From: Micromonospora orduensis
GTDB taxonomy: Bacteria; Actinomycetota; Actinomycetes; Mycobacteriales; Micromonosporaceae
Assembly (NCBI RefSeq): GCF_006228125.1
Contig: NZ_VDFY01000257.1
Location: 1 to 64,000 of the forward strand
Length of the DNA stretch: 64,000 nt
Direction of reading: 5' to 3'
Of the stretch, positions 1 to 64,000 are shown one piece after another (the first letter of the stretch is position 1; every line of letters starts with the position of its first letter). The translations under genes were made by a program, and so were the position numbers. A model generated the notes under the pieces. That model was not told the origin of the DNA. It ran no database searches and saw only the letters and a list, made by a program, of their open reading frames with translations.

Positions 1-320
1 CCCCCAACAACACCACCCACACCCCACCCAAAAACGACACCGAAAAAATCATCCACCACATCTGGACCACCATCCTCAACAACCCCCACATCAGCACCAC
101 CGACAACTTCTTCCACCTCGGCGGCCACTCCCTACTCGCCACCCAAGTCACCACCCGAATCCGCCAAGAATTCGACACACCCCTGCCCCTACGCACCATC
201 TTCGAAAACCCCACCATCACCCAACTCGCAAAAGCCGTGGAGGATCTCATCTACGAGGAGATCTCGAAACTGTCGCCGGAAGAGGTGCAGCGCATTCTGG
301 CGGCCGAGCAGCACATGTGA
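1..320 (+). CDS. NRPS, C-terminal fragment (peptidyl carrier protein domain), 5' end outside window
   Basis: The reading frame starts before base 1 (first full codon at 3) and stops at TGA 318-320. It encodes a peptidyl carrier domain with the phosphopantetheine motif LGGHSLLATQV at about residues 39-49. A charged C-terminal tail (LSPEEVQRILAAEQ) closes the protein, so this module ends without a thioesterase here. Codon use changes sharply near base 236. Upstream codons are nearly all C- or A-rich (ACC, CAC, CCC, CAA), whereas the tail uses ordinary actinomycete G/C codons. What the protein activates cannot be told from this fragment. Confidence 0.9.
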   Translation, partial: PNNTTHTPPKNDTEKIIHHIWTTILNNPHISTTDNFFHLGGHSLLATQVTTRIRQEFDTPLPLRTIFENPTITQLAKAVEDLIYEEISKLSPEEVQRILAAEQHM

Positions 321-627
321 CGACGCCGGGTGATGCCCCTGACGGGCGCAGCAGCCATACGCGAGTGCCGACCGCGACAGTGGGCCACGCCGTGGCCCAC
401 TCGGGTCGCCCAGTACCCCGAGCCGGCCGGCCGGGGTGCTGGGCGGTGTCGGCCCACGTCATCCCCACATGGCGGCCGTTTGACGCTGCGGACCCCGGCG
501 GTGGCTCGTCGAGCCGTTTTCATGACCCCGACGGTGGTTCGGCCAGACCGCCCCACAGTGGGGACGGCCGGCAGGTGGTCGAGGTACCCCCTTCGCAGAA
601 CGACAGCAGGGCGAGGTGCACCGCCGG
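321..627. other. Intergenic stretch without a supportable gene
   Basis: Apart from the terminator hairpin at 374-409 I see no convincing coding frame here. The open frames lack ribosome sites and family-like composition. The left edge of the sbnB remnant abuts it at about 628. Confidence 0.5.
374..409 (+). terminator. Hairpin after the NRPS stop
   Basis: An 11-bp perfect inverted repeat (AGTGGGCCACG / CGTGGCCCACT, 379-389 and 391-401) is extended by GCGAC/GTCGC at 374-378 and 405-409. It lies about 55 bases after the NRPS stop. There is no U-tract, which is common for actinomycete terminators. It probably ends the upstream NRPS transcript. Confidence 0.6.
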
Positions 628-985
628 GCGTCTCCATGTCTGCCAGATGCGTCGACGTGTTCTCGCGTAGACAGTGATCCCGGTCGTCGACCACATTGAC
701 GCTGTCCAAAATCACCCTCGGTCCGAGGTCAGGTACCGCTGCAGGTACCGGGGTCACCGCCAGAACGGCGGACGCCGCGGTACGGGTCGCGCTGATGATC
801 GAACTCTGCAGGCAGGCCACGGGGAATCCGGTGTCCCGGTCATTGAGCAGGATGACCGCTGACGCCCGGGGCAGACCGCGCGAGATTGTCCGGGAAGCTC
901 GCGATCCACTTCGGGTTGGCGTTCAGCACCTCTCTCGCGACCGCGGCGCCGACAGGGAGAACGTTGGCTGCCGGTGAACGCTCAC
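628..985 (-). pseudogene. Decayed SbnB-like N-(2-amino-2-carboxyethyl)-L-glutamate dehydrogenase
   Basis: The minus strand carries scraps of an ornithine-cyclodeaminase/SbnB-type protein in the correct order but in broken frames. A GTG at 985 overlaps the stop of the SbnA-like gene. Next come VGAAVAREVL, then PKWIASFPDNLAR, then after a frame change ASAVILLNDRDTGFPVACL and SSIISATRTAASAVLAV. Finally PRVILDSVNVVDDRDHCL and NTSTHLADMET follow. In SbnB these pieces are separated by much longer stretches, including the Rossmann domain, which is missing. At least two frameshifts and two internal deletions are needed to explain it. SbnB normally releases L-2,3-diaminopropionate plus 2-oxoglutarate from the SbnA product, so that step looks lost here unless supplied elsewhere. 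Confidence 0.8.
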
Positions 986-1998
986 GGGGTCCTCTTTCGT
1001 GCGTGCCAGTACCGGATCGCCGTCCCGCCCTCGAAGGACGCCGGCTCCAACGCCGCACTGCCGTAGTGCGCCCGCACCCAGTGGTCGTCGTAGACGTTGT
1101 CGAGATACCGCTCCCCGAGGTCGGGCGCGATGGCGACCGAGGTGAGCTTGTTTCCTGGATCGTTGCGTCGGAGCCAGTCCAGCGCCCCGGCCAGGACCGA
1201 ACCGGTGGAGCCGCCGACCACGAATCCCCGCCGGGCGAGCGCCCGGCAGTGACGCACGGCATCGACTTCCGCCACGTAGACGACATCGTCCAGCAGGCTC
1301 GGCTCGATGAGGGGTAGCGCGACGCTCGCGCCGATGCCGGGGAGGAGGCGCTGGCCCGCCGGGGCGCCGAAGCTGACCGAGCCCACCGCGTCGATGGCGA
1401 CGATCCGCACCGGCCGTCGTGCCTCCCTGAAGTAGCGTGCGCACCCCATCGCCGTGCCACCGGTCCCAACGCCGACGAAGAGTACGTCGAGTCGTGGATA
1501 CCGGCGGGAGATCTCGGGGGCAGTTGTCTCGTAGTGGATGAGCCAGTTCGCCGGGTTGGCGTACTGGTTGAGCCACAGATATCGGTCGTCGCTAGCGCAG
1601 AGGGCGGCGACGGCGTCGAGTCTCGCCTGCAGGTAGCCGGCCTCCGGGTGGGCCTCGTCGACGACCCGGACCTCCGCGCCGAGCGCGCGCATGAGCTTGA
1701 TGGTCGCCGGGTTGCAGCGGGGATCGGTGATGCAGATGAAGGGGATGCCGCGTGAAGCCGCAATGGTGGCCAGGGCCACCCCGCTGTTGCCCGAAGACGA
1801 CTCGACCAGCACGGTGTCCGGGCCGAGTGAGCCCTCCTTCTCAGCCGCGGCGATCATCGCCACCGCGGCCCGGAACTTTATCGATCCGGCAAAGTTGAAG
1901 CCCTCGTACTTGAACTGTAGGTTCCTGCCGATGAAGCCGCTCAGGTCGAGGTAGACGTGCGAGTCCAGCAGGTCGTGGGGTGCGGTGATGGTAGGAAT
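982..1998 (-). CDS. SbnA-like PLP enzyme, N-(2-amino-2-carboxyethyl)-L-glutamate synthase family
   Basis: This is a cysteine-synthase-fold PLP enzyme. The Schiff-base lysine is in GSIKFRA (about residue 39), the substrate loop is ESSSGNSGVAL and the phosphate-binding loop is GVGTGGTAMG. The beginning (PTITAPHDLL) and the VFRG-free SSSGN loop resemble SbnA/Dap-type synthases, which join O-phosphoserine or serine with glutamate toward 2,3-diaminopropionate. The best ribosome site (GAGGAGG) stands directly before an ATT codon at 1998-1996. No ATG, GTG or TTG lies in frame until an ATG at 2085, deep in the upstream gene. The gene may therefore use a rare ATT start or have lost its ATG. The partner sbnB downstream is broken, so the pathway is probably decaying. 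Confidence 0.8.
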   Translation of the reverse strand: MPTITAPHDLLDSHVYLDLSGFIGRNLQFKYEGFNFAGSIKFRAAVAMIAAAEKEGSLGPDTVLVESSSGNSGVALATIAASRGIPFICITDPRCNPATIKLMRALGAEVRVVDEAHPEAGYLQARLDAVAALCASDDRYLWLNQYANPANWLIHYETTAPEISRRYPRLDVLFVGVGTGGTAMGCARYFREARRPVRIVAIDAVGSVSFGAPAGQRLLPGIGASVALPLIEPSLLDDVVYVAEVDAVRHCRALARRGFVVGGSTGSVLAGALDWLRRNDPGNKLTSVAIAPDLGERYLDNVYDDHWVRAHYGSAALEPASFEGGTAIRYWHARKRTP

Positions 1999-2011
1999 GG
2001 CGCCTCCTCGG

Positions 2012-3220
2012 TCAGGGCACGAAATGCTCGAGATGATGGGCCCGGACCTGTCGCCAGACCTCGCGGAACTCGTCCAGGTCGCCACTGATCAGCGCCTCCG
2101 ACCCTGGCCGGCCGCTGAATGCGCCGCCGTGGAACGGCTTGCCGGTGACGAGCGCCACCACCGTCTCCCCCGCGTCCACGAACGACTTCCACATGGCACG
2201 CCGCGCCCCGGCCAGAGCCGCGGCTCCCGCCGGCTCGCTCGCCGTGGCCGCGTCATTCGCGAGGTACGCCATCGCCGAGCGCAACTCGTCGTCCGACACC
2301 GCGACGAACGCACCCGCGCTGTCGGTGACCGCTCGGACGGCTTGTTCACCGACGGCCGGTACCGGAACCCGGATACCGTCCGCGATGGTCCGAACCGTCT
2401 CCGGCGGGCGGGGTGGCAGGCCCCGCCACTGCCGGACCAGAGGCTGGCAGCCCTCCGCCTGCACTCCGATGATTCGGGGCACGGTGGAGGTCATGCCGCA
2501 GGCCCGCAGCTCGTGAAAACCTTTTGCCAACCCGACCAGGGTCGGACCGTCGCCGACCGGAGCCACGACCACGTCAGGCAGGTGCCGTTCGAGCTGTTCC
2601 CAGATCTCGAAGGCCACCGTCTTCTTAGCCTCTATCGTCACGGGGTTGGCGCCGGTGTTCCGGTCCAGCCATCCAAACTCGCGGGCCGCCGCCCTGGACA
2701 GGTCGAAGGCAGCCCGGTAGCCCCTCGCCACCCGGAAAACGTGCGCGCCGGCCGCGCGCATGACGGCCACCTTCTCCGGATCACAGTCGGCGGGTGTGAA
2801 GATGGCGGCGGAGAGCCCGACCGTCGCGGCGCCCCACGCCGTCGCCACGCCGGCGTTGCCGGTGGACGACGTGGTGATCGTCGAGGCGCCGCTACGCAGT
2901 CCGATCTCGAGGACGAGTGCTGTCGCGCGGTCCTTGTTCGACGAGATGGCGCCGGCCGTCTCATCCTTCAACCACAGGCGGGGCAGACCCAGCCGGGAGC
3001 GGAGCGCCGCGGCGGCCCGCAGCGGGGTACCGCCGATCGGGAGCGGAAAGCGCACACGCTGCTCATCGATCGGCAGCAGCGCCCGGTACCGCCACATACC
3101 CACATCGGTTGTCTCAGCCGAGGGAATGAGCTCAGGTCGGTAGTCGTACCTGATCAATTCCTTGCCGAAGATCTCGTCCGGCAATTTTCCCTGCGGAGAA
3201 CGCCCCATGTTCCACTCCAT
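2012..3220 (-). CDS. Threonine-synthase-like PLP-dependent enzyme
   Basis: This 402-residue fold-type II PLP enzyme has the PLP lysine in SSNKDRA (about residue 95), the loop SSTGNAGVA and the phosphate loop APVGDGPTLVG. ATG 3220 is chosen because AGGAGG stands seven bases upstream; the frame is open further but has no better start. Threonine synthase and its relatives do beta- or gamma-replacement on phosphorylated hydroxy-amino acids. Placed just upstream of the SbnA-like gene, it may make a diamino acid or other beta-substituted building block. That role is inferred from context. The exact substrate cannot be read from sequence. Confidence 0.8.
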   Translation of the reverse strand: MEWNMGRSPQGKLPDEIFGKELIRYDYRPELIPSAETTDVGMWRYRALLPIDEQRVRFPLPIGGTPLRAAAALRSRLGLPRLWLKDETAGAISSNKDRATALVLEIGLRSGASTITTSSTGNAGVATAWGAATVGLSAAIFTPADCDPEKVAVMRAAGAHVFRVARGYRAAFDLSRAAAREFGWLDRNTGANPVTIEAKKTVAFEIWEQLERHLPDVVVAPVGDGPTLVGLAKGFHELRACGMTSTVPRIIGVQAEGCQPLVRQWRGLPPRPPETVRTIADGIRVPVPAVGEQAVRAVTDSAGAFVAVSDDELRSAMAYLANDAATASEPAGAAALAGARRAMWKSFVDAGETVVALVTGKPFHGGAFSGRPGSEALISGDLDEFREVWRQVRAHHLEHFVP

Positions 3221-3383
3221 TCGCCGCCTCCTTGGCGGGCAGAACCGCAAGACAGGGTGAGCACGACGTCGGGCGCGGGGCTGCCGGGTCAGACGAAGCG
3301 TTTGCCGGTGGGCCAGCCTGGCCGCGACGAAAGCGCGTGATTCCCGCATTCGCGTGGGGGCCACGGACTGGCAACGGTCAGGC

Positions 3384-4478
3384 TCATGTCGCCGCGAGTT
3401 GTCCGATCCGGCGGGTCCAGCCGCACGGGTCGGGCAGCCGGCCGTACTGAATTCCGAGCAGACGCCCGCGCAACGCCGCCCCCATCGGGCCGGGCGCGGT
3501 GACGGGAAAATCGCCGGCGGCCGTACGGAGCATGCCAATCTGGGCCACCGTTGCGGCGGTGCCGCAGGCAAACACCTCACGCAGCTTTCCCGAGGCCGCA
3601 TCCGCCTGCCACTCGGCCAGGGCGATCGGCCGCTCGACGACGTCCAGACCAGCATCACGCGCGAGCCAGATGATCGAGTCCCGGGTCACCCCGGGCAGGA
3701 TCGTGCCGGTCAATGTCGGTGTGACGAGGTGGCCTTCGTAGCCGAAGAACAGGTTCATGCCAGCCATCTCCTCCACGAACTGGTGGTGCCCGGAGTCGAG
3801 GAAGACCACCTGGTCGCACCCGGCCCGCGCGGCTTCAGCCTGGGCAAGGTGGGCGCCGGCATAGTTACCGCCGCACTTCGCGGCTCCGGTGCCTCCAGCA
3901 CCTGCCCGGCTGTAGGTCTCTGAGGCCCAGACCGTCAGAGGCTTTGATCCGGGCGAGACAGGGCCTACGGGGGTAGCGATCACCGCGAACAGGTACTCCC
4001 TGGCCGGGCGCACGCCCAGGAACGCTTCGGTCGCCACGAGATAGGGCCGTAGGTAGAGACTGGTCTCCACCCCGCCCGGTAGCCACCCGCGGTCGACCTC
4101 GAGCAGTTCGGCGATGGCCCGTAGGAACAGGCCGGCCGGCACGACGGGCATCGAGAGCCGGCGGGCGGACTCCTGGAATCGGCGGGCATGGGCTTCGGGA
4201 CGGAAGAGCAGGCAGTCCCCGTCCGCGCTCCGGTAGGCCTTCAACCCCTCGAATATCTCCTGGCCGTAGTGCAGGACCGCAGCGGCCGGCGACATCGGAA
4301 TGGGGCCGAATGGTTCCACACGGGCGTCGTGCCAACCCTTCTGCTCGTGATAACGGACCGTCACCATGTGATCGGTGAACACCGTGCCGAACGCCGGCGG
4401 GGCAGCAGTCACCGCCGGCTCCGTGGACACCGTGACAAGGTGGCGATCGAATCGGGCGAGGCTTTCGTCGACTGTCAT
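3384..4478 (-). CDS. Branched-chain-type aminotransferase (class IV)
   Basis: A 364-residue fold-type IV aminotransferase of the IlvE family. Visible motifs are HYGQEIFEGLKAYR near residue 78, the PLP lysine in GAAKCGGNYA (about residue 201) and EEMAGMN. ATG 4478 follows GGAGG with six-base spacing. IlvE enzymes exchange amino groups between glutamate and branched or aromatic 2-oxo acids. In this cluster it could aminate a C-methylated 2-oxo acid made by one of the MppJ-like methyltransferases, but it could also serve ordinary branched-chain supply. It diverges from the LmbY-like gene across 150 bases containing the palindrome TTTCCGGCCGGAAA. Confidence 0.88.
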   Translation of the reverse strand: MTVDESLARFDRHLVTVSTEPAVTAAPPAFGTVFTDHMVTVRYHEQKGWHDARVEPFGPIPMSPAAAVLHYGQEIFEGLKAYRSADGDCLLFRPEAHARRFQESARRLSMPVVPAGLFLRAIAELLEVDRGWLPGGVETSLYLRPYLVATEAFLGVRPAREYLFAVIATPVGPVSPGSKPLTVWASETYSRAGAGGTGAAKCGGNYAGAHLAQAEAARAGCDQVVFLDSGHHQFVEEMAGMNLFFGYEGHLVTPTLTGTILPGVTRDSIIWLARDAGLDVVERPIALAEWQADAASGKLREVFACGTAATVAQIGMLRTAAGDFPVTAPGPMGAALRGRLLGIQYGRLPDPCGWTRRIGQLAAT

Positions 4479-4534
4479 GTTCGCCTCCGAGCGCCGGAAT
4501 GAGATTTCGACCTTACCGGCGGCCGACGACAAAT

Positions 4535-4548
4535 TTTCCGGCCGGAAA
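4535..4548. promoter_or_regulatory. Perfect 14-bp palindrome in divergent promoter region
   Basis: TTTCCGGCCGGAAA lies between the divergently transcribed aminotransferase (start 4478) and LmbY-like reductase (start 4629). Its position suits an operator serving both. It differs from the GTCTCGC-type palindromes found elsewhere in the cluster, so the binding protein is unknown. Confidence 0.35.
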
Positions 4549-4628
4549 GCCGCCAGCACCGGGAGCCGTCCGAGGTTAACTTTCCCTAGACGGTCGCAGT
4601 ACCGCACCGATTCTTCCTTGGGGTTCAT

Positions 4629-5525
4629 ATGCATGTTGGCGTGATGATTCTGCCCGAGAAACGATGGAGCGAATCCGTTGCCCGGTGGCACGGGGCCGAG
4701 AGCCTGAATTTCGACTCCGCATGGACCTACGACCATCTGTGGTGGCGCAGTCTTCGGGACCAGGCCTGGTTCTCAGCTCTGCCGCTGCTGTCCGCCGTCG
4801 CGGCCACGACGAGTCGCATCCGGATCGGAACGCTGGTGACGTCACCGAACTTCCGGCACCCTGTGGTGACCGCCAAGGACGCCATGACCATCGACGACAT
4901 CTCCGGAGGACGCTTCACGCTGGGCGTCGGCGCGGGCTCGACGGGAGCCGGCGACGCGAGCGTGGTCGGTGGCCCGAGCCTTTCGGCAGCCGACCGTACG
5001 GCACGATTCGGCGAGTTCGTGCAGCTCGTCGACGAGTTGCTGCGCAGAGAGGTCACCACCTACGAGGGGCGTTTCTTCTCAGCGGTGCAGGCGCGCATGA
5101 TCCCCGGTTGCGTCCAATCCCCCCGGCTGCCAATCGCCGTCGCCGCGACCGGGCCCCGCGGGTTCGACCTGGCCGCGCGCCACGCGGACGCCTGGGTGTC
5201 CAGTGGCCCCGCTGACTTCTCCCGGTCGTACACGCCGGACGAGTTCTACGCCGCTGTCGTCGCGCAACTCGATGGCCTCGACCGCGCCTGCGACCGCGCC
5301 GGGCGGGACCCGGCCTCCGTCGAACGCATCCTGGTCACTACGGACATGACCGGCGAGGTGCTGCGCTCGACCGAGCACTTCGTAGCCGTGGCGGAACGGT
5401 ACGCGAAGATCGGAATCCACCATCTCGTCGTGCACTGGCCGCGCGAGAACGGCGTCTTCGCCGGTCGGGTGGATGTACTTGAGGGCATCTCGCGCGACGC
5501 ATTGCCGCATGTCCACCGCCTGTGA
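4629..5525 (+). CDS. LLM-class F420-dependent reductase, LmbY-like (4-alkylproline pathway)
   Basis: A 298-residue luciferase-like monooxygenase-fold protein. It has the N-terminal strand MHVGVMILPE, the WTYDHLWW segment, IRIGTLVTSP, and GRFTLGVGAG in the coenzyme-binding region. In lincomycin, hormaomycin and pyrrolobenzodiazepine biosynthesis LmbY-type members use reduced F420 to saturate the pyrroline ring or side chain of the 4-alkylproline precursor. The identification rests on the family plus the LmbB2/LmbB1/LmbA homologues next door. The family alone is very broad, so the specific role is an inference from context. Confidence 0.72.
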   Translation: MHVGVMILPEKRWSESVARWHGAESLNFDSAWTYDHLWWRSLRDQAWFSALPLLSAVAATTSRIRIGTLVTSPNFRHPVVTAKDAMTIDDISGGRFTLGVGAGSTGAGDASVVGGPSLSAADRTARFGEFVQLVDELLRREVTTYEGRFFSAVQARMIPGCVQSPRLPIAVAATGPRGFDLAARHADAWVSSGPADFSRSYTPDEFYAAVVAQLDGLDRACDRAGRDPASVERILVTTDMTGEVLRSTEHFVAVAERYAKIGIHHLVVHWPRENGVFAGRVDVLEGISRDALPHVHRL

Positions 5526-5529
5526 CATC

Positions 5530-5545
5530 GTCTCGCCGGCGGGAC
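5530..5545. promoter_or_regulatory. Imperfect copy of the cluster palindrome
   Basis: GTCTCGCCGGCGGGAC differs at one half-site base from the perfect palindromes at 10906, 19134 and 37856. It lies five bases past the LmbY-like stop and about 190 bases ahead of a small ORF at 5737. It could be a weak LmbU-type operator or simply part of a transcript-end hairpin. Confidence 0.35.
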
Positions 5546-5682
5546 GGGTGATACGCGCCATCGCCAGCCGGTCCTCCGGCCGTCAGGTCGCCCCGCGACG
5601 ACCCAGCGGCGCGCAACAGCAGCGGCACGACCAGGCGGCCGCCGGCACGCCTGGTCGGTCGGGTTGCCCCGCAATCCCGCCA

Positions 5683-5696
5683 CACTGACATCAGTG
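5683..5696. promoter_or_regulatory. Palindrome CACTGACATCAGTG
   Basis: Six-base arms CACTGA/TCAGTG around CA, 40 bases before the start of the small ORF at 5737. It may be an operator or a leader hairpin. No family assignment is possible. Confidence 0.25.
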
Positions 5697-5736
5697 AATT
5701 CCTTCCGTCAGCACGCGCGACGACAGGAGACCCGCC

Positions 5737-5892
5737 ATGCCGACCTGGAAAGTGACGCAGAAGGCCCTCGTGCGACTTGTCACCTGGATACAGCGGCCGC
5801 GCCGACAGCCGAGCGACAGCCCGATCGATTCGGAGTCACTCGCCGCCATCGTCCACCAGGAGGTCTCCCGCCTCGGGCCGGGTGGCTGGTGA
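5737..5892 (+). CDS. Possible 51-residue small protein
   Basis: An ATG with a good ribosome site (AGGAGA, six-base spacing) opens 51 codons. The product has a basic N-terminal half (KVTQKALVRLVTWIQRPRR) that could form an amphipathic helix, and an acidic middle. It ends LGPGGW and overlaps the convergent cupin gene by 57 bases. I do not recognise a family. Support comes only from the ribosome site, the strong third-position GC and two palindromes upstream. It could be a chance frame. Confidence 0.35.
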   Translation: MPTWKVTQKALVRLVTWIQRPRRQPSDSPIDSESLAAIVHQEVSRLGPGGW

Positions 5893-6294
5893 ACCGGGGC
5901 CGCTCCCGGTGAGCAGCACACCCAGGCAGTACGACCCCGGCTGGGCCACCCGAGTGACGAAGTGGTGCACCGTTCCCGCCGGTATGAAGAAGGTCGCCGG
6001 AGAGGTGAGCACGTAGTGCTTGTCGTCCGCGACGACGTCGATAACGGCGCCGCCCGGCGTCGGGGACATGAGCAGGTAGATCTCGGGCACCTCGTGCGTG
6101 TGCGGCGCGGCCACCGGTTTTCCCACCAGCTCGCTGATCTCCCCGCCGGCCACCTCGAGCGGCAGCCCGCCAAACATGTCGGCAGTCAGATAGAACGGTG
6201 TGGGCGAGTGGTGGCCGGGGATCTGCCGGAAGAGGGGAAGATCCTCCCGGGCGGCCGGAACCGAGTTGGACTGCGTTTCGGCGCTGATGGGCAT
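5836..6294 (-). CDS. Small cupin-domain protein
   Basis: This 152-residue protein has the cupin motif 1 signature HTHEVPEIYLLMSP and a second motif FIPAGTVHHFVT. His-His-Glu and His residues are suited to bind one metal ion. ATG 6294 follows AAGGAG. It sits inside the 4-alkylproline block, between the LmbY-like and LmbW-like genes. No PhzF-like LmbX isomerase is visible in the window. It may therefore catalyse an isomerisation or oxygenation in that pathway, which is inference only. Other possibilities are a sensory cupin or an unrelated tailoring dioxygenase. Confidence 0.75.
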   Translation of the reverse strand: MPISAETQSNSVPAAREDLPLFRQIPGHHSPTPFYLTADMFGGLPLEVAGGEISELVGKPVAAPHTHEVPEIYLLMSPTPGGAVIDVVADDKHYVLTSPATFFIPAGTVHHFVTRVAQPGSYCLGVLLTGSGPGSPATRPEAGDLLVDDGGE

Positions 6295-6334
6295 GCTGCT
6301 CCTTTGACTCACGCTGGCGGGTGACGGGCGAGGA

Positions 6335-7348
6335 TCACGCCGGAGTCAACCGGACGATGAAGCTGAACGCGGGCAGATCGATGAGCCGCTGGTCGGCGCG
6401 GGTCCAGCCGCTCTCCTCCAGGACCGAGGTCCACTCCTCGAAGGTGGGTAGGTACTGATCCATGACGGCGTGCACGGTCTCGAACCCGACGGTGAACATC
6501 GGCATCTCCGAACCCCGCACCTGGGTCGAACGGCACGTGTCACCGAGGATCAGGTTGCGCGCGTTGGGAAAGACCTCACGGAGCCGACGTAACGTTCTCA
6601 CGCAGTTGTCGCGTGGCCAGAAGTCGTGGCCCATCAGGAAGCAGGTCACCAGGTCGATGTCCTCGTACTCCGGTCGCGGGGACATGCTCAGGACGTCGTC
6701 CCGGATCAGGGTGATCCGGTCTTCCAGTTCCGCCTCGGCAACCGCCTCCTTGGACACCGCCAGGGCACCGTGCGCGATGTCGATGCCCACCGCCCGGATC
6801 GACGGCCGCTGCTGGGCCAGCATGATGATCCGGTCGGAGCTGCCACATCCCAGGTCGGCGACCGTCCCGAACGGCAGGCCGTCGATCAGCTCGCGCAGCG
6901 GCGGGTCGAAGAACGTCTGCGCGATGGAACGGCAGGCCACGCTGATGGCTCGGGAGTCGCGGTGCATGACCCGGTCGGCGCGTGGCTCGTTCAGCGTCAG
7001 GTCGGTGAGGTCGGTGAACAGTTCACCGCAACCCCGCGTGAGCCAGTAGAAAAATCCCCTGTTCTTGAACGCCTCGTCGAACCCTGGTCCTCGGGCGGCC
7101 GTGGTCCGCTCCGCGTCCATCACGACGATCTCGCGGCTGGCAAGGGCCGCCAGGATGGCGCGGAGGCTGCCGAGGTGCGCGTTCGAGCGGGTGGCGAAGT
7201 GCCGAACGTCCATGCTGTCGCTGTGGGCAAGCTCGTCGAGCAACCCCAGGTCCCACGCCGCACTCAGGGCGGCCGCGGCGACCGCGCCGTTGAAGGTGTC
7301 GGCGCAATATCGGGCATCGCGGGACATGTACGGGGAGAGAGCGGTCAT
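6335..7348 (-). CDS. SAM-dependent methyltransferase, LmbW-like C-methyltransferase candidate
   Basis: A 337-residue class I methyltransferase with an N-terminal helical dimerisation region and the SAM motif VADLGCGSSDRI near residue 164. GIDIA is the ribose-binding strand and LVTCFLMGHDFWP follows. It lies between the cupin and the LmbB2-like gene, where a C-methyltransferase equivalent to LmbW would be expected. LmbW adds one methyl carbon to the opened DOPA-derived side chain, giving a three-carbon substituent. The fold is also shared with 2-oxo acid C-methyltransferases such as MppJ, so the substrate is inferred from neighbours. Confidence 0.72.
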   Translation of the reverse strand: MTALSPYMSRDARYCADTFNGAVAAAALSAAWDLGLLDELAHSDSMDVRHFATRSNAHLGSLRAILAALASREIVVMDAERTTAARGPGFDEAFKNRGFFYWLTRGCGELFTDLTDLTLNEPRADRVMHRDSRAISVACRSIAQTFFDPPLRELIDGLPFGTVADLGCGSSDRIIMLAQQRPSIRAVGIDIAHGALAVSKEAVAEAELEDRITLIRDDVLSMSPRPEYEDIDLVTCFLMGHDFWPRDNCVRTLRRLREVFPNARNLILGDTCRSTQVRGSEMPMFTVGFETVHAVMDQYLPTFEEWTSVLEESGWTRADQRLIDLPAFSFIVRLTPA

Positions 7349-7377
7349 AGGGAACCTCTTCCTAGAAGAACCAATGG

Positions 7378-8340
7378 CTACGACGCCGCAGGATGCTGCG
7401 GCTCCTCCGGGACCAGCGCACCGACGAAGCGCACAATCTCCAGCAGCGTGTCGGTGAACTCCTGCTTACGCCCCATCAGCTCACCGATCTGCAGGCTCGG
7501 CGGTTCCTCGTGCCGGCTGGACGCGAAGGACGGATACAGGCCGTTGACCATGACGTCCAGGACGATCGCGTGCAGCCGTCGCACCAGTTGGATGACAACC
7601 TGCTCGTAGGACACGACTGTCCGGCTGGTGAGGAAGATTCCGTCGTACAGCCACAGCAGCGTGTCGCGGTGCATCCGCCAGCGTCCACCTGCGGGCTTCG
7701 GACCCTGCAGCAGCGAGACGCCCGAGGGTACGACCTTGTCAGCGATGCCCTGATGGACAATCTCGTTGAGCTCGCACTCGCGGCGCAGGGCGTCCGCCTC
7801 GACCCCGCTGCCGAAGCTGACCTTGCCGCGGACGAGCTGCCGGACGGGCAGGTAGTCCCGCGCCCACGCACCACTGAGGTTCACGTGCTGACGGGCCATC
7901 GGCCCCCGGATCACCCGGTTGTAGATCTCCCGGGTCGGGGAGCTGCTGTAGATGAGCATCAGCGTGTACCCGCAGACGAGCAGTCGCGCCTGCGCCGCGA
8001 GCTTCTCGGCGTAGCTGGCGGGTGCCTCGGCGTCGTCCAGGATGGCGGCGAGCACCTGCCAGAGCAGGAACGTCGCCTGGTGTCCGGTGATCCATCGGAA
8101 CCAGAACATGCGGTCGATCTCGTCGTCACCGACGGGCCGCAGATCACGCAACGCGGCCGGCGACAGGTTGCGGAGACGGTCGTGGCAGACCGCGATGCTC
8201 GCGCGGTCGAACGATGTCGTCCGAGGCAGCCACCGGGCGGGAAGCGCGAGAGGTTCGAGGCCGTACGCGTGGCCGCCGTACTCCCACAGATCCTCTTGAG
8301 GTAGCTGTGTGACGAGGGCCGGCGAACTATGCATCACCAT
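7378..8340 (-). CDS. LmbB2-like heme-dependent L-tyrosine 3-hydroxylase
   Basis: A 320-residue protein of the LmbB2/HrmE/Orf13 type, recognised by the block PARWLPRTTSF, MFWFRWITGHQ and the helical middle with LMLIYSSSPTREIYN and RPVRQL-like segments. These enzymes bind heme and hydroxylate tyrosine to L-DOPA, the first step of 4-alkylproline formation. ATG 8340 (MVMHSS) overlaps the end of the VOC gene upstream by about 14 bases, so the two are translationally coupled. Histidines in ITGHQ and MARQHVNLS are candidates for the heme ligand and pocket. Recognition is from remembered family signatures, not an alignment. Confidence 0.65.
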   Translation of the reverse strand: MVMHSSPALVTQLPQEDLWEYGGHAYGLEPLALPARWLPRTTSFDRASIAVCHDRLRNLSPAALRDLRPVGDDEIDRMFWFRWITGHQATFLLWQVLAAILDDAEAPASYAEKLAAQARLLVCGYTLMLIYSSSPTREIYNRVIRGPMARQHVNLSGAWARDYLPVRQLVRGKVSFGSGVEADALRRECELNEIVHQGIADKVVPSGVSLLQGPKPAGGRWRMHRDTLLWLYDGIFLTSRTVVSYEQVVIQLVRRLHAIVLDVMVNGLYPSFASSRHEEPPSLQIGELMGRKQEFTDTLLEIVRFVGALVPEEPQHPAAS

Positions 8341-8854
8341 CGGCGCCGTCCGGCAGGTAGGTGAACTCGTACTCGAGTCCGTTGACGTCGTACGCGTAGA
8401 AGCTCTGCATCCCGTCCGCGTCGATGTCGATCTCGCTGGCCAGCTCCTGACGGGCGAACGTGTAGCGCCCGGACTCGTAGAGGGAGAACCAGTGCCGGTG
8501 CCAGCGACGCAGCTCCTCCTCGGTGGCAACCCGAAGACACACGTGTTGGAACTGGTTGGCATCTGCCGCGGGCGGCCCGGCGGAGTCGATGTCGCGGGTG
8601 AACAGGTGCAACCGGATGTCCGCGACGGCCACTTCGACGAGGTGGGACAGGCCGGGCAGCCGGCGCTGGCTGAGCGCGGAGAAGCCCTGGTTCATTTCCC
8701 ACGACACCGCGCAGCCCAGGAAGTCCTCGTACCAGGCGATCGAGTTGGCCAGGTCGGCGGTCTGCACACCGATGTGGTTGATGGCGCCGGTCAGCGGTGC
8801 GGGCGGCGTTGCCGTCGCGCCTGTCACGGCAGCATCCTGTCTGGTCGAGGTCAA
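8327..8854 (-). CDS. LmbB1-like L-DOPA 2,3-dioxygenase (VOC superfamily)
   Basis: A 175-residue vicinal-oxygen-chelate protein with paired motifs: INHIGVQTADL at the start and ADANQFQHVCLRV in the second half, then YDVNGLEYEFTYLP. TTG 8854 is preferred because AAGGAG stands six bases before it; the frame extends to a GTG at 8878 without a ribosome site. LmbB1-type enzymes cleave the DOPA ring extradiol, after which the product cyclises to a pyrroline. The coupling with the LmbB2-like and LmbA-like genes supports this over a generic glyoxalase. Confidence 0.75.
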   Translation of the reverse strand: MTSTRQDAAVTGATATPPAPLTGAINHIGVQTADLANSIAWYEDFLGCAVSWEMNQGFSALSQRRLPGLSHLVEVAVADIRLHLFTRDIDSAGPPAADANQFQHVCLRVATEEELRRWHRHWFSLYESGRYTFARQELASEIDIDADGMQSFYAYDVNGLEYEFTYLPDGADGDA

Positions 8855-8902
8855 GACTGTCTCCTTTGGCTTGGGCACTCCGTCGTCGGCGCCGCCGTCA
8901 CC

Positions 8903-10726
8903 TCACCGGCTGACGGCATACGCCTGGCGCCCGCGAGGGCTCGCGCTGGCAAAGACGAACCCGTTGTCCGGACGGAGGCCGGTGGCGCAGACCTTGCCGA
9001 GTGACTTCTCGGCGACCAGCTGGACTTCGTGGTTGCGGCGTTGCAACTCGGCGACGACCTCGGGCGGGCAGTCGCCCTCGACAGTCAGCCGGCGGGGGTA
9101 CGACTCGCGCGGGGTGAACGAGGCCGGGATGGCATCGGAATGAAAGGCGAGCGTCTCCGTGGCGCTCTGACTGTCCAGGCCGAAGTCGAGGACACCCAGC
9201 AGGAACAACAATGTCCACTGGTCCTGGCGATCTCCGCCAGGAGTCCCGAAGGACACGTACGACCTGCCCTCTCGAAGGACGACGGTGGGACTCAGGGTGG
9301 TCCTGGGTCGCCGGCCCGGCGCCACGCTGTTGGGGTGCCCGTCAACCAGCCACATGGTCTGGCCGCGAGTGCCGAGCGGGAAGCCCAGCTCGGCGATCGC
9401 CGGCGAGCTCTTCAGCCAGCCTCCACTGGGCGTCGCGGCCACGGTGTTGCCCGCCCGATCGGTGACTGTCACGGTGCAGGTGTCCCCGCGGGCGGCGGTC
9501 CTGGGCAGGATCGTCGGTAGGCCGTTGCCGAGCTGGCCTATCCAGTCTTCCGCGTCAGGCTGCAGGTCGGGCGGTCCCGGCGTCGGCATCCAGGGTTCGC
9601 GTCCATCCGGTGAACCCGGGCGCAGCGCCTCCGATGCCTCCTTGTTGACCAGTTCCCGGCGCGCATGGTTGTAGTCGTCGCCGAGCAGTGTCTGGAGGGG
9701 GACGTCGGACTGCAGCGGGTCGCCGTACCAGGCTTCACGGTCGGCGAACGCGAGCTTCGCGCACTCGACGACGGTGTGGATGTACTCAGCGCTGCCCAGT
9801 CCCATTCCGGTGACGTCGAAACCCTTCAGCAGCGCGAGCTGCTGCAGAAAGACGGGCCCCTGGGACCAGGGTCCGGGTTTGTGGACGGAGTGGCCCCGGT
9901 AGTCGATGCCGGCCGCCGGCTCCACCTGCGGCTGCCAGTCCGCCAGATCCTGGCCGGTCAGGAAGCCCCGGTGGCGGCGACCCGTCGCATCGATGGCCTC
10001 TGTCCGGGCCACGAAGGTGTCGATGGCCTCAGCGACGAAGCCCTGGTAGAAGGCCTCGTGGGCCGCCTCGATCTGCGACTCACGAGACGGCGACGCCGCC
10101 TCGGCGATCTCGACGATCCGCCGGTAGGTCCGGGCGAGCGCGGGGTTGCGGAAGCGTGACCCCGCGGTCGGCGCCCTTTCACCGGAGAGGTAGGTGCTCG
10201 CCGAACCCGTCCATTCGGTGAGGAACAGCGGGGCCAGCGTGCCGATCGCGTTGGCGGTCTCGGCCAGCAACGGAAAGCCGCGTTCGGCGTAGCCGATGGC
10301 GTAGCTGAGCACGTCGGCCAGGCGCATCGTCCCGAACTCGGCCAGCAACCGCATCCAGCCGCCGAACGCGCCGGGCACCGTGGCGGGCAGCAACCCCGAG
10401 CCCGGGACCTGCCCGAGCCCCAGCGCCAGAAAGCGGTCGAGCGTCGCCGCGGCGGGCACCGGCCCTTGGCCGCAGATCGCGGTGGTCTCGCCGGTCACGG
10501 CCGAATGCAGCACGATCGACAGATCGCCGCCGGGCCCGTTGTAGTGCGGCTCCACCACCTGAAGGACGAAACCGGCTGCCACCGCGGCGTCGAATGCGTT
10601 TCCACCGCGTTCCAGCACCGCCATTCCCACGGCCGACGCCGCAGGATGCGTCGAGGAAACCGCACCAAGATCGCCTAACAACTCGGGTCGGGACGGAAAC
10701 AACCTGTCACCACCATCTGTCGTCAC
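8903..10726 (-). CDS. LmbA-like gamma-glutamyltransferase homologue
   Basis: A 607-residue N-terminal nucleophile hydrolase of the gamma-glutamyltranspeptidase family. It has THPAASAVGMAVLERGGNAFDAA at the start, EPHYNGPGGD, and the autocatalytic threonine in DTCTVTV (about residue 415) followed by GNTVAATPSGGW. There is no signal peptide, unlike ordinary periplasmic or secreted GGTs. LmbA/HrmG-type cytosolic members hydrolyse a carbon-carbon bond and shed oxalate from the cleaved DOPA intermediate. The start is taken as GTG 10726; no clear ribosome site marks it. It diverges from a methyltransferase gene, and a cluster palindrome lies between. Confidence 0.8.
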   Translation of the reverse strand: MTTDGGDRLFPSRPELLGDLGAVSSTHPAASAVGMAVLERGGNAFDAAVAAGFVLQVVEPHYNGPGGDLSIVLHSAVTGETTAICGQGPVPAAATLDRFLALGLGQVPGSGLLPATVPGAFGGWMRLLAEFGTMRLADVLSYAIGYAERGFPLLAETANAIGTLAPLFLTEWTGSASTYLSGERAPTAGSRFRNPALARTYRRIVEIAEAASPSRESQIEAAHEAFYQGFVAEAIDTFVARTEAIDATGRRHRGFLTGQDLADWQPQVEPAAGIDYRGHSVHKPGPWSQGPVFLQQLALLKGFDVTGMGLGSAEYIHTVVECAKLAFADREAWYGDPLQSDVPLQTLLGDDYNHARRELVNKEASEALRPGSPDGREPWMPTPGPPDLQPDAEDWIGQLGNGLPTILPRTAARGDTCTVTVTDRAGNTVAATPSGGWLKSSPAIAELGFPLGTRGQTMWLVDGHPNSVAPGRRPRTTLSPTVVLREGRSYVSFGTPGGDRQDQWTLLFLLGVLDFGLDSQSATETLAFHSDAIPASFTPRESYPRRLTVEGDCPPEVVAELQRRNHEVQLVAEKSLGKVCATGLRPDNGFVFASASPRGRQAYAVSR

Positions 10727-10905
10727 CGGGGAGGACCGCCGGACGATGCCACCGCCGCGACTTTCGACCGACCGCCTCGTGTCGTCCGCCGCACAGCAAG
10801 CGGTCTATGTCAGCTCCACCAGCGGCACGAGAATCATAAGACACCGGTCGATGAGGAATTCCCCTCCGAACACGCCGACTCCGGCGCCGCCCGCCGCAGT
10901 CAATC

Positions 10906-10921
10906 GTCTCGCTGGCGAGAC
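10906..10921. promoter_or_regulatory. Candidate LmbU-family operator
   Basis: GTCTCGCTGGCGAGAC is a palindrome with seven-base arms in the 368-base divergent region between the LmbA-like gene (10726) and the methyltransferase (11095). The same 16-mer, differing only in the two central bases, occurs at 19134 and 37856. LmbU is reported to bind a CGCCGGCG-centred palindrome in lincomycin promoters, which fits the core of this element. Confidence 0.65.
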
Positions 10922-11094
10922 ATAGCGAGCCGCCACTTGTGGCTCCTCCTGAGCAGCGCGGGAGCTTACCTGGCGAGCCAACATTTTCTCGCCCGCGCAT
11001 ATTGTCGACTCGTTCGTCCGACAACCGTCACCAACCGCAGTGCACAATTACTATCTGCCGGGGTGCATTATGGACGACTACAAGGGGCAACGCC

Positions 11095-12147
11095 ATGGCC
11101 GACAATTCAATCCAGGTGGTGGAGTTCCGCGAAGCGGAGCAACTGCGAGCGTGGCAGGATTTTCACCTGTCGACGATGCCGCAACTGATCAGCTCTATGC
11201 ACTTATGCCAGGCGGTCTTCGCCATGCTGGACACGGGCCTGCTCGACCGGCTTCACAATGGTCAGCATCGACCGGAGGACGGCCTGCTCGACGACCTCGA
11301 CGAGCGGATGGGCCCAGGGTTCCTCCGGTACCTGGTCATCCGAGGCGTGCTGGAGGAGCGGCCGGGCGGTGTGTTCCTGACCCGCCTGGGAGAGTTGCTG
11401 ACGTCGGACGTGTCGCTCGCCCGGCTCGGCATCTACGTCGGCGCGTACGGTCCGGTCACCAGCCGCATGAGCGATCTGCTCGCCGGCCGGGTGACCTACG
11501 GCAAGGACGTCGACCGCAACGGCGGCCCGTTGGGCGAGCACTGCGCCAAACTCTTCGCCATCTTCCACACGCCCGTGGTGCTGGCGGCCATGCGCGGTCG
11601 GGGCGTCTCTCGCATCCTCGACGTCGGCTGCGGCGGCGGGCAGTTGCTCGTTGACGCCTGTCTGCGGGACGAGGACCTCACGGGCGTGGGTCTCGACATT
11701 TCGCCGGAGGCCGTCGAGGTTGCCCGGGAACTGGCCCGGCGGGCGGGGGTGGACAGCCGGGTCGAGTTCGCCGTGGCCGACGGGTTCGCGCCGGAGACCT
11801 GGCCGGACTCAGCGTTCACGGCGGACGGGCTGTGCTCGGTCAGCGCGCTGCACGAGCACTTCCGCGACGGCGAACAGGCCGTCGTCGACATCCTCGACAC
11901 CTATGCGACGGTCCTGCCTGAGCAGAAGATCCTGCTGGTCGGCGAGCCTGAGATGCTGTATGTGGACAGCGAGAACCACGACGACTTCTTCCTCGTGCAC
12001 CTGCTGTCCGGGCAGGGACTCCCCCGGGACAGATCCGCCTGGCTCTCGGTCTTCGAGAAGACCCGGTTGCAGTGCCGGCGCATCTACAGCCGCCCGGGAG
12101 CCGGCCCGAGGATCTGCTTCTACGACCTCGCACCACGCCTGCCATAA
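11095..12147 (+). CDS. SAM-dependent methyltransferase with N-terminal winged-helix region
   Basis: A 350-residue methyltransferase. The first ~140 residues form the helical/winged-helix dimer domain typical of O- and C-methyltransferases (LSTMPQLISSMHLCQAVFAM). The SAM motif ILDVGCGGGQLL is near residue 177, followed by GVGLDISPEAV. ATG 11095 has AAGGGG upstream. It is the second methyltransferase near the 4-alkylproline genes and could be an extra C-methyltransferase on a 2-oxo acid or pyrroline intermediate, or an O/N-methyltransferase. The transcript ends against the convergent lmbU-like gene at a compound hairpin. Confidence 0.75.
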   Translation: MADNSIQVVEFREAEQLRAWQDFHLSTMPQLISSMHLCQAVFAMLDTGLLDRLHNGQHRPEDGLLDDLDERMGPGFLRYLVIRGVLEERPGGVFLTRLGELLTSDVSLARLGIYVGAYGPVTSRMSDLLAGRVTYGKDVDRNGGPLGEHCAKLFAIFHTPVVLAAMRGRGVSRILDVGCGGGQLLVDACLRDEDLTGVGLDISPEAVEVARELARRAGVDSRVEFAVADGFAPETWPDSAFTADGLCSVSALHEHFRDGEQAVVDILDTYATVLPEQKILLVGEPEMLYVDSENHDDFFLVHLLSGQGLPRDRSAWLSVFEKTRLQCRRIYSRPGAGPRICFYDLAPRLP

Positions 12148-12182
12148 GCCGCCGGGGCAGGGCATCGGCCCCCGGCCGGCCT

Positions 12183-12215
12183 ACGTGACCGGTCGGGGCC
12201 GACGCCTCGTCACGT
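12183..12215. terminator. Nested hairpin between convergent genes
   Basis: ACGTGAC (12183-12189) pairs with GTCACGT (12209-12215), and within the loop GTCGG pairs with CCGAC (12192-12196, 12199-12203). It lies between the stops of the methyltransferase (12147) and the regulator (12251), so it can serve both strands. Confidence 0.5.
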
Positions 12216-12250
12216 GACCTGCGGGTCCGCTGCGCGCAGGCCACGGCTGG

Positions 12251-12955
12251 TCATGCCACGGAATCCGACGGCGTCGTCACCGCGCGGTCCAGCACGCGGG
12301 CCATCCACTCCGCCAGAGTGCAGTTGTGTTGGGCGGCGGCAGTCTCCCAGCGCTCCATCCGTTCGGGGCTGATCTGCAGCTGGAGGCGAACGCTCTCCGC
12401 CTCCGACTCGTGGTGGTTCTCCACACTTGCCCGCAACTGCTTGCGCAGCTCGTTACGAGACCAGTGCATGCGCTGGGCGAAGTCGAGCCAGTGGTCCTGT
12501 TCCTCCTCCGGCAACGCGGCGACCTCCATGTGGTGCTGGAAGGTCAGCGCCGGCCTCCGACGAGAAGGCGCGAAGCACCTGGCGACCCAGGCGTAGTTGC
12601 GCAGCGTCTGGTAGTCGAGTCGGGTCTCGGCCATCGCCCGCTTGTAGCGGTCCCGGTACTTCTCCTGGCCGAACACCAGCCAGTCGCCGATCCACCACGA
12701 GGACGAGTCTGACAGCCGCAGAATTTGGCTGCCGATCTGACACCACGTCTCGAGCGGAAGTGCGTCGGGCAGGTCGAGGCGGGTTCGTCTGGTGGATGTC
12801 GCGAGGTCGATAGCCGCCGGCAACTGGTCGTCGGATGCGGGCAGGCGCTCGGCCCCGACCTGCTGCGGAGGAGCTGCCGCCGGTCGACGGTCCACCCGCC
12901 GCACCGTCCGCCCACCGACGTCGTCTCGATACCTCATTCCGTCGCGTACCGTCAT
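12251..12955 (-). CDS. LmbU-family cluster-situated transcriptional regulator
   Basis: The protein has the LmbU/HrmB signature block: LPLETWCQIGSQI, SSSWWIGDWLVFGQEKYRDRYKRA split over about residues 90-125, LDYQTLRNYAWVARCF, FQHHMEVAALPEEEQDHWL and WSRNELRKQLR. LmbU proteins are DNA-binding activators tied to 4-alkylproline clusters. ATG 12955 gives 234 residues; the frame runs upstream to 13081 and start choice in this family is known to be difficult, so the N-terminus is uncertain. The palindromes at 10906, 19134, 37856 and 43127 are its likely targets. No such site is evident directly before its own gene. Confidence 0.88.
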   Translation of the reverse strand: MTVRDGMRYRDDVGGRTVRRVDRRPAAAPPQQVGAERLPASDDQLPAAIDLATSTRRTRLDLPDALPLETWCQIGSQILRLSDSSSWWIGDWLVFGQEKYRDRYKRAMAETRLDYQTLRNYAWVARCFAPSRRRPALTFQHHMEVAALPEEEQDHWLDFAQRMHWSRNELRKQLRASVENHHESEAESVRLQLQISPERMERWETAAAQHNCTLAEWMARVLDRAVTTPSDSVA

Positions 12956-13763
12956 CAGCCAGCACCAATCCCCGTAGGTATAGAAACGGGGCGAAGACCG
13001 CAGCTCACTGAACAAAGCCGACCCTGCCGGTGGCCGAAGAGACCAGAGGACGTGCGTTGGAAAGGACAGGGCCACCACCACCGGACGTCCGATGACAGAG
13101 GCCGCCAGCGTCGATCGACGTCACGGCCGATCAGGGCGCTGCCAGCTCCGTTCCCAGGCAACACAAACCCCCGTGCGTGCATCGCCTTCAACCTCGGAGG
13201 GTGATCTCCACCCCTGGTTTACGGGAGAAACGTAACAGCGGCATCGGTCAGGGGCACGCCGATCCACTGCGGAGTATCGGCTTCCTTCCATATCCGCCCC
13301 CCCAGCCGCGCAGAAGGATGCCCTAGAAGCCCGTATTGTGCTTACTGTCACGATGACGCCCCACCGGGCAGGCCGGGCTGGTCGAGTTGGAGGGCGACCA
13401 TCGGTTCCTGGACGACGATCCGCCAAGGGAAAACCGGGCGACCCGGCACCCCCGGATCCCCGTAGCGCGGCGGTCAACCCGAGGTCCAGGGGGCCATCAA
13501 CGCGCTCAGCTTGCTGTTCCTACCCCCCAGCACTGGATCGTCCGCTCGGGCACCCTCTGGCCCCGACCCGACTCGCGGTCCCGGCTCAACTGCGTCCCAG
13601 ACCCACAACGACCGGCGGTCGACGGCTTCCCGGCCTCGGACGACCCGCTCATCTCGGCCGGTTGGGCGAAACCCCGAGGGGCGCACCGCCAGGGTGCACC
13701 CTCAGGAAGACCCGGGATCTGTGCACGTCGACGCCAGAGCGCAGCGCAGGCAGCACGCCTCCT
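12956..13763. other. Large intergenic region between lmbU-like gene and dpgB
   Basis: About 800 bases without a supportable gene. Frames on both strands have low-complexity shadow composition and no ribosome sites. It must contain the promoter of the LmbU-like gene and the end of the dpg operon. I see no cluster palindrome, repeat or recognisable gene remnant here. Confidence 0.5.
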
Positions 13764-14552
13764 TCACTGCGGCGAGATCGATTCTGGGTCCGCAGCTCGC
13801 CGAGGCACAGGGCGAGACGGGGAGCCGGCCGGATCGTCGCCAGCCGCCCGGCGCAGGGTACGGTCACAGGCCGCCAGGTGCGCGCCCAGCGCGACCTCCG
13901 GGCTAACCCAGGCCGACTCCAACAGCAGTGCCCGGCGTATGCCGACGTCGGTCAGGGCGCTCTTGTACCAGCCGTCCAGAACCGCGCGCTCGGCGGCGGC
14001 CAGGTCCTCGGCGACCTCGTCGACCAGTCCGACCGCCACCGCCTCGCGTGCGTGCACGGCCGTCCGGAACAACACCATGGGACGGGCGGCGGCCACGCCG
14101 AGCTGCTGACCCAGCCGATGGATCGCCATGGACGGCCACGCCGCGGCGTCGTCGCCGTCCAGCTGAAAGACGAAATCCGCGGCGACCACGCGGTGGTCGG
14201 CGACGAGGAGCGCCTCGGCCGCCGGGCCGGTGCAGACGCCGTCTGCCACGGCGAGTACCGGCACGCCCAGCCGCTCGATCCGGCGGAGCAGCCGCTCCCA
14301 GCGGTTCACCGAGCGGATGTTCGACCAGGACGGACTGTCGGCCAGGTGTGCAGGTGCCCCGACGATCCGCAGGACCAGCGCGACCTGGGCACCGCTGGTC
14401 TCGATCTCGGCACAGGCGGCCGTCAGCGCGGCGATCAGCTCCGTCGTCGCCGGCTGACCGCTGGCTACCGTCACACGAATCTCCGGCACGATGTCCTCCC
14501 CGCTCCGCCGTCCGGTTGGTTCGTCCGCCGCTTTGTGCACCGTGGCGCTCAT
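13764..14552 (-). CDS. dpgB: DpgB, enoyl-CoA hydratase-like accessory enzyme of dihydroxyphenylglycine synthesis
   Basis: A 262-residue crotonase-superfamily protein with VLRIVGAP, LGVPVLAVADGVCTGPAAEALLVADHRV in the oxyanion-hole region, and RPMVLFRTAVHAREAVAVGLVDEVAE. DpgB acts with DpgA and DpgD to raise the yield of 3,5-dihydroxyphenylacetyl-CoA, promoting dehydration and aromatisation of the tetraketide. Its ATG overlaps the aminotransferase stop as ATGA. It is the last gene of a four-gene minus-strand operon in the order A-C-T-B, which differs from the A-B-C-D order known from glycopeptide clusters. The C-terminal ~35 residues are low-complexity. Confidence 0.85.
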   Translation of the reverse strand: MSATVHKAADEPTGRRSGEDIVPEIRVTVASGQPATTELIAALTAACAEIETSGAQVALVLRIVGAPAHLADSPSWSNIRSVNRWERLLRRIERLGVPVLAVADGVCTGPAAEALLVADHRVVAADFVFQLDGDDAAAWPSMAIHRLGQQLGVAAARPMVLFRTAVHAREAVAVGLVDEVAEDLAAAERAVLDGWYKSALTDVGIRRALLLESAWVSPEVALGAHLAACDRTLRRAAGDDPAGSPSRPVPRRAADPESISPQ

Positions 14553-15790
14553 CGGCGATCGCGGATGAACTGGCAAAGCCGGTCCACCCCCGTCACGATC
14601 TCCGGTGCGGTGAGATTGCTGCAGGACAGCCGGATCCGGTTGTCGTCCGGCGCGGCGAGATAGAAGTTCCCCATCGGGGTGTAAAGGACGCCGTACTCGC
14701 GGGCACAGACCTCGACCAACTCCTGCCCTGCCGGAAACGGCAGTCGGATGGTCACGAAAAAACCGCCGTCGGGTGCCCGCCAGCTCACGTCGGCGGGCAG
14801 GTTCCCGGCCAACTCGGCCACCAGGACCGCTAGGTTGGCCCGGTAGTGCGCGGCCTGCTCCCGGCTCCGCAGGGCCTCGCCGGCAAGCAGCATCCCGCCG
14901 ACGATCGCCTGTGCGACCGGAGACGTGTTCACCGTGATCATGCTCTTGATCCCGGTGAGGCGGTCCGCCAGCAGCCCGACGGAACCGCTCGCGGTCAGGA
15001 CACGCTGGTCTGCTACCGCATAACCGACGCGTACGCCCGGAGCGCACACCTTGGACATGGTGCCCAGGTAGACCACCCGCTGTCGGGTGTCCAGCGCCTT
15101 CAGCACCGGCAGCGCGTCGTCGCCCGAGGTGAAGCCGTACGGGTTGTCCTCAAGCAGGAGCAGATCCTCCTGTTCCGCGACCGCCAGCAGCCGGTGGCGG
15201 GCGGCGAGTGAGAGGCGGCTGCCCGACGGGTTGGCGAAGTCGGGCACGAGGTAGAGGGCACGGGGCCGCCGCCCTGAGCGACGTACGGCAGCGCAGGCTG
15301 CGGCAACGTCGGTGGCCTCCACGCCGTCTTCGGCCTCGGGCACGCCGACCACGTCGATGCCCAGCACGCTTGCCGCACCGGCCAGGCCGACGTAGCAGGG
15401 GTCGACCGCGAGCAGCACGTCGGTCGGCGCGGCCATGATCGCCCGGAGCGTGACGAACAGCGCCTCCTGGCAGCCGACCGTCACGACGATCGCCTCCGGC
15501 GGGACCTGGATGCCCTCCTCCGCCGCGAGCGCGCCGGCGATCAGATCGTTGATCTCGCCGGCCGCCGGCCCGTAGCGCAGCAGCGTCGCCACCGGCACAC
15601 CACGGTGGTCCAGATAGCGCTGCAGGCACGCGGCCACGTCCACGTCGGTCAGGAAGGGAGCGTACGGAGCGCCAGGCGCGAACGAGATCGCGTCCGGAAA
15701 ACGAGTCGTGATCTCGTTGAGGAAGTTCATCGCCGTGAGGACCGGATCGCTCACCGACGGGTGCAGGTCGTCCACCTTCAAGACCGTCAT
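14549..15790 (-). CDS. hpgT: HpgT-type aminotransferase for dihydroxyphenylglycine
   Basis: A 413-residue fold-type I PLP aminotransferase. It has GCQEALFVTLRAIM, the aspartate-binding region PDFANPSG, EDNPYGF and the PLP lysine in GTMSKVCAPGVRVGY (about residue 250). HpgT converts 3,5-dihydroxyphenylglyoxylate to L-3,5-dihydroxyphenylglycine, often using tyrosine as amino donor. Both ends overlap neighbours as ATGA, giving tight coupling with dpgC and dpgB. A second, related aminotransferase sits at 27288, inside the NRPS operon. Confidence 0.87.
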   Translation of the reverse strand: MTVLKVDDLHPSVSDPVLTAMNFLNEITTRFPDAISFAPGAPYAPFLTDVDVAACLQRYLDHRGVPVATLLRYGPAAGEINDLIAGALAAEEGIQVPPEAIVVTVGCQEALFVTLRAIMAAPTDVLLAVDPCYVGLAGAASVLGIDVVGVPEAEDGVEATDVAAACAAVRRSGRRPRALYLVPDFANPSGSRLSLAARHRLLAVAEQEDLLLLEDNPYGFTSGDDALPVLKALDTRQRVVYLGTMSKVCAPGVRVGYAVADQRVLTASGSVGLLADRLTGIKSMITVNTSPVAQAIVGGMLLAGEALRSREQAAHYRANLAVLVAELAGNLPADVSWRAPDGGFFVTIRLPFPAGQELVEVCAREYGVLYTPMGNFYLAAPDDNRIRLSCSNLTAPEIVTGVDRLCQFIRDRR

Positions 15791-17103
15791 GTCGACGCCT
15801 CGTTCCGCTTGATCCAGTGTCGTTCGATCGTGTCGAGGACGTCGTCGTGATAGAGCCGCTGCGCCTGTTCGATCGAGAACGCAGCCAGGTAGTCGCGGAA
15901 GCGGTCCAGGGGTTCCTCACTCAGGTGGAGCATCCGGCGGTTGGCCACCACCGCGCTGCTCTGGAGGCCGTCGACCGCCCGGTCGACGGCCTGATCGATC
16001 GCCTCGGCCGGAACGACCTGATCGCAGATCTGCCGAGCGACGTCCTCCGCCGCGTCGATGCGCCGGCCGCCGAGAAGGACCTGGCGCGCGGCGCGCGGGC
16101 CGAGTCGCCTGCTGAGCCGGAGATTGGCCACCCCGGGGACGATCCCTTCGCGTACCGCCGGAAGGCTGAAGTAGACGCCCTCGTCCGCGATGACGTGGTC
16201 GACGACGAGCAGCATCTGCATGCCCCCGCCGATCGCGAACCCGTCGACGACCGCGATCCACGGCTTCTCCCGCCGGCCGCCGAGGTCACCCAGGCCGGCC
16301 GGGGAGCCGGTCTCGATCCCCCGCATGATCTTGTTGAGCGGGCCGAGCTCCCGGCGAAGCAGGAAGTCGGCGAACGAGATCTTTCCCTCGTACAGATGAG
16401 TCAGGTTGATGCCGGCGCAGAAGATCCGGCGACCGCGGTGCTTGGGATGGGAGACCACACCGCCACGCAGGACGCCGACCGCGATCCGATCGTCGAGCAG
16501 CGCGAGATCGACAGCGGTCTCCAGATCGGCGACCAGGCTGTCGTCCTCGGCGTTGAGGACCGCACCGTTTGCCAGCGTCACATGCGCGGCGGGCCCATGA
16601 CGCTCGATGGTGACGGTCCCGAGATCGAGGCGATCGGCGCCGCGAAATTCGGACAGCAGACGCTCCGCCGTCACGGTCGGGCGCAGCATGTCGGTGATCA
16701 CCGCCGTGCCCGCACGCGTCGAGCGCAGCAACCCCCAGGCGAAGATGCCCTGGTCGACCTCCCAGCCTTCCTTCGCGCGCTGCGGCGCGGAGCGCTCCGC
16801 CGCGAGGGCTGCCCGGTCCGGAACGAGTCCGGGGAACCGTACCGCTGCGGCGTCGAGCAGGGCATCCAGCCGCATCGGCAGCCGTCCGTCCTCAGTGAGA
16901 GTCGCGTGCACGTCGTCGCCGTGGTCGCGCATGAAGGCGGCCCGTACGGCTCGACAGCGTTCATGGACGGCGGCCGCAACCGCTCGCTGCGGATCGGACC
17001 GCCGCGCGACCGGAGGCAGCGCGGCCAGCTCAGCGATCCCGGCGGCGAGCGGACCACTAACGTCCGCCCACGCCACTTCGACGGCCCCCGAGTGAGCTAC
17101 CAC
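15787..17103 (-). CDS. dpgC: DpgC, cofactor-free dioxygenase of dihydroxyphenylglycine synthesis
   Basis: A 438-residue protein, the length expected for DpgC. The N-terminal helical part is followed by a crotonase core: GGRRIFCAGINLTHLYEGK, EKPWIAVVDGFAIGGGMQ, and VREGIVPGVANLRL. DpgC oxidises 3,5-dihydroxyphenylacetyl-CoA with O2, without metal or flavin, giving 3,5-dihydroxyphenylglyoxylate and CoA. GTG 17103 overlaps the dpgA stop by seven bases and is the only sensible in-frame start. The crotonase oxyanion glycines are intact. Confidence 0.93.
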   Translation of the reverse strand: MVAHSGAVEVAWADVSGPLAAGIAELAALPPVARRSDPQRAVAAAVHERCRAVRAAFMRDHGDDVHATLTEDGRLPMRLDALLDAAAVRFPGLVPDRAALAAERSAPQRAKEGWEVDQGIFAWGLLRSTRAGTAVITDMLRPTVTAERLLSEFRGADRLDLGTVTIERHGPAAHVTLANGAVLNAEDDSLVADLETAVDLALLDDRIAVGVLRGGVVSHPKHRGRRIFCAGINLTHLYEGKISFADFLLRRELGPLNKIMRGIETGSPAGLGDLGGRREKPWIAVVDGFAIGGGMQMLLVVDHVIADEGVYFSLPAVREGIVPGVANLRLSRRLGPRAARQVLLGGRRIDAAEDVARQICDQVVPAEAIDQAVDRAVDGLQSSAVVANRRMLHLSEEPLDRFRDYLAAFSIEQAQRLYHDDVLDTIERHWIKRNEAST

Positions 17104-18188
17104 GTCAGCAACGCCGACTCGATCGTCGACCCGGGACCCATGGTCATCATGACCGCCCGGTCGCCCGGCCGGGCGGCGCCCTCGTCGACCAGGTTCTGGT
17201 ACGCGAACAGGAACGACGAGCTCGACACGTTGCCATAGGAGCGGAGCACCTCGGTGGTGTGCCGCAGGTCGTGGTGGGTCAGCTCGAGGTTGACCCGGAC
17301 GGCGTCGATGACCTTCTTGCCGCCTGGATGCACGATCCAATGTGCTATGTCGCTGCGGCCCAGCGCGGCCCGGGACAGCAGCGCGTCGACCACCCGCTCG
17401 GCATGCGCGCCCACCACGTACGGAACGTCGGGGTCGAGGAAGAAGCTGAACTTGCCGTGCCGCTCGTCCCAGTCGTACCGCATGGCGTCCATGGCGGAGG
17501 TGATGATGTGCCGCGCGTAGCCCGTGACGGCCGGAACGGTGTCGTTGTCGGAGCAGCGCACTGCAACTGCGGCGGCACCATCGCCGAAGAGGCTGTTGAC
17601 CACGGCGGAACGCATCTCACCGTCGAAGACATAGGCGGCCGAGCACACCTCGACGCAGATCATCACGGCCAGGCCGCCGGGGTTGGCCCGCGCCCAGTTC
17701 GTCACCGGGTTCAAGCCGTTCAGGCCTGCGTTGCACCCCATGCCGACCACGTCCAGCCGGCCGCAGTCCGGCCGCATGCCGACGTCTCGGACCAGCAGGG
17801 CGCTGAGGCCCGGCGTCAACCAACCGGTCGACGTGACACAGCAGAGGAGATCCACGTCAGACGGAGCGGCGTTGATCGGAGCCAGGCAACGATGGAGCGC
17901 CTCGGCCGCGAGGCGGACGCCCTCGACCCGATGCTTCGCGAGCAGTTCGGACTGGCTCTCGACACTCGGCCGCTCCCCCGCTTCCCGCAGCGGCAGGGAC
18001 AAGAAGCGCTGGTCGATATGACTGTTCAGAAATACCGATCGAATGCCTTGATCGGTGATCCGATAATGGTCGAGAACTTCCATCTGGGTGTATCCGGTTG
18101 GCGGCGTCGCGGTACCGACGGACACGATTCTCGGTTCGACGAACCGATGGGAATATGATTTCTCCAGGGGCTTGTGGTCCATACCCAT
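17097..18188 (-). CDS. dpgA: DpgA, type III polyketide synthase making 3,5-dihydroxyphenylacetyl-CoA
   Basis: A 363-residue chalcone/stilbene-synthase-like protein. The nucleophilic cysteine is in VGMGCNAGLNGL (about residue 151), the catalytic histidine in WIVHPGGKKVID, and the asparagine in SYGNVSSSSFLF. It condenses four malonyl-CoA into a tetraketide that cyclises. Start ATG 18188 (MGMDHKP) follows a GGGGG-rich site; ATG 18182 is an alternative, and the frame extends to 18296 without better support. First gene of the dpgA-dpgC-hpgT-dpgB operon, diverging from dpgD. Confidence 0.94.
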   Translation of the reverse strand: MGMDHKPLEKSYSHRFVEPRIVSVGTATPPTGYTQMEVLDHYRITDQGIRSVFLNSHIDQRFLSLPLREAGERPSVESQSELLAKHRVEGVRLAAEALHRCLAPINAAPSDVDLLCCVTSTGWLTPGLSALLVRDVGMRPDCGRLDVVGMGCNAGLNGLNPVTNWARANPGGLAVMICVEVCSAAYVFDGEMRSAVVNSLFGDGAAAVAVRCSDNDTVPAVTGYARHIITSAMDAMRYDWDERHGKFSFFLDPDVPYVVGAHAERVVDALLSRAALGRSDIAHWIVHPGGKKVIDAVRVNLELTHHDLRHTTEVLRSYGNVSSSSFLFAYQNLVDEGAARPGDRAVMMTMGPGSTIESALLTW

Positions 18189-18198
18189 ACCACCCCCT

Positions 18199-18210
18199 AC
18201 AGTCGACTGT
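18199..18210. promoter_or_regulatory. Palindrome in the dpgA/dpgD divergent promoter
   Basis: ACAGTCGACTGT is a perfect 12-bp palindrome lying 11 bases before the dpgA start and 118 before dpgD. Its location suits an operator. It does not match the cluster's GTCTCGC palindrome. Confidence 0.3.
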
Positions 18211-18327
18211 CCCCGACGCGACGCGACGCTCCTGCGCGGCCAGGAATGAACGAAGAGCGCCGACATCAACCGATGGTACGGCCGCACGAACAACATAGAC
18301 CTTCTCGAGGCGGGCTAGTGTCGGACA

Positions 18328-19125
18328 ATGAACGAATCGACCGTGCACCTCGAGAAATCACACCACGTCGCCCGAATAACGTTGAGCCGCCCGCACGTCC
18401 TCAACGCCTTGGATCTCGCCACCCATGCCCGACTCGCGGAAATCTGGGACGAGGTGGAAAGCGACGACGAGGTATGGGCCGCGGTGCTCACCGGCGCCGG
18501 CGACCGAGCCTTCTCGTCCGGTCAGGATCTCACCGAGCTCGGCAGGCGGTTGCGCGGCGGACCCGTCCGTTCGTCGATCGGCAGCCACGGGATGCCCGGC
18601 CATCCCCGGCTCACCGAACGCTTCCGCATGTCGAAGCCGATCGTGGCACGGGTCAACGGCCTCGCCCTCGGCGGTGGCTTCGAGCTGGTGCTCGCCTGCG
18701 ACGTCGTGGTCGCCGCGGAGCACGCGTACTTCGGGCTGCCGGAGGCTCGGCTGGGGCTGGTCGCGGGCGCCGGCGGGGTGTTCCGGCTGACCCGCCAGGC
18801 GCCGTTCCGTGCGGCCCTGGGGCATGTGCTTACCGGTCGGCGGATCAGCGCCGCCCAGGCCCTCGCCTACGGTCTGGTGAACGACGTGGTGCCGGCCACG
18901 GAGCTGGACGACTGTGTGGACGAATGGGTCGCCGACATCCTGCGCTGCGCCCCGCTCGCCGTCCGAGCGGCGAAGGAGATGGCGTACGCTTCGGCTGCCC
19001 GGCCGCTGGCGGAGGCGTTCGCCGCCCGCTACGACTGGGAGGACAGGCGGATGGCGAGCGCGGACGCGGTCGAGGGTCCAACGGCCTTCCTGGAGCGGCG
19101 ACAGCCCGTGTGGCAGGGGCGCTGA
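18328..19125 (+). CDS. dpgD: DpgD, enoyl-CoA hydratase/isomerase
   Basis: A 265-residue crotonase with [33 protein letters not shown] split around residues 98-115, and the glutamates of [16 protein letters not shown]. DpgD aids DpgA and DpgB in dehydration and aromatisation toward 3,5-dihydroxyphenylacetyl-CoA. It is transcribed away from dpgA, whereas in classical clusters it lies downstream in the same operon. Nine bases after its stop comes the cluster palindrome that probably controls the MFS gene. Confidence 0.88.
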
Positions 19126-19133
19126 CGGCGGGC

Positions 19134-19149
19134 GTCTCGCCAGCGAGAC
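19134..19149. promoter_or_regulatory. Candidate LmbU-family operator upstream of the exporter operon
   Basis: GTCTCGCCAGCGAGAC, seven-base arms, 123 bases before the MFS start at 19272. It matches the elements at 10906 and 37856 except for the central two bases. It would control the exporter-TEII-P450-PCP-C-ligase operon. Confidence 0.65.
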
Positions 19150-19271
19150 GAACCGGAATGGATCTGCGGCGGCCCGGCGGTAGACACGGGGAAGCGGTCG
19201 GCTGGTTTCACGCGACGCCCACGATAGCGTGAGGGGCCCGACGAACCATCCATTTCGATCGCTGGAGAGCC

Positions 19272-20615
19272 GTGCCTAGAAACCTCAGCGTCCTGCGTGA
19301 CCGAACCGTCGCCACTCTGCTCGCCGCGCGGTCGATCTCGCTGCTCGGCAATGCCATCGCACCGGTGGCGCTGGCATTCGCCGTGCTCGCCATGCCGGGC
19401 GGGTCGGCCACGGATCTCGGCCTGATTCTCGCCGCCCGCACGGTGACGCAGGTAGCCTTCGTCCTCCTCGGCGGCGTGCTCGCAGACCGTCTACCCAAGT
19501 ACCGCGTGATGGTCGGGTCCGACATCGCCGCCGCGATCATGCAGGCGGGGGTCGCTTCGCTGGTCATCCTGGGACACGCCAACCTTCCCGCGCTGGCCGT
19601 GCTGGCCGCCCTGAATGGCGCTGCCGCCGCGGTATTCGAACCCGCGTCCCGGTCGATCATGCCACAGCTGGTCCCTGCCGACGCACTGCAGTCGGCCAAC
19701 GCGCTGCTCAAGTTCTCGATGCGCGGTGGAAGCATCATCGGCGCCGCGCTCGCGGGCCTGTTGGTCGCCGCGTTCGGGCCCGGGCCGGCCCTCGCCGTGG
19801 ACGCGGGCACGTTCCTGGTCTCCGCGCTGGTGCTGATGTCCATCAGGGCACCCCGTCACACCGCGCCGAGCGCTCCGGGCCGGACCATGCTCGCGCAACT
19901 GATCGAAGGATGGCGCGAGTTCACCGCCCGACAGTGGGTCTGGGCGATGGTCGGGCAGCTCGCCTTCGTCAACATCCTGCTCGCCGGCAGCTTCTACGTG
20001 CTCGGCCCGGTGGTGGCCGAGCAGTCACTTGGGGGCGCGCCGGCATGGAGTGCCATCCTCACCGCCCAGGCCGTCGGCTTCGTGGCCGGCACCTTCGTCG
20101 CGATGCGCATCCGCCCGCGCTACCCGCTGCGGGTGGCGGCGCTGATGACCGCCTGCTTCTCGCTCTCGCTGTTCCTGCTGGCCGGCCCCGCACCGCTGGT
20201 GCTGATCGCGGCGGCCGCCTTCGTGGCGGCCATCTGCATCGACGTCTTCGAGGTCACCATCGACACGACACTTCAGCAGCACATCCCCAAGGAGTCGCTG
20301 TCACGGGTGATGTCCTACGAGGCGCTCGGCTCGTTCGCGTTCGTACCGCTCGGCATGGCGGCGGCCGGTCCGGTGGCCGAGGCCGTCGGCGTGGGACCCA
20401 CGCTCGCCGTCGCGGGCGCGCTGATCGTGCTGTCCGCCTTCGCCATCCTGCTGCTGCCCTCGGTCCGCAACATCCGGTCCGTCCCGACCTCCGACCGGGC
20501 CGAAGGCTCCCCGGAACCGACGGTCAGCAACGAGACGACCCTCGCTCCCGATCCGGCCGCCTCTCCGGACGACGTCCCGGCGGCGCGCGACGCCGAACTG
20601 CGGGAGAGCAGATGA
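19272..20615 (+). CDS. MFS drug-type exporter
   Basis: A 447-residue major facilitator with about 12 hydrophobic segments. ARSISLLGNAIAPVALAFAV opens TM1. The loop between TM2 and TM3 has the MFS motif A form GGVLADRLPKYRV. TM11-12 are followed by a ~55-residue hydrophilic, Pro/Asp/Glu-rich tail. It is of the enterobactin-exporter/multidrug type and likely exports the peptide. GTG 19272 begins an operon in which the next four genes overlap or nearly touch. Confidence 0.87.
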   Translation: MPRNLSVLRDRTVATLLAARSISLLGNAIAPVALAFAVLAMPGGSATDLGLILAARTVTQVAFVLLGGVLADRLPKYRVMVGSDIAAAIMQAGVASLVILGHANLPALAVLAALNGAAAAVFEPASRSIMPQLVPADALQSANALLKFSMRGGSIIGAALAGLLVAAFGPGPALAVDAGTFLVSALVLMSIRAPRHTAPSAPGRTMLAQLIEGWREFTARQWVWAMVGQLAFVNILLAGSFYVLGPVVAEQSLGGAPAWSAILTAQAVGFVAGTFVAMRIRPRYPLRVAALMTACFSLSLFLLAGPAPLVLIAAAAFVAAICIDVFEVTIDTTLQQHIPKESLSRVMSYEALGSFAFVPLGMAAAGPVAEAVGVGPTLAVAGALIVLSAFAILLLPSVRNIRSVPTSDRAEGSPEPTVSNETTLAPDPAASPDDVPAARDAELRESR

Positions 20616-21370
20616 GCGCTGGTTCGACGTCGCGATGGCTGCTGCGCCGGCCGGTGCCGGAGTCTCGCGGCCGGATCTTCTGCTTTCCGTACTCGGGCAT
20701 CGGCGCGTCCATGTTCAACAAGTGGCCGCGCTCGATCGACGGCGTCGAGGTGTGCCCCATTCAGTTTCCGGCCCGGGAAAACCGGATCCGAGAGCCGCAC
20801 TACGAGACGTACGAGCGGCTGGTCGAGGAGTTGGTCGAGGCCCTGCCACCGTACCTGGACCGGCCGTTCATCTTCTTCGGACACTGCGCCGGGGCGTTGC
20901 CGGCCTTCGAGACGGCCCGGCTCCTGGCGGATCTGGGCCTGCCCACGCCCGTCCAGGTCGTCGTGTCAGCGCAGGTCGGCCCGCAGCACTGCCCTCGGGA
21001 CCGGTGGCTGGACCTGAACGAGACGGAGCTTCGCGCGGAACTGGCCGCGTTGACCCGTCGGCGCGGCGGTGAGCCGCACCCGCTGCACCTGGACCTCACC
21101 ATGGACGTGCTGCGCCGCGACCTGGACGCCAACCGGGTCTACCACCGCGCGGAGGCGGTGACGATTCCGTCCGGCATCGTCGTTCTCCACTGGTCGGACG
21201 ACGTCGAGGTGCGGGCGGCCGAGTTGACCGGATGGGCCGACTACGCGACAGACGTCTCCTTCACCACGTTGCCGGGCGGCCACTACGAGTTCCTGTCCGG
21301 GCCGACGGCGCTGCTCGACCTGCTGGTTGGCGCATTCGGAGCAGTCGCAGCCGCCGAGCGACGAGGTTGA
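20612..21370 (+). CDS. Type II thioesterase with a cysteine nucleophile
   Basis: A 252-residue alpha/beta-hydrolase of the type II thioesterase class: FCFPYSGIGASMF, PIQFPARENRI, and the nucleophile elbow FFGHCAGALPAFE (Cys at about residue 90). The catalytic His is in LPGGHYEFL. Most members have Ser in GHSxG; here the codon is TGC. Cysteine at this position changes the acyl-enzyme to a thioester and is known in a few specialised NRPS thioesterases. The ATG overlaps the MFS stop. Together with the following P450 and PCP-C protein it resembles beta-hydroxylation cassettes. Confidence 0.87.
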   Translation: MSAGSTSRWLLRRPVPESRGRIFCFPYSGIGASMFNKWPRSIDGVEVCPIQFPARENRIREPHYETYERLVEELVEALPPYLDRPFIFFGHCAGALPAFETARLLADLGLPTPVQVVVSAQVGPQHCPRDRWLDLNETELRAELAALTRRRGGEPHPLHLDLTMDVLRRDLDANRVYHRAEAVTIPSGIVVLHWSDDVEVRAAELTGWADYATDVSFTTLPGGHYEFLSGPTALLDLLVGAFGAVAAAERRG

Positions 21371-21372
21371 CC

Positions 21373-22614
21373 ATGGAGCTCGCCGGGACCATCGATCTGG
21401 ACCAGGTGAACCTCTTCGACCCGGCGTTCTTCGCAACGAGGGATCCGCACCCGGTCTGGGCCGAGATGCGCCGGCACGCTCCCCTGCACCGTCAGACGCT
21501 GCCCGATGGGCGAGCCTTCCGGTCGGTGACCCGATATGCGGACGCGTGCCGGGTGCTGGGGCAATCGGAGGAGTTCACCTCATTGCGCGGCAATCTGCTC
21601 AACCAGCTCGGCCGCGACGACCCAGCGGCCGGGCAGATGCTGGTGGCCACGGATCCGCCGTGGCACGGCCACCTCCGCCGTCCCCTCGCGGGCCTGTTCG
21701 CCGGACGGGCGGTGGCGCGCACCGAAGACCTTGTGCGCCGGGCGGTCGGTGAGCTGCTCGCGGCCGCAGAGCCGGGCACGCAGTGGGATCTGGCCCACGA
21801 GGCCGCCCTGCTCCCGATGGCTGTCGCCGGCCACCTGATGGACATCTCCGCCGAGCACTGGTCCCGGCTGGTCGGCCTGACCAGCATGGCGGCCGCCCCG
21901 GACGATCCCGCCTTCCGCACGGTGAACGCGAACGCCACGCTTGCCATCGCGCATCACGAGTTGTTCTCCTTCTTCGCCGGCGAGGCCGACCGGCGCGCCG
22001 GCACTGCGGGCGACGACGCGATCCGCCTGCTCATCGGGATGCGGGCCAGCGATCGGCGGCTCACCCGGGAGGAAGTCGCAGTCAACTGCTACAGCCTGCT
22101 GCTCGGCGCGAACGCGACCACGCCGCACACCATCTCCGGCACGGTGCTGGCGCTGCTTGCCCGGCCCGAGCAGCTCCGGATGGTTCGCGAGGACCGGAGC
22201 CGGATCCCGGCGCTGGTCGAGGAGGGATTGCGCTGGACCTCGGCGGCCAGCAGCTTCCTGCGCCACGCCGTCAAGGACGTCGAGCTCAGCGGCGGATCGG
22301 TCGGTGCCGGTGAGGCGGTCGCCGTGTGGATCGGCGCGGCCAACCGGGACGAGGAGGTCTTCTCGACACCGGAGACGTTCGACGTGCGGCGAACCCCCAA
22401 CCGGCACCTCGCCTTCGGCTACGGACCGCACTACTGCCTGGGCGCCGCGGTCGCCCGACTCACCCTGCGGCTGTTCTTCGAAGAGGCCCTCGACCTCATG
22501 CCGTCGTGGGAGGTGGCCGCCGCCGCGCGGCCGCTGGCCTCCAACTTCATCGCTGGCTACAGCAGCGTCCCGCTGCGGACGCGACGTCACCAGGACGCGG
22601 TGCGCGGGTCATGA
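21373..22614 (+). CDS. Cytochrome P450, carrier-bound amino acid hydroxylase type
   Basis: A 413-residue P450. The heme-cysteine motif is FGYGPHYCLG (about residue 349), the ExxR is EGLR, and the I-helix reads LLLGANATTPH. Overall spacing and the RWTSAASSFLRHA block resemble the CYP163-like group (OxyD, NovI, NikQ) that beta-hydroxylates amino acids held on a carrier protein. The I-helix acidic residue usually found before TT is Ala here, so proton delivery must differ. It begins three bases after the thioesterase and ends overlapping the PCP-C gene. Confidence 0.87.
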   Translation: MELAGTIDLDQVNLFDPAFFATRDPHPVWAEMRRHAPLHRQTLPDGRAFRSVTRYADACRVLGQSEEFTSLRGNLLNQLGRDDPAAGQMLVATDPPWHGHLRRPLAGLFAGRAVARTEDLVRRAVGELLAAAEPGTQWDLAHEAALLPMAVAGHLMDISAEHWSRLVGLTSMAAAPDDPAFRTVNANATLAIAHHELFSFFAGEADRRAGTAGDDAIRLLIGMRASDRRLTREEVAVNCYSLLLGANATTPHTISGTVLALLARPEQLRMVREDRSRIPALVEEGLRWTSAASSFLRHAVKDVELSGGSVGAGEAVAVWIGAANRDEEVFSTPETFDVRRTPNRHLAFGYGPHYCLGAAVARLTLRLFFEEALDLMPSWEVAAAARPLASNFIAGYSSVPLRTRRHQDAVRGS

Positions 22615-22628
22615 CCGGAAGGAACGCG

Positions 22629-24236
22629 ATGCAGGAGCTGACACCAGGGCCGGCGGACGCCGCAGCCATTGTGCGCGAGATATTGGCCGTTCACCTCGCT
22701 GAGCCCACCATCGGTCTGGACGACGACTTCTACGCGATGGGCGGTGACTCGCTTATCGCGCTGCGGGTGGTCGCCGACGCGCAGGCGCGGGGCATCGAAG
22801 TGACGCTGCGCGACCTTCTCTACAACTCCACGGTGCGCGCGCTGGTGGCCGCACTAGATCTCGAGAACGCGCCGGAAGACACGCCGGCCAAGGGCCCCGA
22901 CGTCGTCCTGCTGCCCGCCGTCGACCATGCGCTGCTACCAGCCGGAGTGGTAAGCGCGCTGCCCGCGACGAAGCTGCAGGTCGGCATGATCTATCTCAGC
23001 GAGCGCAGCGGCGACCGCGAGCTGTATCAGTCGATGACGGGTTGGCTGGTGCCCGCCGCGTTCGACGAGGCGTCCTTCCGTACCGCGCTGCGCCGGCTGA
23101 TCGAGCGGCACGACGCACTACGCTCCTCGTTCGATTTCGGCGGTCTCTCCGTGCCCGCGCAACTGATCTGGTCCGCCGTGGAGTCTCCGCTCACGATCAG
23201 GCGGATGGCCGGCGCGACGCCGGCCGAGCTCACTGCCGCGGCGCACCGCTGGCACCAACACGATCTCGACCTTCCGCTCGACTACGAGCGGGCGCCGCTG
23301 TTCCGGTGCCACGTAGCCGTCGGTGGCGACGCGTTCCACGTGACCCTGGTGGTCCACCACGCGATCATCGACGGATGGAGCCTCGGTCAGGTCCTCGTCG
23401 ACCTGCTGACGCTGTACGCACAGGGCGACCACGCGTCGCTACCGCCAGTGCCCGACGGCGTCGCCGGCCGGTTCCTGGAGTCGGAACTCGCGGCGCTGGC
23501 CGACCCGGTCACGGCCACGTTCTGGCGCAACGAGTCCAACGTTCCCCCGCTACTGACCGGCGGTGTCCGGCCTACCGGTGTGGCAAACGCCGACGTCACC
23601 ATCGAAACAGCGCTGGACACCGCTCTGGTCGACGACCTGCGGGCGGTCGCGCGGACATTGGAACTGCCCCTGAAGTCGCTGCTCTTCGGCGCCCATCTGC
23701 GGGCCCTCGGCGAGCTGGCCGGCCGCAGCGACGACATCGTCAGTGGCCTGGTGGTGAACACCCGACCCCAGATTGCCGGTTCGGATCTGTTCGCCGGCCT
23801 GTTCCTGAACACCGTGCCGATCCGCGTCGACTCAGTGCGAGGCACCTGGGCGGAGCTCTGCCGGCGCGGCTACGCCGCCGAGCGGCGCGCGGCGCCGTAT
23901 CTCGCCTACCCGCTCGGTCAGATCGAGGTCGATCTGAACCGGCCGCCGTTCGACGTGGTCTTCAATTTCACCAACTTCCACGTGTATCAGCAGGCCAGGC
24001 ACTTGGGCGGTCCGGCGCCGGAGGGATTCTGGGTACGCGGCAAGCCGAGCTTCCCGTTCCGCGTGGACGTCGATATCGATGGCGTCCAGTCCGGCAGCCG
24101 TCTGGTTGTCGCGTTCGACCCGGCCGTCGTGGCGGACCGGGACGCGCGGGCCTACGTCGCCCGCATGGCCGACGCGCTCACCGAACTGGCGACCGATCCG
24201 CTCGCGGTCGATGACAGAGCGGCGACCAGCGCATGA
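22629..24236 (+). CDS. NRPS PCP-C didomain protein
   Basis: A 535-residue protein. A carrier domain (DDDFYAMGGDSLIAL, Ser near residue 40) is followed by a condensation domain from about residue 105. The intact active site is VHHAIIDGWS (about residue 244), with later motifs VNTRPQI, FNFTNFH and VDVDIDG. There is no adenylation domain, so the carrier must be loaded in trans. ATG 22629 is preferred (GGAAGG six bases upstream) over ATG 22611, which overlaps the P450 stop. Its neighbours suggest the carrier holds the substrate for the P450 and passes it on through the C domain. Confidence 0.85.
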   Translation: MQELTPGPADAAAIVREILAVHLAEPTIGLDDDFYAMGGDSLIALRVVADAQARGIEVTLRDLLYNSTVRALVAALDLENAPEDTPAKGPDVVLLPAVDHALLPAGVVSALPATKLQVGMIYLSERSGDRELYQSMTGWLVPAAFDEASFRTALRRLIERHDALRSSFDFGGLSVPAQLIWSAVESPLTIRRMAGATPAELTAAAHRWHQHDLDLPLDYERAPLFRCHVAVGGDAFHVTLVVHHAIIDGWSLGQVLVDLLTLYAQGDHASLPPVPDGVAGRFLESELAALADPVTATFWRNESNVPPLLTGGVRPTGVANADVTIETALDTALVDDLRAVARTLELPLKSLLFGAHLRALGELAGRSDDIVSGLVVNTRPQIAGSDLFAGLFLNTVPIRVDSVRGTWAELCRRGYAAERRAAPYLAYPLGQIEVDLNRPPFDVVFNFTNFHVYQQARHLGGPAPEGFWVRGKPSFPFRVDVDIDGVQSGSRLVVAFDPAVVADRDARAYVARMADALTELATDPLAVDDRAATSA

Positions 24237-25555
24237 CCGCCGACCAGCCCGTGATCGCGGTGGTCTTCGACGCCGGCGCGGTGTCGGCGGCGGAGATCGC
24301 CGTGGGAATCACCGGTGTCGGGCAGCCGCTGTTCCTGGTGCCCGACACCGAACACACGAGCCATCTGCGGCCGGTCTTGACCCAGCTGGGCAAGGTCCTG
24401 CCGTTGACCGGCGCGCTGGACGACGTACGCCGGGAGGCGCCGGACGCCATCCTGACCTTCAGCGAGCAGATGTTGCCCGCGACAGCCGAACTGGCGGCCG
24501 CCCTGGGCCTGCCGTTCCACGACGTGGCGACGGTGACGTTGCTGACCGACAAGCAGCGGCAGCGGACGGCGCTGCGGGAGGCCGGCGTCGACGACGTCCG
24601 GCAGTACCCGCTGCGGTGTGCCACGGACTGGCCAGCCGCGGTCGCCGCTGTGGGGTTGCCCGCCATCATCAAGCCGCTGATCGGCGGCGGCAGCCGCGAC
24701 ACGTTCCGGGTGGACGACGCCGAGCAGGGGCAGGCGCTGGCCACACGGATTTTCGCGCGGTCGGCCACCGCCGGGGCATTCGTCGTCGAGGAGTTCATCT
24801 CGGGACGGCCGAGCCTGCCGTTCAGCGACCTGGTCTCGGTGGAGAGCCTGTGCGGCCCCGCCGGTCTCCGTCACCTCGCGGTCTCCAGCTACCTGCCGCT
24901 CGTACCCCCGTTCATCCTGACGGGCCGGTTCTGGCCGTGCCATCTGCCGGAGTCCGAACAGCGGGAGATCATCGCGCTCACCGATCGGGCCCTGACCGCG
25001 CTGGGCGTACGCCATGGGGTGACCCACACGGAGATCAAGCTCACCCCGGTCGGCCCACGCATCATTGAGGTGAACGGGCGAATGGGCGGACATGTCAACG
25101 ACATCGCCCGGGCAGCCAGCGGAGTGGACATGGTGCGGCTGGCGGCCCGGCTGGCGATGGGCGAGCCGATCGAGGTCCCACAGCTGCGTCCGGACCGGGT
25201 GCACTTCCAGTACCACACGCCGGCACCGTTCCGGCCGGCCCGCATGGTCGCGATGCACGGAGCGGCCGAGGCACGACGGCTGCCCGGCGTTACCGGGTAC
25301 CGCGTCTTCGTGCGCCCCGGCGAGCATCTGGACGGTGCCGTCCGGATCCGCGAGATGGACTTCGCCTGGGGCGCCTGCGACGACTACGACGACATGCACC
25401 GGACTCTGGCCGCGCTGCGCCGGACGCTGAGCTACGACTTCGAATTCGACGGGTCGGTGCGCCGGGTACATGCCGCGGAACTGTCCGGTGCACACGACGA
25501 GGTGGCATCCGGACCTGAAGCGTCCTACCCGGTCACCTCTGGGCCGGCCGCCTGA
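24233..25555 (+). CDS. ATP-grasp carboxylate-amine ligase
   Basis: A 440-residue ATP-grasp protein. An N-terminal Rossmann-like part is followed by TDKQRQRTALREAGV, PAIIKPLIGGGSRDTF (ATP-binding lysine and glycine loop), VVEEFISGRPS, and the Mg-binding segment IKLTPVGPRIIEVNGRMGGH. Such enzymes activate a carboxylate as acyl-phosphate and join it to an amine, often forming dipeptides or capping a peptide. It starts with an ATGA overlap and ends convergently, overlapping the A-PCP gene by 31 bases. The substrate cannot be inferred. Confidence 0.85.
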   Translation: MTADQPVIAVVFDAGAVSAAEIAVGITGVGQPLFLVPDTEHTSHLRPVLTQLGKVLPLTGALDDVRREAPDAILTFSEQMLPATAELAAALGLPFHDVATVTLLTDKQRQRTALREAGVDDVRQYPLRCATDWPAAVAAVGLPAIIKPLIGGGSRDTFRVDDAEQGQALATRIFARSATAGAFVVEEFISGRPSLPFSDLVSVESLCGPAGLRHLAVSSYLPLVPPFILTGRFWPCHLPESEQREIIALTDRALTALGVRHGVTHTEIKLTPVGPRIIEVNGRMGGHVNDIARAASGVDMVRLAARLAMGEPIEVPQLRPDRVHFQYHTPAPFRPARMVAMHGAAEARRLPGVTGYRVFVRPGEHLDGAVRIREMDFAWGACDDYDDMHRTLAALRRTLSYDFEFDGSVRRVHAAELSGAHDEVASGPEASYPVTSGPAA

Positions 25556-27291
25556 TCGAGGGCCTTGGCCAGTCCGGCCGGGGTCGGGTCGATGTAGAAG
25601 GCGAGCGGCGAGACCTCGACGCCGTACCGCTGCAGCAGGTCGGCGATGATTCGCACGCTGACCAGTGAATGGCCGCCCAGCTCGAAGAAGTCGTCGTCCG
25701 CGCCGAGGCCCTCGATGCCGAGATGGTCGGCCCACAGTTGCACGATCGTCGACTCAAGGTCGCCGGCCGGCGGCCGGTACACGGCATTGAGATCCGGCCG
25801 CGGCTGGACGGCGTGGGCCGCCAGCGCGCTCCGGTCCACCTTGCCGTTGGCGGTCAGCGGCAGCACCGGCACCTGGATGACCAGCGAGGGTACGGCGTAC
25901 TCGGCGAGCCGCTGGCGCAGCCCGGCGCGGATCTCCAGAGTGGACAGAGGCGAATTGCCGCGAGCCACCACAAAGGCGACCAAGCGGCTGTCCCCGGACG
26001 GCGTCCGTTGCGCCACTGCCGCCGCGTCCGCGACGCCGGGCATCGCGGCCACGGCGCTCTCCACCTCCGTGAGCTCGACACGGAAGCCGCGAATCTTGAC
26101 CTGCCCGTCCCTGCGGCCGACGAACTCGATCTCGCCGCCGGGCAGCTGCCGCACCAGGTCGCCAGTGGCGTACATGCGTGCCCCGGGGGCGAACGGGTCG
26201 GCCACGAACCGGATCGCGGTGAACGCCGGCCGGTCGAGATACCCGTGGGCGACGCCCTCGCCGCCGGCGTACAGCTCACCGATCTCGCCCTGCGGCACCG
26301 GCTGGAGCCGGTCGCCCAGCACGTAGGCCGTGGTGCCGCGGATGGGACGGCCGATCGGCACGTTCCGGTGGTCGGGCGCCGAGGTGACGTGGTGACAGCA
26401 GGTGAAGGTCGTGTTTTCGGTCGGTCCGTAACCGTTGACGAGCACCGTTCTGGGAAGCGCGGCCACCGCGCGCGCGACGTGCGGCGGGGACAGCACGTCG
26501 CCGCCGGCCAACAGGTACCGCAGTCCGCGCAGATCGGCCAGCCCGGTCTCCACCACCTGGTGGAACAGCCCGGCGGTGAGCCACAGCATGGTCACGTCGT
26601 GGCTCCGGACGAACGCCGACAGGTCGCCTGGCGTCAGGTCGCCGGAGGGCGCCACGGCCAGGGTGGCCCCGTTCAACAGCGGACCCCAGATTTCCCACGT
26701 GGACGCGTCGAAGGCAACGGGTGCCAGCATGGCGAAGACGTCGTCGGGCCGGATCGTCACGAAGTCGCTGCCGATCACCAGGCGGACGACGGCGCGGTGC
26801 GGGATGCACACGCCCTTCGGCCGGTCGGTGGAGCCCGACGTGAAGGCCACGTAGGCGACGGTGGCCGGGTCGGTACGAACCTCTGGTGGCGCAGCGCGGG
26901 CCGGTTCAGGCCAGCTCCCGTCGGCGGTACGCACGATCGGCGTACACCCGTCGGGTGACTCCGGCGCCAGCGCCGGCTCGGTCAGCAGGACCTCGACGCC
27001 GACCGCGCCGAGTATCGTGCGGCGCAGCTCGACCGGCTGCCGCCGGTCGAGCGCCAGGTACGTCGCCCCTGTCTTGATCACCGCCACCAGCGCGACCACC
27101 AGGGCGGCCGACCGGTGCAGGTGCAGCCCGACGATCGCGCCCGGGCGGACCCCGCGTTCCCACAGCAGAGCGGCCAGGCGGTCGCTGCGCTCGTCCAGCG
27201 CTCGGTACGTGAGGTCGCCATCCGCCGCCCGCACCGCGATCCGGTCGGGATCCCGGGCCGCCCTCGCACGGAAGGCATCGTCGATCGTCAC
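25525..27291 (-). CDS. NRPS A-PCP protein, aliphatic-type pocket
   Basis: A 588-residue adenylation plus carrier protein. The A3 motif is FTSGSTDRPKG (about residue 154), with an Asp in place of the usual Gly. A5 is NGYGPTENTTF, A7 YATGDLVR, A10 NGKVDR, and the carrier reads FFELGGHSLVSV (about residue 540). By eye the pocket residues are D-A-W-W-L-G-G-T-F-K, close to the valine code DAFWIGGTFK, so a branched aliphatic residue is likely. GTG 27291 overlaps the aminotransferase stop. It has no C or TE domain and must hand its residue on in trans. It is the last gene of the six-gene operon running from 37569. Confidence 0.9.
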   Translation of the reverse strand: MTIDDAFRARAARDPDRIAVRAADGDLTYRALDERSDRLAALLWERGVRPGAIVGLHLHRSAALVVALVAVIKTGATYLALDRRQPVELRRTILGAVGVEVLLTEPALAPESPDGCTPIVRTADGSWPEPARAAPPEVRTDPATVAYVAFTSGSTDRPKGVCIPHRAVVRLVIGSDFVTIRPDDVFAMLAPVAFDASTWEIWGPLLNGATLAVAPSGDLTPGDLSAFVRSHDVTMLWLTAGLFHQVVETGLADLRGLRYLLAGGDVLSPPHVARAVAALPRTVLVNGYGPTENTTFTCCHHVTSAPDHRNVPIGRPIRGTTAYVLGDRLQPVPQGEIGELYAGGEGVAHGYLDRPAFTAIRFVADPFAPGARMYATGDLVRQLPGGEIEFVGRRDGQVKIRGFRVELTEVESAVAAMPGVADAAAVAQRTPSGDSRLVAFVVARGNSPLSTLEIRAGLRQRLAEYAVPSLVIQVPVLPLTANGKVDRSALAAHAVQPRPDLNAVYRPPAGDLESTIVQLWADHLGIEGLGADDDFFELGGHSLVSVRIIADLLQRYGVEVSPLAFYIDPTPAGLAKALDQAAGPEVTG

Positions 27292-28499
27292 GCGGGTCCT
27301 CCCACGGCCACCGGACGCGTGGCACCACGCTCGAACGTCAGAGCCAGCCGGTCGACCGCGGCGACCGTCTCGGCCGGACTCAATGTGGCGTAGGACAGGC
27401 GAAGGTACCGCGAGCCGTCGCGTTCGATGCAGAAGGGCGACCCCGGCACGACGGCCACCCCGTTGGCGAGCGCCGCCGTGGTGAACGTCTCCGCGTCCAG
27501 CGCCTGATCGAGGATGGTGCACCAGAAGTACAGCCCACCGCGCGGCGGTGTGAACGACAGCCCCGGCACCCGCTCGGCCACCAGAGCGGACAGGCGCTCG
27601 GCACGCGTTCGGTACAGGGTGGCGAGACCAGCCACGTGCTTCTCGAGGAAGCCGGGCCGGCTCAGCAGCCCAGCAACGACGTACTGGCCGAAGGTGTTCG
27701 TCTGGACGTCGGCGCACTGCTTGACCGCGGTCAGGCGGGGCCCGAGCCAGGCGGGCGCGACCATGCCGGCGACACGGAAACCCGGACACAGCGTCTTGGA
27801 GAGGCTGAGCAGCCGGACGACCCGGCCGGTGTGCACGGCGGCCGAGGGCAGGCGGACACCGTCGAAGGAAAGGTCAGCGTACGGGTCGTCCTCGACGATG
27901 AGGAACCCGTACCGATCGGCCAGCTCTGCCAGATGCCGCCGCCGCTGCTCACTCAGCACAGCCCCGGAGGGGTTGTGGAAGTGTGGCACCACGTAGACCA
28001 ACTTCGGGCGCAGCCCCCGGCGCAGCTGCTCAGCCAGCACCTGGGTCTCCATGCCGTCCTCGTCGCTGGGCACCGGCGCCAGCTCGGCGCCGGCCTGGCG
28101 GAACGTCTCGATCGCGCCCACGTAGCTCGGGTCGTCAAGCGCGACTGAGTCACCCTCGTCGAGAAGAACTCGGGCAACGAGGTCCAGACCCTGCTGGCTG
28201 CCGCTGACGATGAGCACGCGGGCCGGGTCGACCGGGGCGCTCGAGGCGCTGGCTCGCGCCGCGATGATCTCGCGCAGCGCCGGCACGCCGTCCACCGGCC
28301 CGTACTGCAGGCTATTCGGGACTTTCCTCATCACCTGGTCGATGACCTCGGTGAGCTCGGCCACCGGGAAGCTGTCCGGCGCGGGCAGGCCCCCGGCCAT
28401 GGACAGCACGCCCGGGGCGGAGGCGGCGGCCAGGATGTCGCGCACCGCGTTCGAGTGCCCGCGACGCACACGCCGAGCGAGCAGGTCCTCGTCCGTCAT
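27288..28499 (-). CDS. PLP-dependent aminotransferase, HpgT/LysN-like
   Basis: A 403-residue fold-type I aminotransferase. It has SGSQQGLDLVARVLL, PHFHNPSG, EDDPYADLSF, and the PLP lysine in LLSLSKTLCPGFRVAG. It is related to the dpg-operon aminotransferase but clearly different. Its ATG overlaps the stop of the large NRPS (ATGA) and its stop overlaps the A-PCP start, so it is part of the assembly operon. It may form a nonproteinogenic amino acid from a 2-oxo acid, perhaps one methylated by the MppJ-like enzyme at the head of this operon. Confidence 0.87.
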   Translation of the reverse strand: MTDEDLLARRVRRGHSNAVRDILAAASAPGVLSMAGGLPAPDSFPVAELTEVIDQVMRKVPNSLQYGPVDGVPALREIIAARASASSAPVDPARVLIVSGSQQGLDLVARVLLDEGDSVALDDPSYVGAIETFRQAGAELAPVPSDEDGMETQVLAEQLRRGLRPKLVYVVPHFHNPSGAVLSEQRRRHLAELADRYGFLIVEDDPYADLSFDGVRLPSAAVHTGRVVRLLSLSKTLCPGFRVAGMVAPAWLGPRLTAVKQCADVQTNTFGQYVVAGLLSRPGFLEKHVAGLATLYRTRAERLSALVAERVPGLSFTPPRGGLYFWCTILDQALDAETFTTAALANGVAVVPGSPFCIERDGSRYLRLSYATLSPAETVAAVDRLALTFERGATRPVAVGGPA

Positions 28500-31400
28500 A
28501 TCCGGGCTCCGCTCCGCAGCTCGTCGCGGGACAGGTAGGCGCCCAACATGCGCCCGATCTCGTCGAGTGGCTCCGGCTGCGCCATGCTGCCGTGGTCCAC
28601 ATCGATCGGGCAGCACTCGATCTTTCCGCCGATGTGCGGCGCCCACGCGTCCGCCGTGGGTGCACCCTCCGGCCGGGCCTGGGTGGCCAGGAAGAACAAC
28701 AGGTCGCCGTCGAAATACCGCGGACGGAAATGCTTGATGAGCTCACGGTTGTGGTCCATGGTGCGGACGATGGCCTCGATCTGCGGTTCGCTCAGGCCGG
28801 CCAGCGCGCCACCCTCGCGGCGCAGAATCTCGGCGGCCCCGGCCACACCGATCGGCTCCCCGTCGGGCACCACGTCGGACCGGTCCCGATCAATCAGCGC
28901 GGCGATCGCCTCGCGCTCGTTGAGCCGGAACAGCGCCGGCAAGTCAGGGTAGCTGTCGAGCATGACCAGCAGCGACACCTCGGCGCCGCGCTCGCGCAAC
29001 TGGACCGCCATCTCATGGGCGATGACGCCGCCGAAGGACCACCCGAGCAGCCGGTACGGCCCGTCCGGCTGCACGGACCGGAGCTGCGCCACGTACTCGG
29101 CGGCCATGGCATCGACGGTGTCCGGCATCGAGTCCGGGTCGGACAGGCCGCGGGCCTGCAGACCGAACAGCGGGACGTCGGGATCGAGCATGCGGAGCAG
29201 GCCGACGTACGGCCAGCTCATGCCGCCGCCAGGGTGGACGCAGAAGAGCGGCAGCCCGGCACCGCGGGAGCGTAGTGGCAGCAGGATGTCGAGAGCGTCG
29301 GCGGCCGAGTCCCTGCCGAACCGTTCCATCAGGCCGGCCGGCGTCGGCGCCTCGAACACGCTACGCATGGCCAGCTCCCCGCCCAGCGTCTGCCGGACCC
29401 GACCGATCAGCCGCGCGGCGAGCAGCGAATGACCGCCCAAGGCGAAGAAGTCGTCGTCCGGTCCCACCGCCGGCAGGCCGAGGACCTCCGCGAACAGCTC
29501 GCACATGAACTGCTCGCGTGGGGTACGCGGCGCGCGGCCGGTCACGGCGTGGGTCAGGTCGGGCGCGGGCAGGCGGCGAACGTCCAGCTTGCCGTTTCCG
29601 ATCAGCGGCAGCACGTCCATCGCCACGAACGCCGACGGGATCATGTGGTCCGGCAGCGAGCTGCTCAGGTGGTCGCGCAGTTCGGCCGGCGAGATTGGCT
29701 GGGTGCCGGTAGTGGTGTAGTACGCCGCGAGCCGCTTGTCGCCGGGCCGGTCCTCCCGGACCACCACAGCGGCGTGCGAGATGGCAGGGTGGGCAGCCAG
29801 GACCACCTCGATCTCACCCAGCTCGACCCGGAACCCCCGGATCTTGACCTGGTCGTCGATGCGGCCCATGAAGTCGAGGCTGCCGTCGGGCTTCCAGCGC
29901 GCGAGGTCACCGGTGCGGTACATCCGCGTTCCCGGTGCCCCGAACCGATTGGCCACGAAGCGTTCCGCGGACAGCCCCGCTCGCCCGCGGTAGCCCCGCG
30001 CGATGCCCGCGCCGGACAGGTAGACCTCGCCGGTCACCCCGACCGGGGCAAGGTCGAGATTGCGGTCCAGCACGTACGCCTGCGCGTTTGCCAGGACGCG
30101 TCCGACCGGAATCCGCCCCGACAGGTCAGCCGGCCGGATGGTCTGCATCAACGCCATCATGGTCGTTTCGGTCGGACCGTACTGGTTCACCAGCTCGCAG
30201 TCCCAGTCCTGCATGACCACGGCCGCGTCCTGTGGGCGGAGCACCTCGCCACCGGTGCCGACCAGCCGTAGCGTGCGGACATCGGCGGGATCGGTGACGT
30301 AGGCGATGATCGACTCCAGCAGGGACGGGACGATCACCATGATGACCGTTACGCCGTGGTCGCGAATCGTGCGCAGCACGGTGGCCGGGTCGCGGGGTCC
30401 CTCGGCCGGCAGCAAGGCCGCCGAGCCGCCCGCCATGAGCGGCGCGAACACCTCCCGTACCAGCGCCTCGAAGGAGATGGAGATGACCGGCAGGCTGACG
30501 TCGTCGGCGGTCAGCCGAAACTGCCTGCACACGTCGATCAGACGATTGGTCGCGCTGCGATGCTCGAGCATCACGCTCTTCGGCCGGCCGGTGGAGCCGG
30601 ACGTGTAGATGATGTAGGCAAGGTTGTGCCCGGTTGCGATCTGCTCCGGGCGCTTCCGGGACGCCGCGTCCAAGCGCGGGTCGTCGGTCGTGAGCACGGC
30701 GACGCCGGCCGGCGGCTCCAGGCGCTCGAGGACCGCTCGCTCGGTCAGGAGAATCGTCGCGCCACTGTCGGCGAACATGAAGTTCAGGCGGTCGGTCGGG
30801 TAGTCCGGATCGGTCGGGATGTACGCGCCGCCCGCCTTCCAGATGGCCAGCAGGGCGGCGATGAGTTCGGGGCTGCGATAGATCGAGACGCCGACCGGCG
30901 ATTCCACCCTGACGCCCAGATCCCGCAGCACGTGGGCGATCTGGTTGGCGCGCTCGTCGAGCTCCCGGAAGGTCCAGCGGCGCTCCTCCTGCACGAGGGC
31001 CACCGCGTCCGGCGTCCGCTCCGCCTGCGCCTCGAACAGCTGCGCGATGGTCAGATGGTCGGGGAAGTCCACATCCGTGTCGTTCCGGCCGAGGAGCCAG
31101 GCGCGCTCATCGGCGCCGATCACGTCGATGGCGCTCAGCCGGATGGCCGGATCGGCGGACACCGTATCCAGCAGCCGGACGAGCCGCCGCACGAGCCGCT
31201 CCGCGGTGTCCCGGTCGAACAGATCGGTGCTGAACTCCAGTTCGGCGGCGATTCCGCCGTACCCGCCGTCGCCCCCCTTCCGCTCGTCGAACTTGAGGGA
31301 GAGATCGAACTTCGCGGTTCCCATGTGCACCGGCACCGGCCGTACCCGAAGCCCCTGCAATGCGAAATCGCTGGGTCCGTAGTTGTGCGATGCGATCATC

Positions 31401-34249
31401 ACCTGGAACAACGGGTGGCGCGCGGTCGACCGGATCGGGTTCACCACCTCGACCAGCCGTTCGAACGGCACGTCCTGGCTGTATGCGGCGACGTTGGCCG
31501 ACCGAACCCGACGAATCAGCTCGGCGAAGGCCGGATCGCCGGTGGTGTCGGTGCGGATCACCAGGCTGTTGACGAAGAAGCCGATGAGGTCGTCCAGGGT
31601 GTGGTCGTCCCGGCCGGCGATCGCGTTGCCGATGAGCAGGTCGGTGCCGGCGTTGAGCCGGGTCAGCAGCGCTGCGATCGCGGCCTGCAGCACCATGTGC
31701 ACGGTCGCCGCGCCGTCCCGGGCCAACCGGGACACCGCCCGGTGCAGCTCCGGTTCGATGTCGAAGGTCACCAGGTCGCCCTGGAAACTGGACGTCGCCG
31801 GGCGCGGCCGGTCGAACGGCAGCTCAAGCTCGTCAGGCGCGCCGCGCAGATGATTGCGCCAGCTGTCGAGCTGTTCGTCCATCCCGGCCAGCGCGTCACG
31901 CTGCCAGAGAGCGTAGTCGGCATACTGCACCGGCAGGTCGTCCCAGTTCGGCGCGGCCCCGGCCCGTCGCGCCGCGTAGGCCCTCGCCAGGTCACGTGCC
32001 AGCGGGCCGAGCGACCACCCGTCACCGGCAATGTGGTGCAGGACCATCAGCAGCACGTTGCGGTCCGGGTCGGTGCGGAACAACCAGACCCGCCACGGGA
32101 GGTCCTCGGCCAGATCGAACGTCTCCCGGGCGGCGTCTCGCAGCAGACCGGGGAGCTCGCCGGGTTCGGCATCCCGCACGCGCAGCGCGGGGCGGGCGTC
32201 GGCAGGGTCCAGAACTGTCTGGTAGGGCTCGCCAGCGGCGTTCCCGTAGACAGTCCGAAGGATCTCGTGCCGGGACGCGATGTCGTCGATCGCCGCGCCC
32301 AACGCCTCCCGGTCCACGCGGCCGGACAGCTCGAACGCCAGCGGAATCTGGTAGGCCGGGCTGTCGCGGTGCACCTGGTGCAGGAACCACAGACGCTGCT
32401 GCGCGAGGGAGAGTGGAATCCGGGCCGGCCGCGGTAGCCGTACCAGCGGAAGGCGCGTGGAGTGCTCGGTCAACCGCTGCGCCAGCCCGCGCACGGTTGG
32501 CGCGGCGAACAGCGTGTCGAGCGACAGGGTGACGTTCAGCGCGGCCCGGATCCGGTTGGTCAGCCGGATGGCCGTCAGCGAATGTCCGCCAAGCTCGAAG
32601 AAGTCGTCGTCGACGCCGCACGAGGGCAGGTCCAGAACCTCGGCGAAAATCTGGCAGAGCAGCTCCTCGCGGAGCGACCTCGGCGCGGTGCCCCCCGCGC
32701 TGGCGCGGACCGGTGCCGGCAGGCGGTCCTTGTCGAGCTTGCCGTTGGCCGTCATGGGCAGCTCATCGAGCATCGTGTAGGTGCCCGGCAGCATGTATTC
32801 CGGCAGCATGGCGGAGAGGTGGACGCGCAGGTCCGCTACCGGCGGGGCGGTCGCGCCGGCCGGCACGACGTAGGCGACCAACCGGGTGTCACCGGCGGGT
32901 TCCGCGCGCGGCACCACCACGGCATGTCGGACCCGCGGGTGGGCCACCAGGGCGGACTGGATCTCGCCCAGCTCGACCCGGTAGCCGCGGATCTGCACCT
33001 GGTCATCGATTCGGCCGCGGTATTCCAGGCCGGCCGGGCCGCGGCGGGCCAGGTCGCCGCTGCGGTACATGCGCGCGCCGGGCCCACCGATCGGGTCGAC
33101 GACGAAGCGCTGCGCGGTGATTCCGGGACGGTTGAGGTAGCCCATCGCCAGACCGGCGCCGCACACGTAGATCTCCCCGTCGACACCGTCGGGTACCGGC
33201 TCGAGGTTGTCGTCCAGCAGGTGCACGTTCAGGTCGGACAGCGGGACACCGATCGGGCTGCCACCGCCGGCGTCGACATCCTCGACAGTGAGGCGGTGGT
33301 AGGTGACGTGCACCGTGGTCTCGGTGATGCCGTACATGTCGACCAGTTCCGGCCGGTCCAGGCCGAAGCGGTCGACCCACGGCCGGAGCATGGCCGGATC
33401 CAGCGTCTCGCCACCGAAGACCACTGTACGCAGCGCCAGCCGGTCGAGCCGGCTGTCCCCGACGGCGGCGAGATCGACCAGAGAACGAAATGCCGACGGT
33501 GTTTGGTTAAGTACCGTCACCTGCTGCTCGACCAGGAGATCGAGCAACTCATTCGGCGCCCGCGCGACCGAGCGAGGCACGACCACCAACCGGCCGCCGT
33601 GCAGCAGCGCGCCCCACATCTCCCAAACCGAGAAATCAAAGGCGTACGAGTGGAACAGCGTCCACACGTCGGTCCGGTCGAACCCGAACAGCGGCATCGT
33701 CACCGTGAACAGGCGGGACACGTTGGCGTGGGTCACCACAACGCCCTTGGGCCGGCCGGTCGAGCCGGACGTGTAGATCACGTACATCGGGCTGTCCGCA
33801 TCGGCTGTCCGCTCGGGTGCCGTATCCGGTCGCGCCGACAGGGCCGCCCGCTCGGTGTCGAGTTCGACGATCCGGCCGGTGAACACCTCGCGCACCCGCG
33901 GCGCGAGCGCGCTCGTGGTCACCACCACCACCGCGCCAGCGTCCGCGAGCATGTGCTCGAGCCGGGCGGTCGGCTGCGCCGGATCCAGCGGCAGGTACGC
34001 CGAGCCGGACTTCGCGACCGCCAGCAGAGTGGAGACGAGTTCGGCGTCGCGGTCCAGCCACACCCCCACCAAGCGCCCCGGGCCGGCCCCCCCGGCCCGT
34101 AGGTGATGGGCCAGCTGGTTGCCCGCGGTGTCGAGCTGCGCGTAGGTCAGGGTCCCGGACACGCCGGTGACCGCCACGGCGTCGGGCGTGCGGGCCGCCT
34201 GGGCCGCGAAGGTGTCGGGTATCCAGCGCGAGTGGTTGGTCGACGTCAT
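28496..34249 (-). CDS. NRPS A-PCP-C-A-PCP-TE, terminal synthetase with Thr-specific first module
   Basis: A 1917-residue dimodular NRPS. A1 core YTSGSTGRPKG is near residue 163, PCP1 FFELGGHSL near 553, C active site LHHIAGDGWS near 741, A2 YTSGSTGRPKS near 1217, PCP2 FFALGGHSLL near 1605 and TE LGWSFGGVIAH near 1739. The A1 pocket by eye is D-F-W-N-V-G-M-V-H-K, the standard threonine code. The A2 pocket reads E-A-R-M-G-G-Q-M-M-K: Glu replaces the Asp that normally binds the amino group, so an unusual substrate is likely. Start ATG 34249 overlaps the ALDH stop and has GAGGGA upstream. The type I thioesterase indicates that this enzyme releases the product. It starts without a C domain, so it may also begin a chain. 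Confidence 0.95.
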   Translation of the reverse strand: MTSTNHSRWIPDTFAAQAARTPDAVAVTGVSGTLTYAQLDTAGNQLAHHLRAGGAGPGRLVGVWLDRDAELVSTLLAVAKSGSAYLPLDPAQPTARLEHMLADAGAVVVVTTSALAPRVREVFTGRIVELDTERAALSARPDTAPERTADADSPMYVIYTSGSTGRPKGVVVTHANVSRLFTVTMPLFGFDRTDVWTLFHSYAFDFSVWEMWGALLHGGRLVVVPRSVARAPNELLDLLVEQQVTVLNQTPSAFRSLVDLAAVGDSRLDRLALRTVVFGGETLDPAMLRPWVDRFGLDRPELVDMYGITETTVHVTYHRLTVEDVDAGGGSPIGVPLSDLNVHLLDDNLEPVPDGVDGEIYVCGAGLAMGYLNRPGITAQRFVVDPIGGPGARMYRSGDLARRGPAGLEYRGRIDDQVQIRGYRVELGEIQSALVAHPRVRHAVVVPRAEPAGDTRLVAYVVPAGATAPPVADLRVHLSAMLPEYMLPGTYTMLDELPMTANGKLDKDRLPAPVRASAGGTAPRSLREELLCQIFAEVLDLPSCGVDDDFFELGGHSLTAIRLTNRIRAALNVTLSLDTLFAAPTVRGLAQRLTEHSTRLPLVRLPRPARIPLSLAQQRLWFLHQVHRDSPAYQIPLAFELSGRVDREALGAAIDDIASRHEILRTVYGNAAGEPYQTVLDPADARPALRVRDAEPGELPGLLRDAARETFDLAEDLPWRVWLFRTDPDRNVLLMVLHHIAGDGWSLGPLARDLARAYAARRAGAAPNWDDLPVQYADYALWQRDALAGMDEQLDSWRNHLRGAPDELELPFDRPRPATSSFQGDLVTFDIEPELHRAVSRLARDGAATVHMVLQAAIAALLTRLNAGTDLLIGNAIAGRDDHTLDDLIGFFVNSLVIRTDTTGDPAFAELIRRVRSANVAAYSQDVPFERLVEVVNPIRSTARHPLFQVMIASHNYGPSDFALQGLRVRPVPVHMGTAKFDLSLKFDERKGGDGGYGGIAAELEFSTDLFDRDTAERLVRRLVRLLDTVSADPAIRLSAIDVIGADERAWLLGRNDTDVDFPDHLTIAQLFEAQAERTPDAVALVQEERRWTFRELDERANQIAHVLRDLGVRVESPVGVSIYRSPELIAALLAIWKAGGAYIPTDPDYPTDRLNFMFADSGATILLTERAVLERLEPPAGVAVLTTDDPRLDAASRKRPEQIATGHNLAYIIYTSGSTGRPKSVMLEHRSATNRLIDVCRQFRLTADDVSLPVISISFEALVREVFAPLMAGGSAALLPAEGPRDPATVLRTIRDHGVTVIMVIVPSLLESIIAYVTDPADVRTLRLVGTGGEVLRPQDAAVVMQDWDCELVNQYGPTETTMMALMQTIRPADLSGRIPVGRVLANAQAYVLDRNLDLAPVGVTGEVYLSGAGIARGYRGRAGLSAERFVANRFGAPGTRMYRTGDLARWKPDGSLDFMGRIDDQVKIRGFRVELGEIEVVLAAHPAISHAAVVVREDRPGDKRLAAYYTTTGTQPISPAELRDHLSSSLPDHMIPSAFVAMDVLPLIGNGKLDVRRLPAPDLTHAVTGRAPRTPREQFMCELFAEVLGLPAVGPDDDFFALGGHSLLAARLIGRVRQTLGGELAMRSVFEAPTPAGLMERFGRDSAADALDILLPLRSRGAGLPLFCVHPGGGMSWPYVGLLRMLDPDVPLFGLQARGLSDPDSMPDTVDAMAAEYVAQLRSVQPDGPYRLLGWSFGGVIAHEMAVQLRERGAEVSLLVMLDSYPDLPALFRLNEREAIAALIDRDRSDVVPDGEPIGVAGAAEILRREGGALAGLSEPQIEAIVRTMDHNRELIKHFRPRYFDGDLLFFLATQARPEGAPTADAWAPHIGGKIECCPIDVDHGSMAQPEPLDEIGRMLGAYLSRDELRSGARI

Positions 34250-35652
34250 CGGTTTCCCTCGTGGATGGTCGGCGTCGTATTCGCGGCGGTGGAGGTCTGC
34301 ACGATCTTGAGCCGACCGAAGGCCAGGAGACCTTGATGTCCTCCCTCGTAGCCGTAGCCACTGGCATGCCGTCCACCGAGCGGCGCATCGGGAAACGCCG
34401 TCGGACACACGTTGATCGAGACGCCGCCAGCGTCCAGTCGCCGGGCGATCCCGGCCGCGTGGCTCGTCGCGCCGAAGACGTATGCGGACAGGGCGTAGTC
34501 GGTGGAGTTCGCCAACGCCACCGCCTCCTCGTCGGTGTCGTACGCGCGGAACGGCGCGATGGGGCCGAAGGGCTCCTCGGTCATCACCCGCGCCTGCGAC
34601 GGCACGTCGGACAGGACCGTCGCCGGGTAGTAGAACCCGGCTGTGTCCGGCACCACTCCCCCGGCCAGCACGGTCGCGCCCCGCGCGGCGGCGTCGACGA
34701 CCAGCTCCCGGACGGCGTCCCGGCGAGCGATGCTGTTCAGCGGGCCGAGCGTGCCGCCGGCGAAGTCGAAGCCCGGCAGAAGATCGCAGAACCGCTCAAG
34801 GAAGGCCGCGTACACGGGGCGTTCGACCAGGAAACGGCTCGGGGCGCCACAGCTCTGCCCCGCCGATCCGAATTTCGTCCGCACCAGCGTCTGCGCCGCC
34901 AGATCCAGGTCGGCGTCCGCGGTCACGATCGCTGGCGCGTGGCCGCCGAGTTCCAGGGTGCACGGCGTGAGGTTGTCCGCCGCCATGCCGGCGATCAGGC
35001 GGCCGACGCGGGTGGATCCGGTGAAGCTGACGTGCATGATCCCCGGCGATCGGACGAGCGCGGCCACCGTGGACGGAGCGCCGAAGACGACCTGGACGAC
35101 AGCTGCCGGCAGGCCCGCCTCCTCCGCCGCGGCGGCGATCGCCCGCGCCACACTCGGCGTCTCCTCGGGTGCCTTGATCACGACGGAACACCCGACGGCG
35201 AGGGCTGGCGCGAGCTTGCGCGCCAGCACCACCGCTGGGAAGTTCCAGGGCACGATCGCGAGCACCGGCCCGGCCGGCTCGACGAGAACCTCCCGGCCGG
35301 CGAACCCCTCCCGGCCGGGCAACGGCATGGGTCGCAGCAGATCGGTGGTCGCGCGCGCGAACCACTCGATCGTGTCCACCATGCGGTCAAGCTCCGCCCC
35401 CGCCTCGGCCGGCGTCTTGCCGTGCTCACGGCTGTACTCATACTTCAGCGCCTCGGTGCGCGCGCTCAGCACGTCGGCCATGCCGAACAGCAGCTCGCTG
35501 CGCCGCACCGGATCGATTCGCGACCAGGTTGTGAACGCTTGCCGGGCGGCGGCGACGACGCCGGGCACCTCCTCGACCGGCAGGAGAGCGACCCGGTCGA
35601 TGACCTCGGCGGTGCGCGGATCGACGACCGCCCGGTCCTCGATCAGGTCCAC
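34246..35652 (-). CDS. NAD(P)-dependent aldehyde dehydrogenase
   Basis: A 468-residue aldehyde dehydrogenase. It has the PWNFPAVVLARKLAPAL motif, VSFTGSTRVGR, the general base in TLELGGHAP (about residue 232) and the nucleophile in GQSCGAPSR (about residue 266). GTG 35652 lies 10 bases inside the end of the oxygenase gene, so the two are coupled. In this operon it likely oxidises a semialdehyde intermediate of a precursor amino acid, possibly the oxygenase product. No substrate can be assigned. Confidence 0.88.
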   Translation of the reverse strand: MDLIEDRAVVDPRTAEVIDRVALLPVEEVPGVVAAARQAFTTWSRIDPVRRSELLFGMADVLSARTEALKYEYSREHGKTPAEAGAELDRMVDTIEWFARATTDLLRPMPLPGREGFAGREVLVEPAGPVLAIVPWNFPAVVLARKLAPALAVGCSVVIKAPEETPSVARAIAAAAEEAGLPAAVVQVVFGAPSTVAALVRSPGIMHVSFTGSTRVGRLIAGMAADNLTPCTLELGGHAPAIVTADADLDLAAQTLVRTKFGSAGQSCGAPSRFLVERPVYAAFLERFCDLLPGFDFAGGTLGPLNSIARRDAVRELVVDAAARGATVLAGGVVPDTAGFYYPATVLSDVPSQARVMTEEPFGPIAPFRAYDTDEEAVALANSTDYALSAYVFGATSHAAGIARRLDAGGVSINVCPTAFPDAPLGGRHASGYGYEGGHQGLLAFGRLKIVQTSTAANTTPTIHEGNR

Positions 35653-36515
35653 GACACCACGGTCTTGTCGTCGATGAAGCCCAGCAGGGCGGCCAGCGTG
35701 GTGCGGCGTGCCTCGGGGTCGACGTTCGGTTCGACCGCGTGCACGTGCGCACCGTTGAAGACGTAGACGTCGCCGGGGTTGACGTCTACGCGTAGCAGCT
35801 CGAACCCGTCCACCGCACCCCGCGGGTAAGGCGAACCCGTGTAGTGCAGGCCGAGGCGCCGCTTGCTCTCGTCGTCCGGCCGGATGTTGTAGTAGAACAG
35901 CCGCCCACCAGTGCCGTTCTCCAGGCAGATGTTGAGCGCGGCGGGCTGATATCCGAGCACCTGCTGGATCTCGAAGTCCGCCTGCTGCGGCTCGGAACAC
36001 TGGGACCGGTCCTCGTGCGGGACGAGCGCGAACTCGCCGTGGCCGTGCCAGGAGCGCAGAAGCGCCATGCAGGCCTGCCGGCCGTCCTTCTCGGCCAGCC
36101 GGAATATCGCGCCCTGCGGCGCCAGCGCGTCGGACAGCCCTCGCCGGAACCGGTCCAGCGGCCTGCCGGGAACGTCAAGCACCTCGGCCACCGCCGCGGC
36201 CGACTCGGCGCACTCGTCGAGGTATTGTCCGGTCGGCTTGTGATAGTGATACGTGCCGAGGTAGTGCCCCGGCGGCGAGGGGCGCTCTCTGATCGACGGG
36301 CTGGCCCAGAACCGGCTCGCGATCTGCTCGCACACGTCGGGGCTGATCATCCCGCGGAAGATGACGCCGGCCACACGTCCGTTCAGGACGTCGACCACCT
36401 CTTCCGGCCGGAAGTCGTCGAACTCCCGGAACGTGAAGTACTCCTCGTCGCCGGACCAACCGGTGACGGGTCTGACCCGCTCCTGGTCGGGCGACTCCTC
36501 ATGCACCGATATCAT
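35643..36515 (-). CDS. Putative Fe(II)/2-oxoglutarate-dependent oxygenase
   Basis: A 290-residue protein with a double-stranded beta-helix pattern. The likely iron ligands are His and Asp in VPHEDRSQ (about residue 166) and His in GAHVHAVEP (about residue 260), with an Arg about 12 residues later (RRTTLAAL) for 2-oxoglutarate. ATG 36515 follows GGAGGG. It is second in the operon led by the MppJ-like methyltransferase. It probably hydroxylates or oxidises an amino acid or carrier-bound residue. Confidence is limited because only the triad pattern, not a close family, was recognised. Confidence 0.68.
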   Translation of the reverse strand: MISVHEESPDQERVRPVTGWSGDEEYFTFREFDDFRPEEVVDVLNGRVAGVIFRGMISPDVCEQIASRFWASPSIRERPSPPGHYLGTYHYHKPTGQYLDECAESAAAVAEVLDVPGRPLDRFRRGLSDALAPQGAIFRLAEKDGRQACMALLRSWHGHGEFALVPHEDRSQCSEPQQADFEIQQVLGYQPAALNICLENGTGGRLFYYNIRPDDESKRRLGLHYTGSPYPRGAVDGFELLRVDVNPGDVYVFNGAHVHAVEPNVDPEARRTTLAALLGFIDDKTVVSWT

Positions 36516-36567
36516 CGACCCTCCTCGATCAATGTGTGCGGATTCCCGCCCGGACGGCTGGAGGTGG

Positions 36568-37569
36568 TCACTTGTGCGCGAGGAAGAGCCGGCCGGTCGG
36601 GAAGCGGTGCGCGATGCACGTCGTGCCGCCGAAACCGGCCTTGACCAGCTTCTCCTGCCACTCCTCCGCCGTCAGCAGGCGGCGGCGCATGAACTGCTGA
36701 TGGTAATAGGTCACGATGGTGCTGAAGCGCCGCTCACGTTCGTTCGGCACAAACGGGACCGCGTCGGTGATGGCCATGATGCCGCCCGGCCGCAGCGCGT
36801 CGTAGCAGTTGCTCAGCACCGCGTCGGCGACGTCCTCCTCGTCCGGCAACATGTCGTGGAAGACGAATCCGGCGTGAATGACGTCGGCCCCCTCCAGCGG
36901 CGACGGGTCGTCGGCAACCGACTGGATGGAGCGCTCGACGACGGTGAGCCGATCGCCCACGCCGGCCAACTTGGCGGCGGTCGCGGCCTCACGGCAGGCA
37001 CTGCCGTCCAGGTCGAGTGCCACCGCGGTGCTGCCTGGCACGGCGAGCAGGGTCTCGATGAGCAGCCGCGCGGTACCCGCGCCGAGGTCGACGACGCGGC
37101 TCGGCCTGGCTTCGATGATTGTGGACAGAGCCTTGGGATAGAAGGCCTGCGAGCCCATCCACTGGGAGGCGACCGCCACCTGGCGGCCATCCCGGACGTA
37201 CTGGGCGCCCGCCCGCACCGGGTCGCGCAGGAACTCGGCGATGTGCTCGATGAAGGGCCGGTTCGCGTTGAGCACCCAGGACATGTATCCCGACTCGTAC
37301 AGCCGGTCGGCAAAGTCGTCGGCCGCCCGGAAGGCACCGGCGTCGTCCGCCCTGACCACCAGACCGGCCGCGGCCAGCGCGTGCAGGTAACTGGCGGCAC
37401 CCGCCTGCGGCACCTCCGCGGCCTCGGCGATCTCCTTCGCCCCGAACGGTGATTCCCGCTGCAGGACATCCAGGACGCCCAGCCGATCGGCCATTTCCAG
37501 GAGAGACGCTACCGCCGCCATGTCGGCGGCGGTCTCCCGCGTCGTCGCGGACTCATTCCGGTCGTTCAT
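36568..37569 (-). CDS. SAM-dependent methyltransferase, MppJ-like
   Basis: A 333-residue methyltransferase with an N-terminal winged-helix dimer domain (EIAEAAEVPQAGAASYLHAL) and the SAM motif VVDLGAGTARLL near residue 161. Then come VALDLDGSA and the C-terminal GFGGTTCIAHRFPTGRLFL. The layout matches O-methyltransferase-fold enzymes that include MppJ, which C-methylates phenylpyruvate. With two aminotransferases in the cluster, a beta-methyl amino acid is a reasonable product, but this is inference. It is the first gene of the 37.6-25.5 kb operon; a candidate LmbU operator lies 287 bases upstream. Confidence 0.75.
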   Translation of the reverse strand: MNDRNESATTRETAADMAAVASLLEMADRLGVLDVLQRESPFGAKEIAEAAEVPQAGAASYLHALAAAGLVVRADDAGAFRAADDFADRLYESGYMSWVLNANRPFIEHIAEFLRDPVRAGAQYVRDGRQVAVASQWMGSQAFYPKALSTIIEARPSRVVDLGAGTARLLIETLLAVPGSTAVALDLDGSACREAATAAKLAGVGDRLTVVERSIQSVADDPSPLEGADVIHAGFVFHDMLPDEEDVADAVLSNCYDALRPGGIMAITDAVPFVPNERERRFSTIVTYYHQQFMRRRLLTAEEWQEKLVKAGFGGTTCIAHRFPTGRLFLAHK

Positions 37570-37761
37570 GACATCACCAATCCAGGGAACGGGAGCAGAT
37601 GCGGGTTCTGCCCGACTGTCGCAAGCTGGGGGCGCGACTCGGGTAACTGCGCGGATCCCCGAAACGCGATATCAGCTAGCGGGACGCAATGCATTCCGTC
37701 GATGCGATCGTGGTTCACAGTACCCGCCGGTCAAGGCATGATGTCCACCGTCACTCGATGA

Positions 37762-37780
37762 CTGTCCCACTCGGGGACAG
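37762..37780. promoter_or_regulatory. Inverted repeat CTGTCCC-N5-GGGACAG
   Basis: Seven-base arms around ACTCG in the 556-base divergent region between the methyltransferase (37569) and MbtH (38126). A GTCCC/GGGAC pattern also makes up the arms of the palindrome at 43127. It could be a second operator class. Confidence 0.35.
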
Positions 37781-37855
37781 CACCGGAACGACCAGACGCG
37801 CCGCGCATCAATAGCGGCAGAAGACCAGCTCAACGCTTAGGCCACGCCGGCTCCC

Positions 37856-37871
37856 GTCTCGCCGGCGAGAC
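37856..37871. promoter_or_regulatory. Candidate LmbU-family operator
   Basis: GTCTCGCCGGCGAGAC, a perfect 16-bp palindrome with the CGCCGGCG core, between the divergent methyltransferase operon and mbtH. It is the best copy of the cluster motif. Confidence 0.7.
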
Positions 37872-38125
37872 ACGAGCGACATCTGCGCGGTCCGGACCGG
37901 GGGCCTGCTATTGCCGAAGCGGCCGACGGCAGCATTCGAAATTGTTCGGCCATACGTTGACACGACCCATCACCCCCCCGTTCAATGGAACAGCAAAACA
38001 AAATGCGACCACCCACCGGATCGGGGTGGATTACACTACTCACCGCCCATCCGGCTCGTCCCGCTTGTCGCGGCCGAATTCGTCCGGCGCGTCACCGCAC
38101 TCGTCCCATTACAAGGAGATACGCG

Positions 38126-38341
38126 ATGACCAATCCTTTCGATCGTGACGATGCGATCTACCTCGTGCTCGTCAACGACGAGGGCCAGCATTCGCTCTGG
38201 CCCGACTTCATCGACGTACCTGCCGGGTGGACCGTCTCGTTCGGCCCGGAGCCTCGCCAGGCATGCCTCGACTATGTCGAGCAGAACTGGACCGACATGC
38301 GGCCGGCCAGCCTGGTCCGCGCCATGAGCGAGTCGCAGTGA
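38126..38341 (+). CDS. mbtH: MbtH-like protein
   Basis: A 71-residue protein with the MbtH signature: [24 protein letters not shown], then VPAGW and the C-terminal NWTDMRP with the invariant Trp residues. MbtH proteins bind A domains and are needed for solubility or activity of many actinomycete NRPSs. AAGGAG stands eight bases before ATG 38126. The upstream 556-base region holds two palindromes, so this gene and the divergent methyltransferase operon are probably co-controlled. Confidence 0.96.
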
Positions 38342-38410
38342 CACTGGTCGACGATGCTGACGGCGGTCAGGCCGGTTGACCTGACGCAGTCGATCTTCTG
38401 GTCGATACCG

Positions 38411-38442
38411 CGATCAGGCTGCGGCTCGCCGCAGCCTGATCG
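38411..38442. terminator. Perfect 15-bp inverted repeat between convergent mbtH and P450
   Basis: CGATCAGGCTGCGGC (38411-38425) pairs perfectly with 38428-38442 around a TC loop. It overlaps the last codons of the P450 gene and lies 70 bases after mbtH. It is a strong bidirectional terminator that also encodes the P450 C-terminus. Confidence 0.75.
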
Positions 38443-39643
38443 GCATGTGTTCGACACCGCCGATCAGATTCGACCGCATCCGCCGCACCTCGCCGGTGAG
38501 TTCCGGCAGCTCCACCCGACGCAGCATCTCGTCGAAGAAGATGGTCAGCTCGGTGGTGGCCAGCGCCGAGCCGATGCAGTAGTGCGCGCCGTGGGCGAAG
38601 GTCAGGTGTCGGTTCGGGGATCGCTCGATGTCGAAGAGATCCGGATCGGGGAAGAGCCTCTCGTCGCGGTTCGCCGACGACAGCCAGAGCGTCACCATGT
38701 CCCCGGCCCTGATCTGCCGGCCGCCGAGCTCGGTGTCACGGGCTGCGGTCCGCAGCACATGCATGGCCGGGGTGCTGTAGCGCAGGATCTCGCGTATCGC
38801 GCCCGGTAGCAGCGAGCGGTCCGCCCGCACCCGATGCCATTGCTCCGGATTCCGGATGAAGGCGAGCAGACCCTTGATGGTGGCGTGTCGGGTGGTCTCG
38901 TTGCCGCCGGACACCAGCCCGTTGCAATTGAGGATGATCTCCTCGTTGGTAAGCGGCCGATCGTCGATCGAGCCGTGCACCAGGGCGCTGATGATGTCTT
39001 CCTGGCGCTGCTCACGGCGCTGCCGCATCAGCTCGTCGTAGTAGAGGAAGATCTCGGTGTGCGCGGCTGCGGCCAGTTCCGCATCGGCCGTCGAGGCACC
39101 GACACCGAACGCCGCCTTGGTCTGCTTCAGCATGAAGTCCCAGCCCTCGCGGGGCACCCCCAGCATGTCGCAGATGACCGAGACCGGAAGCCGGGCGGCG
39201 ACCTCGGCGAAGTCGCACTCGCCCTGGTCAAGGGCGGTCTCGATGATGTCGATCGCAGTGCTGCGCATGTTCGTCTCGAGCCGCTGGACCATTTTGGGGG
39301 TGAATCCATTGCTCACGATCCGGCGGATCTTGCCGTGTCGTGGCGGATCGGTGATGACCATCATCTTCCCGGTCGCGGCGGCAGTGGCGACCGGGTCGGC
39401 GTCCAGGCGCATGCCCCCGGTCGAGCTGAACGTCTGTGCGTCGGCGAGCGCCCGGGAGACCAGGTCGTAGCTGAGCACTGCCCAGAACGAGGGCTTTCCG
39501 TCGCGATCCACCCGATGCACCGGTGCTGCGGCGCGCAGACCGTCCAGGATGGCAGTCGCCCTGTCGTCGCGGTACAGCGTGGGATCCGACAGGTCGGGAA
39601 CGGGAGCGGTTGGCGCGGGGCCGTCCTCGGTCGTACCGATCAT
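38414..39643 (-). CDS. Cytochrome P450, CYP163-like amino acid beta-hydroxylase type
   Basis: A 409-residue P450. The I-helix SGGNETTRHA is the GGNETT form seen in OxyD/NovI/NikQ-type enzymes. ExxR is EILR, followed by YSTPAMHVLR, and the heme-cysteine motif is FAHGAHYCIG (about residue 354). These enzymes beta-hydroxylate an aminoacyl group on a partner carrier protein. The gene is coupled by ATGA to a type II thioesterase, itself coupled to an A-PCP protein. This is the same trio as in beta-hydroxytyrosine and beta-hydroxyhistidine supply. The start is ATG 39643; the long open frame upstream belongs to the thioesterase region. Confidence 0.9.
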   Translation of the reverse strand: MIGTTEDGPAPTAPVPDLSDPTLYRDDRATAILDGLRAAAPVHRVDRDGKPSFWAVLSYDLVSRALADAQTFSSTGGMRLDADPVATAAATGKMMVITDPPRHGKIRRIVSNGFTPKMVQRLETNMRSTAIDIIETALDQGECDFAEVAARLPVSVICDMLGVPREGWDFMLKQTKAAFGVGASTADAELAAAAHTEIFLYYDELMRQRREQRQEDIISALVHGSIDDRPLTNEEIILNCNGLVSGGNETTRHATIKGLLAFIRNPEQWHRVRADRSLLPGAIREILRYSTPAMHVLRTAARDTELGGRQIRAGDMVTLWLSSANRDERLFPDPDLFDIERSPNRHLTFAHGAHYCIGSALATTELTIFFDEMLRRVELPELTGEVRRMRSNLIGGVEHMPIRLRRAAA

Positions 39644-40428
39644 TTCTGGTCCACCAATCCGAACCCCAGCCGGTCGGCCAGTGCTCTCACCAGCTCTTCG
39701 CGCTGCTCCTGCAGGTAGAAGTGACCGCCCGGGAACACCCGGAGGTACGGGGCCGTGGCGACGAGATCGGCCCAGCGCCGCAGCATCGGCACCTCGACGC
39801 CGGGATCTTCGGAACCGCCGAACACGGTCACCGGCACCCGGAGCGCCTCCCGCTCGACGTACTCGTACGTCTCGCAGGCGGTGAAGTCGGCCCGCAGCAC
39901 CGGCAGCAACAGATCCAGGAGCTCGGGAAGCTCGACGAGGTCCGCCGGGGTGCCCTCGAGGCCGACGATGTGCGCCATGAACTCCTGGTCGGGCAGCAGG
40001 CGCACACCGGCCGGCCGGGTAAGGTGCGGCGGCGCGAACCCGGAGAGCGCCAGGTGCTGCGGCGGCACGCCACGCGCGCCGAGTTCGTAGGTCAGTTCGT
40101 ACGAGAGCAGCGCGCCCATGCTGTGGCCGAAGAACGCGAACGGAACGTCCCCGGCTCGGTGCAGGATCGGTTCGGTGAGCCGTTCCGTCAGGCGCCGGAT
40201 CGACAGTTCGCACGGCTCGTTGAACCGGCCCTCGCGGCCGGGCAGCTGCACCGGCACGACCTCGACCCGAGGGTCCAGCAGCTTCTGCCAATCCCGGTAG
40301 GCCGACGCGCCGCCGCCGCCGTGATGCAGGCAGAACAAGCGCAGTTCGGGCTTGCCTGTCAGCGGGGCGATCGGGAACCACGCGGACAGTTCGCCGGGCC
40401 GGAGCCCGGTCTCGCTAACGCTGTCCAC
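39640..40428 (-). CDS. Type II thioesterase
   Basis: A 262-residue alpha/beta hydrolase: FCLHHGGGGASAYRDW, VQLPGREGRFNEP, nucleophile FFGHSMGALLSYE (Ser near residue 101), GGSEDPGV and the catalytic His in FPGGHFYL. It either clears misprimed carriers or releases the hydroxylated amino acid from the neighbouring A-PCP protein, as the thioesterases in beta-hydroxylation cassettes do. GTG 40428 overlaps the A-PCP gene by 14 bases. Confidence 0.9.
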   Translation of the reverse strand: MDSVSETGLRPGELSAWFPIAPLTGKPELRLFCLHHGGGGASAYRDWQKLLDPRVEVVPVQLPGREGRFNEPCELSIRRLTERLTEPILHRAGDVPFAFFGHSMGALLSYELTYELGARGVPPQHLALSGFAPPHLTRPAGVRLLPDQEFMAHIVGLEGTPADLVELPELLDLLLPVLRADFTACETYEYVEREALRVPVTVFGGSEDPGVEVPMLRRWADLVATAPYLRVFPGGHFYLQEQREELVRALADRLGFGLVDQK

Positions 40429-42793
40429 TGTCGCCGATTTCTTCGATCATGCCGGTGATGGTGGGCTTCCGGTAGAGCGCCGCGGCCGGCACGGTGATCC
40501 CGAGCTCGCGCTGCACGGTGGCGAGAAGCCGTGCGGCGACCAGCGAATAGCCACCGAGGCCGAAGAAGTCGTCCTCGACGCCGACGGGCTCGACGCCGAG
40601 AACGTCGCCCCAGAGCTCGGCGAGGCGCCGCTCCAGCGCCGTCCGGGGCGCGACGAACGTGGTGGACAACGCGCGCGGCAGTCGATGCACGGCGGGCAGT
40701 GCCCGGCGATCGAGCTTGCCGTTGCGATTGAGCGGCAGATCCGGGTAGGCGAGGACGGCCCACGGAACCATGTACGGGGGCAGCACCTGTCGCAACGCTG
40801 CCAGTAGACGGGAGCCGCGCTCGGTCGGGTCGGGCGCGGACGGATCGCCGTCCGCCACCACGTAGGCCAACAGGCGCTTACCCCCGACTCCGTCCTCCTG
40901 CGGGACGATCACGCCCGCGCGCACCCCAGGCATGGCGCTCAGGACCGCCTCCACGTGGCCGATCTCGACCCGGAACCCTCGGATCTTGACCTGTTGGTCG
41001 GCCCGGCCGACGAACTCCAGCACCCCGTCGGACCGCCGGCGGACCAGGTCTCCCGTGCGGTACATGCGGGCACCGGGCTCGCCGGACGGGTCGGCGACGA
41101 ACCGCTCCGCGGTCGCTCCCGGTCGGCCGATGAAGCCGCGAGCCAGACCGGGGCCGCTCGCGTAGAGCTCCCCGCACACGCCGACCGGGACCGGACGCAG
41201 CGCGGCGTCCAAGACGGCGATGCGCGTTCCGTTGATGGGCGTGCCGATGGGCACGACCCCGTCCTCCAGCCGGCCGCGGACGCTCCAACACGTGGTGTAG
41301 GACGTGTTCTCGGTCGGCCCGTAGCCGTTGGTGAACGTCACGTCCGGGTACGCGTCCAGCAACCGCGCAACGTGCCCGGGCGAGGCGACATCTCCGCCGC
41401 TGAGCACGTGCCGCACGGTGCGGAAGCAGTCCAGATGCGAGCCGACCATCTGATTGAACAGTCCGGTCGTCAGCAGCAGGACTGTTACACCCTGGGCGGT
41501 GATTTCGCGGGCGAGCCGCTCGAAGTCACCCGCGTCCCCGGCCAGCACGGCAAGCCGGGCACCGTTGAGCAGGGGACCCCAGATCTCGATGGTCGAGGCG
41601 TCGAACGCGACCGGCGCCAGCTGGAGAATGACGTCATCCGGGCCGATCTCAACCCAGTCCGGGCCGCGCAGCAGCCGGGCGACGGCGCGATGCGGCACGC
41701 CGACCGCCTTCGGCTCACCTGTGGAACCCGAGGTGCAGCTGACGTAGGCCAGGTGGTCGGGGGTGACGAGCGGTCGGTCGAACGCCGGCAGCCTCCCGGA
41801 GGCGGCGTCTGTCAGCTCGCCGGCCTCGACGACGACGACGGCGTCCTCGACCTGGTCCCGCCGGTCCTTCTCGACCACGGCGAGCCGCGCGCCAGCCAGT
41901 CTCAGGAGCTGCGCGCAGCGGGACGGGGGGTCGCCGGCTTCCACGGCGAGATAGGCGGCCCCTGCCTTCAACACGGCGAGCAGCATGACGACCAGATCAG
42001 CCGAGCGTTGGTGGGCGATGCCGACCACGTCGCCCGGCCGCACACCGCGGACGCACAGCGCAGCGGCCATTCGGTCGGACCGGTCGTCCAGGTCGCGGTA
42101 GCTGAGGGTGTCCGTACCGCACACCACGGCCGGGGCGTGCGGGCGCAGCCTGACCTGGTCGCCTACCAGGTCAGGCAGGCTACGAGCCGCCTCGGCGGAC
42201 CGGCCTGTGCCGTTCAGAGCGGTGACGGCCGCCTCTTCCTCCGGCTCCAGCAGCGGAAGGACGGAGATCCTGGTGCCGCCGTCGCGGGCACCCGACCGTT
42301 CCGCCTTCTCAAGTTGCCTGCAGAGGTCCGCAGCGGTGGTCCCGTCGTCGCCCCCGAGGGTGGCGGCGAAACGGACTCGTCGGTCTCGGCCGACAGTGGC
42401 GCGGACTACCGGCATCGACGCGTCTGCGGCAGCGGGAAGGTCCCCGTCCTTCGGCGCGACGTCGAATTCCTGTTCGATGAAGTCGAAGTGGACGTCCGGA
42501 TCGCCGCCGTCGGACTCCGCGATCGTGACGTCGGAGTCCGCGAGGTGGTCGAGCGAGTTGCCGAGGCGCTCGGCGAGCAGGGAGAAGGCGGGATCGTCGG
42601 CGAGATCGGCCACCACGCGCCCCGAGAGCCCGTCGCCGCTGGCCGAAATCCTACATCGAACGATGACGCGGTCGTTCCCGCTGCGTCGATGAAAAACTGC
42701 GACTACGGCCGCGAGCGATGCTCGCAGCAAAGGAAGCGAATTGGTACGTAGAACGTCGTCAGGTCTCAGTGCATAAGCTTCTTCAGTGCTCAA
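40415..42793 (-). CDS. NRPS with truncated C-like N-terminus, A and PCP domains
   Basis: A 792-residue protein. Residues ~1-165 resemble only the C-terminal half of a condensation domain (LLRASLAAVVAVFHRRSG...) and lack HHxxxDG. An A domain follows (CTSGSTGEPKA near residue 354, NGYGPTENTSY, YRTGDLVR), then a carrier reading FFGLGGYSLVAA (about 749), with Tyr where His is usual. The pocket by eye is D-A-I-L-L-G-G-S-Y-K, which I cannot assign. TTG 42793 has GGGAGG nine bases upstream. The downstream TEII and P450 suggest that it loads an amino acid for beta-hydroxylation. Confidence 0.87.
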   Translation of the reverse strand: MSTEEAYALRPDDVLRTNSLPLLRASLAAVVAVFHRRSGNDRVIVRCRISASGDGLSGRVVADLADDPAFSLLAERLGNSLDHLADSDVTIAESDGGDPDVHFDFIEQEFDVAPKDGDLPAAADASMPVVRATVGRDRRVRFAATLGGDDGTTAADLCRQLEKAERSGARDGGTRISVLPLLEPEEEAAVTALNGTGRSAEAARSLPDLVGDQVRLRPHAPAVVCGTDTLSYRDLDDRSDRMAAALCVRGVRPGDVVGIAHQRSADLVVMLLAVLKAGAAYLAVEAGDPPSRCAQLLRLAGARLAVVEKDRRDQVEDAVVVVEAGELTDAASGRLPAFDRPLVTPDHLAYVSCTSGSTGEPKAVGVPHRAVARLLRGPDWVEIGPDDVILQLAPVAFDASTIEIWGPLLNGARLAVLAGDAGDFERLAREITAQGVTVLLLTTGLFNQMVGSHLDCFRTVRHVLSGGDVASPGHVARLLDAYPDVTFTNGYGPTENTSYTTCWSVRGRLEDGVVPIGTPINGTRIAVLDAALRPVPVGVCGELYASGPGLARGFIGRPGATAERFVADPSGEPGARMYRTGDLVRRRSDGVLEFVGRADQQVKIRGFRVEIGHVEAVLSAMPGVRAGVIVPQEDGVGGKRLLAYVVADGDPSAPDPTERGSRLLAALRQVLPPYMVPWAVLAYPDLPLNRNGKLDRRALPAVHRLPRALSTTFVAPRTALERRLAELWGDVLGVEPVGVEDDFFGLGGYSLVAARLLATVQRELGITVPAAALYRKPTITGMIEEIGDSGQR

Positions 42794-43570
42794 GGGAAAT
42801 GGCCTCCCGATTCGAGCAGTAGGCACAGACGTGTTCGCCCGCCAAGCTGATGCCAGGAGAGGAGATGCCGGTGGCAGGCGGTGCCCAGGATGGGCGAGGT
42901 GGCCGCGAGCCACTGAGGCGACTCTATCCCCCTCGGCGTGGCACAGGGCGTCCAAAACCCTGGTGGTACAGCCGTGACAGCTTCGACTCCGCGGTGGACA
43001 CGCATTGAGCACCGTGCACTCGGATAGTCACCATCTCTCGCCCTGGAATCTGGGCCACCGGGACAGGATCGAGTTACCTGAGACGGGTCATCTGGCTATC
43101 GTGCGGGCGCCCTGCCGAACAGGGGTGTCCCGCCGGCGGGACAGCCGCTCGAGTTCGGCGGCCGGCACCGACGCCACACCGCAACGACATCGTGCGGGCC
43201 GACATCGACCAGGCCGAGCTCCTCGATCTCGTCACTTCCCCTGGCCCGGGCAACTCACCCCGGCCGAGGAGGGCTGGGTCATCTGGCGTCGGCTCCGGCG
43301 CCGGACTGAGGTCTACCGACGTCAGTCTACTGTCCGGCGGCAGGCAGTCGACCGAACCTGAGGCACGGCCTGGCCGGCGACTGTGGAGCCTCACGCTACG
43401 CAACGGCCAGCACCAATGTCGAGGTACGTGCGGCTGGTACGTACGTCGTCAGCGATCGCCTGCCTGGGCGGGAGGTTGATGCGCATTCGACCGGTTAGGT
43501 TGAACGGGACGACGCACAGCCGGCCAGGCCGATTTCTCCGGTCGGCACAGCAAGTTCGCGAAGGGCTGCC
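42794..43570. other. Divergent intergenic region between NRPS and clpP1
   Basis: About 780 bases without a supportable gene. It holds the palindrome at 43127-43142 and must contain promoters for the NRPS operon (leftward) and the clpP pair (rightward). A repeated GGTACGT word occurs near 43424-43440. I could not identify a ClgR or PopR box with confidence. Confidence 0.5.
43127..43142. promoter_or_regulatory. Variant cluster palindrome between the NRPS operon and clpP
   Basis: GTCCCGCCGGCGGGAC is a perfect 16-bp palindrome. It keeps the CGCCGGCG core of the LmbU-type elements, with one compensatory change in each arm (T to C, A to G). It lies 334 bases before the NRPS start and 429 before clpP1, so it could tie clpP expression to peptide production. 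Confidence 0.55.
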
Positions 43571-44200
43571 ATGACCGATCTGCACATTCCCGCGAACTCC
43601 CTTCTGCAGGGCGACACTCTCGGTGGCAACCTCGACGACGCAATATTCGATCGCCTGCTGCGCGAGCGGATCATCTTCCTCGGCAGTGAGGTGACCGACC
43701 AGGTCGCCAACCGCATCTGCGCGCAGCTGCTCCTTCTTGCCGCGGAGAGCCCTGAGCGCGACATCAACCTCTGGATCAACTCGCCGGGCGGCTCGGTCTA
43801 CTCTGGCATGGCGATCTACGACACCATGCAGTACATCGACAACGACATCCAGACCGTCGCGATGGGCATTGCCGCGTCGATGGGCCAGCTACTGCTCTGC
43901 GCCGGCACGGCCGGCAAGCGTTTCGCCCTGCCGAACGCCTGCATCATGATGCACCAGCCATCCGGCCGCGTGGGTGGCACGGCGTCCGACGTCACGATCC
44001 AGGCTGAGCAGATGCTGTACACCAAGCTCCTGTTCCAGGAGCAGGTGGCATTCCACACCGGCCAGAGCCAGGCGCAGATCGAGGCCGACTCGGAGCGCGA
44101 CCGCTGGTTCACGGCACAGGAAGCCAAAGAATACGGCTTCATCGATAAGGTGATCACCGGGGCCGCGCAGGTTCCCGAGAGCGCCGGACCGCTCAACTGA
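43571..44200 (+). CDS. clpP1: ATP-dependent Clp protease proteolytic subunit ClpP1-type
   Basis: A 209-residue ClpP. Catalytic Ser is in GIAASMGQLLL, His in IMMHQPSG and Asp in DSERDRWF. The N-terminus is short and the C-terminus PESAGPLN is compatible with a processed tail. It forms an operon with a second clpP 28 bases downstream. No tig or clpX flanks the pair; instead an NRPS operon and an SDR gene do. Housekeeping clpP1P2 is usually tig-clpP1-clpP2-clpX. It is therefore probably an accessory copy, possibly giving self-resistance. Confidence 0.93.
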   Translation: MTDLHIPANSLLQGDTLGGNLDDAIFDRLLRERIIFLGSEVTDQVANRICAQLLLLAAESPERDINLWINSPGGSVYSGMAIYDTMQYIDNDIQTVAMGIAASMGQLLLCAGTAGKRFALPNACIMMHQPSGRVGGTASDVTIQAEQMLYTKLLFQEQVAFHTGQSQAQIEADSERDRWFTAQEAKEYGFIDKVITGAAQVPESAGPLN

Positions 44201-44228
44201 CCGGAACGCTTGACTGAGGAGCCGAACA

Positions 44229-44891
44229 ATGACTGACCTGACCATGCCTCCCAGGTTCGCGCCGGTGCACAACCGCTACGTGATGCCGTCGTTCGTCGAG
44301 CGCACGTCGTACGGCGTCAAGGAGTCGAATCCCTACAACAAGCTCTTCGAGGACCGGATCATCTTCCTCGGGGTGCAGGTCGACGACGCGTCGGCAAACG
44401 ACGTGATGGCCCAGCTGCTCACGCTGGAGGGCACCGACCCGGACCGCGACATCCTGATGTACATCAACTCGCCCGGCGGCTCGTTCACGGCCATGACGGC
44501 GATCTACGACACCATGCAGTACGTGCGCCCCGACATCTCGACGGTCTGCCTCGGGCAGGCCGCCAGCGCGGCGGCGGTGCTGCTCGCCGCCGGAACGGCG
44601 GGCAAGCGCATGGCGCTTTCGCACTCGCGGGTGCTGATCCATCAGCCATCCGTTGACGGTGGTTACGGCCAGGGCTCCGACATCGAGATCCAGGCGCGCG
44701 AGATCCTGCGGATGCGCACCCAGATGGAGGAGATGCTGTCCCGCCACTCCGGCCGGCCCATCGAGACCGTCCACAAGGACGTCGATCGCGACAAGATCAT
44801 GACTGCCCAGGAAGCGAAGGAGTACGGCCTGGTAGACGTGCTCCTGAGCTCGCGCAAGAAGAGTCAGAAGGTTGTCGGCGCGAGCAGCTGA
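44229..44891 (+). CDS. clpP2: ATP-dependent Clp protease proteolytic subunit ClpP2-type
   Basis: A 220-residue ClpP with catalytic Ser in GQAASAAAVLL, His in VLIHQPSV and Asp in DVDRDKIM. The longer N-terminal segment (RYVMPSFVERTSYGVKESNPYNKL) is typical of ClpP2. GAGGAG lies eight bases before the ATG. It pairs with clpP1 as actinobacterial ClpP does, forming a mixed tetradecamer. The 3' end overlaps the convergent SDR frame by 28 bases. Confidence 0.93.
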   Translation: MTDLTMPPRFAPVHNRYVMPSFVERTSYGVKESNPYNKLFEDRIIFLGVQVDDASANDVMAQLLTLEGTDPDRDILMYINSPGGSFTAMTAIYDTMQYVRPDISTVCLGQAASAAAVLLAAGTAGKRMALSHSRVLIHQPSVDGGYGQGSDIEIQAREILRMRTQMEEMLSRHSGRPIETVHKDVDRDKIMTAQEAKEYGLVDVLLSSRKKSQKVVGASS

Positions 44892-46102
44892 GGGGTCAGC
44901 ACGTCCCCGCCGGTCTCGCGGGCGCCAGCGAGGCTGAGCGCTCCGTGGAGTCGATCGGTGCGTGTGGCGGCGGACATCTCGATCCAGCACGCCAGGACGG
45001 CGCCGATCGCGTGGGGCCGAGGCGGAGCGGCACCTGGATGGCGTGGGCCGCTCCCCGCACGGTGACGGAGCGGATGGCCGCCCTCGAGACGGAGTGCGAG
45101 TGTCTCGCCACTCTCGACGCCACTCGATGCCAGCGCGACGAGCCGGCGCCTCTCAACGCGGTTACATCGTGATGGCCGATCCGGAGGGGAACGAGTTCTG
45201 CTCGGACCGGACGACGGGAACGTCACCCCGGTGAGGTCTTCGGAGACGGCCCACAGCCGCTGCTGGACGGCCACCTCGTACGACTCGGGGCTGGAGGTGA
45301 CGAGCCGGGGGTGGCGCTTGACCTCGCCGCGTCCGCCGGGACCGTAGTACTGGCCGCCGAGCGCGGCGGGGTCGGTGGCGGCGCGCGGGGTCGGCAGCGC
45401 GCCCATCGCCGGCGCCTGGCCGACCAGCGGCGCGAGCCAGGTCAGCGGAAGCCGGAGGAGGGCCGGGACGTTGCGGGCGAGTTCGGTGCTGGAGATACCG
45501 GGGTGCGCGGCCACCGCGACGGTGGTGCCGTGTGTGGCCAGTCGGCGTTGGAGCTCGTACGTGAACGTCAGGTTGACCAGCTTGGCCTGACCGTAGGCGC
45601 CGACCCGGCTGTACGACCGCTCCCACTGCAGGTCGTCGAATCGGATCGCGGCCTGGATGCGGTGGCCGGTGCTGCTGACCGTCACCACGCGTGAGCCGGG
45701 CACCGGCAGCATCAGGTCCAGCAGCAGCCCGGTGAGCGCGAAGTGGCCGAGGTGGTTGGTGCCGAACTGCATCTCGAAGCCGTCCGGGGTGTTCTGCTTC
45801 GGGGTGTACATCACCCCGGCGTTGTTGATCAGCAGGTCGAGCCGGGACCGCAGCGCCGCCGCGGCGGTACGGACGGAGTCGAGCGAGGTCAGGTCCAGCT
45901 CCTGCACGGTCACGTCGCCGGTCATGCGGGCCGCGGCCCGTTCGCCCTTCTCGACATTGCGTACGGCGAGCACCACTGACGCTCCTCGCTCGGCGAGCGC
46001 CTTGGCCGTCTCGTACCCCAGGCCGGTGTTGTTGGCGCCCGTCACCACTGCCACCCGTCCGCGCTGGTCCGGGATGTTCGCCGTCGTCCACTTGTGGCTC
46101 AT
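44864..46102 (-). CDS. Short-chain dehydrogenase/reductase with an abnormal C-terminal extension
   Basis: An SDR related to retinol-dehydrogenase-like oxidoreductases: VAVVTGANNTGLGYETA cofactor loop, LINNAGVM, VVTVSSTGHRI and the active-site YGQAKLVN. Normal family members end shortly after LTGVTFP (about residue 290). Here the frame runs on for about 120 low-complexity residues, reading through sequence that on the other strand contains a VOC remnant, and stops inside clpP2. The natural stop has probably been lost by a small indel near 45225. It may still be functional. Confidence 0.82.
   Translation of the reverse strand: MSHKWTTANIPDQRGRVAVVTGANNTGLGYETAKALAERGASVVLAVRNVEKGERAAARMTGDVTVQELDLTSLDSVRTAAAALRSRLDLLINNAGVMYTPKQNTPDGFEMQFGTNHLGHFALTGLLLDLMLPVPGSRVVTVSSTGHRIQAAIRFDDLQWERSYSRVGAYGQAKLVNLTFTYELQRRLATHGTTVAVAAHPGISSTELARNVPALLRLPLTWLAPLVGQAPAMGALPTPRAATDPAALGGQYYGPGGRGEVKRHPRLVTSSPESYEVAVQQRLWAVSEDLTGVTFPSSGPSRTRSPPDRPSRCNRVERRRLVALASSGVESGETLALRLEGGHPLRHRAGSGPRHPGAAPPRPHAIGAVLACWIEMSAATRTDRLHGALSLAGARETGGDVLTPQLLAPTTF
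45080..45234 (+). pseudogene. Remnant of a VOC/glyoxalase-like protein
   Basis: On the plus strand, one frame has ALETECECLATLDATRCQRDEP, which aligns with the helix-and-strand end of VOC proteins (EVARLVALGATRVQ pattern). Another frame continues GYIVMADPEGNEFCSD and stops, matching the family's closing ADPEGNEFC motif. A frameshift separates them, and no intact first half is visible. Probably the 3' end of a decayed gene. Confidence 0.5.
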
Positions 46103-46115
46103 GCTCTACCCCTAA

Positions 46116-46313
46116 CTGGGCGAGAACGCGACACTGTTCAGCCTGCAGACCATGGTGATGGCCGGGGCGGTGTCGGCGTACAGCACACCCCCGCCCAGCC
46201 TGCAGGCCGCCTACCAGGCCGAACCGGAACTGGCCCGCTTCCACCTGGAACTCAGGGACTACTTGAGGCAGGCCCTGACCGCGACCCTCCTGGGCGTGCC
46301 ACCCCGCCACTGA
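46116..46313 (+). pseudogene. Orphan 3' fragment of an unidentified gene
   Basis: Directly after a TAA, 65 codons stay open with natural-looking composition (LFSLQTMVMAGAVSAYS, ARFHLELRDYLRQAL) and stop at 46313. There is no start codon or ribosome site at the head, so it looks like the truncated C-terminus of a helical protein. I do not recognise the family. Confidence 0.4.
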
Positions 46314-46380
46314 CCTGCGTCGCATCGGGCAGACCACGACGACCGAGAGCGTGGCCGGACCCAATCCACGCTGATGGTCA

Positions 46381-46679
46381 TCGATGTTGCCAGAGCGGGT
46401 CCAAACGTGTTGGAATGGCTCACATCGCCGCAGCGCGGGGGCAACCGCGCTGAGAACGGCCAGCACGGGAGCATCGCAGCACCGGCAGCGTGCCGCCTTT
46501 GGCAGGCACCCGCATGCCGCATCGCCGGGCCACCTCCATGACGACGGGCAGACATCCACGCCCGCGTCCGTGTCCCCGGTACGTGCCCCCGACGGCCGAC
46601 GCGCTCGACGTCCGACCCTCCCCGGGGCGCCCGATCCGGTCTGCCAGCGCACCAGAACCGGCGACGAGGTGAGAAGCAG
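46381..46679 (+). repeat. Left copy of a ~290-bp inverted repeat
   Basis: This segment matches 49961-50248 on the opposite strand along its whole length. It includes GCGCGGGGGCAACCGCGCTG, a hairpin with the loop GGGCAA, and AACCGGCGACGAGGTG, both identical in the two copies. It ends two bases before the start of the hypothetical gene at 46682. No protein is convincingly encoded. It may be a mobile non-coding element, a structured leader, or a duplicated upstream region. Confidence 0.75.
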
Positions 46680-46681
46680 TC

Positions 46682-47263
46682 ATGATTTCCCGAGAGAGTC
46701 TCGCGGGTTGGTACCGGACCCGTTTCGTGGGAGTGGCGGTGATCCTGCTGGCGGTGTCGGCCGGCGCGATCGTGCTGCTCAACCGGGCCGGCCCGGAGAC
46801 GGATCCGGCGGATCTGCAGGGGCAGATCACGAGCCGGATGCGCAGCACGCTCGAACAGGCGGACCCGGGGCAGCACAACCACGCCGGGCACGGCGCCCAG
46901 CAGGTGACCACCGAGGAGAAGAAGCCGCCGGTGATCTGCGGGGTCCGCGTCTACGGCTACGAGCCGGCCGGGGTCACCGCGCTCGCCGACGTGCGGACGG
47001 TCTACGGCTTCCATCTCTGCGGGGTCGCCGAGCCGAAGCGCCCCTGGGACGTGGCGGTCAAGCTGGCCGGCCCCGTGATCATGGACATGACCACAGACCC
47101 TCCGGGCATCCAGGTGGTCGAGGCGACGGCCGACGTCAGGTTCGTCGACCGGCTGCGGGAGATGTTCCCGGACAGGTACGAGGAGCTGGCGCTCAAGGAG
47201 GCGCTTACCGAGTCGGAGATGGCCGACCAGCGCCGCCGGTACGACGCCGCGGCCGGGTTGTGA
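46682..47263 (+). CDS. Membrane-anchored hypothetical protein
   Basis: A 193-residue protein with one N-terminal transmembrane helix (GVAVILLAVSAGAIVLL, about residues 17-33) and an extracytoplasmic remainder. A histidine-rich stretch (QHNHAGHG) is followed by a globular-looking part with two cysteines (ICGVRVYGY, HLCGVAEP) that could pair. Its ATG follows the left copy of the inverted repeat by two bases, with no strong ribosome site. I recognise no family. Confidence 0.72.
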   Translation: MISRESLAGWYRTRFVGVAVILLAVSAGAIVLLNRAGPETDPADLQGQITSRMRSTLEQADPGQHNHAGHGAQQVTTEEKKPPVICGVRVYGYEPAGVTALADVRTVYGFHLCGVAEPKRPWDVAVKLAGPVIMDMTTDPPGIQVVEATADVRFVDRLREMFPDRYEELALKEALTESEMADQRRRYDAAAGL

Positions 47264-47371
47264 CCAGGCCGGGCGGCCGGGCGTACCCGGCGGTAATCCC
47301 GGTCAACTCGATCCACATCCGACTTTAGGTAGATCAACGTTGATATTTACCGTCATAGATGTAACAGTTGC

Positions 47372-47387
47372 TTGGGAGCGTTCCCAA
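47372..47387. promoter_or_regulatory. CebR-like operator upstream of the LPMO gene
   Basis: TTGGGAGCGTTCCCAA contains TGGGAGCGTTCCCA, one base from the CebR box TGGGAGCGCTCCCA known from streptomycete cellulose genes. It lies 36 bases before the LPMO start. A LacI-family CebR repressor relieved by cello-oligosaccharides is the likely regulator; no cebR is in the window. Confidence 0.75.
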
Positions 47388-47422
47388 TTTGATCTGCAGT
47401 CCCGAAGAACGGAGGATGAACA

Positions 47423-48103
47423 GTGCGTCCACACACGTCCGATCTATCCGGCGGGCGATCCCGGTCGACCGTCCGCCAGTCCCTCCGAGTGCTCGTCCTG
47501 CTGTTCGCCATGGTGGTCGGTACGCTGCCCTGGACCAGCGCGGCCCAGGCCCACGGCACCGTCATCAACCCGGCGAGTCGCGCGTACCAGTGCTGGAAGA
47601 CCTGGGGCAACCAGCACACGAACCCGGCCATGCAGCAGCAGGACCCGATGTGCTGGCGGGCGTTCCAGGCCAACCCCGACACCATGTGGAACTGGATGAG
47701 CCAGCTGCGGGACGGCCTCGCCGGCCAGTTCCAGGCCCGCACCCCGGACGGACAGCTGTGCAGCAACGCCCTCTCCAGGAACGACGCGGTGAACCAGCCC
47801 GGAGCCTGGAAGGCGACCACCGTCGGCCGCAACTTCACGGTCCAGATGTACGACCAGGCCAGCCACGGTGCTGACTACTTCCGGGTCTACGTCACCAAGC
47901 AGGGGTTCAACCCGGCCACCCAGCGGCTCGGGTGGGGCAACCTCGACCTGATCACGACGACCGGGCGATACGCGCCAGCTCAGAACATCTCGTTCAACGT
48001 ATCGGTCTCCGGACGCACCGGAAGCCACGTCCTGTTCGTGATCTGGAAGGCGTCACACATGGACCAGACCTACATGTGGTGCAGCGACATCAACATCACC
48101 TGA
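47423..48103 (+). CDS. Secreted AA10 lytic polysaccharide monooxygenase
   Basis: A 226-residue protein with a signal peptide (LRVLVLLFAMVVGTLPW, cleavage at AQA-H). Cleavage puts His43 of HGTVINPASR at the mature N-terminus, as the copper histidine brace needs. The second histidine is in DQASHGADYF. Cysteines and the ending SHMDQTYMWCSDINIT fit AA10. It oxidatively breaks chitin or cellulose; the CebR-like box favours cellulose. There is no carbohydrate-binding domain. GTG 47423 has GGAGG seven bases upstream. Confidence 0.92.
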   Translation: MRPHTSDLSGGRSRSTVRQSLRVLVLLFAMVVGTLPWTSAAQAHGTVINPASRAYQCWKTWGNQHTNPAMQQQDPMCWRAFQANPDTMWNWMSQLRDGLAGQFQARTPDGQLCSNALSRNDAVNQPGAWKATTVGRNFTVQMYDQASHGADYFRVYVTKQGFNPATQRLGWGNLDLITTTGRYAPAQNISFNVSVSGRTGSHVLFVIWKASHMDQTYMWCSDINIT

Positions 48104-48131
48104 TCGGCGGGACCGACAGCCGCGACACCAC

Positions 48132-48162
48132 TCCGGCCCAGGGCGTTGCGTCCTGGGCCGGA
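48132..48162 (+). terminator. Terminator of the LPMO gene
   Basis: TCCGGCCCAGG and CCTGGGCCGGA form a perfect 11-bp stem with a nine-base loop, 28 bases after the LPMO stop. Confidence 0.75.
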
Positions 48163-48214
48163 CTGCTCTTCCGGTTGCCGCCCGTCGCCGGCCAGGCCGG
48201 TCACCCGGTAGCGG

Positions 48215-48455
48215 CGCGCCGAGGCCCTCGTCGCGGGCCAGTGCGATCGCCTCGGCCCGCGTGCCCACGCGCAGCTTCACCAGCAGGGTCGAGACATTGT
48301 CGCGTACCGTCTTGGGGCTCACCCCCAGGCGTTGTGCGATGCCGCGAGCACCGGTGGCAGCAGCCCGTGCGCCAGGCTGCGGGTGGCCGACAGTCCGAGC
48401 CCGATGCCACTCAACGCGGTCCGAGCCCGTCGTGCAGATCCCGCCGCAGCACTGA
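48215..48455 (-). pseudogene. Fused remnant of a NarX/NarL-type two-component system
   Basis: The minus strand first reads VLRRDLHDGLGPR, the phospho-histidine box of a HisKA_3 kinase. After a frameshift comes LSGIGLGLSATRSLA, continuing the same kinase helix. Then, after a junction, RGIAQRLGVSPKTVRDNVS and LLVKLRVGTRAEAIALARDEGLG follow, the LuxR-type helix-turn-helix of a response regulator. The kinase ATPase domain and receiver domain between them are absent. A deletion plus a frameshift has fused and destroyed the pair. Confidence 0.72.
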
Positions 48456-48619
48456 CGCCCGGTATGTCGGAGCCCGCCGAACAGGGTCTCTGGCACCGGA
48501 CCCACCCTCAATAGGTTGAGGTCAGATGCGACCCCTCGTCGAGTCGGCCCGGTGCCGCTCGACGGGCTGGACGAGGCAGCCGCGGCGGTGGAGGTGCCCC
48601 GCGTCGACGGCCTACGGGA

Positions 48620-48835
48620 TCAGCCGCTTCGGCGGTTACCCCACTGGCGCGGGCTCTGGACCGAGCCCCGGCCGCCGAAATGCTGACCCTTTCCATGCGG
48701 TTGAGGCGACGCGACCTTGCCCTTCGCGCGTCGGGCAGCCCGATTGGCGGGAACGGCAGGCTGGTCGGTCTCGGCCGTGGTCGAGGTGTCGGCCTCCGCC
48801 GCGTTGTCGTCTCGGACGGGCTCAGGCTCCGGCAT
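48620..48835 (-). CDS. Small basic conserved-type hypothetical protein
   Basis: A 71-residue protein from ATG 48835, preceded by AAGGGAG at good spacing. It has an acidic, Thr/Ala-rich N-terminal half, then ANRAARRAKGK and a Gly/Gln/Arg-rich end (GKGQHFGGRGSVQSPRQWG). Similar small proteins are common in actinomycetes and are probably disordered and nucleic-acid binding, but no function is known to me. Confidence 0.62.
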   Translation of the reverse strand: MPEPEPVRDDNAAEADTSTTAETDQPAVPANRAARRAKGKVASPQPHGKGQHFGGRGSVQSPRQWGNRRSG

Positions 48836-49115
48836 CGGTGTCTCCCTTGATTCGTGGGGCGCCCTGCGGGCCATCGACAGCCGACGGACGCGGACTACTC
48901 GGTGCCGGTGTGGGCGTCTTGACGGTATCGCAACGCCGAGGCCGTCCGATTCACGGTCTCCAGCCCGCCTGTGGCAGCCGATACGCGAGGGTCCCACCGC
49001 GCGCCCCACACCCCGCCCCGGTCGGCTGACTTCGCAAGGCTGGGTGGGCGCACTGTCAGCAGAGGTCTGCGGGCTGTGCCCGGTGCGGGCACGCGGTGGA
49101 CCGTGACGAACGACG

Positions 49116-49895
49116 TCAGCAGCCGAGCCGCTTGGCGGAGAGAGCGATGTCGTCGACCCAGAGGTCGAATTCGCCAGGTGTGGTGCCGCCCTGATAGAGC
49201 TGCCAGCCGACCTTCACGGTGTTCACCGTCGGCAGGACGAAGGGCAGGTCGTTGCCGCCGTGTTCGGTCGTCGACGCGCTCAGTTCCGGTTTCGCCACGT
49301 CGTCGATCCACACCGTGACGCGGTTGTCCGTCGGGTCCAGTTTCCACTCGAAGCACTGCCAGGTGTCCTCGGCAACCGGGGCGGACTCCCGCCAGTTGGT
49401 CCAGTCGCCGGTCGGGCCACCGTCGGCGCCCACACCCCAGAAGATTCCGGGGACTGTGGGCGCGTACTGGCCGCCGACCGGACGGACGACCTCCGAACTG
49501 CCGGTGCCGGTCGCCTCCACAAGCGTGAAGTGCGCCCAGTCGGGGGCGGTGGGGAACGCGTCGACGCGCAGCCGCATCCGGCCGTAGAAGCGGTTACCCG
49601 GCGCGGCGAAATCGTCGACGCGCAGGAACGCCCGTCCATTGTCGACCGTGTGGATGTGCAACACCTGGTTGCCGTGGCGGGCACGTTCGACGGTGAGCGT
49701 GCCGTTGCGGGTGTCGACGCCCCAGTCCAACGTGCTGGCGCCGCCACGCGGCAACCGCTCGAAGTCTTCACAGAAGAGCAGGTCACGGGTGCACGAGCGG
49801 TGGGAGGCACCCGACGCGACGGCCGGGACGCTGCCGGCTGTGGTGCCGAGGATCAGGGCGGCGGTGAACACCGCGAGGAAACGGCGCATGATCAT
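49116..49895 (-). CDS. Secreted concanavalin-A-like (Cip1/polysaccharide-lyase-type) protein
   Basis: A 259-residue protein with a signal peptide (MRRFLAVFTAALILGTTAGS, cleavage after VASGA or similar). The beta-rich remainder has FCEDFERLPRG, RFYGRMRLRV, WQCFEWKLDP, VTVWIDDV and a closing FDLWVDDIALS. This pattern is typical of jelly-roll carbohydrate-active or binding proteins such as Cip1. It would act outside the cell on plant polysaccharide, in line with the LPMO nearby. Its upstream region is the right copy of the inverted repeat. Confidence 0.75.
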   Translation of the reverse strand: MIMRRFLAVFTAALILGTTAGSVPAVASGASHRSCTRDLLFCEDFERLPRGGASTLDWGVDTRNGTLTVERARHGNQVLHIHTVDNGRAFLRVDDFAAPGNRFYGRMRLRVDAFPTAPDWAHFTLVEATGTGSSEVVRPVGGQYAPTVPGIFWGVGADGGPTGDWTNWRESAPVAEDTWQCFEWKLDPTDNRVTVWIDDVAKPELSASTTEHGGNDLPFVLPTVNTVKVGWQLYQGGTTPGEFDLWVDDIALSAKRLGC

Positions 49896-49960
49896 CCTTC
49901 ATGGCGTTGGGTCCCTACCGCGCGGGCAGGGGCCGGAACAGTGCTGTCGGACATCGCGAT

Positions 49961-50248
49961 TCGCTGCCCACCTCGTCGCCGGTTCAGGTGCGTCGACGTG
50001 GCGTATCGGACGCCTCCGGCGCGGCGGAGAAGGAACGTCTCGTGTCGTGGGGACACGCGGCCGGGGCACGTACGGCGGACACCTGCCGTCGTCGTGGAGA
50101 TGACCCGGCGGCGCGGCACGCGTCCGCCAGAGCGGCGCTCTGCCAGCACCGCGATGCTCCCGCGCTGACCCGTTCCCAGCGCGGTTGCCCCCGCGCCGCA
50201 GCGATGTTGGCCATTCCAGCACACCGGCGACCGTCCGGGCAACATCGA
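49961..50248 (-). repeat. Right copy of a ~290-bp inverted repeat
   Basis: Read on the minus strand this copy aligns with 46381-46679, including the same GGGCAA-loop hairpin. It lies 65 bases upstream of the gene at 49895, so each copy precedes a gene in the same relative orientation. The two copies enclose the 46.7-49.9 kb interval. Confidence 0.75.
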
Positions 50249-50288
50249 CGACCGTCGCTGATTTGCGGACTGTCGACAAGCGAATCGT

Positions 50289-50507
50289 GATTCGACGAGG
50301 CCACAGTCGGCCCGCATTGCCGAACTCGTAGCGGTTCTGAGCGATGTGCCGGTGCTCACCGCGTCCCAGTCCAAGGGACTGGAATGGGACGCGGCGCTCC
50401 TCGTCGACCCGCAGGGCATCGCCGCCGAACCGCGCGGCTGGAACGGCCTCTACGTCGCGCTCACCCGATGCACCCAGGAACTCGGACAGCCGATACTCAC
50501 GCGTTGA
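50289..50507 (+). pseudogene. C-terminal remnant of a UvrD/HelD-like superfamily 1 helicase
   Basis: The frame ending at TGA 50505-50507 encodes ARIAELVAVLSDVPVLTA, SKGLEWDAALLVDPQGIA and GWNGLYVALTRCTQELGQP. These are helicase motifs V-VI (KGLE-D and YVALTR) at the end of UvrD/HelD-type proteins. All upstream domains are missing. The fragment begins just outside the right inverted repeat, so the rest may have been lost when the repeat-bounded segment formed. Confidence 0.75.
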
Positions 50508-50562
50508 TGACGATTGGGACACCGTGCTCGGACAACCGGAAGGCCGGCCGGCAGACGATCCG

Positions 50563-51921
50563 CTAGTCGCTGCCCTGGTCGTGGGGGACGGTGACGGTGA
50601 CGGTGCAACCAACCGGCCGCCCGATCTCGTCGTGGCCGGCATACGTGAGGTGGTACACCCGGTTGCCGCCGTTCCCGGCACGTTCGGCCCGTAGCTTGCC
50701 GCTGGTGTCCGGCGCGCCGACGGCGAAGCCACTGACGTCCGTGGCGTCGCCCCCGGTCACGCTGGTCAGGGTGAACGCGTTCGGGCCGAGCACACCGTCG
50801 TGCAGGTCCACTGTGAGGTTGACGTCGACCAGCTTGTGGTTCGGTGGCCACAGGACCTGTCGGTCCGCCGCACAGTCGAGCTGCCGTACCGGCAGTGGCT
50901 CCGCCAGGGTGGCGGTGGCGTGGCCGATGGTCGCGGTGAGCCGACCGCCCGCCTCGTAGTACATGTGCGCCGTACGCCCGTCGAAGTAGAACGTCGGCGC
51001 GGCCGAGCGGCCGAGGTCGGGCGCTGCGGCCATCGAGTCGTGTACGACGCCGAGGTGGATCTCCTGGTCGAAGTCCGGCCCGACGTCGACCGCGTGCATG
51101 TTGCCGTCGGCGGCGTGGTAGATCACCAGGTTGCGGTCGTTCCAGCGCAGGAAGAACGGGCCGGAGGCGTTCGGGCCTTCGATGCCCTGCGGGGTCACGA
51201 GCGGTTCGGGCTGCATGGTCCAGGTCCGCGCGTCGTTGGAGACCGCCCAGCGGATCCGCCTCGACACCGGCCCGGTCGGTCCCGGCAGCGCGGCGGTCGG
51301 GTTGTCCATGAAGACCATCAGGTACCGGGTGCCCAGCCGGGGCACGGACTGCTCGAACACCCGGGCGTAGGAGGTCTCCCCACCGGTCGAGTCGTTCCGG
51401 CTGACCGCAGTCCCGCCGTAGTCGAAGTGGATGCCGTCGTCGGATGTCGCGTACCGGGTGATGGAGTTCTCGCCGTGGAAATAGAGGAAGAGCCTGTTCT
51501 CACCCTCGATCCACACCGCGTGCGGTGAGGAGATGTGGCTGACCGTGGCGTAGTGCGGCAGCCAGGTGTTGCCGATCAGGGGGTTCGCGGCGTACTCCGT
51601 CCACGGACCGTCTATCGAGTCGGAGTAGGCGAGGGCGATCCCGCCGGGACGCTCGTGCGGCGCGTAGTACAGGTAGTAGGCGCCGAGCGGGTTGGGGAAG
51701 TAGTCGGCGGCCCGGATGACGCTCGGGAAGATGAACTCGTTCGTCGGGTTGTAGGCGAGGGCGCCCTTGTCGAACGCGGTGCCCTGGTAGGTGAACTGGG
51801 GGAAGTCGAGCGGGGGTTCGGCGGCTGCCGGTCGGGCGCCGGCCAGGGCGGCGACGAGCAGGCCGGCGCTGGCGGCCGCCAGGACGGCGCGTCGGGACGA
51901 CGGGGCGGATGGTCTCGTCAT
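50563..51921 (-). CDS. Tat-exported glycosidase-like five-bladed beta-propeller protein
   Basis: A 452-residue protein with a twin-arginine signal (SSRRAVLAAASAGLLVAAL). A propeller-like domain reminiscent of GH43/GH32-type enzymes follows: FIFPSVIRAADYF, YYLYYAPHERPGGIALAYS, SPHAVWIEGENRLFLYFHG, GIEGPNASGPFF. The last ~110 residues (LWPPNHKLVDVNLTVDL, VYHLTYAGHDEIGR) form a separate Ig-like module often attached to secreted actinomycete enzymes. The acidic triad cannot be fixed by eye. It diverges from the lacI-type gene, with LacI operators in between. Confidence 0.75.
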   Translation of the reverse strand: MTRPSAPSSRRAVLAAASAGLLVAALAGARPAAAEPPLDFPQFTYQGTAFDKGALAYNPTNEFIFPSVIRAADYFPNPLGAYYLYYAPHERPGGIALAYSDSIDGPWTEYAANPLIGNTWLPHYATVSHISSPHAVWIEGENRLFLYFHGENSITRYATSDDGIHFDYGGTAVSRNDSTGGETSYARVFEQSVPRLGTRYLMVFMDNPTAALPGPTGPVSRRIRWAVSNDARTWTMQPEPLVTPQGIEGPNASGPFFLRWNDRNLVIYHAADGNMHAVDVGPDFDQEIHLGVVHDSMAAAPDLGRSAAPTFYFDGRTAHMYYEAGGRLTATIGHATATLAEPLPVRQLDCAADRQVLWPPNHKLVDVNLTVDLHDGVLGPNAFTLTSVTGGDATDVSGFAVGAPDTSGKLRAERAGNGGNRVYHLTYAGHDEIGRPVGCTVTVTVPHDQGSD

Positions 51922-52027
51922 GCGGCTTCCTCTTCGGTCGGTCGGATCGGCGGCACGAACGGCGCGGTGTGACGCTCAGTAAGAACGCAGGGGACATCGA
52001 TCGACGGACGCCCCTTGGCGCCGGCGA

Positions 52028-52043
52028 GCTAATACGTATTAGC
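52028..52043. promoter_or_regulatory. LacI-type operator 1
   Basis: GCTAATACGTATTAGC, a perfect 16-bp palindrome, 107 bases upstream of the glycosidase start. With two sister sites at 52140 and 52240 it forms a spaced array in the divergent promoter of the regulator. Confidence 0.85.
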
Positions 52044-52139
52044 ATCTATGTTTCTCGAATGTTGCGTGACCGACGGCACTCCTGTCAAGAGGCGGCGGCA
52101 GGCCCGGGGGCGGACGGCAACCCGCCGCGAACCCCGACC

Positions 52140-52155
52140 GCTAATGCGCATTACT
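52140..52155. promoter_or_regulatory. LacI-type operator 2 (imperfect)
   Basis: GCTAATGCGCATTACT keeps the left half-site and the CG centre but has changes at the right end. Spacing to sites 1 and 3 is 112 and 100 bases, suitable for DNA looping. Confidence 0.7.
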
Positions 52156-52239
52156 CCAGCGAGTTCACCGGCCCGAAATCTTGCGTCCACCCCTTGACAC
52201 GGGGTGGACCACCGGCCAAGCTCCTTCCCAACGCCGATC

Positions 52240-52255
52240 GCTAATACGCATTAGC
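52240..52255. promoter_or_regulatory. LacI-type operator 3
   Basis: GCTAATACGCATTAGC, palindromic except for one centre pair, 20 bases before the regulator start at 52275. It would overlap the promoter or leader and allow autorepression of the whole operon. Confidence 0.82.
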
Positions 52256-52274
52256 AGCACCGAAGGGACCTGAC

Positions 52275-53321
52275 GTGACCGCTCCCCCCAGACGTGTCAC
52301 CCAACGTGACATCGCGCGGATGGCTGGCGTCAGTCAGGCGACGGTGTCACTGGTGCTCAACAACCGGACCGACGCCGACGTCCGCATCGCCCCGGAGACC
52401 CGGGACCGCGTGCTGCGGGTCATCGCCGAGACCGGCTACGCCGCCGACCCCGTGGCCCGCCGCCTCGCCTCACGGTTCAACCGGATCATCGGCGTCTTCA
52501 CGTACGAGCCCGCCTTCCCCAGCGGCAGCCGGGACTTCTTCCACCCGTTCCTGCTCGGCATCGAGGAGTACGCCGAGAGCGTCGGGTGCGACCTGCTGCT
52601 GTTCACCAGCGCACCGGTCATCGACGGCCGGCGACGCATCTTCCACCAGGACAACCGGCTCCGTCTGGCCGACGGGTGCATCCTGCTCGGGCGCGAGATC
52701 GACGGCGCGGAGCTGGACCGGCTCAACCGCGACGGATATCCGTACGTCGCCGTTGGGCGCCGGGACGACGCCGGCGGCCCGGTCCCCTACGTCGGCGCCG
52801 ACTACGCCTCGGCGGTGGCCCAGCTCGTCGAGGTGGCGCTGCGGCACGGTCACCGCCGCCTGACGTACGTGAGCACGGGCACCACCGCGGAATCCTCCGA
52901 AGACCGGCGCCGTGGGTTCCACGCCGCCGCGGCGACCGCGGAGAGCGCCGGGCAGATGTCGGCGCTGGCCACCGAGGCCGACACCACCATCGACACCCTG
53001 CTGGCCGACGGGACCACCGTCGCCTTCGTGGAGGACTTCGCCACGGCGGTCGCGCTGGAGTCGGCCACCCGCCGGCGGGGCCTGACCGTGCCCGGCGACC
53101 TGTCGATCGTGACCCTCGGCGACCCGACGGTTCCGGTCCCCACCGACATCACGTTCACCGGGTTCCGCATCCCCCGCGAGGAGATGGGCCGCCAGTCGGT
53201 CGAGGTGCTGACCGGCGTCATCGACGGAAGCGCGGACGGTGTCCAGCAGCGACTTCTCCCCTGCGAACTCGTCGAGGGCATCACCCTCGGCACCCCTGAT
53301 CCGGCGGTTGACCGGCGCTGA
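52275..53321 (+). CDS. LacI-family transcriptional repressor
   Basis: A 348-residue LacI/GalR protein. The helix-turn-helix is TQRDIARMAGVSQATVSLVLN (about residues 9-29), followed by the hinge helix PVARRLAS and a sugar-binding periplasmic-type core (FHPFLLGIEEYAE, YVGADYASAVAQL, GDLSIVTLGD). GTG start. Three matching palindromes lie upstream. It heads the amino-sugar operon and probably represses it and the divergent secreted protein until a sugar ligand is present. Confidence 0.92.
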   Translation: MTAPPRRVTQRDIARMAGVSQATVSLVLNNRTDADVRIAPETRDRVLRVIAETGYAADPVARRLASRFNRIIGVFTYEPAFPSGSRDFFHPFLLGIEEYAESVGCDLLLFTSAPVIDGRRRIFHQDNRLRLADGCILLGREIDGAELDRLNRDGYPYVAVGRRDDAGGPVPYVGADYASAVAQLVEVALRHGHRRLTYVSTGTTAESSEDRRRGFHAAAATAESAGQMSALATEADTTIDTLLADGTTVAFVEDFATAVALESATRRRGLTVPGDLSIVTLGDPTVPVPTDITFTGFRIPREEMGRQSVEVLTGVIDGSADGVQQRLLPCELVEGITLGTPDPAVDRR

Positions 53322-53351
53322 GCGGTCGACCGCGCAACTGGAAGGAAACAC

Positions 53352-54956
53352 GTGGTACTCATGCGTACGGACGTCCTCGTCGTCGGGGGCGGACTGGGCG
53401 GCGTCGCCGCGGCGCTCGCCGCGGCCCGGGCCGGCCGGTCCGTCATCCTGACCGAGGAGTTCGACTGGCTCGGCGGGCAACTCACCAGCCAGGCCGTCCC
53501 CCCGGACGAGCACTCCTGGATCGAGCAGTTCGGCGCCACCGCCAGCTACCGGGAACTGCGCGACGGCATCCGCGACTACTACCGCCGCCACTACCCGCTG
53601 ACCGAGCGGTCGCGGGCCTGGACCGACCTCAACCCCGGTGCGGGTTGGGTGAGCCGGCTCTGCCACGAGCCGCGGGTGGCTGTCGCCGTTCTCGACCAGA
53701 TGCTCGCCCCATACCTCGGTTCGGGCCGGCTTCGGGTGCTCCAGCCGTACCGGCCGGTGGCCGCGGAGACCGACGGGGACCGGGTGACCGGCGTGACCCT
53801 CGCGCACCGCGACCGGGACCAGCGGATCGACGTCGTCGCGCCGTACATCCTGGACGCCACGGAGACCGGAGAGCTGCTGCCGCTGACCGGCACCGAGTAC
53901 GTCACCGGGTTCGAGTCGCAGGCGGAGACGGGTGAGCCGAGCGCCCCGGCCGAGGCCCAGCCAATGAACATGCAGGCGGTGTCCGTCTGCTTCGCCCTGG
54001 ACCACGTCGACGGTGACCACACCATCGACCGTCCCGCGGGGTACGACTTCTGGCGCGACTACAAGCCCGACTTCTGGGGTGACCGGCTGCTGTCCTGGAA
54101 GTCGCCGCACCCGCGCACGCTGGAGATCGTCGAGCGCAGCTTCACCCCCAACCCGGACGACGACCCGTTGAGCGTCAACGCCGACCAACGCGTCAACCCC
54201 GGCGACGGCAACCTGTGGACGTTCCGCCGGATCGCCGCGCGGCGCAACTTCACCGACGGCGCGTACGGCAGCGACATCACGCTTGTCAACTGGCCGATGA
54301 TCGACTACTTCGAGGGACCGGTCATCGACGTGCCGAACGCGTCGTGGCACCTGTCCAAGGCCCGCGAGCTGTCGTACTCGGTGCTCTACTGGATGCAGAC
54401 GGAGGCGCCCCGACCGGACGGCGGCACCGGCTTCCCGGGCCTGCGGCTGCGCGGCGACGTGACAGGCAGCGCGGACGGCCTGGCCCAGGCCCCGTACATC
54501 CGCGAGTCCCGCCGGATCCGGGCCGAGTACACAGTGGCCGAGCAGGACCTGTCCCTGGCGGTCCGGGGCAACCACGGCGCGGTCAGCTACCCGGACGCGG
54601 TGGGCGTGGGCATGTACCGGATCGACCTGCACCCGTCGACCGGCGGCGACAACTACATCGACGTCGGCTCCTGCCCGTTCGAGATCCCGCTCGGCGCGCT
54701 GATCCCGCAGCGGATGGAGAACCTGCTGCCGGCCGGCAAGAACATCGGCACCACCCACATCACCAATGGCAGCTACCGGCTGCACCCGGTCGAGTGGAAC
54801 GTCGGCGAGGTCGCCGGCCTGCTCGCCGACTTCTGTCTGGCGCGGGGCGAGTCCCCGCGTGCGGTCCGCAACACCCCCCGTCTGCTGGCTGAATTCCAGG
54901 ACCGCCTCACCGCGGCCGGCGTGGAACAGCGCTGGCCGCAGATCGCGGGCTACTGA
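53352..54956 (+). CDS. FAD-dependent oxidoreductase (FAD_oxidored family)
   Basis: A 534-residue flavoprotein. It starts with the dinucleotide-binding fold VLVVGGGLGGVAAALAAARAG, then DWLGGQLTSQAVPPDEH. Later blocks are DATETGELLPL, ESRRIRAEYTV and NLLPAGKNIGTTHITNGSYR. Members often occur in sugar or glycoside operons, where they oxidise a sugar hydroxyl. GTG 53352 has GGAAGG upstream; ATG 53361 is possible. It is the first catabolic gene after the repressor. Confidence 0.85.
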   Translation: MVLMRTDVLVVGGGLGGVAAALAAARAGRSVILTEEFDWLGGQLTSQAVPPDEHSWIEQFGATASYRELRDGIRDYYRRHYPLTERSRAWTDLNPGAGWVSRLCHEPRVAVAVLDQMLAPYLGSGRLRVLQPYRPVAAETDGDRVTGVTLAHRDRDQRIDVVAPYILDATETGELLPLTGTEYVTGFESQAETGEPSAPAEAQPMNMQAVSVCFALDHVDGDHTIDRPAGYDFWRDYKPDFWGDRLLSWKSPHPRTLEIVERSFTPNPDDDPLSVNADQRVNPGDGNLWTFRRIAARRNFTDGAYGSDITLVNWPMIDYFEGPVIDVPNASWHLSKARELSYSVLYWMQTEAPRPDGGTGFPGLRLRGDVTGSADGLAQAPYIRESRRIRAEYTVAEQDLSLAVRGNHGAVSYPDAVGVGMYRIDLHPSTGGDNYIDVGSCPFEIPLGALIPQRMENLLPAGKNIGTTHITNGSYRLHPVEWNVGEVAGLLADFCLARGESPRAVRNTPRLLAEFQDRLTAAGVEQRWPQIAGY

Positions 54957-54981
54957 ACACACCCCCGGTAAGGAGAACATT

Positions 54982-56265
54982 GTGAGAGCAGGAAAGGCCC
55001 TGCGCGGCGTCGCCGTGGCACTGGCCGGCGCGCTCGCCCTGACCGCCTGCGGCGGCGGTGGCGACGCCGACGACAGCGGCCCCGCGAAGCTGCGGATGAC
55101 CGTCTGGTCGGCCAACGAGGCGCACCTCAAGCTGTTCAACGAGATCGCTGAGGAGTACCGCAAGAGCCACCCGGACGTGGCCGAGATCAAGTTCGATCCG
55201 CTGCCGTTCGACACCTACACCACGACCCTGACCACACAGATCGCCGGCGGGAACGCGCCCGACCTCGCGTGGGTGTTCGAGAACTCCGCCCCGGACTTCG
55301 TCGCCTCGGGCGCGCTGCTGCCCCTCGACGACACGCTCAAGAAGGCTGAGGGTTACCAGTACGAGGACATCTCCCCCGCCACCCTCAAGCTCTGGCAGAA
55401 CGAGGGGAAGCTGTATGCGTACCCCTTCTCCACCTCGCCGTTCGGGGTCTTCGTCAACACCGACATGCTCAAGAAGGCCGGGCAGAAGACCCCGGCCGAG
55501 CTGATCGCGGCCGGTCAGTGGACCTGGGACAACGCCCTGGCCACCGCCGCGGCGACGGCGGTCAAGTCCGGCAAGGCCGGCCTGGTCATTCGGGACTTCG
55601 ACTACAAGGGCTGGGACAACCTGTCCACATTCTGGACCGGATGGGGAGCCCAGGCGTGGAGCGAGGACGGCAAGACCTGCGGCTTCAACAGCCCGGAGAT
55701 GGTCGACGCGATGACCACCCTGCACAAGGCCACCTTCACTCAGAAGGCGCTGCCCGGCCCGGGCACGACAGCCGACTTCTTCGCCGGTGACTCGGCCATG
55801 ACGATCACCCAGATCTCCCGCGCCTCGCTGCTCAAGGACGGCGGCTTCGGGTGGGACCTGGTGCCGCTGCCCGCCGGGCCGAAGGGGAACTACGCGGTGG
55901 TCGGCCAGGCCGGCGTCGGGGTGATGAAGAAGAGCCCGCACGCCAAGCAGGCAGCCGACTTCCTGGCCTTCCTCACCAACCCCACGAACTCGGCGAAGCT
56001 CGCCCAGTTCTTCCCGCCGCCCCGCCAGTCGCAGCTGACCGCCGAGACCCTCGCCAAGACGAACCCGCAGCTCAAGCCGGAGCAGCTGCAGAAGGTCGTC
56101 ATCGACGGCATCACCAGCGGCGTGGTCAAGCCCAGCCACTCCGGACAGGCCGAGCTGAGCCAGCAGGTCCGCGCCGGCCTCGACCCGCTGTGGCAGCCGA
56201 ACGCGGACGTCAAGGCCGTACTCGACGGCGTCTGCGCCAAGATCCAGCCGCTGCTGGCGAAGTAA
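54982..56265 (+). CDS. ABC transporter sugar-binding lipoprotein
   Basis: A 427-residue extracellular solute-binding protein (family 1). The lipobox is LALTACGG, with Cys as the mature N-terminus. The body has MTVWSANEAHLKLFNEIAEEY, GNAPDLAWVFENSAPDF, YAYPFSTSPFGVFVNTDML and GDSAMTITQIS, the usual carbohydrate-binding-protein layout. GTG 54982 follows AAGGAG. It supplies the two downstream permeases. No ATPase gene is in the operon, so a shared MsiK-like ATPase is expected. Confidence 0.93.
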   Translation: MRAGKALRGVAVALAGALALTACGGGGDADDSGPAKLRMTVWSANEAHLKLFNEIAEEYRKSHPDVAEIKFDPLPFDTYTTTLTTQIAGGNAPDLAWVFENSAPDFVASGALLPLDDTLKKAEGYQYEDISPATLKLWQNEGKLYAYPFSTSPFGVFVNTDMLKKAGQKTPAELIAAGQWTWDNALATAAATAVKSGKAGLVIRDFDYKGWDNLSTFWTGWGAQAWSEDGKTCGFNSPEMVDAMTTLHKATFTQKALPGPGTTADFFAGDSAMTITQISRASLLKDGGFGWDLVPLPAGPKGNYAVVGQAGVGVMKKSPHAKQAADFLAFLTNPTNSAKLAQFFPPPRQSQLTAETLAKTNPQLKPEQLQKVVIDGITSGVVKPSHSGQAELSQQVRAGLDPLWQPNADVKAVLDGVCAKIQPLLAK

Positions 56266-56276
56266 GGCCAACGATC

Positions 56277-57224
56277 ATGACCCAGACGGACACCAGGGTG
56301 GGCTCGGCTGCTGCCGGGCCCGCCCCGGGCCCGGCCCGGCCGTTCTGGACCAGCCGCCGCCGGGACCAACTCGCCGGTTATGCGTTCATCGCCCCGCAAC
56401 TGCTCGGCAGCGTCGTCTTCGTGATCCTGCCGCTGATCCTCGTGCTCTGGTACAGCCTGCACGAGTGGAACGTGCTCGCCGGGACCTTCGAATTCGTGGG
56501 CACCGACAACTACAGGGCTCTCGCCGATGATCCCAACCTCGGCGCGGTACTGCGCGCCACCGGGCTGTTCTCGATCGGCCTGGTAGTGGTCAACCTCGGC
56601 CTGGCCCTGCTGCTGGCCGTCCTGCTCAACCAGAGGCTGCGGGGCACGATCCTGTTCCGCACGCTGTTCTTCTCCCCCGTGGTGGTCTCGCTGGTCGCCT
56701 GGACCATCGTCTGGGGTTTCCTGCTTCAGGACAACGGCGGGATCAACGGGCTGCTCGACACCGTCGGCGTGCACGGGCCGAACTGGCTGCGCGGCGAGGG
56801 CACCGCGATGGTGTCCGTGATCGTCGTGCAGGTGTTCAAGAACGTCGGCCTGAACATGGTGCTGTTCCTGGCCGCCCTGCAGGGCGTGCCGGCCGAACTG
56901 TACGAGGCCGCGGAGGTGGACGGGGCGAGCCGGATGCGCCAGTTCTGGCGGATCACCGTACCGCTGATCAGCCCGACGATCCTGCTGACCTCGATCATCA
57001 CCGTGGTCGGGTCGCTGCAGGTCTTCGCGCAGATCGCGGTGCTCACCCAGGGCGGACCCGGCACGTCGACGACCGTGCTCGTCTACTACCTGTACCAGCA
57101 GGCCTTCCAGTTCCATCACTTCGGCTACGGAGCCACGCTGTCGATCCTGCTGTTCGTCATCGTGCTCGCCCTCACCGTGCTGCAGTGGCAGATGCGCAAG
57201 AGGTGGGTCTTCCATGAATCGTGA
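56277..57224 (+). CDS. ABC sugar transporter permease 1
   Basis: A 315-residue permease with six membrane segments (LAGYAFIAPQLLGSVVFVIL first) and the EAA loop EVDGASRMRQFWRITVPLI for ATPase contact. It is MalF/UgpA-like. It starts 11 bases after the binding protein and overlaps permease 2. Confidence 0.92.
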   Translation: MTQTDTRVGSAAAGPAPGPARPFWTSRRRDQLAGYAFIAPQLLGSVVFVILPLILVLWYSLHEWNVLAGTFEFVGTDNYRALADDPNLGAVLRATGLFSIGLVVVNLGLALLLAVLLNQRLRGTILFRTLFFSPVVVSLVAWTIVWGFLLQDNGGINGLLDTVGVHGPNWLRGEGTAMVSVIVVQVFKNVGLNMVLFLAALQGVPAELYEAAEVDGASRMRQFWRITVPLISPTILLTSIITVVGSLQVFAQIAVLTQGGPGTSTTVLVYYLYQQAFQFHHFGYGATLSILLFVIVLALTVLQWQMRKRWVFHES

Positions 57225-58056
57225 CCTGTCCCGACGGACCAAGCTGGTGCTCTACGGGGTGCTGCTGGTCCTGGCGATCCCGTTCGTCTTCCCGACCTGG
57301 TGGATGGTCACCTCGTCGCTGAAGCCGGTGGCGGACATCTTCGCCTTCCCGCCGAAGCTCCTGCCGACCAACCCGCGGTTCGACGCCTACCAGCGGGTGT
57401 TCGAGTTGCAGCCGTTCGGGCAGCAGTACCTGAACAGCCTCTACATCGCGCTGGTCGTCACGGTCGGCACCATGGCCGTGTCGGCGCTGGCCGGATACGC
57501 CTTCGCGCGCATCCGGTTCCGGGGCCAGAACGTGTTGTTCCTGGTCGTCCTCGCGGGCCTGCTCATTCCCAGCGAGGTGACGATCGTGCCGCTGTTCCAG
57601 ATGTTCTTCAAACTCGGTCTGGTCAACACCCACTGGCCGCTGATCCTGGTGCCGATCTTCGGCGCGCCGAGCGTCCTGGCGACGTTCATCATGCGGCAGT
57701 TCTTCATCAGCCTCCCCGGTGAGCTGGAGGAGGCCGCCCGGGTCGACGGGCTGGGCCGCCTCGCCACCTTCTGGCGGATCGCCCTGCCGCTGTCGCGGCC
57801 GGCGCTGGGCGCGGTGGCCATCTTCACCTTCCTGCACAGCTGGAACCTCTACCTGGAACCGATCGTGTTCCTCTCCTCTCCGGAGAAGTTCACCCTGCCC
57901 CAGGCGCTCACCCAGTTCGTCGACGCCTACGGCGGTCCCATGTGGGACGTCCAGATGGCCGCGGCGTCAATGACCGCGCTGCCTGTCCTGGTGGTCTTCG
58001 TCATCGCGCAGAAGCAGTTCGTCGAGGGCCTCGCGCACACCGGCCTCAAGGGATGA
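57214..58056 (+). CDS. ABC sugar transporter permease 2
   Basis: A 280-residue MalG/UgpE-like permease with six membrane segments and the EAA loop EEAARVDGLGRLATFWRIALP. It overlaps permease 1 by 11 bases and the kinase by four (ATGA). Confidence 0.92.
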   Translation: MNRDLSRRTKLVLYGVLLVLAIPFVFPTWWMVTSSLKPVADIFAFPPKLLPTNPRFDAYQRVFELQPFGQQYLNSLYIALVVTVGTMAVSALAGYAFARIRFRGQNVLFLVVLAGLLIPSEVTIVPLFQMFFKLGLVNTHWPLILVPIFGAPSVLATFIMRQFFISLPGELEEAARVDGLGRLATFWRIALPLSRPALGAVAIFTFLHSWNLYLEPIVFLSSPEKFTLPQALTQFVDAYGGPMWDVQMAAASMTALPVLVVFVIAQKQFVEGLAHTGLKG

Positions 58057-58940
58057 CGACACCGGTTGTCGGCATCGACATCGGTGGCACCAAGACGGCG
58101 GCCGCGCTCGTCGACCGGGCCGGGCGGGTGCTGGAGCGCCGCGAGGCGCCAACGCCCGCCCGGTCCGGGCCCGAGGCGGTGCTGGACGCCGCCGCCCGGC
58201 TGGCCGCCGACCTGCTCGGCGCGACCACCGGGCCGGTGGGCGTGGGCACCGCCGGGACTGTCGATCCGGCGACCGGCGGCATCCGGTACGCCACCGACAG
58301 CCTGCCCGGCTGGACGGGCACCCCGGTCGCCGACGCGCTGGCCGCCCGGCTGGGTCGAGGAGTGCGGGTCACCAACGACGTGAACGCCGCCGCGCTGGGC
58401 GAGTGCTGGGCCGGCGCCGGACAGGACCGCGCCGATGTGCTGCTGGTGGCCGTCGGCACCGGGCTGGGCGGGGCGATCGTCCGGCACGGCCGGGTCGAGG
58501 CCGGCGCCCGCGGGGCAGCCGGCGAGGTCGGGCACCTGCCGGCCCCGGGCGCCGAACGGCTGCGGTGCGGGTGCGGCCGGTACGGGCACCTGGAGGCGAT
58601 CGCCTCCGGCAGCGGGCTGGCCGCCGCGTACCTGATCGAGACCGGCGCCCACGTCACCGGACGGACCGTGGCGCAGCGCGCCGCAGCCGGAGACGGGGTC
58701 GCCCAGCGGGTCGTGGAGCGGGCGGGAGCCGTCCTCGGCGCGGCCCTGGCGGGGTTGGTGGCGCTGCTCGACCCGGACGCCGTCCTGGTGGCCGGAGGGG
58801 CGGCCGGTTCCCTGCTGCCCTCCGCGTCGGCCGCCTACTCGGCCGAGGTGCCCGCCGGCTGGGCCGCCGTTCCACTGCTGCCCGCAACGCTTGGCGCTGA
58901 CGCCGTGGTCGTCGGCGCCGCCCGACTGGCCATCGACTGA
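58053..58940 (+). CDS. ROK-family sugar kinase, N-acetylmannosamine kinase candidate
   Basis: A 295-residue ROK protein. It has the ATP phosphate loop VVGIDIGGTKTAAALVD, catalytic Asp in VTNDVNAAALGE, TGLGGAIV and the zinc-type motif GEVGHLPAPGAERLRCGCGRYG (shown here only in part of its context), slightly modified from the CxCGxxGC form because the final Cys is Tyr-Gly. Directly followed by nanE, it probably phosphorylates N-acetylmannosamine or a similar amino sugar. Confidence 0.87.
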   Translation: MTTPVVGIDIGGTKTAAALVDRAGRVLERREAPTPARSGPEAVLDAAARLAADLLGATTGPVGVGTAGTVDPATGGIRYATDSLPGWTGTPVADALAARLGRGVRVTNDVNAAALGECWAGAGQDRADVLLVAVGTGLGGAIVRHGRVEAGARGAAGEVGHLPAPGAERLRCGCGRYGHLEAIASGSGLAAAYLIETGAHVTGRTVAQRAAAGDGVAQRVVERAGAVLGAALAGLVALLDPDAVLVAGGAAGSLLPSASAAYSAEVPAGWAAVPLLPATLGADAVVVGAARLAID

Positions 58941-58963
58941 CCCCACATCGAAAGGACCGACAG

Positions 58964-59671
58964 GTGAGCGTGCTCGACGACCTGGCCGGAGGGCTGGTGG
59001 TGTCCTGCCAACCGTTGCCCGACGACCCGGACGATCCGATGCGAGACCCGTACGTCCAGGCCCGGGTGGCGGCCGCGGTGGTACGCGGCGGCGCCGTGGC
59101 CGTCCGGGTCAACGGACCGGACGACGTCCGAGCGGTACGCCGTGCCGTCGACGTGCCGGTGATCGGGCTGTACAAGCACGGCACCGATGACGTCTTCATC
59201 ACCCCGACCGCGACCCACGCGCTCGAGGTGGCGCTGGCCGGTGCGGACATCGTCGCGATCGACGCCACCGACCGCCCCCGACCGGACGGACGCGCCTTCG
59301 CCGACACGGTCCGCGCGCTCCGCGAACGGACCGACGCACTGGTCCTGGCCGACGTCTCCACCGCCGCCGAGGGCGTCGCAGCCGTCGAGGCCGGCGCGGA
59401 CGCCGTCGCCACCACACTGTCCGGCTACACACCGGCCAGCGCACCGACCGACGGGCCCGACCTCGGGCTCGTGGAACGACTCGTCGCACTGCTGCCCGTG
59501 CCGGTGATCGCCGAAGGGCGCTACCGCGGCACGGAACAGGTCGGCCAGGCATTCGAGGCGGGCGCCCACGCGGTGGTGATGGGCAACGCCGTCACCTCAC
59601 CGCTCTGGATCACCCGCCGACTCGTGCCGGCCACCCCCCGCGCGGCGAGCGCCCCGAAACAGAGGGAGTGA
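58964..59671 (+). CDS. nanE: N-acetylmannosamine-6-phosphate 2-epimerase
   Basis: A 235-residue TIM-barrel protein of the NanE family: GGLVVSCQPL at strand 1, VPVIGLYKHGT, IVAIDATDRPRP and the phosphate-binding end PVIAEGRYRGTEQ with GAHAVVMGNAVTSP. It converts ManNAc-6-phosphate to GlcNAc-6-phosphate. No sialic acid lyase (nanA), nagA or nagB is visible in the window, so later steps must be elsewhere. Confidence 0.92.
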   Translation: MSVLDDLAGGLVVSCQPLPDDPDDPMRDPYVQARVAAAVVRGGAVAVRVNGPDDVRAVRRAVDVPVIGLYKHGTDDVFITPTATHALEVALAGADIVAIDATDRPRPDGRAFADTVRALRERTDALVLADVSTAAEGVAAVEAGADAVATTLSGYTPASAPTDGPDLGLVERLVALLPVPVIAEGRYRGTEQVGQAFEAGAHAVVMGNAVTSPLWITRRLVPATPRAASAPKQRE

Positions 59672-59673
59672 GC

Positions 59674-61314
59674 ATGAGAAGACGTACCCTCCTGGCCACC
59701 GGCATGGCCGGGCTGACCACCGTGGCCGTCGGCCGACCCGCGTTCGCCGGGCCCGGCAGGCGGCAGCTGACCGTGGCACTGGTCCCGTTGGACGACCGGC
59801 CCGTCAACACGTACGCCGCGCAGATGACCGCGGCCAGCGCCGGCGCCCAGGCGCAGCTGCCGCCACGGGAACTGCTGGGCCGCTTCTTCACCCCCGGCGA
59901 CGGAGCCGCCATCGCCCGCTGGCTCGGCACCACCGACGGCGTCGACGGGTACGTGATCTCGGTCAGCATGCTCGCGTACGGCGGCCTGATCGCCTCACGC
60001 ACCGCCGCCCCGACCCTGGCCGCCGCCCTGGCGACCCTGGCCGCGATCCGAACCCTGCGCTCCACCCGGCCGGAGGCGGTGATCGAGGTGCACGACACCA
60101 TCCAGCGCCTCGCCATCACCAGCACGGGCACCGAGCTGGACCAGTACCGCGACCTGCTGGTCTCCTGGGCGAAGCTCTACGACCAGGTGGTGAACCTCGG
60201 GCAGGAGGAGTTGCGAGCCCAGCTCGACGCCGTCCGGGTGCGGATCCCCGACCAGGTCGTCGAGGACTATCTCGCCGCGCGGGCCCGCAACCACCAGGTC
60301 AACCGGCTCATGGTCGAGTGGGTCGCCGACGGCACCATCAACCACCTCGTGCTCTCCGAGGACGACACCGCGCCCGTCGGCCTGGCCCGAGCCGAGCGGG
60401 TGGAGTTGGAGGCGCTCGTCGCCCAACTCGGCGTCGGCGACCGGGTGGAGATCTTCCCCGGCGCCGACGAGGTCAACGCGCTGCTGGTCGCGCGGGTGAT
60501 CGCCGCCGGCACCAACCCCACGTACCGCGTGGAGTACGCCGGCGTCTCCGGTGAGGCCTGGACCGCGCAACTGGAGGGCATCCCGTTCGCGGAGAACATC
60601 CGGCGGCACGTCACCTCGGTCGGAGGACGGGTCGTCAGCGGCGACGCGGACATCGTGCTCGCCGTGAACACCCCCTCGACGGTACCCGGGCAACGGGCCG
60701 CCGACCTGGACGCCTTCGTCGGACGGATCGGCACGCTGCTGGCCGCCGGCACCCCGGTCATCGTGGTGGACCCGCTCATCGTGAACAAGGCCGACCACGA
60801 CCTGGTCGCGCGGATGGAGAACCACCTGGATCTCGCGGCGCTGCTGTCGTACTCGGGGTGGAACACCGGCGGCAACGCGCTCGGCCTGGCGCTCAGCCAC
60901 GGCACCGCCCGGTGGGCGTACCTCCGCTCCTCCGGCAGCGGGTTCGGCGTGCCGGACCTGCGCGCGCCGGGCCAGGCGCACGCCGAGTACCTGCTCTACC
61001 GGTTAGTCAAGGACGACCCGTGGAAGAACATCGTGCAGGTCGAGGCGTACGCGCACGCACGGGCGCGGGGCTGGGACCCGCTCGCGCTCACCTCCGAGCA
61101 GAAGACCTACTTCGACGGTTGGGTCAGCGAACGGCTGGTACCCCTGACCGAGCGGTACTTCGCCGACCACTTCGCCGGGCACCGCATCGTGCTGGGCCGG
61201 CGTGGCGCGAAGACGTTCACGGCGACCCTGACCCGCTTCGAGTCGGCGCGCGTCGAGCTGCCGTGGGACCGGCTCTTCGAGGTGATCCTCGAGCCTCGGC
61301 TGCACCTGTCCTGA
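59674..61314 (+). CDS. DUF4127-family protein with Tat-like signal
   Basis: A 546-residue protein. It starts RRRTLLATGMAGLTTVAVG, a twin-arginine-type signal with an Ala-x-Ala cleavage region, followed by ALVPLDDRPVNT, LPPRELLGRFFTPGD, HDTIQRLAITS, LSEDDTAPVGL and PGADEVNALL. These are features of the DUF4127 family, whose function is unknown but which is often in sugar operons. ATG 59674 follows GGGAG; a GTG at 59668 overlaps nanE. A rare TTA leucine codon lies near 61003, which may impose bldA dependence. It is the last gene of the operon. Confidence 0.85.
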   Translation: MRRRTLLATGMAGLTTVAVGRPAFAGPGRRQLTVALVPLDDRPVNTYAAQMTAASAGAQAQLPPRELLGRFFTPGDGAAIARWLGTTDGVDGYVISVSMLAYGGLIASRTAAPTLAAALATLAAIRTLRSTRPEAVIEVHDTIQRLAITSTGTELDQYRDLLVSWAKLYDQVVNLGQEELRAQLDAVRVRIPDQVVEDYLAARARNHQVNRLMVEWVADGTINHLVLSEDDTAPVGLARAERVELEALVAQLGVGDRVEIFPGADEVNALLVARVIAAGTNPTYRVEYAGVSGEAWTAQLEGIPFAENIRRHVTSVGGRVVSGDADIVLAVNTPSTVPGQRAADLDAFVGRIGTLLAAGTPVIVVDPLIVNKADHDLVARMENHLDLAALLSYSGWNTGGNALGLALSHGTARWAYLRSSGSGFGVPDLRAPGQAHAEYLLYRLVKDDPWKNIVQVEAYAHARARGWDPLALTSEQKTYFDGWVSERLVPLTERYFADHFAGHRIVLGRRGAKTFTATLTRFESARVELPWDRLFEVILEPRLHLS

Positions 61315-61595
61315 CCGGCAGGTGACGCCGCCCGAGCCTCGGTGACCGACCGGTCCGCCCGCGTGAACATCGGACGTTGGTCGTGGGCGGGGCAGGAGCG
61401 CTACCCGGGCTTCTGCCCCGCCCTCGTCCGTAAGCGGGACCCGCGAACGGAGGCGCAGGCCCTCGGAGCTGAAACGCTCACCGTGTTGACGCTCGCCGAA
61501 GCCGAACACCAGTTCCCCATGCACCTGGACCTCATCGCATCCGTCGTGCAACGCGGCCGGTTCCCGCGACCGTTCCCTGAGGCGTGATCCGTCGG
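61315..61595. other. Intergenic region with a possible coding remnant
   Basis: Between the DUF4127 and thioesterase genes. A plus-strand frame (61342-61587) has gene-like composition (NIGRWSWAGQERYPGF, AEHQFPMHLDLIASVVQRG) but no ribosome site and no recognised family. It could be the tail of a lost gene. Nothing else stands out. Confidence 0.3.
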
Positions 61596-62351
61596 TCAGC
61601 CCAGGCGGGCGGTCACCGCGGCGACCACCTGCTCCTGTTCCGGCACGAGATAGAAGTGGTCACCGGGGAACGTCGCCACCTCGAAGCCGCCGGTGGTCAG
61701 CTCCTCCCAGGCCCCCACCGTCGACGTGGTGCAGGTCGGATCCTCGACGCCCAGGTAGCCGACGATCGGGGCCTTGACCTTCGCCGGTTCGCGCGGCAAA
61801 TAGCGGTAGAGCATCCGCAGGTCTCCCCGGAGCGGGGGCATGATCAGTTCGCGGAGTTTCGGTGACCGCAGCAGCACCGGATCGACCTCGCCCAGGGCGC
61901 CGATCCGGCTCAGCAGGTATTCGTCGTCGGCGAGATCCGGATCGAGTTCGACCCGGCTGACGTGCGGCGCGCCGTGTCCCGAGACGAAGAGCACGCTCGG
62001 CGTGAAGCCGTACCTGGACTCCAGGACCAGTGTGACCTCGTACGCCACCGACGCGCCCATGCTGTGGCCGAAGAATGCGATCGGCCGGTCCAGGTACGGC
62101 ACGAGCACGTCACTGATCCGCTCGGCGAGCACGTCCATCTGATCCACGCACGGCTCCAGCAGACGGTCCTGCCGACCGGGGTAGCAGACCGCCAGCAGAT
62201 CGGTGGCGCCGTCGAGCAGGCCCGCCCAGGGTTGGAACACGTTGGCGTTCCCACCGGCGTGCGGGAAACAGACCAGCCGCAGGTCGGACCGTTCCGCACG
62301 GCGGAAGGACCGCAGCCACCGGCCGCGTACCTCGGCCTCTGTCATCTCCAC
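61596..62351 (-). CDS. Type II thioesterase (third copy)
   Basis: A 251-residue alpha/beta hydrolase. It has VCFPHAGGNANVFQPW, AVCYPGRQDRL, the nucleophile FFGHSMGASVAYE (Ser near residue 97), YLGVEDPTC and the catalytic His in FPGDHFYLVP. It resembles RifR/SrfAD-type editing thioesterases. GTG 62351 has GGAGGAG upstream; ATG 62345 is an alternative. With the oxygenase and exporter upstream it marks a return to biosynthetic genes after the sugar block. Confidence 0.9.
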   Translation of the reverse strand: MEMTEAEVRGRWLRSFRRAERSDLRLVCFPHAGGNANVFQPWAGLLDGATDLLAVCYPGRQDRLLEPCVDQMDVLAERISDVLVPYLDRPIAFFGHSMGASVAYEVTLVLESRYGFTPSVLFVSGHGAPHVSRVELDPDLADDEYLLSRIGALGEVDPVLLRSPKLRELIMPPLRGDLRMLYRYLPREPAKVKAPIVGYLGVEDPTCTTSTVGAWEELTTGGFEVATFPGDHFYLVPEQEQVVAAVTARLG

Positions 62352-62380
62352 GTTTCTCCTCCCGCCGGGCCGCTGCCCGG

Positions 62381-63316
62381 TCAGTCCGACATCGCCACCA
62401 GGATGCGGCGGCTCCCGGTGTACGGCCGCCGACCGTGCGCCACCAGCACGTTGTCGATCAGGAGCAGGTCACCGACCCGCCAGTCCACGTCGATCGCCGC
62501 GTCCAGCCCTCGGTCGCGGACCTGGAACACGTACTCGTCGGGGATCGGGCTGCCGTCGGCGAAGGTGACCGACTGGGGCAGCTCGTCCTGCGACATCACC
62601 TGGGTCATCACCCGGGCGACCTCGTCGTCCAGAGCGGCCGGGTGCCACTGGTCGCTCTGGTTGAACCACACCTCCACACCGGTCACCGGGTGCCTGGTGG
62701 TGGCCGGGCGCACCTGGCTCACCCGCAGCCCGTCGGCGGTCCACTTCCAGTTCGCCCCGGTGCCGTCGAGAAACGCCTCGACCTCCGCCCGGTCCTCCGT
62801 CTCGAAGGTCTGCTGCCAGCTCTTGCCCAGCCCCAGGCCGTCGTGCAGGTTCTGCTGATAGCACACCCCGCCTGCGAAGGCGGCGCGGACCTCCGGGTCG
62901 AGGGATTCCAGCCAGAGCTGGGCGTCGACCACCGGGGTGGCGCCGCCGGTCGCCGCGGCGATCTGGCAGTAGAACAGCAGGCGGGCCGGCCAGTGCGCCG
63001 CGTACGACAGTTCGTTGTGCATGGAGATGGTGTAGGGCGCCGGGTACTCCGTCGAGGTGTAGACGTTGCGGCCGACCTTGGTGCGGGGCGAGTTGCCGTG
63101 CACGTAGGCGAGCCTGTTGGGCAGCACCATGTCCATCACCGGGTCCAGCGCGCCCGGCTCGACGCCGAAGCCCCGGAACACCAGCGCCTTCTCGGCGGTG
63201 AGCAACGCCGTCAGGTCCACCTCCCGTAGATGCTCGACCAGCCCGTCGACGGTGGCCGCGCATCCGGCGCTGCGGGGCGTGATCTCGTGCGGCTGCCACG
63301 TGCCGTGCTCGCTCAT
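62381..63316 (-). CDS. TauD/SyrP-like Fe(II)/2-oxoglutarate oxygenase
   Basis: A 311-residue protein. The iron-binding facial triad is His and Glu in ISMHNELSY (HxE form) plus His in LVAHGRRPYTG, with Arg in GSRRILVAM for 2-oxoglutarate. It also has KALVFRGFGV and LLIDNVLVAHGRRPY, typical of clavaminate-synthase-like/SyrP enzymes. SyrP-type proteins hydroxylate the beta-carbon of an amino acid on a carrier protein or the free amino acid. ATG 63316 has GAGGAG eight bases upstream. Confidence 0.85.
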   Translation of the reverse strand: MSEHGTWQPHEITPRSAGCAATVDGLVEHLREVDLTALLTAEKALVFRGFGVEPGALDPVMDMVLPNRLAYVHGNSPRTKVGRNVYTSTEYPAPYTISMHNELSYAAHWPARLLFYCQIAAATGGATPVVDAQLWLESLDPEVRAAFAGGVCYQQNLHDGLGLGKSWQQTFETEDRAEVEAFLDGTGANWKWTADGLRVSQVRPATTRHPVTGVEVWFNQSDQWHPAALDDEVARVMTQVMSQDELPQSVTFADGSPIPDEYVFQVRDRGLDAAIDVDWRVGDLLLIDNVLVAHGRRPYTGSRRILVAMSD

Positions 63317-63399
63317 CGGTAGGTCTCCTCCACGCCAGGTCGGTCCACTGCCGGCAGCCTGACGTGGGCAGCCATATTTCCTCGATATCGTCGCCGGGC

Positions 63400-64000
63400 T
63401 CAATCACGCGGATCGCGGCCGGCCGCCGTCGTCGCCAGCTCCGCGTCCGCCCGCTCGGCAGCGACCCGCTCCGCGTCGGCCCGCTCGGCAGCCGCCTCGG
63501 CACGTTCCGCCTCGGCGGCGGTACGGGTGCCGAAGGCCAGCACCGCCAACGCCGCGATCACCACCATCGTCGCGCCCACGACGGCCAACGCCATCTCGAT
63601 GGTTACGGCGTCCAGCAGGAAGCCCGCGAACAGCGCGCCTATCGAGTTGGCGCCCGAGGAGAGCAGGGTGAAGATCGAGCCGGCCCGGCCGCGCAGCTCG
63701 TCGGGAGTCGTCCTGAGCAGGTACAGCATCCCGGCCACGTTGCCGATCCCGGCGCCGTAGTTGATCAACGCGAGGATCACACTGACCGCCGCCAGCCCCG
63801 GCGCCACGACCAGCAGCGGCATCAGCACCGCCCACGCCACGTTGATGCCGACCATCATCCGGCGGATGCCCCACCGGCGCAGGTACGCGTTACTGGTCAT
63901 CGCGCCCGCCATGCCGAAGACACTGTTGACCGCCAACAGCAGACCCACCGTCGCGGGCGTGCCGTCCCGATCCTTGACCAGCACCACCAGGCCGAGGCCG
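63400..64000 (-). CDS. MFS exporter, C-terminal part (5' end beyond window)
   Basis: The visible ~200 residues contain the last membrane helices of an MFS protein of the enterobactin-exporter type (GLLLAVNSVFGMAGAMTSNAYLRRWG, GNVAGMLYLLRTTPDELRGRAGS). The hydrophilic tail is built of repeated AERADAE-like units, about 35 residues, possibly helical. The start lies past base 64000. It probably shares an operon with the oxygenase and thioesterase, transcribed leftward. Confidence 0.85.
   Translation of the reverse strand, partial: GLGLVVLVKDRDGTPATVGLLLAVNSVFGMAGAMTSNAYLRRWGIRRMMVGINVAWAVLMPLLVVAPGLAAVSVILALINYGAGIGNVAGMLYLLRTTPDELRGRAGSIFTLLSSGANSIGALFAGFLLDAVTIEMALAVVGATMVVIAALAVLAFGTRTAAEAERAEAAAERADAERVAAERADAELATTAAGRDPRD

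Follow-up and report, generated by a model that had tools for sequence, protein, structure and literature searches.

The left end of Micromonospora orduensis contig NZ_VDFY01000257.1 (C55, positions 1–64,000; this 64,000-nt stretch is hereafter the window) carries a 4-alkyl-L-proline pathway beside a 3,5-dihydroxyphenylglycine (Dpg) pathway in NRPS surroundings, as the original prediction had claimed, along with genes predicted to supply β-methylphenylalanine and an additional ClpP1–ClpP2 pair. That they form a hormaomycin-type NRPS cluster with an added Dpg pathway, in which the ClpP1P2 pair protects the producer, appears to us an evenly balanced proposition. A single peptide that contains 4-propenylproline, β-methylphenylalanine and Dpg and acts on ClpP1P2 is a bolder proposal, which we consider rather unlikely. 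If true, Dpg would enter a hormaomycin-type peptide for the first time, and that peptide would have a defined target inside the cell, with duplicated ClpP1P2 as protection. The cluster points to an undescribed peptide family, whose building blocks and mode of action may be predicted from gene order and a target duplicate.

Genes for unusual amino acids

Homologues of LmbY, LmbW, LmbB2, LmbB1 and LmbA had been expected together at 4629–10726, which holds for LmbB2, LmbB1 and LmbA, probably for LmbY, but not for LmbW. The probable LmbY/HrmD-type F420-dependent, luciferase-like reductase (4629–5525, forward strand; PF00296, 4.1e-44) was called from its superfamily and from 42–59% identity to LmbB1-locus reductases (60 of 71 matches listed); a similar reductase is encoded elsewhere in the genome, on contig C276. 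On the reverse strand follow an LmbB2/HrmE-type heme-dependent L-tyrosine 3-hydroxylase (7378–8340; PDB 7kqr, 4.4e-52, and 8r2s, 1.3e-51), an LmbB1/HrmF-type L-DOPA 2,3-dioxygenase (8327–8878; PDB 6on1, an L-DOPA dioxygenase, 9.9e-52) and the GGT homologue LmbA (8903–10726; PDB 6j3a, 1.3e-167), which has an Asp-Thr self-cleavage site at residues 415–416. In a midpoint-rooted tree of 36 out of 66 LmbB1-locus matches, the window LmbA and its own paralogue, LmbA clusters with the 36 GGTs of LmbB1 loci, and the second GGT of the genome forms a long outlying branch. The proposed families of LmbB1, LmbB2 and LmbA were thus borne out by homology.

The presumed LmbW, encoded at 6335–7348 on the reverse strand by the only methyltransferase gene found within 4629–10726, is ruled out as such: it is an MppJ orthologue (PDB 4kib, 303 bits over 321 residues, 2e-89), and histidines of its motifs MGHDFW and FETVHAVM align with those of MppJ. 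Because MppJ is related to LmbW (26% identity), alkylproline loci that bear an MppJ-type gene and lack LmbX are easily misread; here the confusion hid a third unusual amino acid. This phenylpyruvate β-C-methyltransferase, MT_A, is predicted to lead to β-methylphenylalanine, while some other aryl pyruvate could be its substrate. An LmbW/ORF5-type C-methyltransferase for the alkylproline side chain, MT_B, lies slightly beyond that interval, at 11095–12147 on the forward strand. Judged by neighbourhood orthology it is of LmbW type, being assigned through genes of LmbB1 loci and not through the LmbW sequence itself: of 20 matches from LmbB1-bearing loci 19 are 51–68% identical to it, it is 60–66% identical to methyltransferases adjoining LmbA in anthramycin-like order, and it scores only about 34 bits against MppJ.

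No PhzF-family (LmbX-type) gene was found on C55 or on contig C299, and the whole genome has only two, on C276 and C288. Since LmbX is likewise missing from the hormaomycin cluster, the alkylproline half is of hormaomycin type. A cupin gene (5836–6312, reverse; PDB 6j4b, 1.8e-42, and 7eqk, 5.1e-40) was considered as a stand-in for LmbX, which is not needed, because hormaomycin also does without LmbX and the cupin travels with the MppJ-type gene: its homologues (60–79%) adjoin MT_A in three LmbB1 loci. On a precedent that we presume to apply, it may be a β-carbon epimerase of the β-methyl keto acid. The IlvE-type aminotransferase (3384–4559, reverse; NF009897, 426.5 bits, cut-off 307) is a candidate for the last step of β-methyl amino acid formation and has homologues (55–62%) in the four LmbB1 loci whose MT_A is 62–72% identical; another 8 of 80 loci, with an MT_A-like gene at only 40–44%, were not counted as close. 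Further left, on the reverse strand, lie an SbnA-like PLP enzyme of 2,3-diaminopropionate type (982–2085; TIGR03945, 356.2 bits, cut-off 349.95) and a threonine-synthase-like PLP enzyme (2012–3220), with a PALP domain and with threonine synthase models below cut-off. For these two and for the IlvE-type gene ordinary metabolism is possible in principle.

An LmbU-family regulator (12251–13081, reverse; NF038070, 232.5 bits, cut-off 125) closes this half. The LmbU box CGCCGGCG occurs at 23 sites against 15.6 expected and is not enriched, 8 of 100 shuffles reaching as high; as a sign of common control of both halves CGCCGGCG therefore gave no evidence. The Dpg genes begin 3.0 kb and finish 8.4 kb after LmbA, within the 10 kb originally claimed for a complete set. 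DpgB (13764–14552, reverse; NF042431, 180.5 bits, cut-off 140), the 3,5-dihydroxyphenylacetyl-CoA synthase DpgA (17097–18188, reverse; NF042429, 559.7 bits, cut-off 425) and DpgD (18328–19125, forward; NF042430, 436.2 bits, cut-off 400) exceed their cut-offs, and DpgC (15787–17094, reverse; NF042432) stays slightly under its own. Its 5′ end is uncertain, the frame being open to 17094; the longest frame scores 514.2 bits (E 3e-154) against the curated cut-off of 530, and the short start 482.3. In the HpgT/Pgat position stands an aminotransferase (14549–15790, reverse; PF00155) with 48–49% identity to Dpg-operon aminotransferases of two Nocardia and of Actinoplanes siamensis, and 45–46% to those in two Amycolatopsis Dpg regions. 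This Dpg-operon-type gene overlaps dpgB and dpgC, so that the pathway is expected to end in Dpg itself.

Based on these families one can propose that LmbB2 would convert Tyr to L-DOPA and LmbB1 would open it, after which the LmbW-type MT_B would methylate the cyclised keto acid, LmbA remove oxalate and LmbY reduce the ring imine. In the absence of an LmbX isomerase, a propenyl side chain would be expected to remain, as in hormaomycin. MT_A, the cupin and the IlvE-type enzyme would provide β-methylphenylalanine or a close aryl analogue, and DpgA–D with their aminotransferase Dpg.

The assembly line and the contig break

The contig starts at window base 1 and truncates a gene (3–320, forward) whose translation is the C-terminal carrier-protein end of an NRPS. 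It is matched best by the final carrier domain (residues 1802–1894, 51.6% identity) of the A. siamensis NRPS Apl_G399_13770, where a proline-like code is found in the A domain before it. The partner fragment is found at C299:70–414; the complementary NRPS ends and a comparison of homologues (RidA 54–60%, MFS 50%) support the junction, from which we infer that the cluster probably continues onto C299 past an assembly gap, of about 1.1–1.2 kb if it corresponds to one module. At least one A domain would be concealed there, including that expected for alkylproline loading. The line thus split may build a peptide of unusual amino acids and Thr/Ser/Val-like residues.

The right half of the window holds an MFS transporter (19272–20615, forward; PF07690, 4e-33) and, by domain matches, an operon for a thioesterase, a P450, a PCP-C protein and an ATP-grasp ligase (20612–25555, forward). 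On the reverse strand follow an A-PCP protein (25525–27291) with the code DAWWLGGTFK, which we take to be Val/Ile-like, a second class I/II aminotransferase (27288–28499; PF00155, 7.8e-37), an NRPS of A-PCP-C-A-PCP-TE order (28496–34249), presumably Thr-specific in A1 (DFWNVGMVHK) and with the code EARMGGQMMK in A2, and genes for an aldehyde dehydrogenase, a WelO5/Ile-dioxygenase-like oxygenase and a methyltransferase (34246–37569). An MbtH-like protein (38126–38341, forward; PF03621, 5.7e-30) precedes a P450, a thioesterase and a stand-alone A-PCP protein with N-terminal extension (38414–43012, reverse; code DAILLGGSYK), a set probably of β-hydroxy amino acid type. Homologues of the P450, PCP-C and ATP-grasp genes recur together (47–57%) in three genomes of the genus, two of which also hold the thioesterase and the whole A-PCP gene (surroundings were fetched in 8 of the 128 genomes with an ATP-grasp match); the block from thioesterase to ATP-grasp, A-PCP included, is found elsewhere without Dpg or alkylproline genes. 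In the genome G478 homologues of the right half (ATP-grasp, 45%; PCP-C, 34%) share one row with homologues of C299 genes (MbtH-A-PCP, 63%; ‘DYxGRR’ protein, 55%), so that C299 has kin of both cluster halves.

The ClpP pair and alternative readings

The single peptide with alkylproline and Dpg foreseen in the original prediction found no backing in the A domains, as neither a Dpg-like nor a Pro-like code occurs among the four of the window and five of C299 that were read. It is possible, if on balance doubtful, that two neighbouring clusters make separate products and no molecule contains both units, one cluster being devoted to alkylproline and β-methylphenylalanine (C299 and the window to ~13.1 kb) and the other to a Dpg peptide (13.7–45 kb, with its own TE and ClpP). 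A gap of 0.7–0.8 kb separates the LmbU gene from the Dpg operon, one NRPS protein with a terminal TE stands on each side of it, and relatives of the alkylproline half exist in stretches that carry no Dpg genes, all of which is consistent with such a division. However, no obvious break is seen among the genes annotated from 982 to 44891, the right half itself is devoid of a Dpg-like code, and the row in G478 places right-half homologues beside close homologues of C299 genes. Improbable in our estimation is that the Dpg enzymes supply another unit, for example a 3,5-dihydroxyphenyl acid cap, with alkylproline and β-methylphenylalanine incorporated normally. It would agree with the finding that none of the nine A domains fits the pattern Y..GTL, which was derived from three Dpg-region domains with inferred substrates, but it is at odds with the overlapping Dpg-operon-type aminotransferase, and places for Dpg are left in the A domain or domains of the gap and in A2 of the 28496–34249 protein, which carries no assigned substrate.

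At the cluster edge, on the forward strand, lie genes for ClpP1 (43571–44200) and ClpP2 (44229–44891; PF00574 for the pair). They are ruled out as the housekeeping pair, since a second one is present on contig C123, between genes that look to us like tig and clpX. Location of clpP next to an NRPS cluster is recognised as a sign of self-resistance (ADEP, PMC12607617; metaze), and the extra pair suggests target-based self-resistance. The metaze cluster, an azetidopyrroline one, was ruled out as a match. With a probability somewhat short of even, the pair is an accidental neighbour and uninformative on the target: it retains the Ser- and His-bearing motifs, remains 81% (ClpP1) and 85% (ClpP2) identical to the C123 pair, and in seven related genomes tested ClpP is on contigs other than that of LmbB1 or 850 kb away. 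Against chance stand its position and the copy number, as M. orduensis has five ClpP matches when three is the number in 116 of the 121 Micromonospora genomes and the 120 others have at most four, and a second ClpP2-like match above 70% occurs in only one other of them (G327, 73%). If the pair does protect the producer, the peptide probably acts on ClpP.

Comparison with known systems

The lincomycin and pyrrolobenzodiazepine pathways share LmbB2, LmbB1, LmbA, an LmbW-type methyltransferase and probably LmbY with the window, which differs from them in NRPS surroundings and in having no LmbX/PhzF, a gene found within 10 kb of LmbB1 in 43 of 80 loci (L085, L096, L104 and L111, with no LmbB1 match over half length among called genes, are kept in these denominators). 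LmbB1 has no match among plasmid records. Four further LmbX-free loci have a close MppJ-type gene (62–72%), those of Catellatospora sichuanensis, Actinomadura rudentiformis, Actinoplanes siamensis and Streptomyces noursei. They hold LmbB1, LmbB2, LmbA, an LmbY-type reductase and IlvE as in the window, three also the cupin, and no Dpg or ClpP genes were called in the 36–60 kb fetched; for related loci the genes were predicted with a home-made codon-score caller, so that absence refers to called genes only. A proline-3-hydroxylase-like gene is present in Catellatospora and, by eye, a similar one in Actinomadura, and the Dpg operon of A. siamensis is on another contig than its alkylproline locus. 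We know of no characterisation of these four clusters.

The peptide was thought to be possibly new, and no paper with both alkylproline and Dpg was found in the open-access library searched; the meeting of the two gene sets is not unique, however, as LmbB1, LmbB2 and LmbY co-occur with DpgA–D in 2 of 80 loci, both from Nocardia (the DpgA search covered 50 loci, the 30 left out being mostly of pyrrolobenzodiazepine type by gene order). In N. tenerifensis and N. altamirensis (L098, L100) these genes and the aminotransferase lie within 13 kb, near an NRPS A domain with a code resembling the glycopeptide Dpg one. Among genes called there (60 and 52.7 kb) are a proline-3-hydroxylase-like one and, by eye, PKS-like ones; LmbA, MT_A, MT_B and ClpP are not among them, and an LmbA of N. 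tenerifensis lies in another, anthramycin-like locus (L119). A glycopeptide cluster is not favoured for the window.

The 4-methylproline of ADEP is made by another biosynthetic route. The likeness to ADEP consists in a clpP gene (clpP_ADEP) near the NRPS cluster (PMC12607617); ADEP has one phylogenetically distinct ClpP, whereas the window has a close P1–P2 pair. Most similar in type is hormaomycin, which was compared by its published description and not by sequence. Its cluster has HrmC, D, E, F and G and no LmbX, a deletion of which (ΔlmbX) yields Z-propenyl side chains, and its residues include β-methylphenylalanine and 4-(Z)-propenylproline. In common with it the window has an alkylproline set that lacks LmbX and a regulator of the LmbU family (HrmB in hormaomycin). 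The MppJ-type β-methylation gene beside the alkylproline genes of the window would fit the β-methylphenylalanine of hormaomycin, and the Thr-type A domain of the window compares with the allo-Thr residue there. To these traits the window adds the Dpg set, with no counterpart in the hormaomycin residue list, the ATP-grasp/PCP-C block and the ClpP pair.

The alkylproline core and two methyltransferases

The M. orduensis assembly comprises 6.9 Mb in 321 contigs, and contig C55, to which the window belongs, has 73,834 bases. Four of the five alkylproline proteins named in the original prediction were recognized correctly: the probable LmbY-type reductase (4629–5525), LmbB2-type Tyr hydroxylase (7378–8340), LmbB1-type L-DOPA dioxygenase (8327–8878) and LmbA-type GGT homologue (8903–10726). 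The latter has at residues 415–416 the Asp-Thr site described as required for self-activation and C–C cleavage (PMC5519988). A midpoint-rooted tree was built from 38 proteins; in it this GGT clusters with those of LmbB1 loci, its sister being the GGT of Actinoplanes siamensis (support 99/97), and the second GGT of M. orduensis forms a long separate branch.

The fifth name, LmbW, placed inside 4629–10726, turned out to be misassigned, since the protein encoded at 6335–7348 (minus strand) matches MppJ with 303 bits over 321 aligned residues. MppJ is described as methylating phenylpyruvate en route to beta-methylphenylalanine (PMC6117699, PMC6085390). The other methyltransferase, 11095–12147 (plus strand), gave only about 34 bits against MppJ, and the identity stated for LmbW and MppJ themselves is only 26%. 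This second protein is 60–66% identical to the methyltransferase adjoining LmbA in loci with the order MT-LmbA ... LmbB1-LmbB2-LmbY-PhzF, which agrees with ORF5–6 and ORF12–15 of anthramycin as numbered in Table 1 of PMC4780272.

METHYLTRANSFERASE

Based on MppJ scores and identity to the LmbA-adjoining methyltransferases, 11095–12147 is the LmbW-type enzyme, and 6335–7348 is part of a separate beta-MePhe unit with a cupin and an IlvE-type aminotransferase. The cupin matched PDB 6j4b (1.8e-42); cupins of this type are epimerases in beta-methyltryptophan formation. A profile search of genome contigs with an LmbB1 alignment yielded 84 relatives that were confirmed, and the analysis covered the best 80; close relatives of the MppJ-type protein (at least 55% identity) were registered in four of these 80 loci (L043, L044, L045, L118), all with IlvE, and more distant ones (40–44%) in eight further loci. 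The original observation was largely right, apart from one misnamed enzyme, LmbW, and one missed pathway, that of beta-MePhe.

Some other genes deserve mention. SbnA-like and threonine-synthase-like PLP genes adjoin each other at 982–3220 and could supply a diamino acid. Outside the cluster, 47489–48103 and 49116–61314 encode an LPMO, a polysaccharide-lyase-like protein, a LacI regulator, a sugar-type ABC transporter, ROK and DUF4127 proteins, that is, carbohydrate use. The alkylproline/beta-MePhe cluster of A. siamensis (L187–L188) contains another LmbB2 homologue, its second, at 37%, besides genes resembling, by eye, those of p-aminophenylalanine synthesis (PabAB-, chorismate-mutase- and TyrA-like).

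Dpg genes and their rare combination with the alkylproline core

In the Dpg set (13764–19125) DpgA, DpgB and DpgD exceeded curated cut-offs, and DpgC was slightly under its own even with the longest frame (514.2 versus 530). The Dpg aminotransferase gene overlaps dpgB and dpgC, and its product is 48–49% identical to aminotransferases of other Dpg operons. A Dpg-like code pattern, Y..GTL, was drawn from three A domains with inferred substrates: DPYHGGTLCK in a 1864-aa protein of an Amycolatopsis keratiniphila Dpg region, which we take to be the last glycopeptide module, DAYSTGTLCK from two Nocardia loci and AVYQSGTLFK from a Phytohabitans domain adjoining DpgA. Neither this pattern nor a Pro-like code was found among the four A domains of the window and the five of C299, the contig presumed to continue it leftwards. 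Thr, Ser and Val are assumed as substrate names from standard codes, and the A domain of C299:4135–7875 looks degenerate, as its usual core motifs are missing.

DpgA–D occurred within 10 kb either side of LmbB1 in only two of the 80 loci, both from Nocardia. When whole genomes were searched for 50 of these loci, DpgA passed the cut-off in 12, in two of them beside LmbB1 (N. tenerifensis and N. altamirensis); in the other ten the two genes were on different contigs or separated by over 300 kb, though draft contigs, A. siamensis included, could in principle join. In the Nocardia loci (L098 and L100; 60 and 52.7 kb) LmbB1, LmbB2 and LmbY are accompanied by a proline-3-hydroxylase-like gene, registered in N. 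tenerifensis, and by the Dpg operon, but no LmbA was called there, in contrast to the window. This suggests a different use of cleaved L-DOPA; to our knowledge the combination is uncharacterised. Since Nocardia Dpg loci are without called LmbA and other DpgA genes lie on different contigs from LmbB1 or far from it, the full alkylproline core together with Dpg is present in the window only, among the loci and genomes examined. Open-access literature gave no joint mention of "4-alkyl-L-proline" and "dihydroxyphenylglycine", which is weak evidence of novelty with most subscription journals outside, and propylproline together with dihydroxyphenylglycine was absent among the matches listed from the nonribosomal literature.

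The contig junction and the number of clusters

Positions 3–320 encode the carrier-domain end of a gene beginning on a different contig. They are most similar to the final carrier domain in an NRPS of A. siamensis that is encoded next but one to LmbA; the code of this NRPS's A domain, DVQYHGQHVK, resembles the modular Pro pattern VQ(Y/F)... (PMC3874040). With this module as a query, contig-end fragments were collected from M. orduensis: C299:70–414 (query 53–167), C55:21–305 (561–655), C66:70900–71970 (51–405) and C55:73103–73792 (403–637). The last two complement each other, so that the right end of C55 is probably joined to C66, within a second NRPS cluster (C55 65729–73834), and C299 and the window's left end therefore remain as partners. 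The gap would span 1.1–1.2 kb if the gene has one module and more if it has two. C290 also terminates within an NRPS gene, and the same search detected no A-domain remainder at that end. The final bases of C55 (73791–73834) resemble an Illumina Nextera adapter, so that this contig end probably arose as an artefact of assembly.

Another arrangement of contigs is still conceivable. The C299 RidA-like gene is 54–60% identical to those of three related alkylproline clusters, and its MFS gene is 50% identical to that adjoining LmbB1 in S. noursei. In G478, a further genome of the family, homologues of ATP-grasp (45%) and PCP-C (34%) stand in one row with those of C299 genes, namely a "DYxGRR" protein (55%) and MbtH-A-PCP (63%, aligned over 649 residues). 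This row would link C299 to the right half of the window, as RidA and MFS would link it to the left, which falls short of proof. C299 encodes two related proteins with an "LDYxGRR" start and no Pfam match (12689–13492 and 21518–22342; L017, L202; 41% identical), whose relatives (42% and 55%) adjoin the ATP-grasp gene in G478; they form a so far unnamed protein family associated with NRPS clusters.

Division into two separate clusters stays alive because there are two TE-bearing NRPS proteins (C299:4135–7875 and window 28496–34249). The thioesterase/P450/PCP-C/ATP-grasp block with its A-PCP gene (20612–25555; L228–L232) recurs in other surroundings in three same-genus genomes, and no Dpg, APD or ClpP genes were called around it in the 16.7–40 kb fetched, the block being cut by a contig end in one of them; it may be a source of an undescribed building block. 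A new product is plausible, and a single product containing both alkylproline and Dpg units is unproven.

The extra ClpP pair and likeness to hormaomycin

An additional ClpP1–ClpP2 pair lies at the right cluster edge (43571–44891). It is 81% and 85% identical to the second pair of the genome, on C123, presumably flanked by tig- and clpX-like genes. Search with the window ClpP2 in 121 genomes of the genus gave five matches here, a count unmatched in the 120 others (three in 116, four in two, two in one and one in one), and an additional ClpP2-like match above 70% identity was found just in M. orduensis and G327 (73%). In seven related genomes ClpP and LmbB1 are on separate contigs or, in the one-contig G385, about 850 kb apart. 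ClpP adjoining an NRPS cluster is described as a resistance sign (PMC12607617; PMC13386464), and the pair is a candidate for self-resistance. Searches of open-access literature for ClpP1P2 self-resistance and for hormaomycin with ClpP gave, among the matches listed, nothing corresponding to this cluster.

PhzF-family (LmbX-type) genes were found twice in the whole genome, at C276 and C288, and none on C55. LmbX is described as missing from the hormaomycin pathway too, and delta-lmbX strains as giving Z-propenyl products (PMC4780272). Hormaomycin is reported to contain 4-(Z)-propenylproline and beta-MePhe (PMC13194151, PMC4273223), and the window has an LmbU-family gene, as hormaomycin has its regulator HrmB (PMC6510168). 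Because of the missing LmbX, these two residues of hormaomycin and the shared regulator family, the alkylproline half is best called hormaomycin-type, a likeness to the published description.
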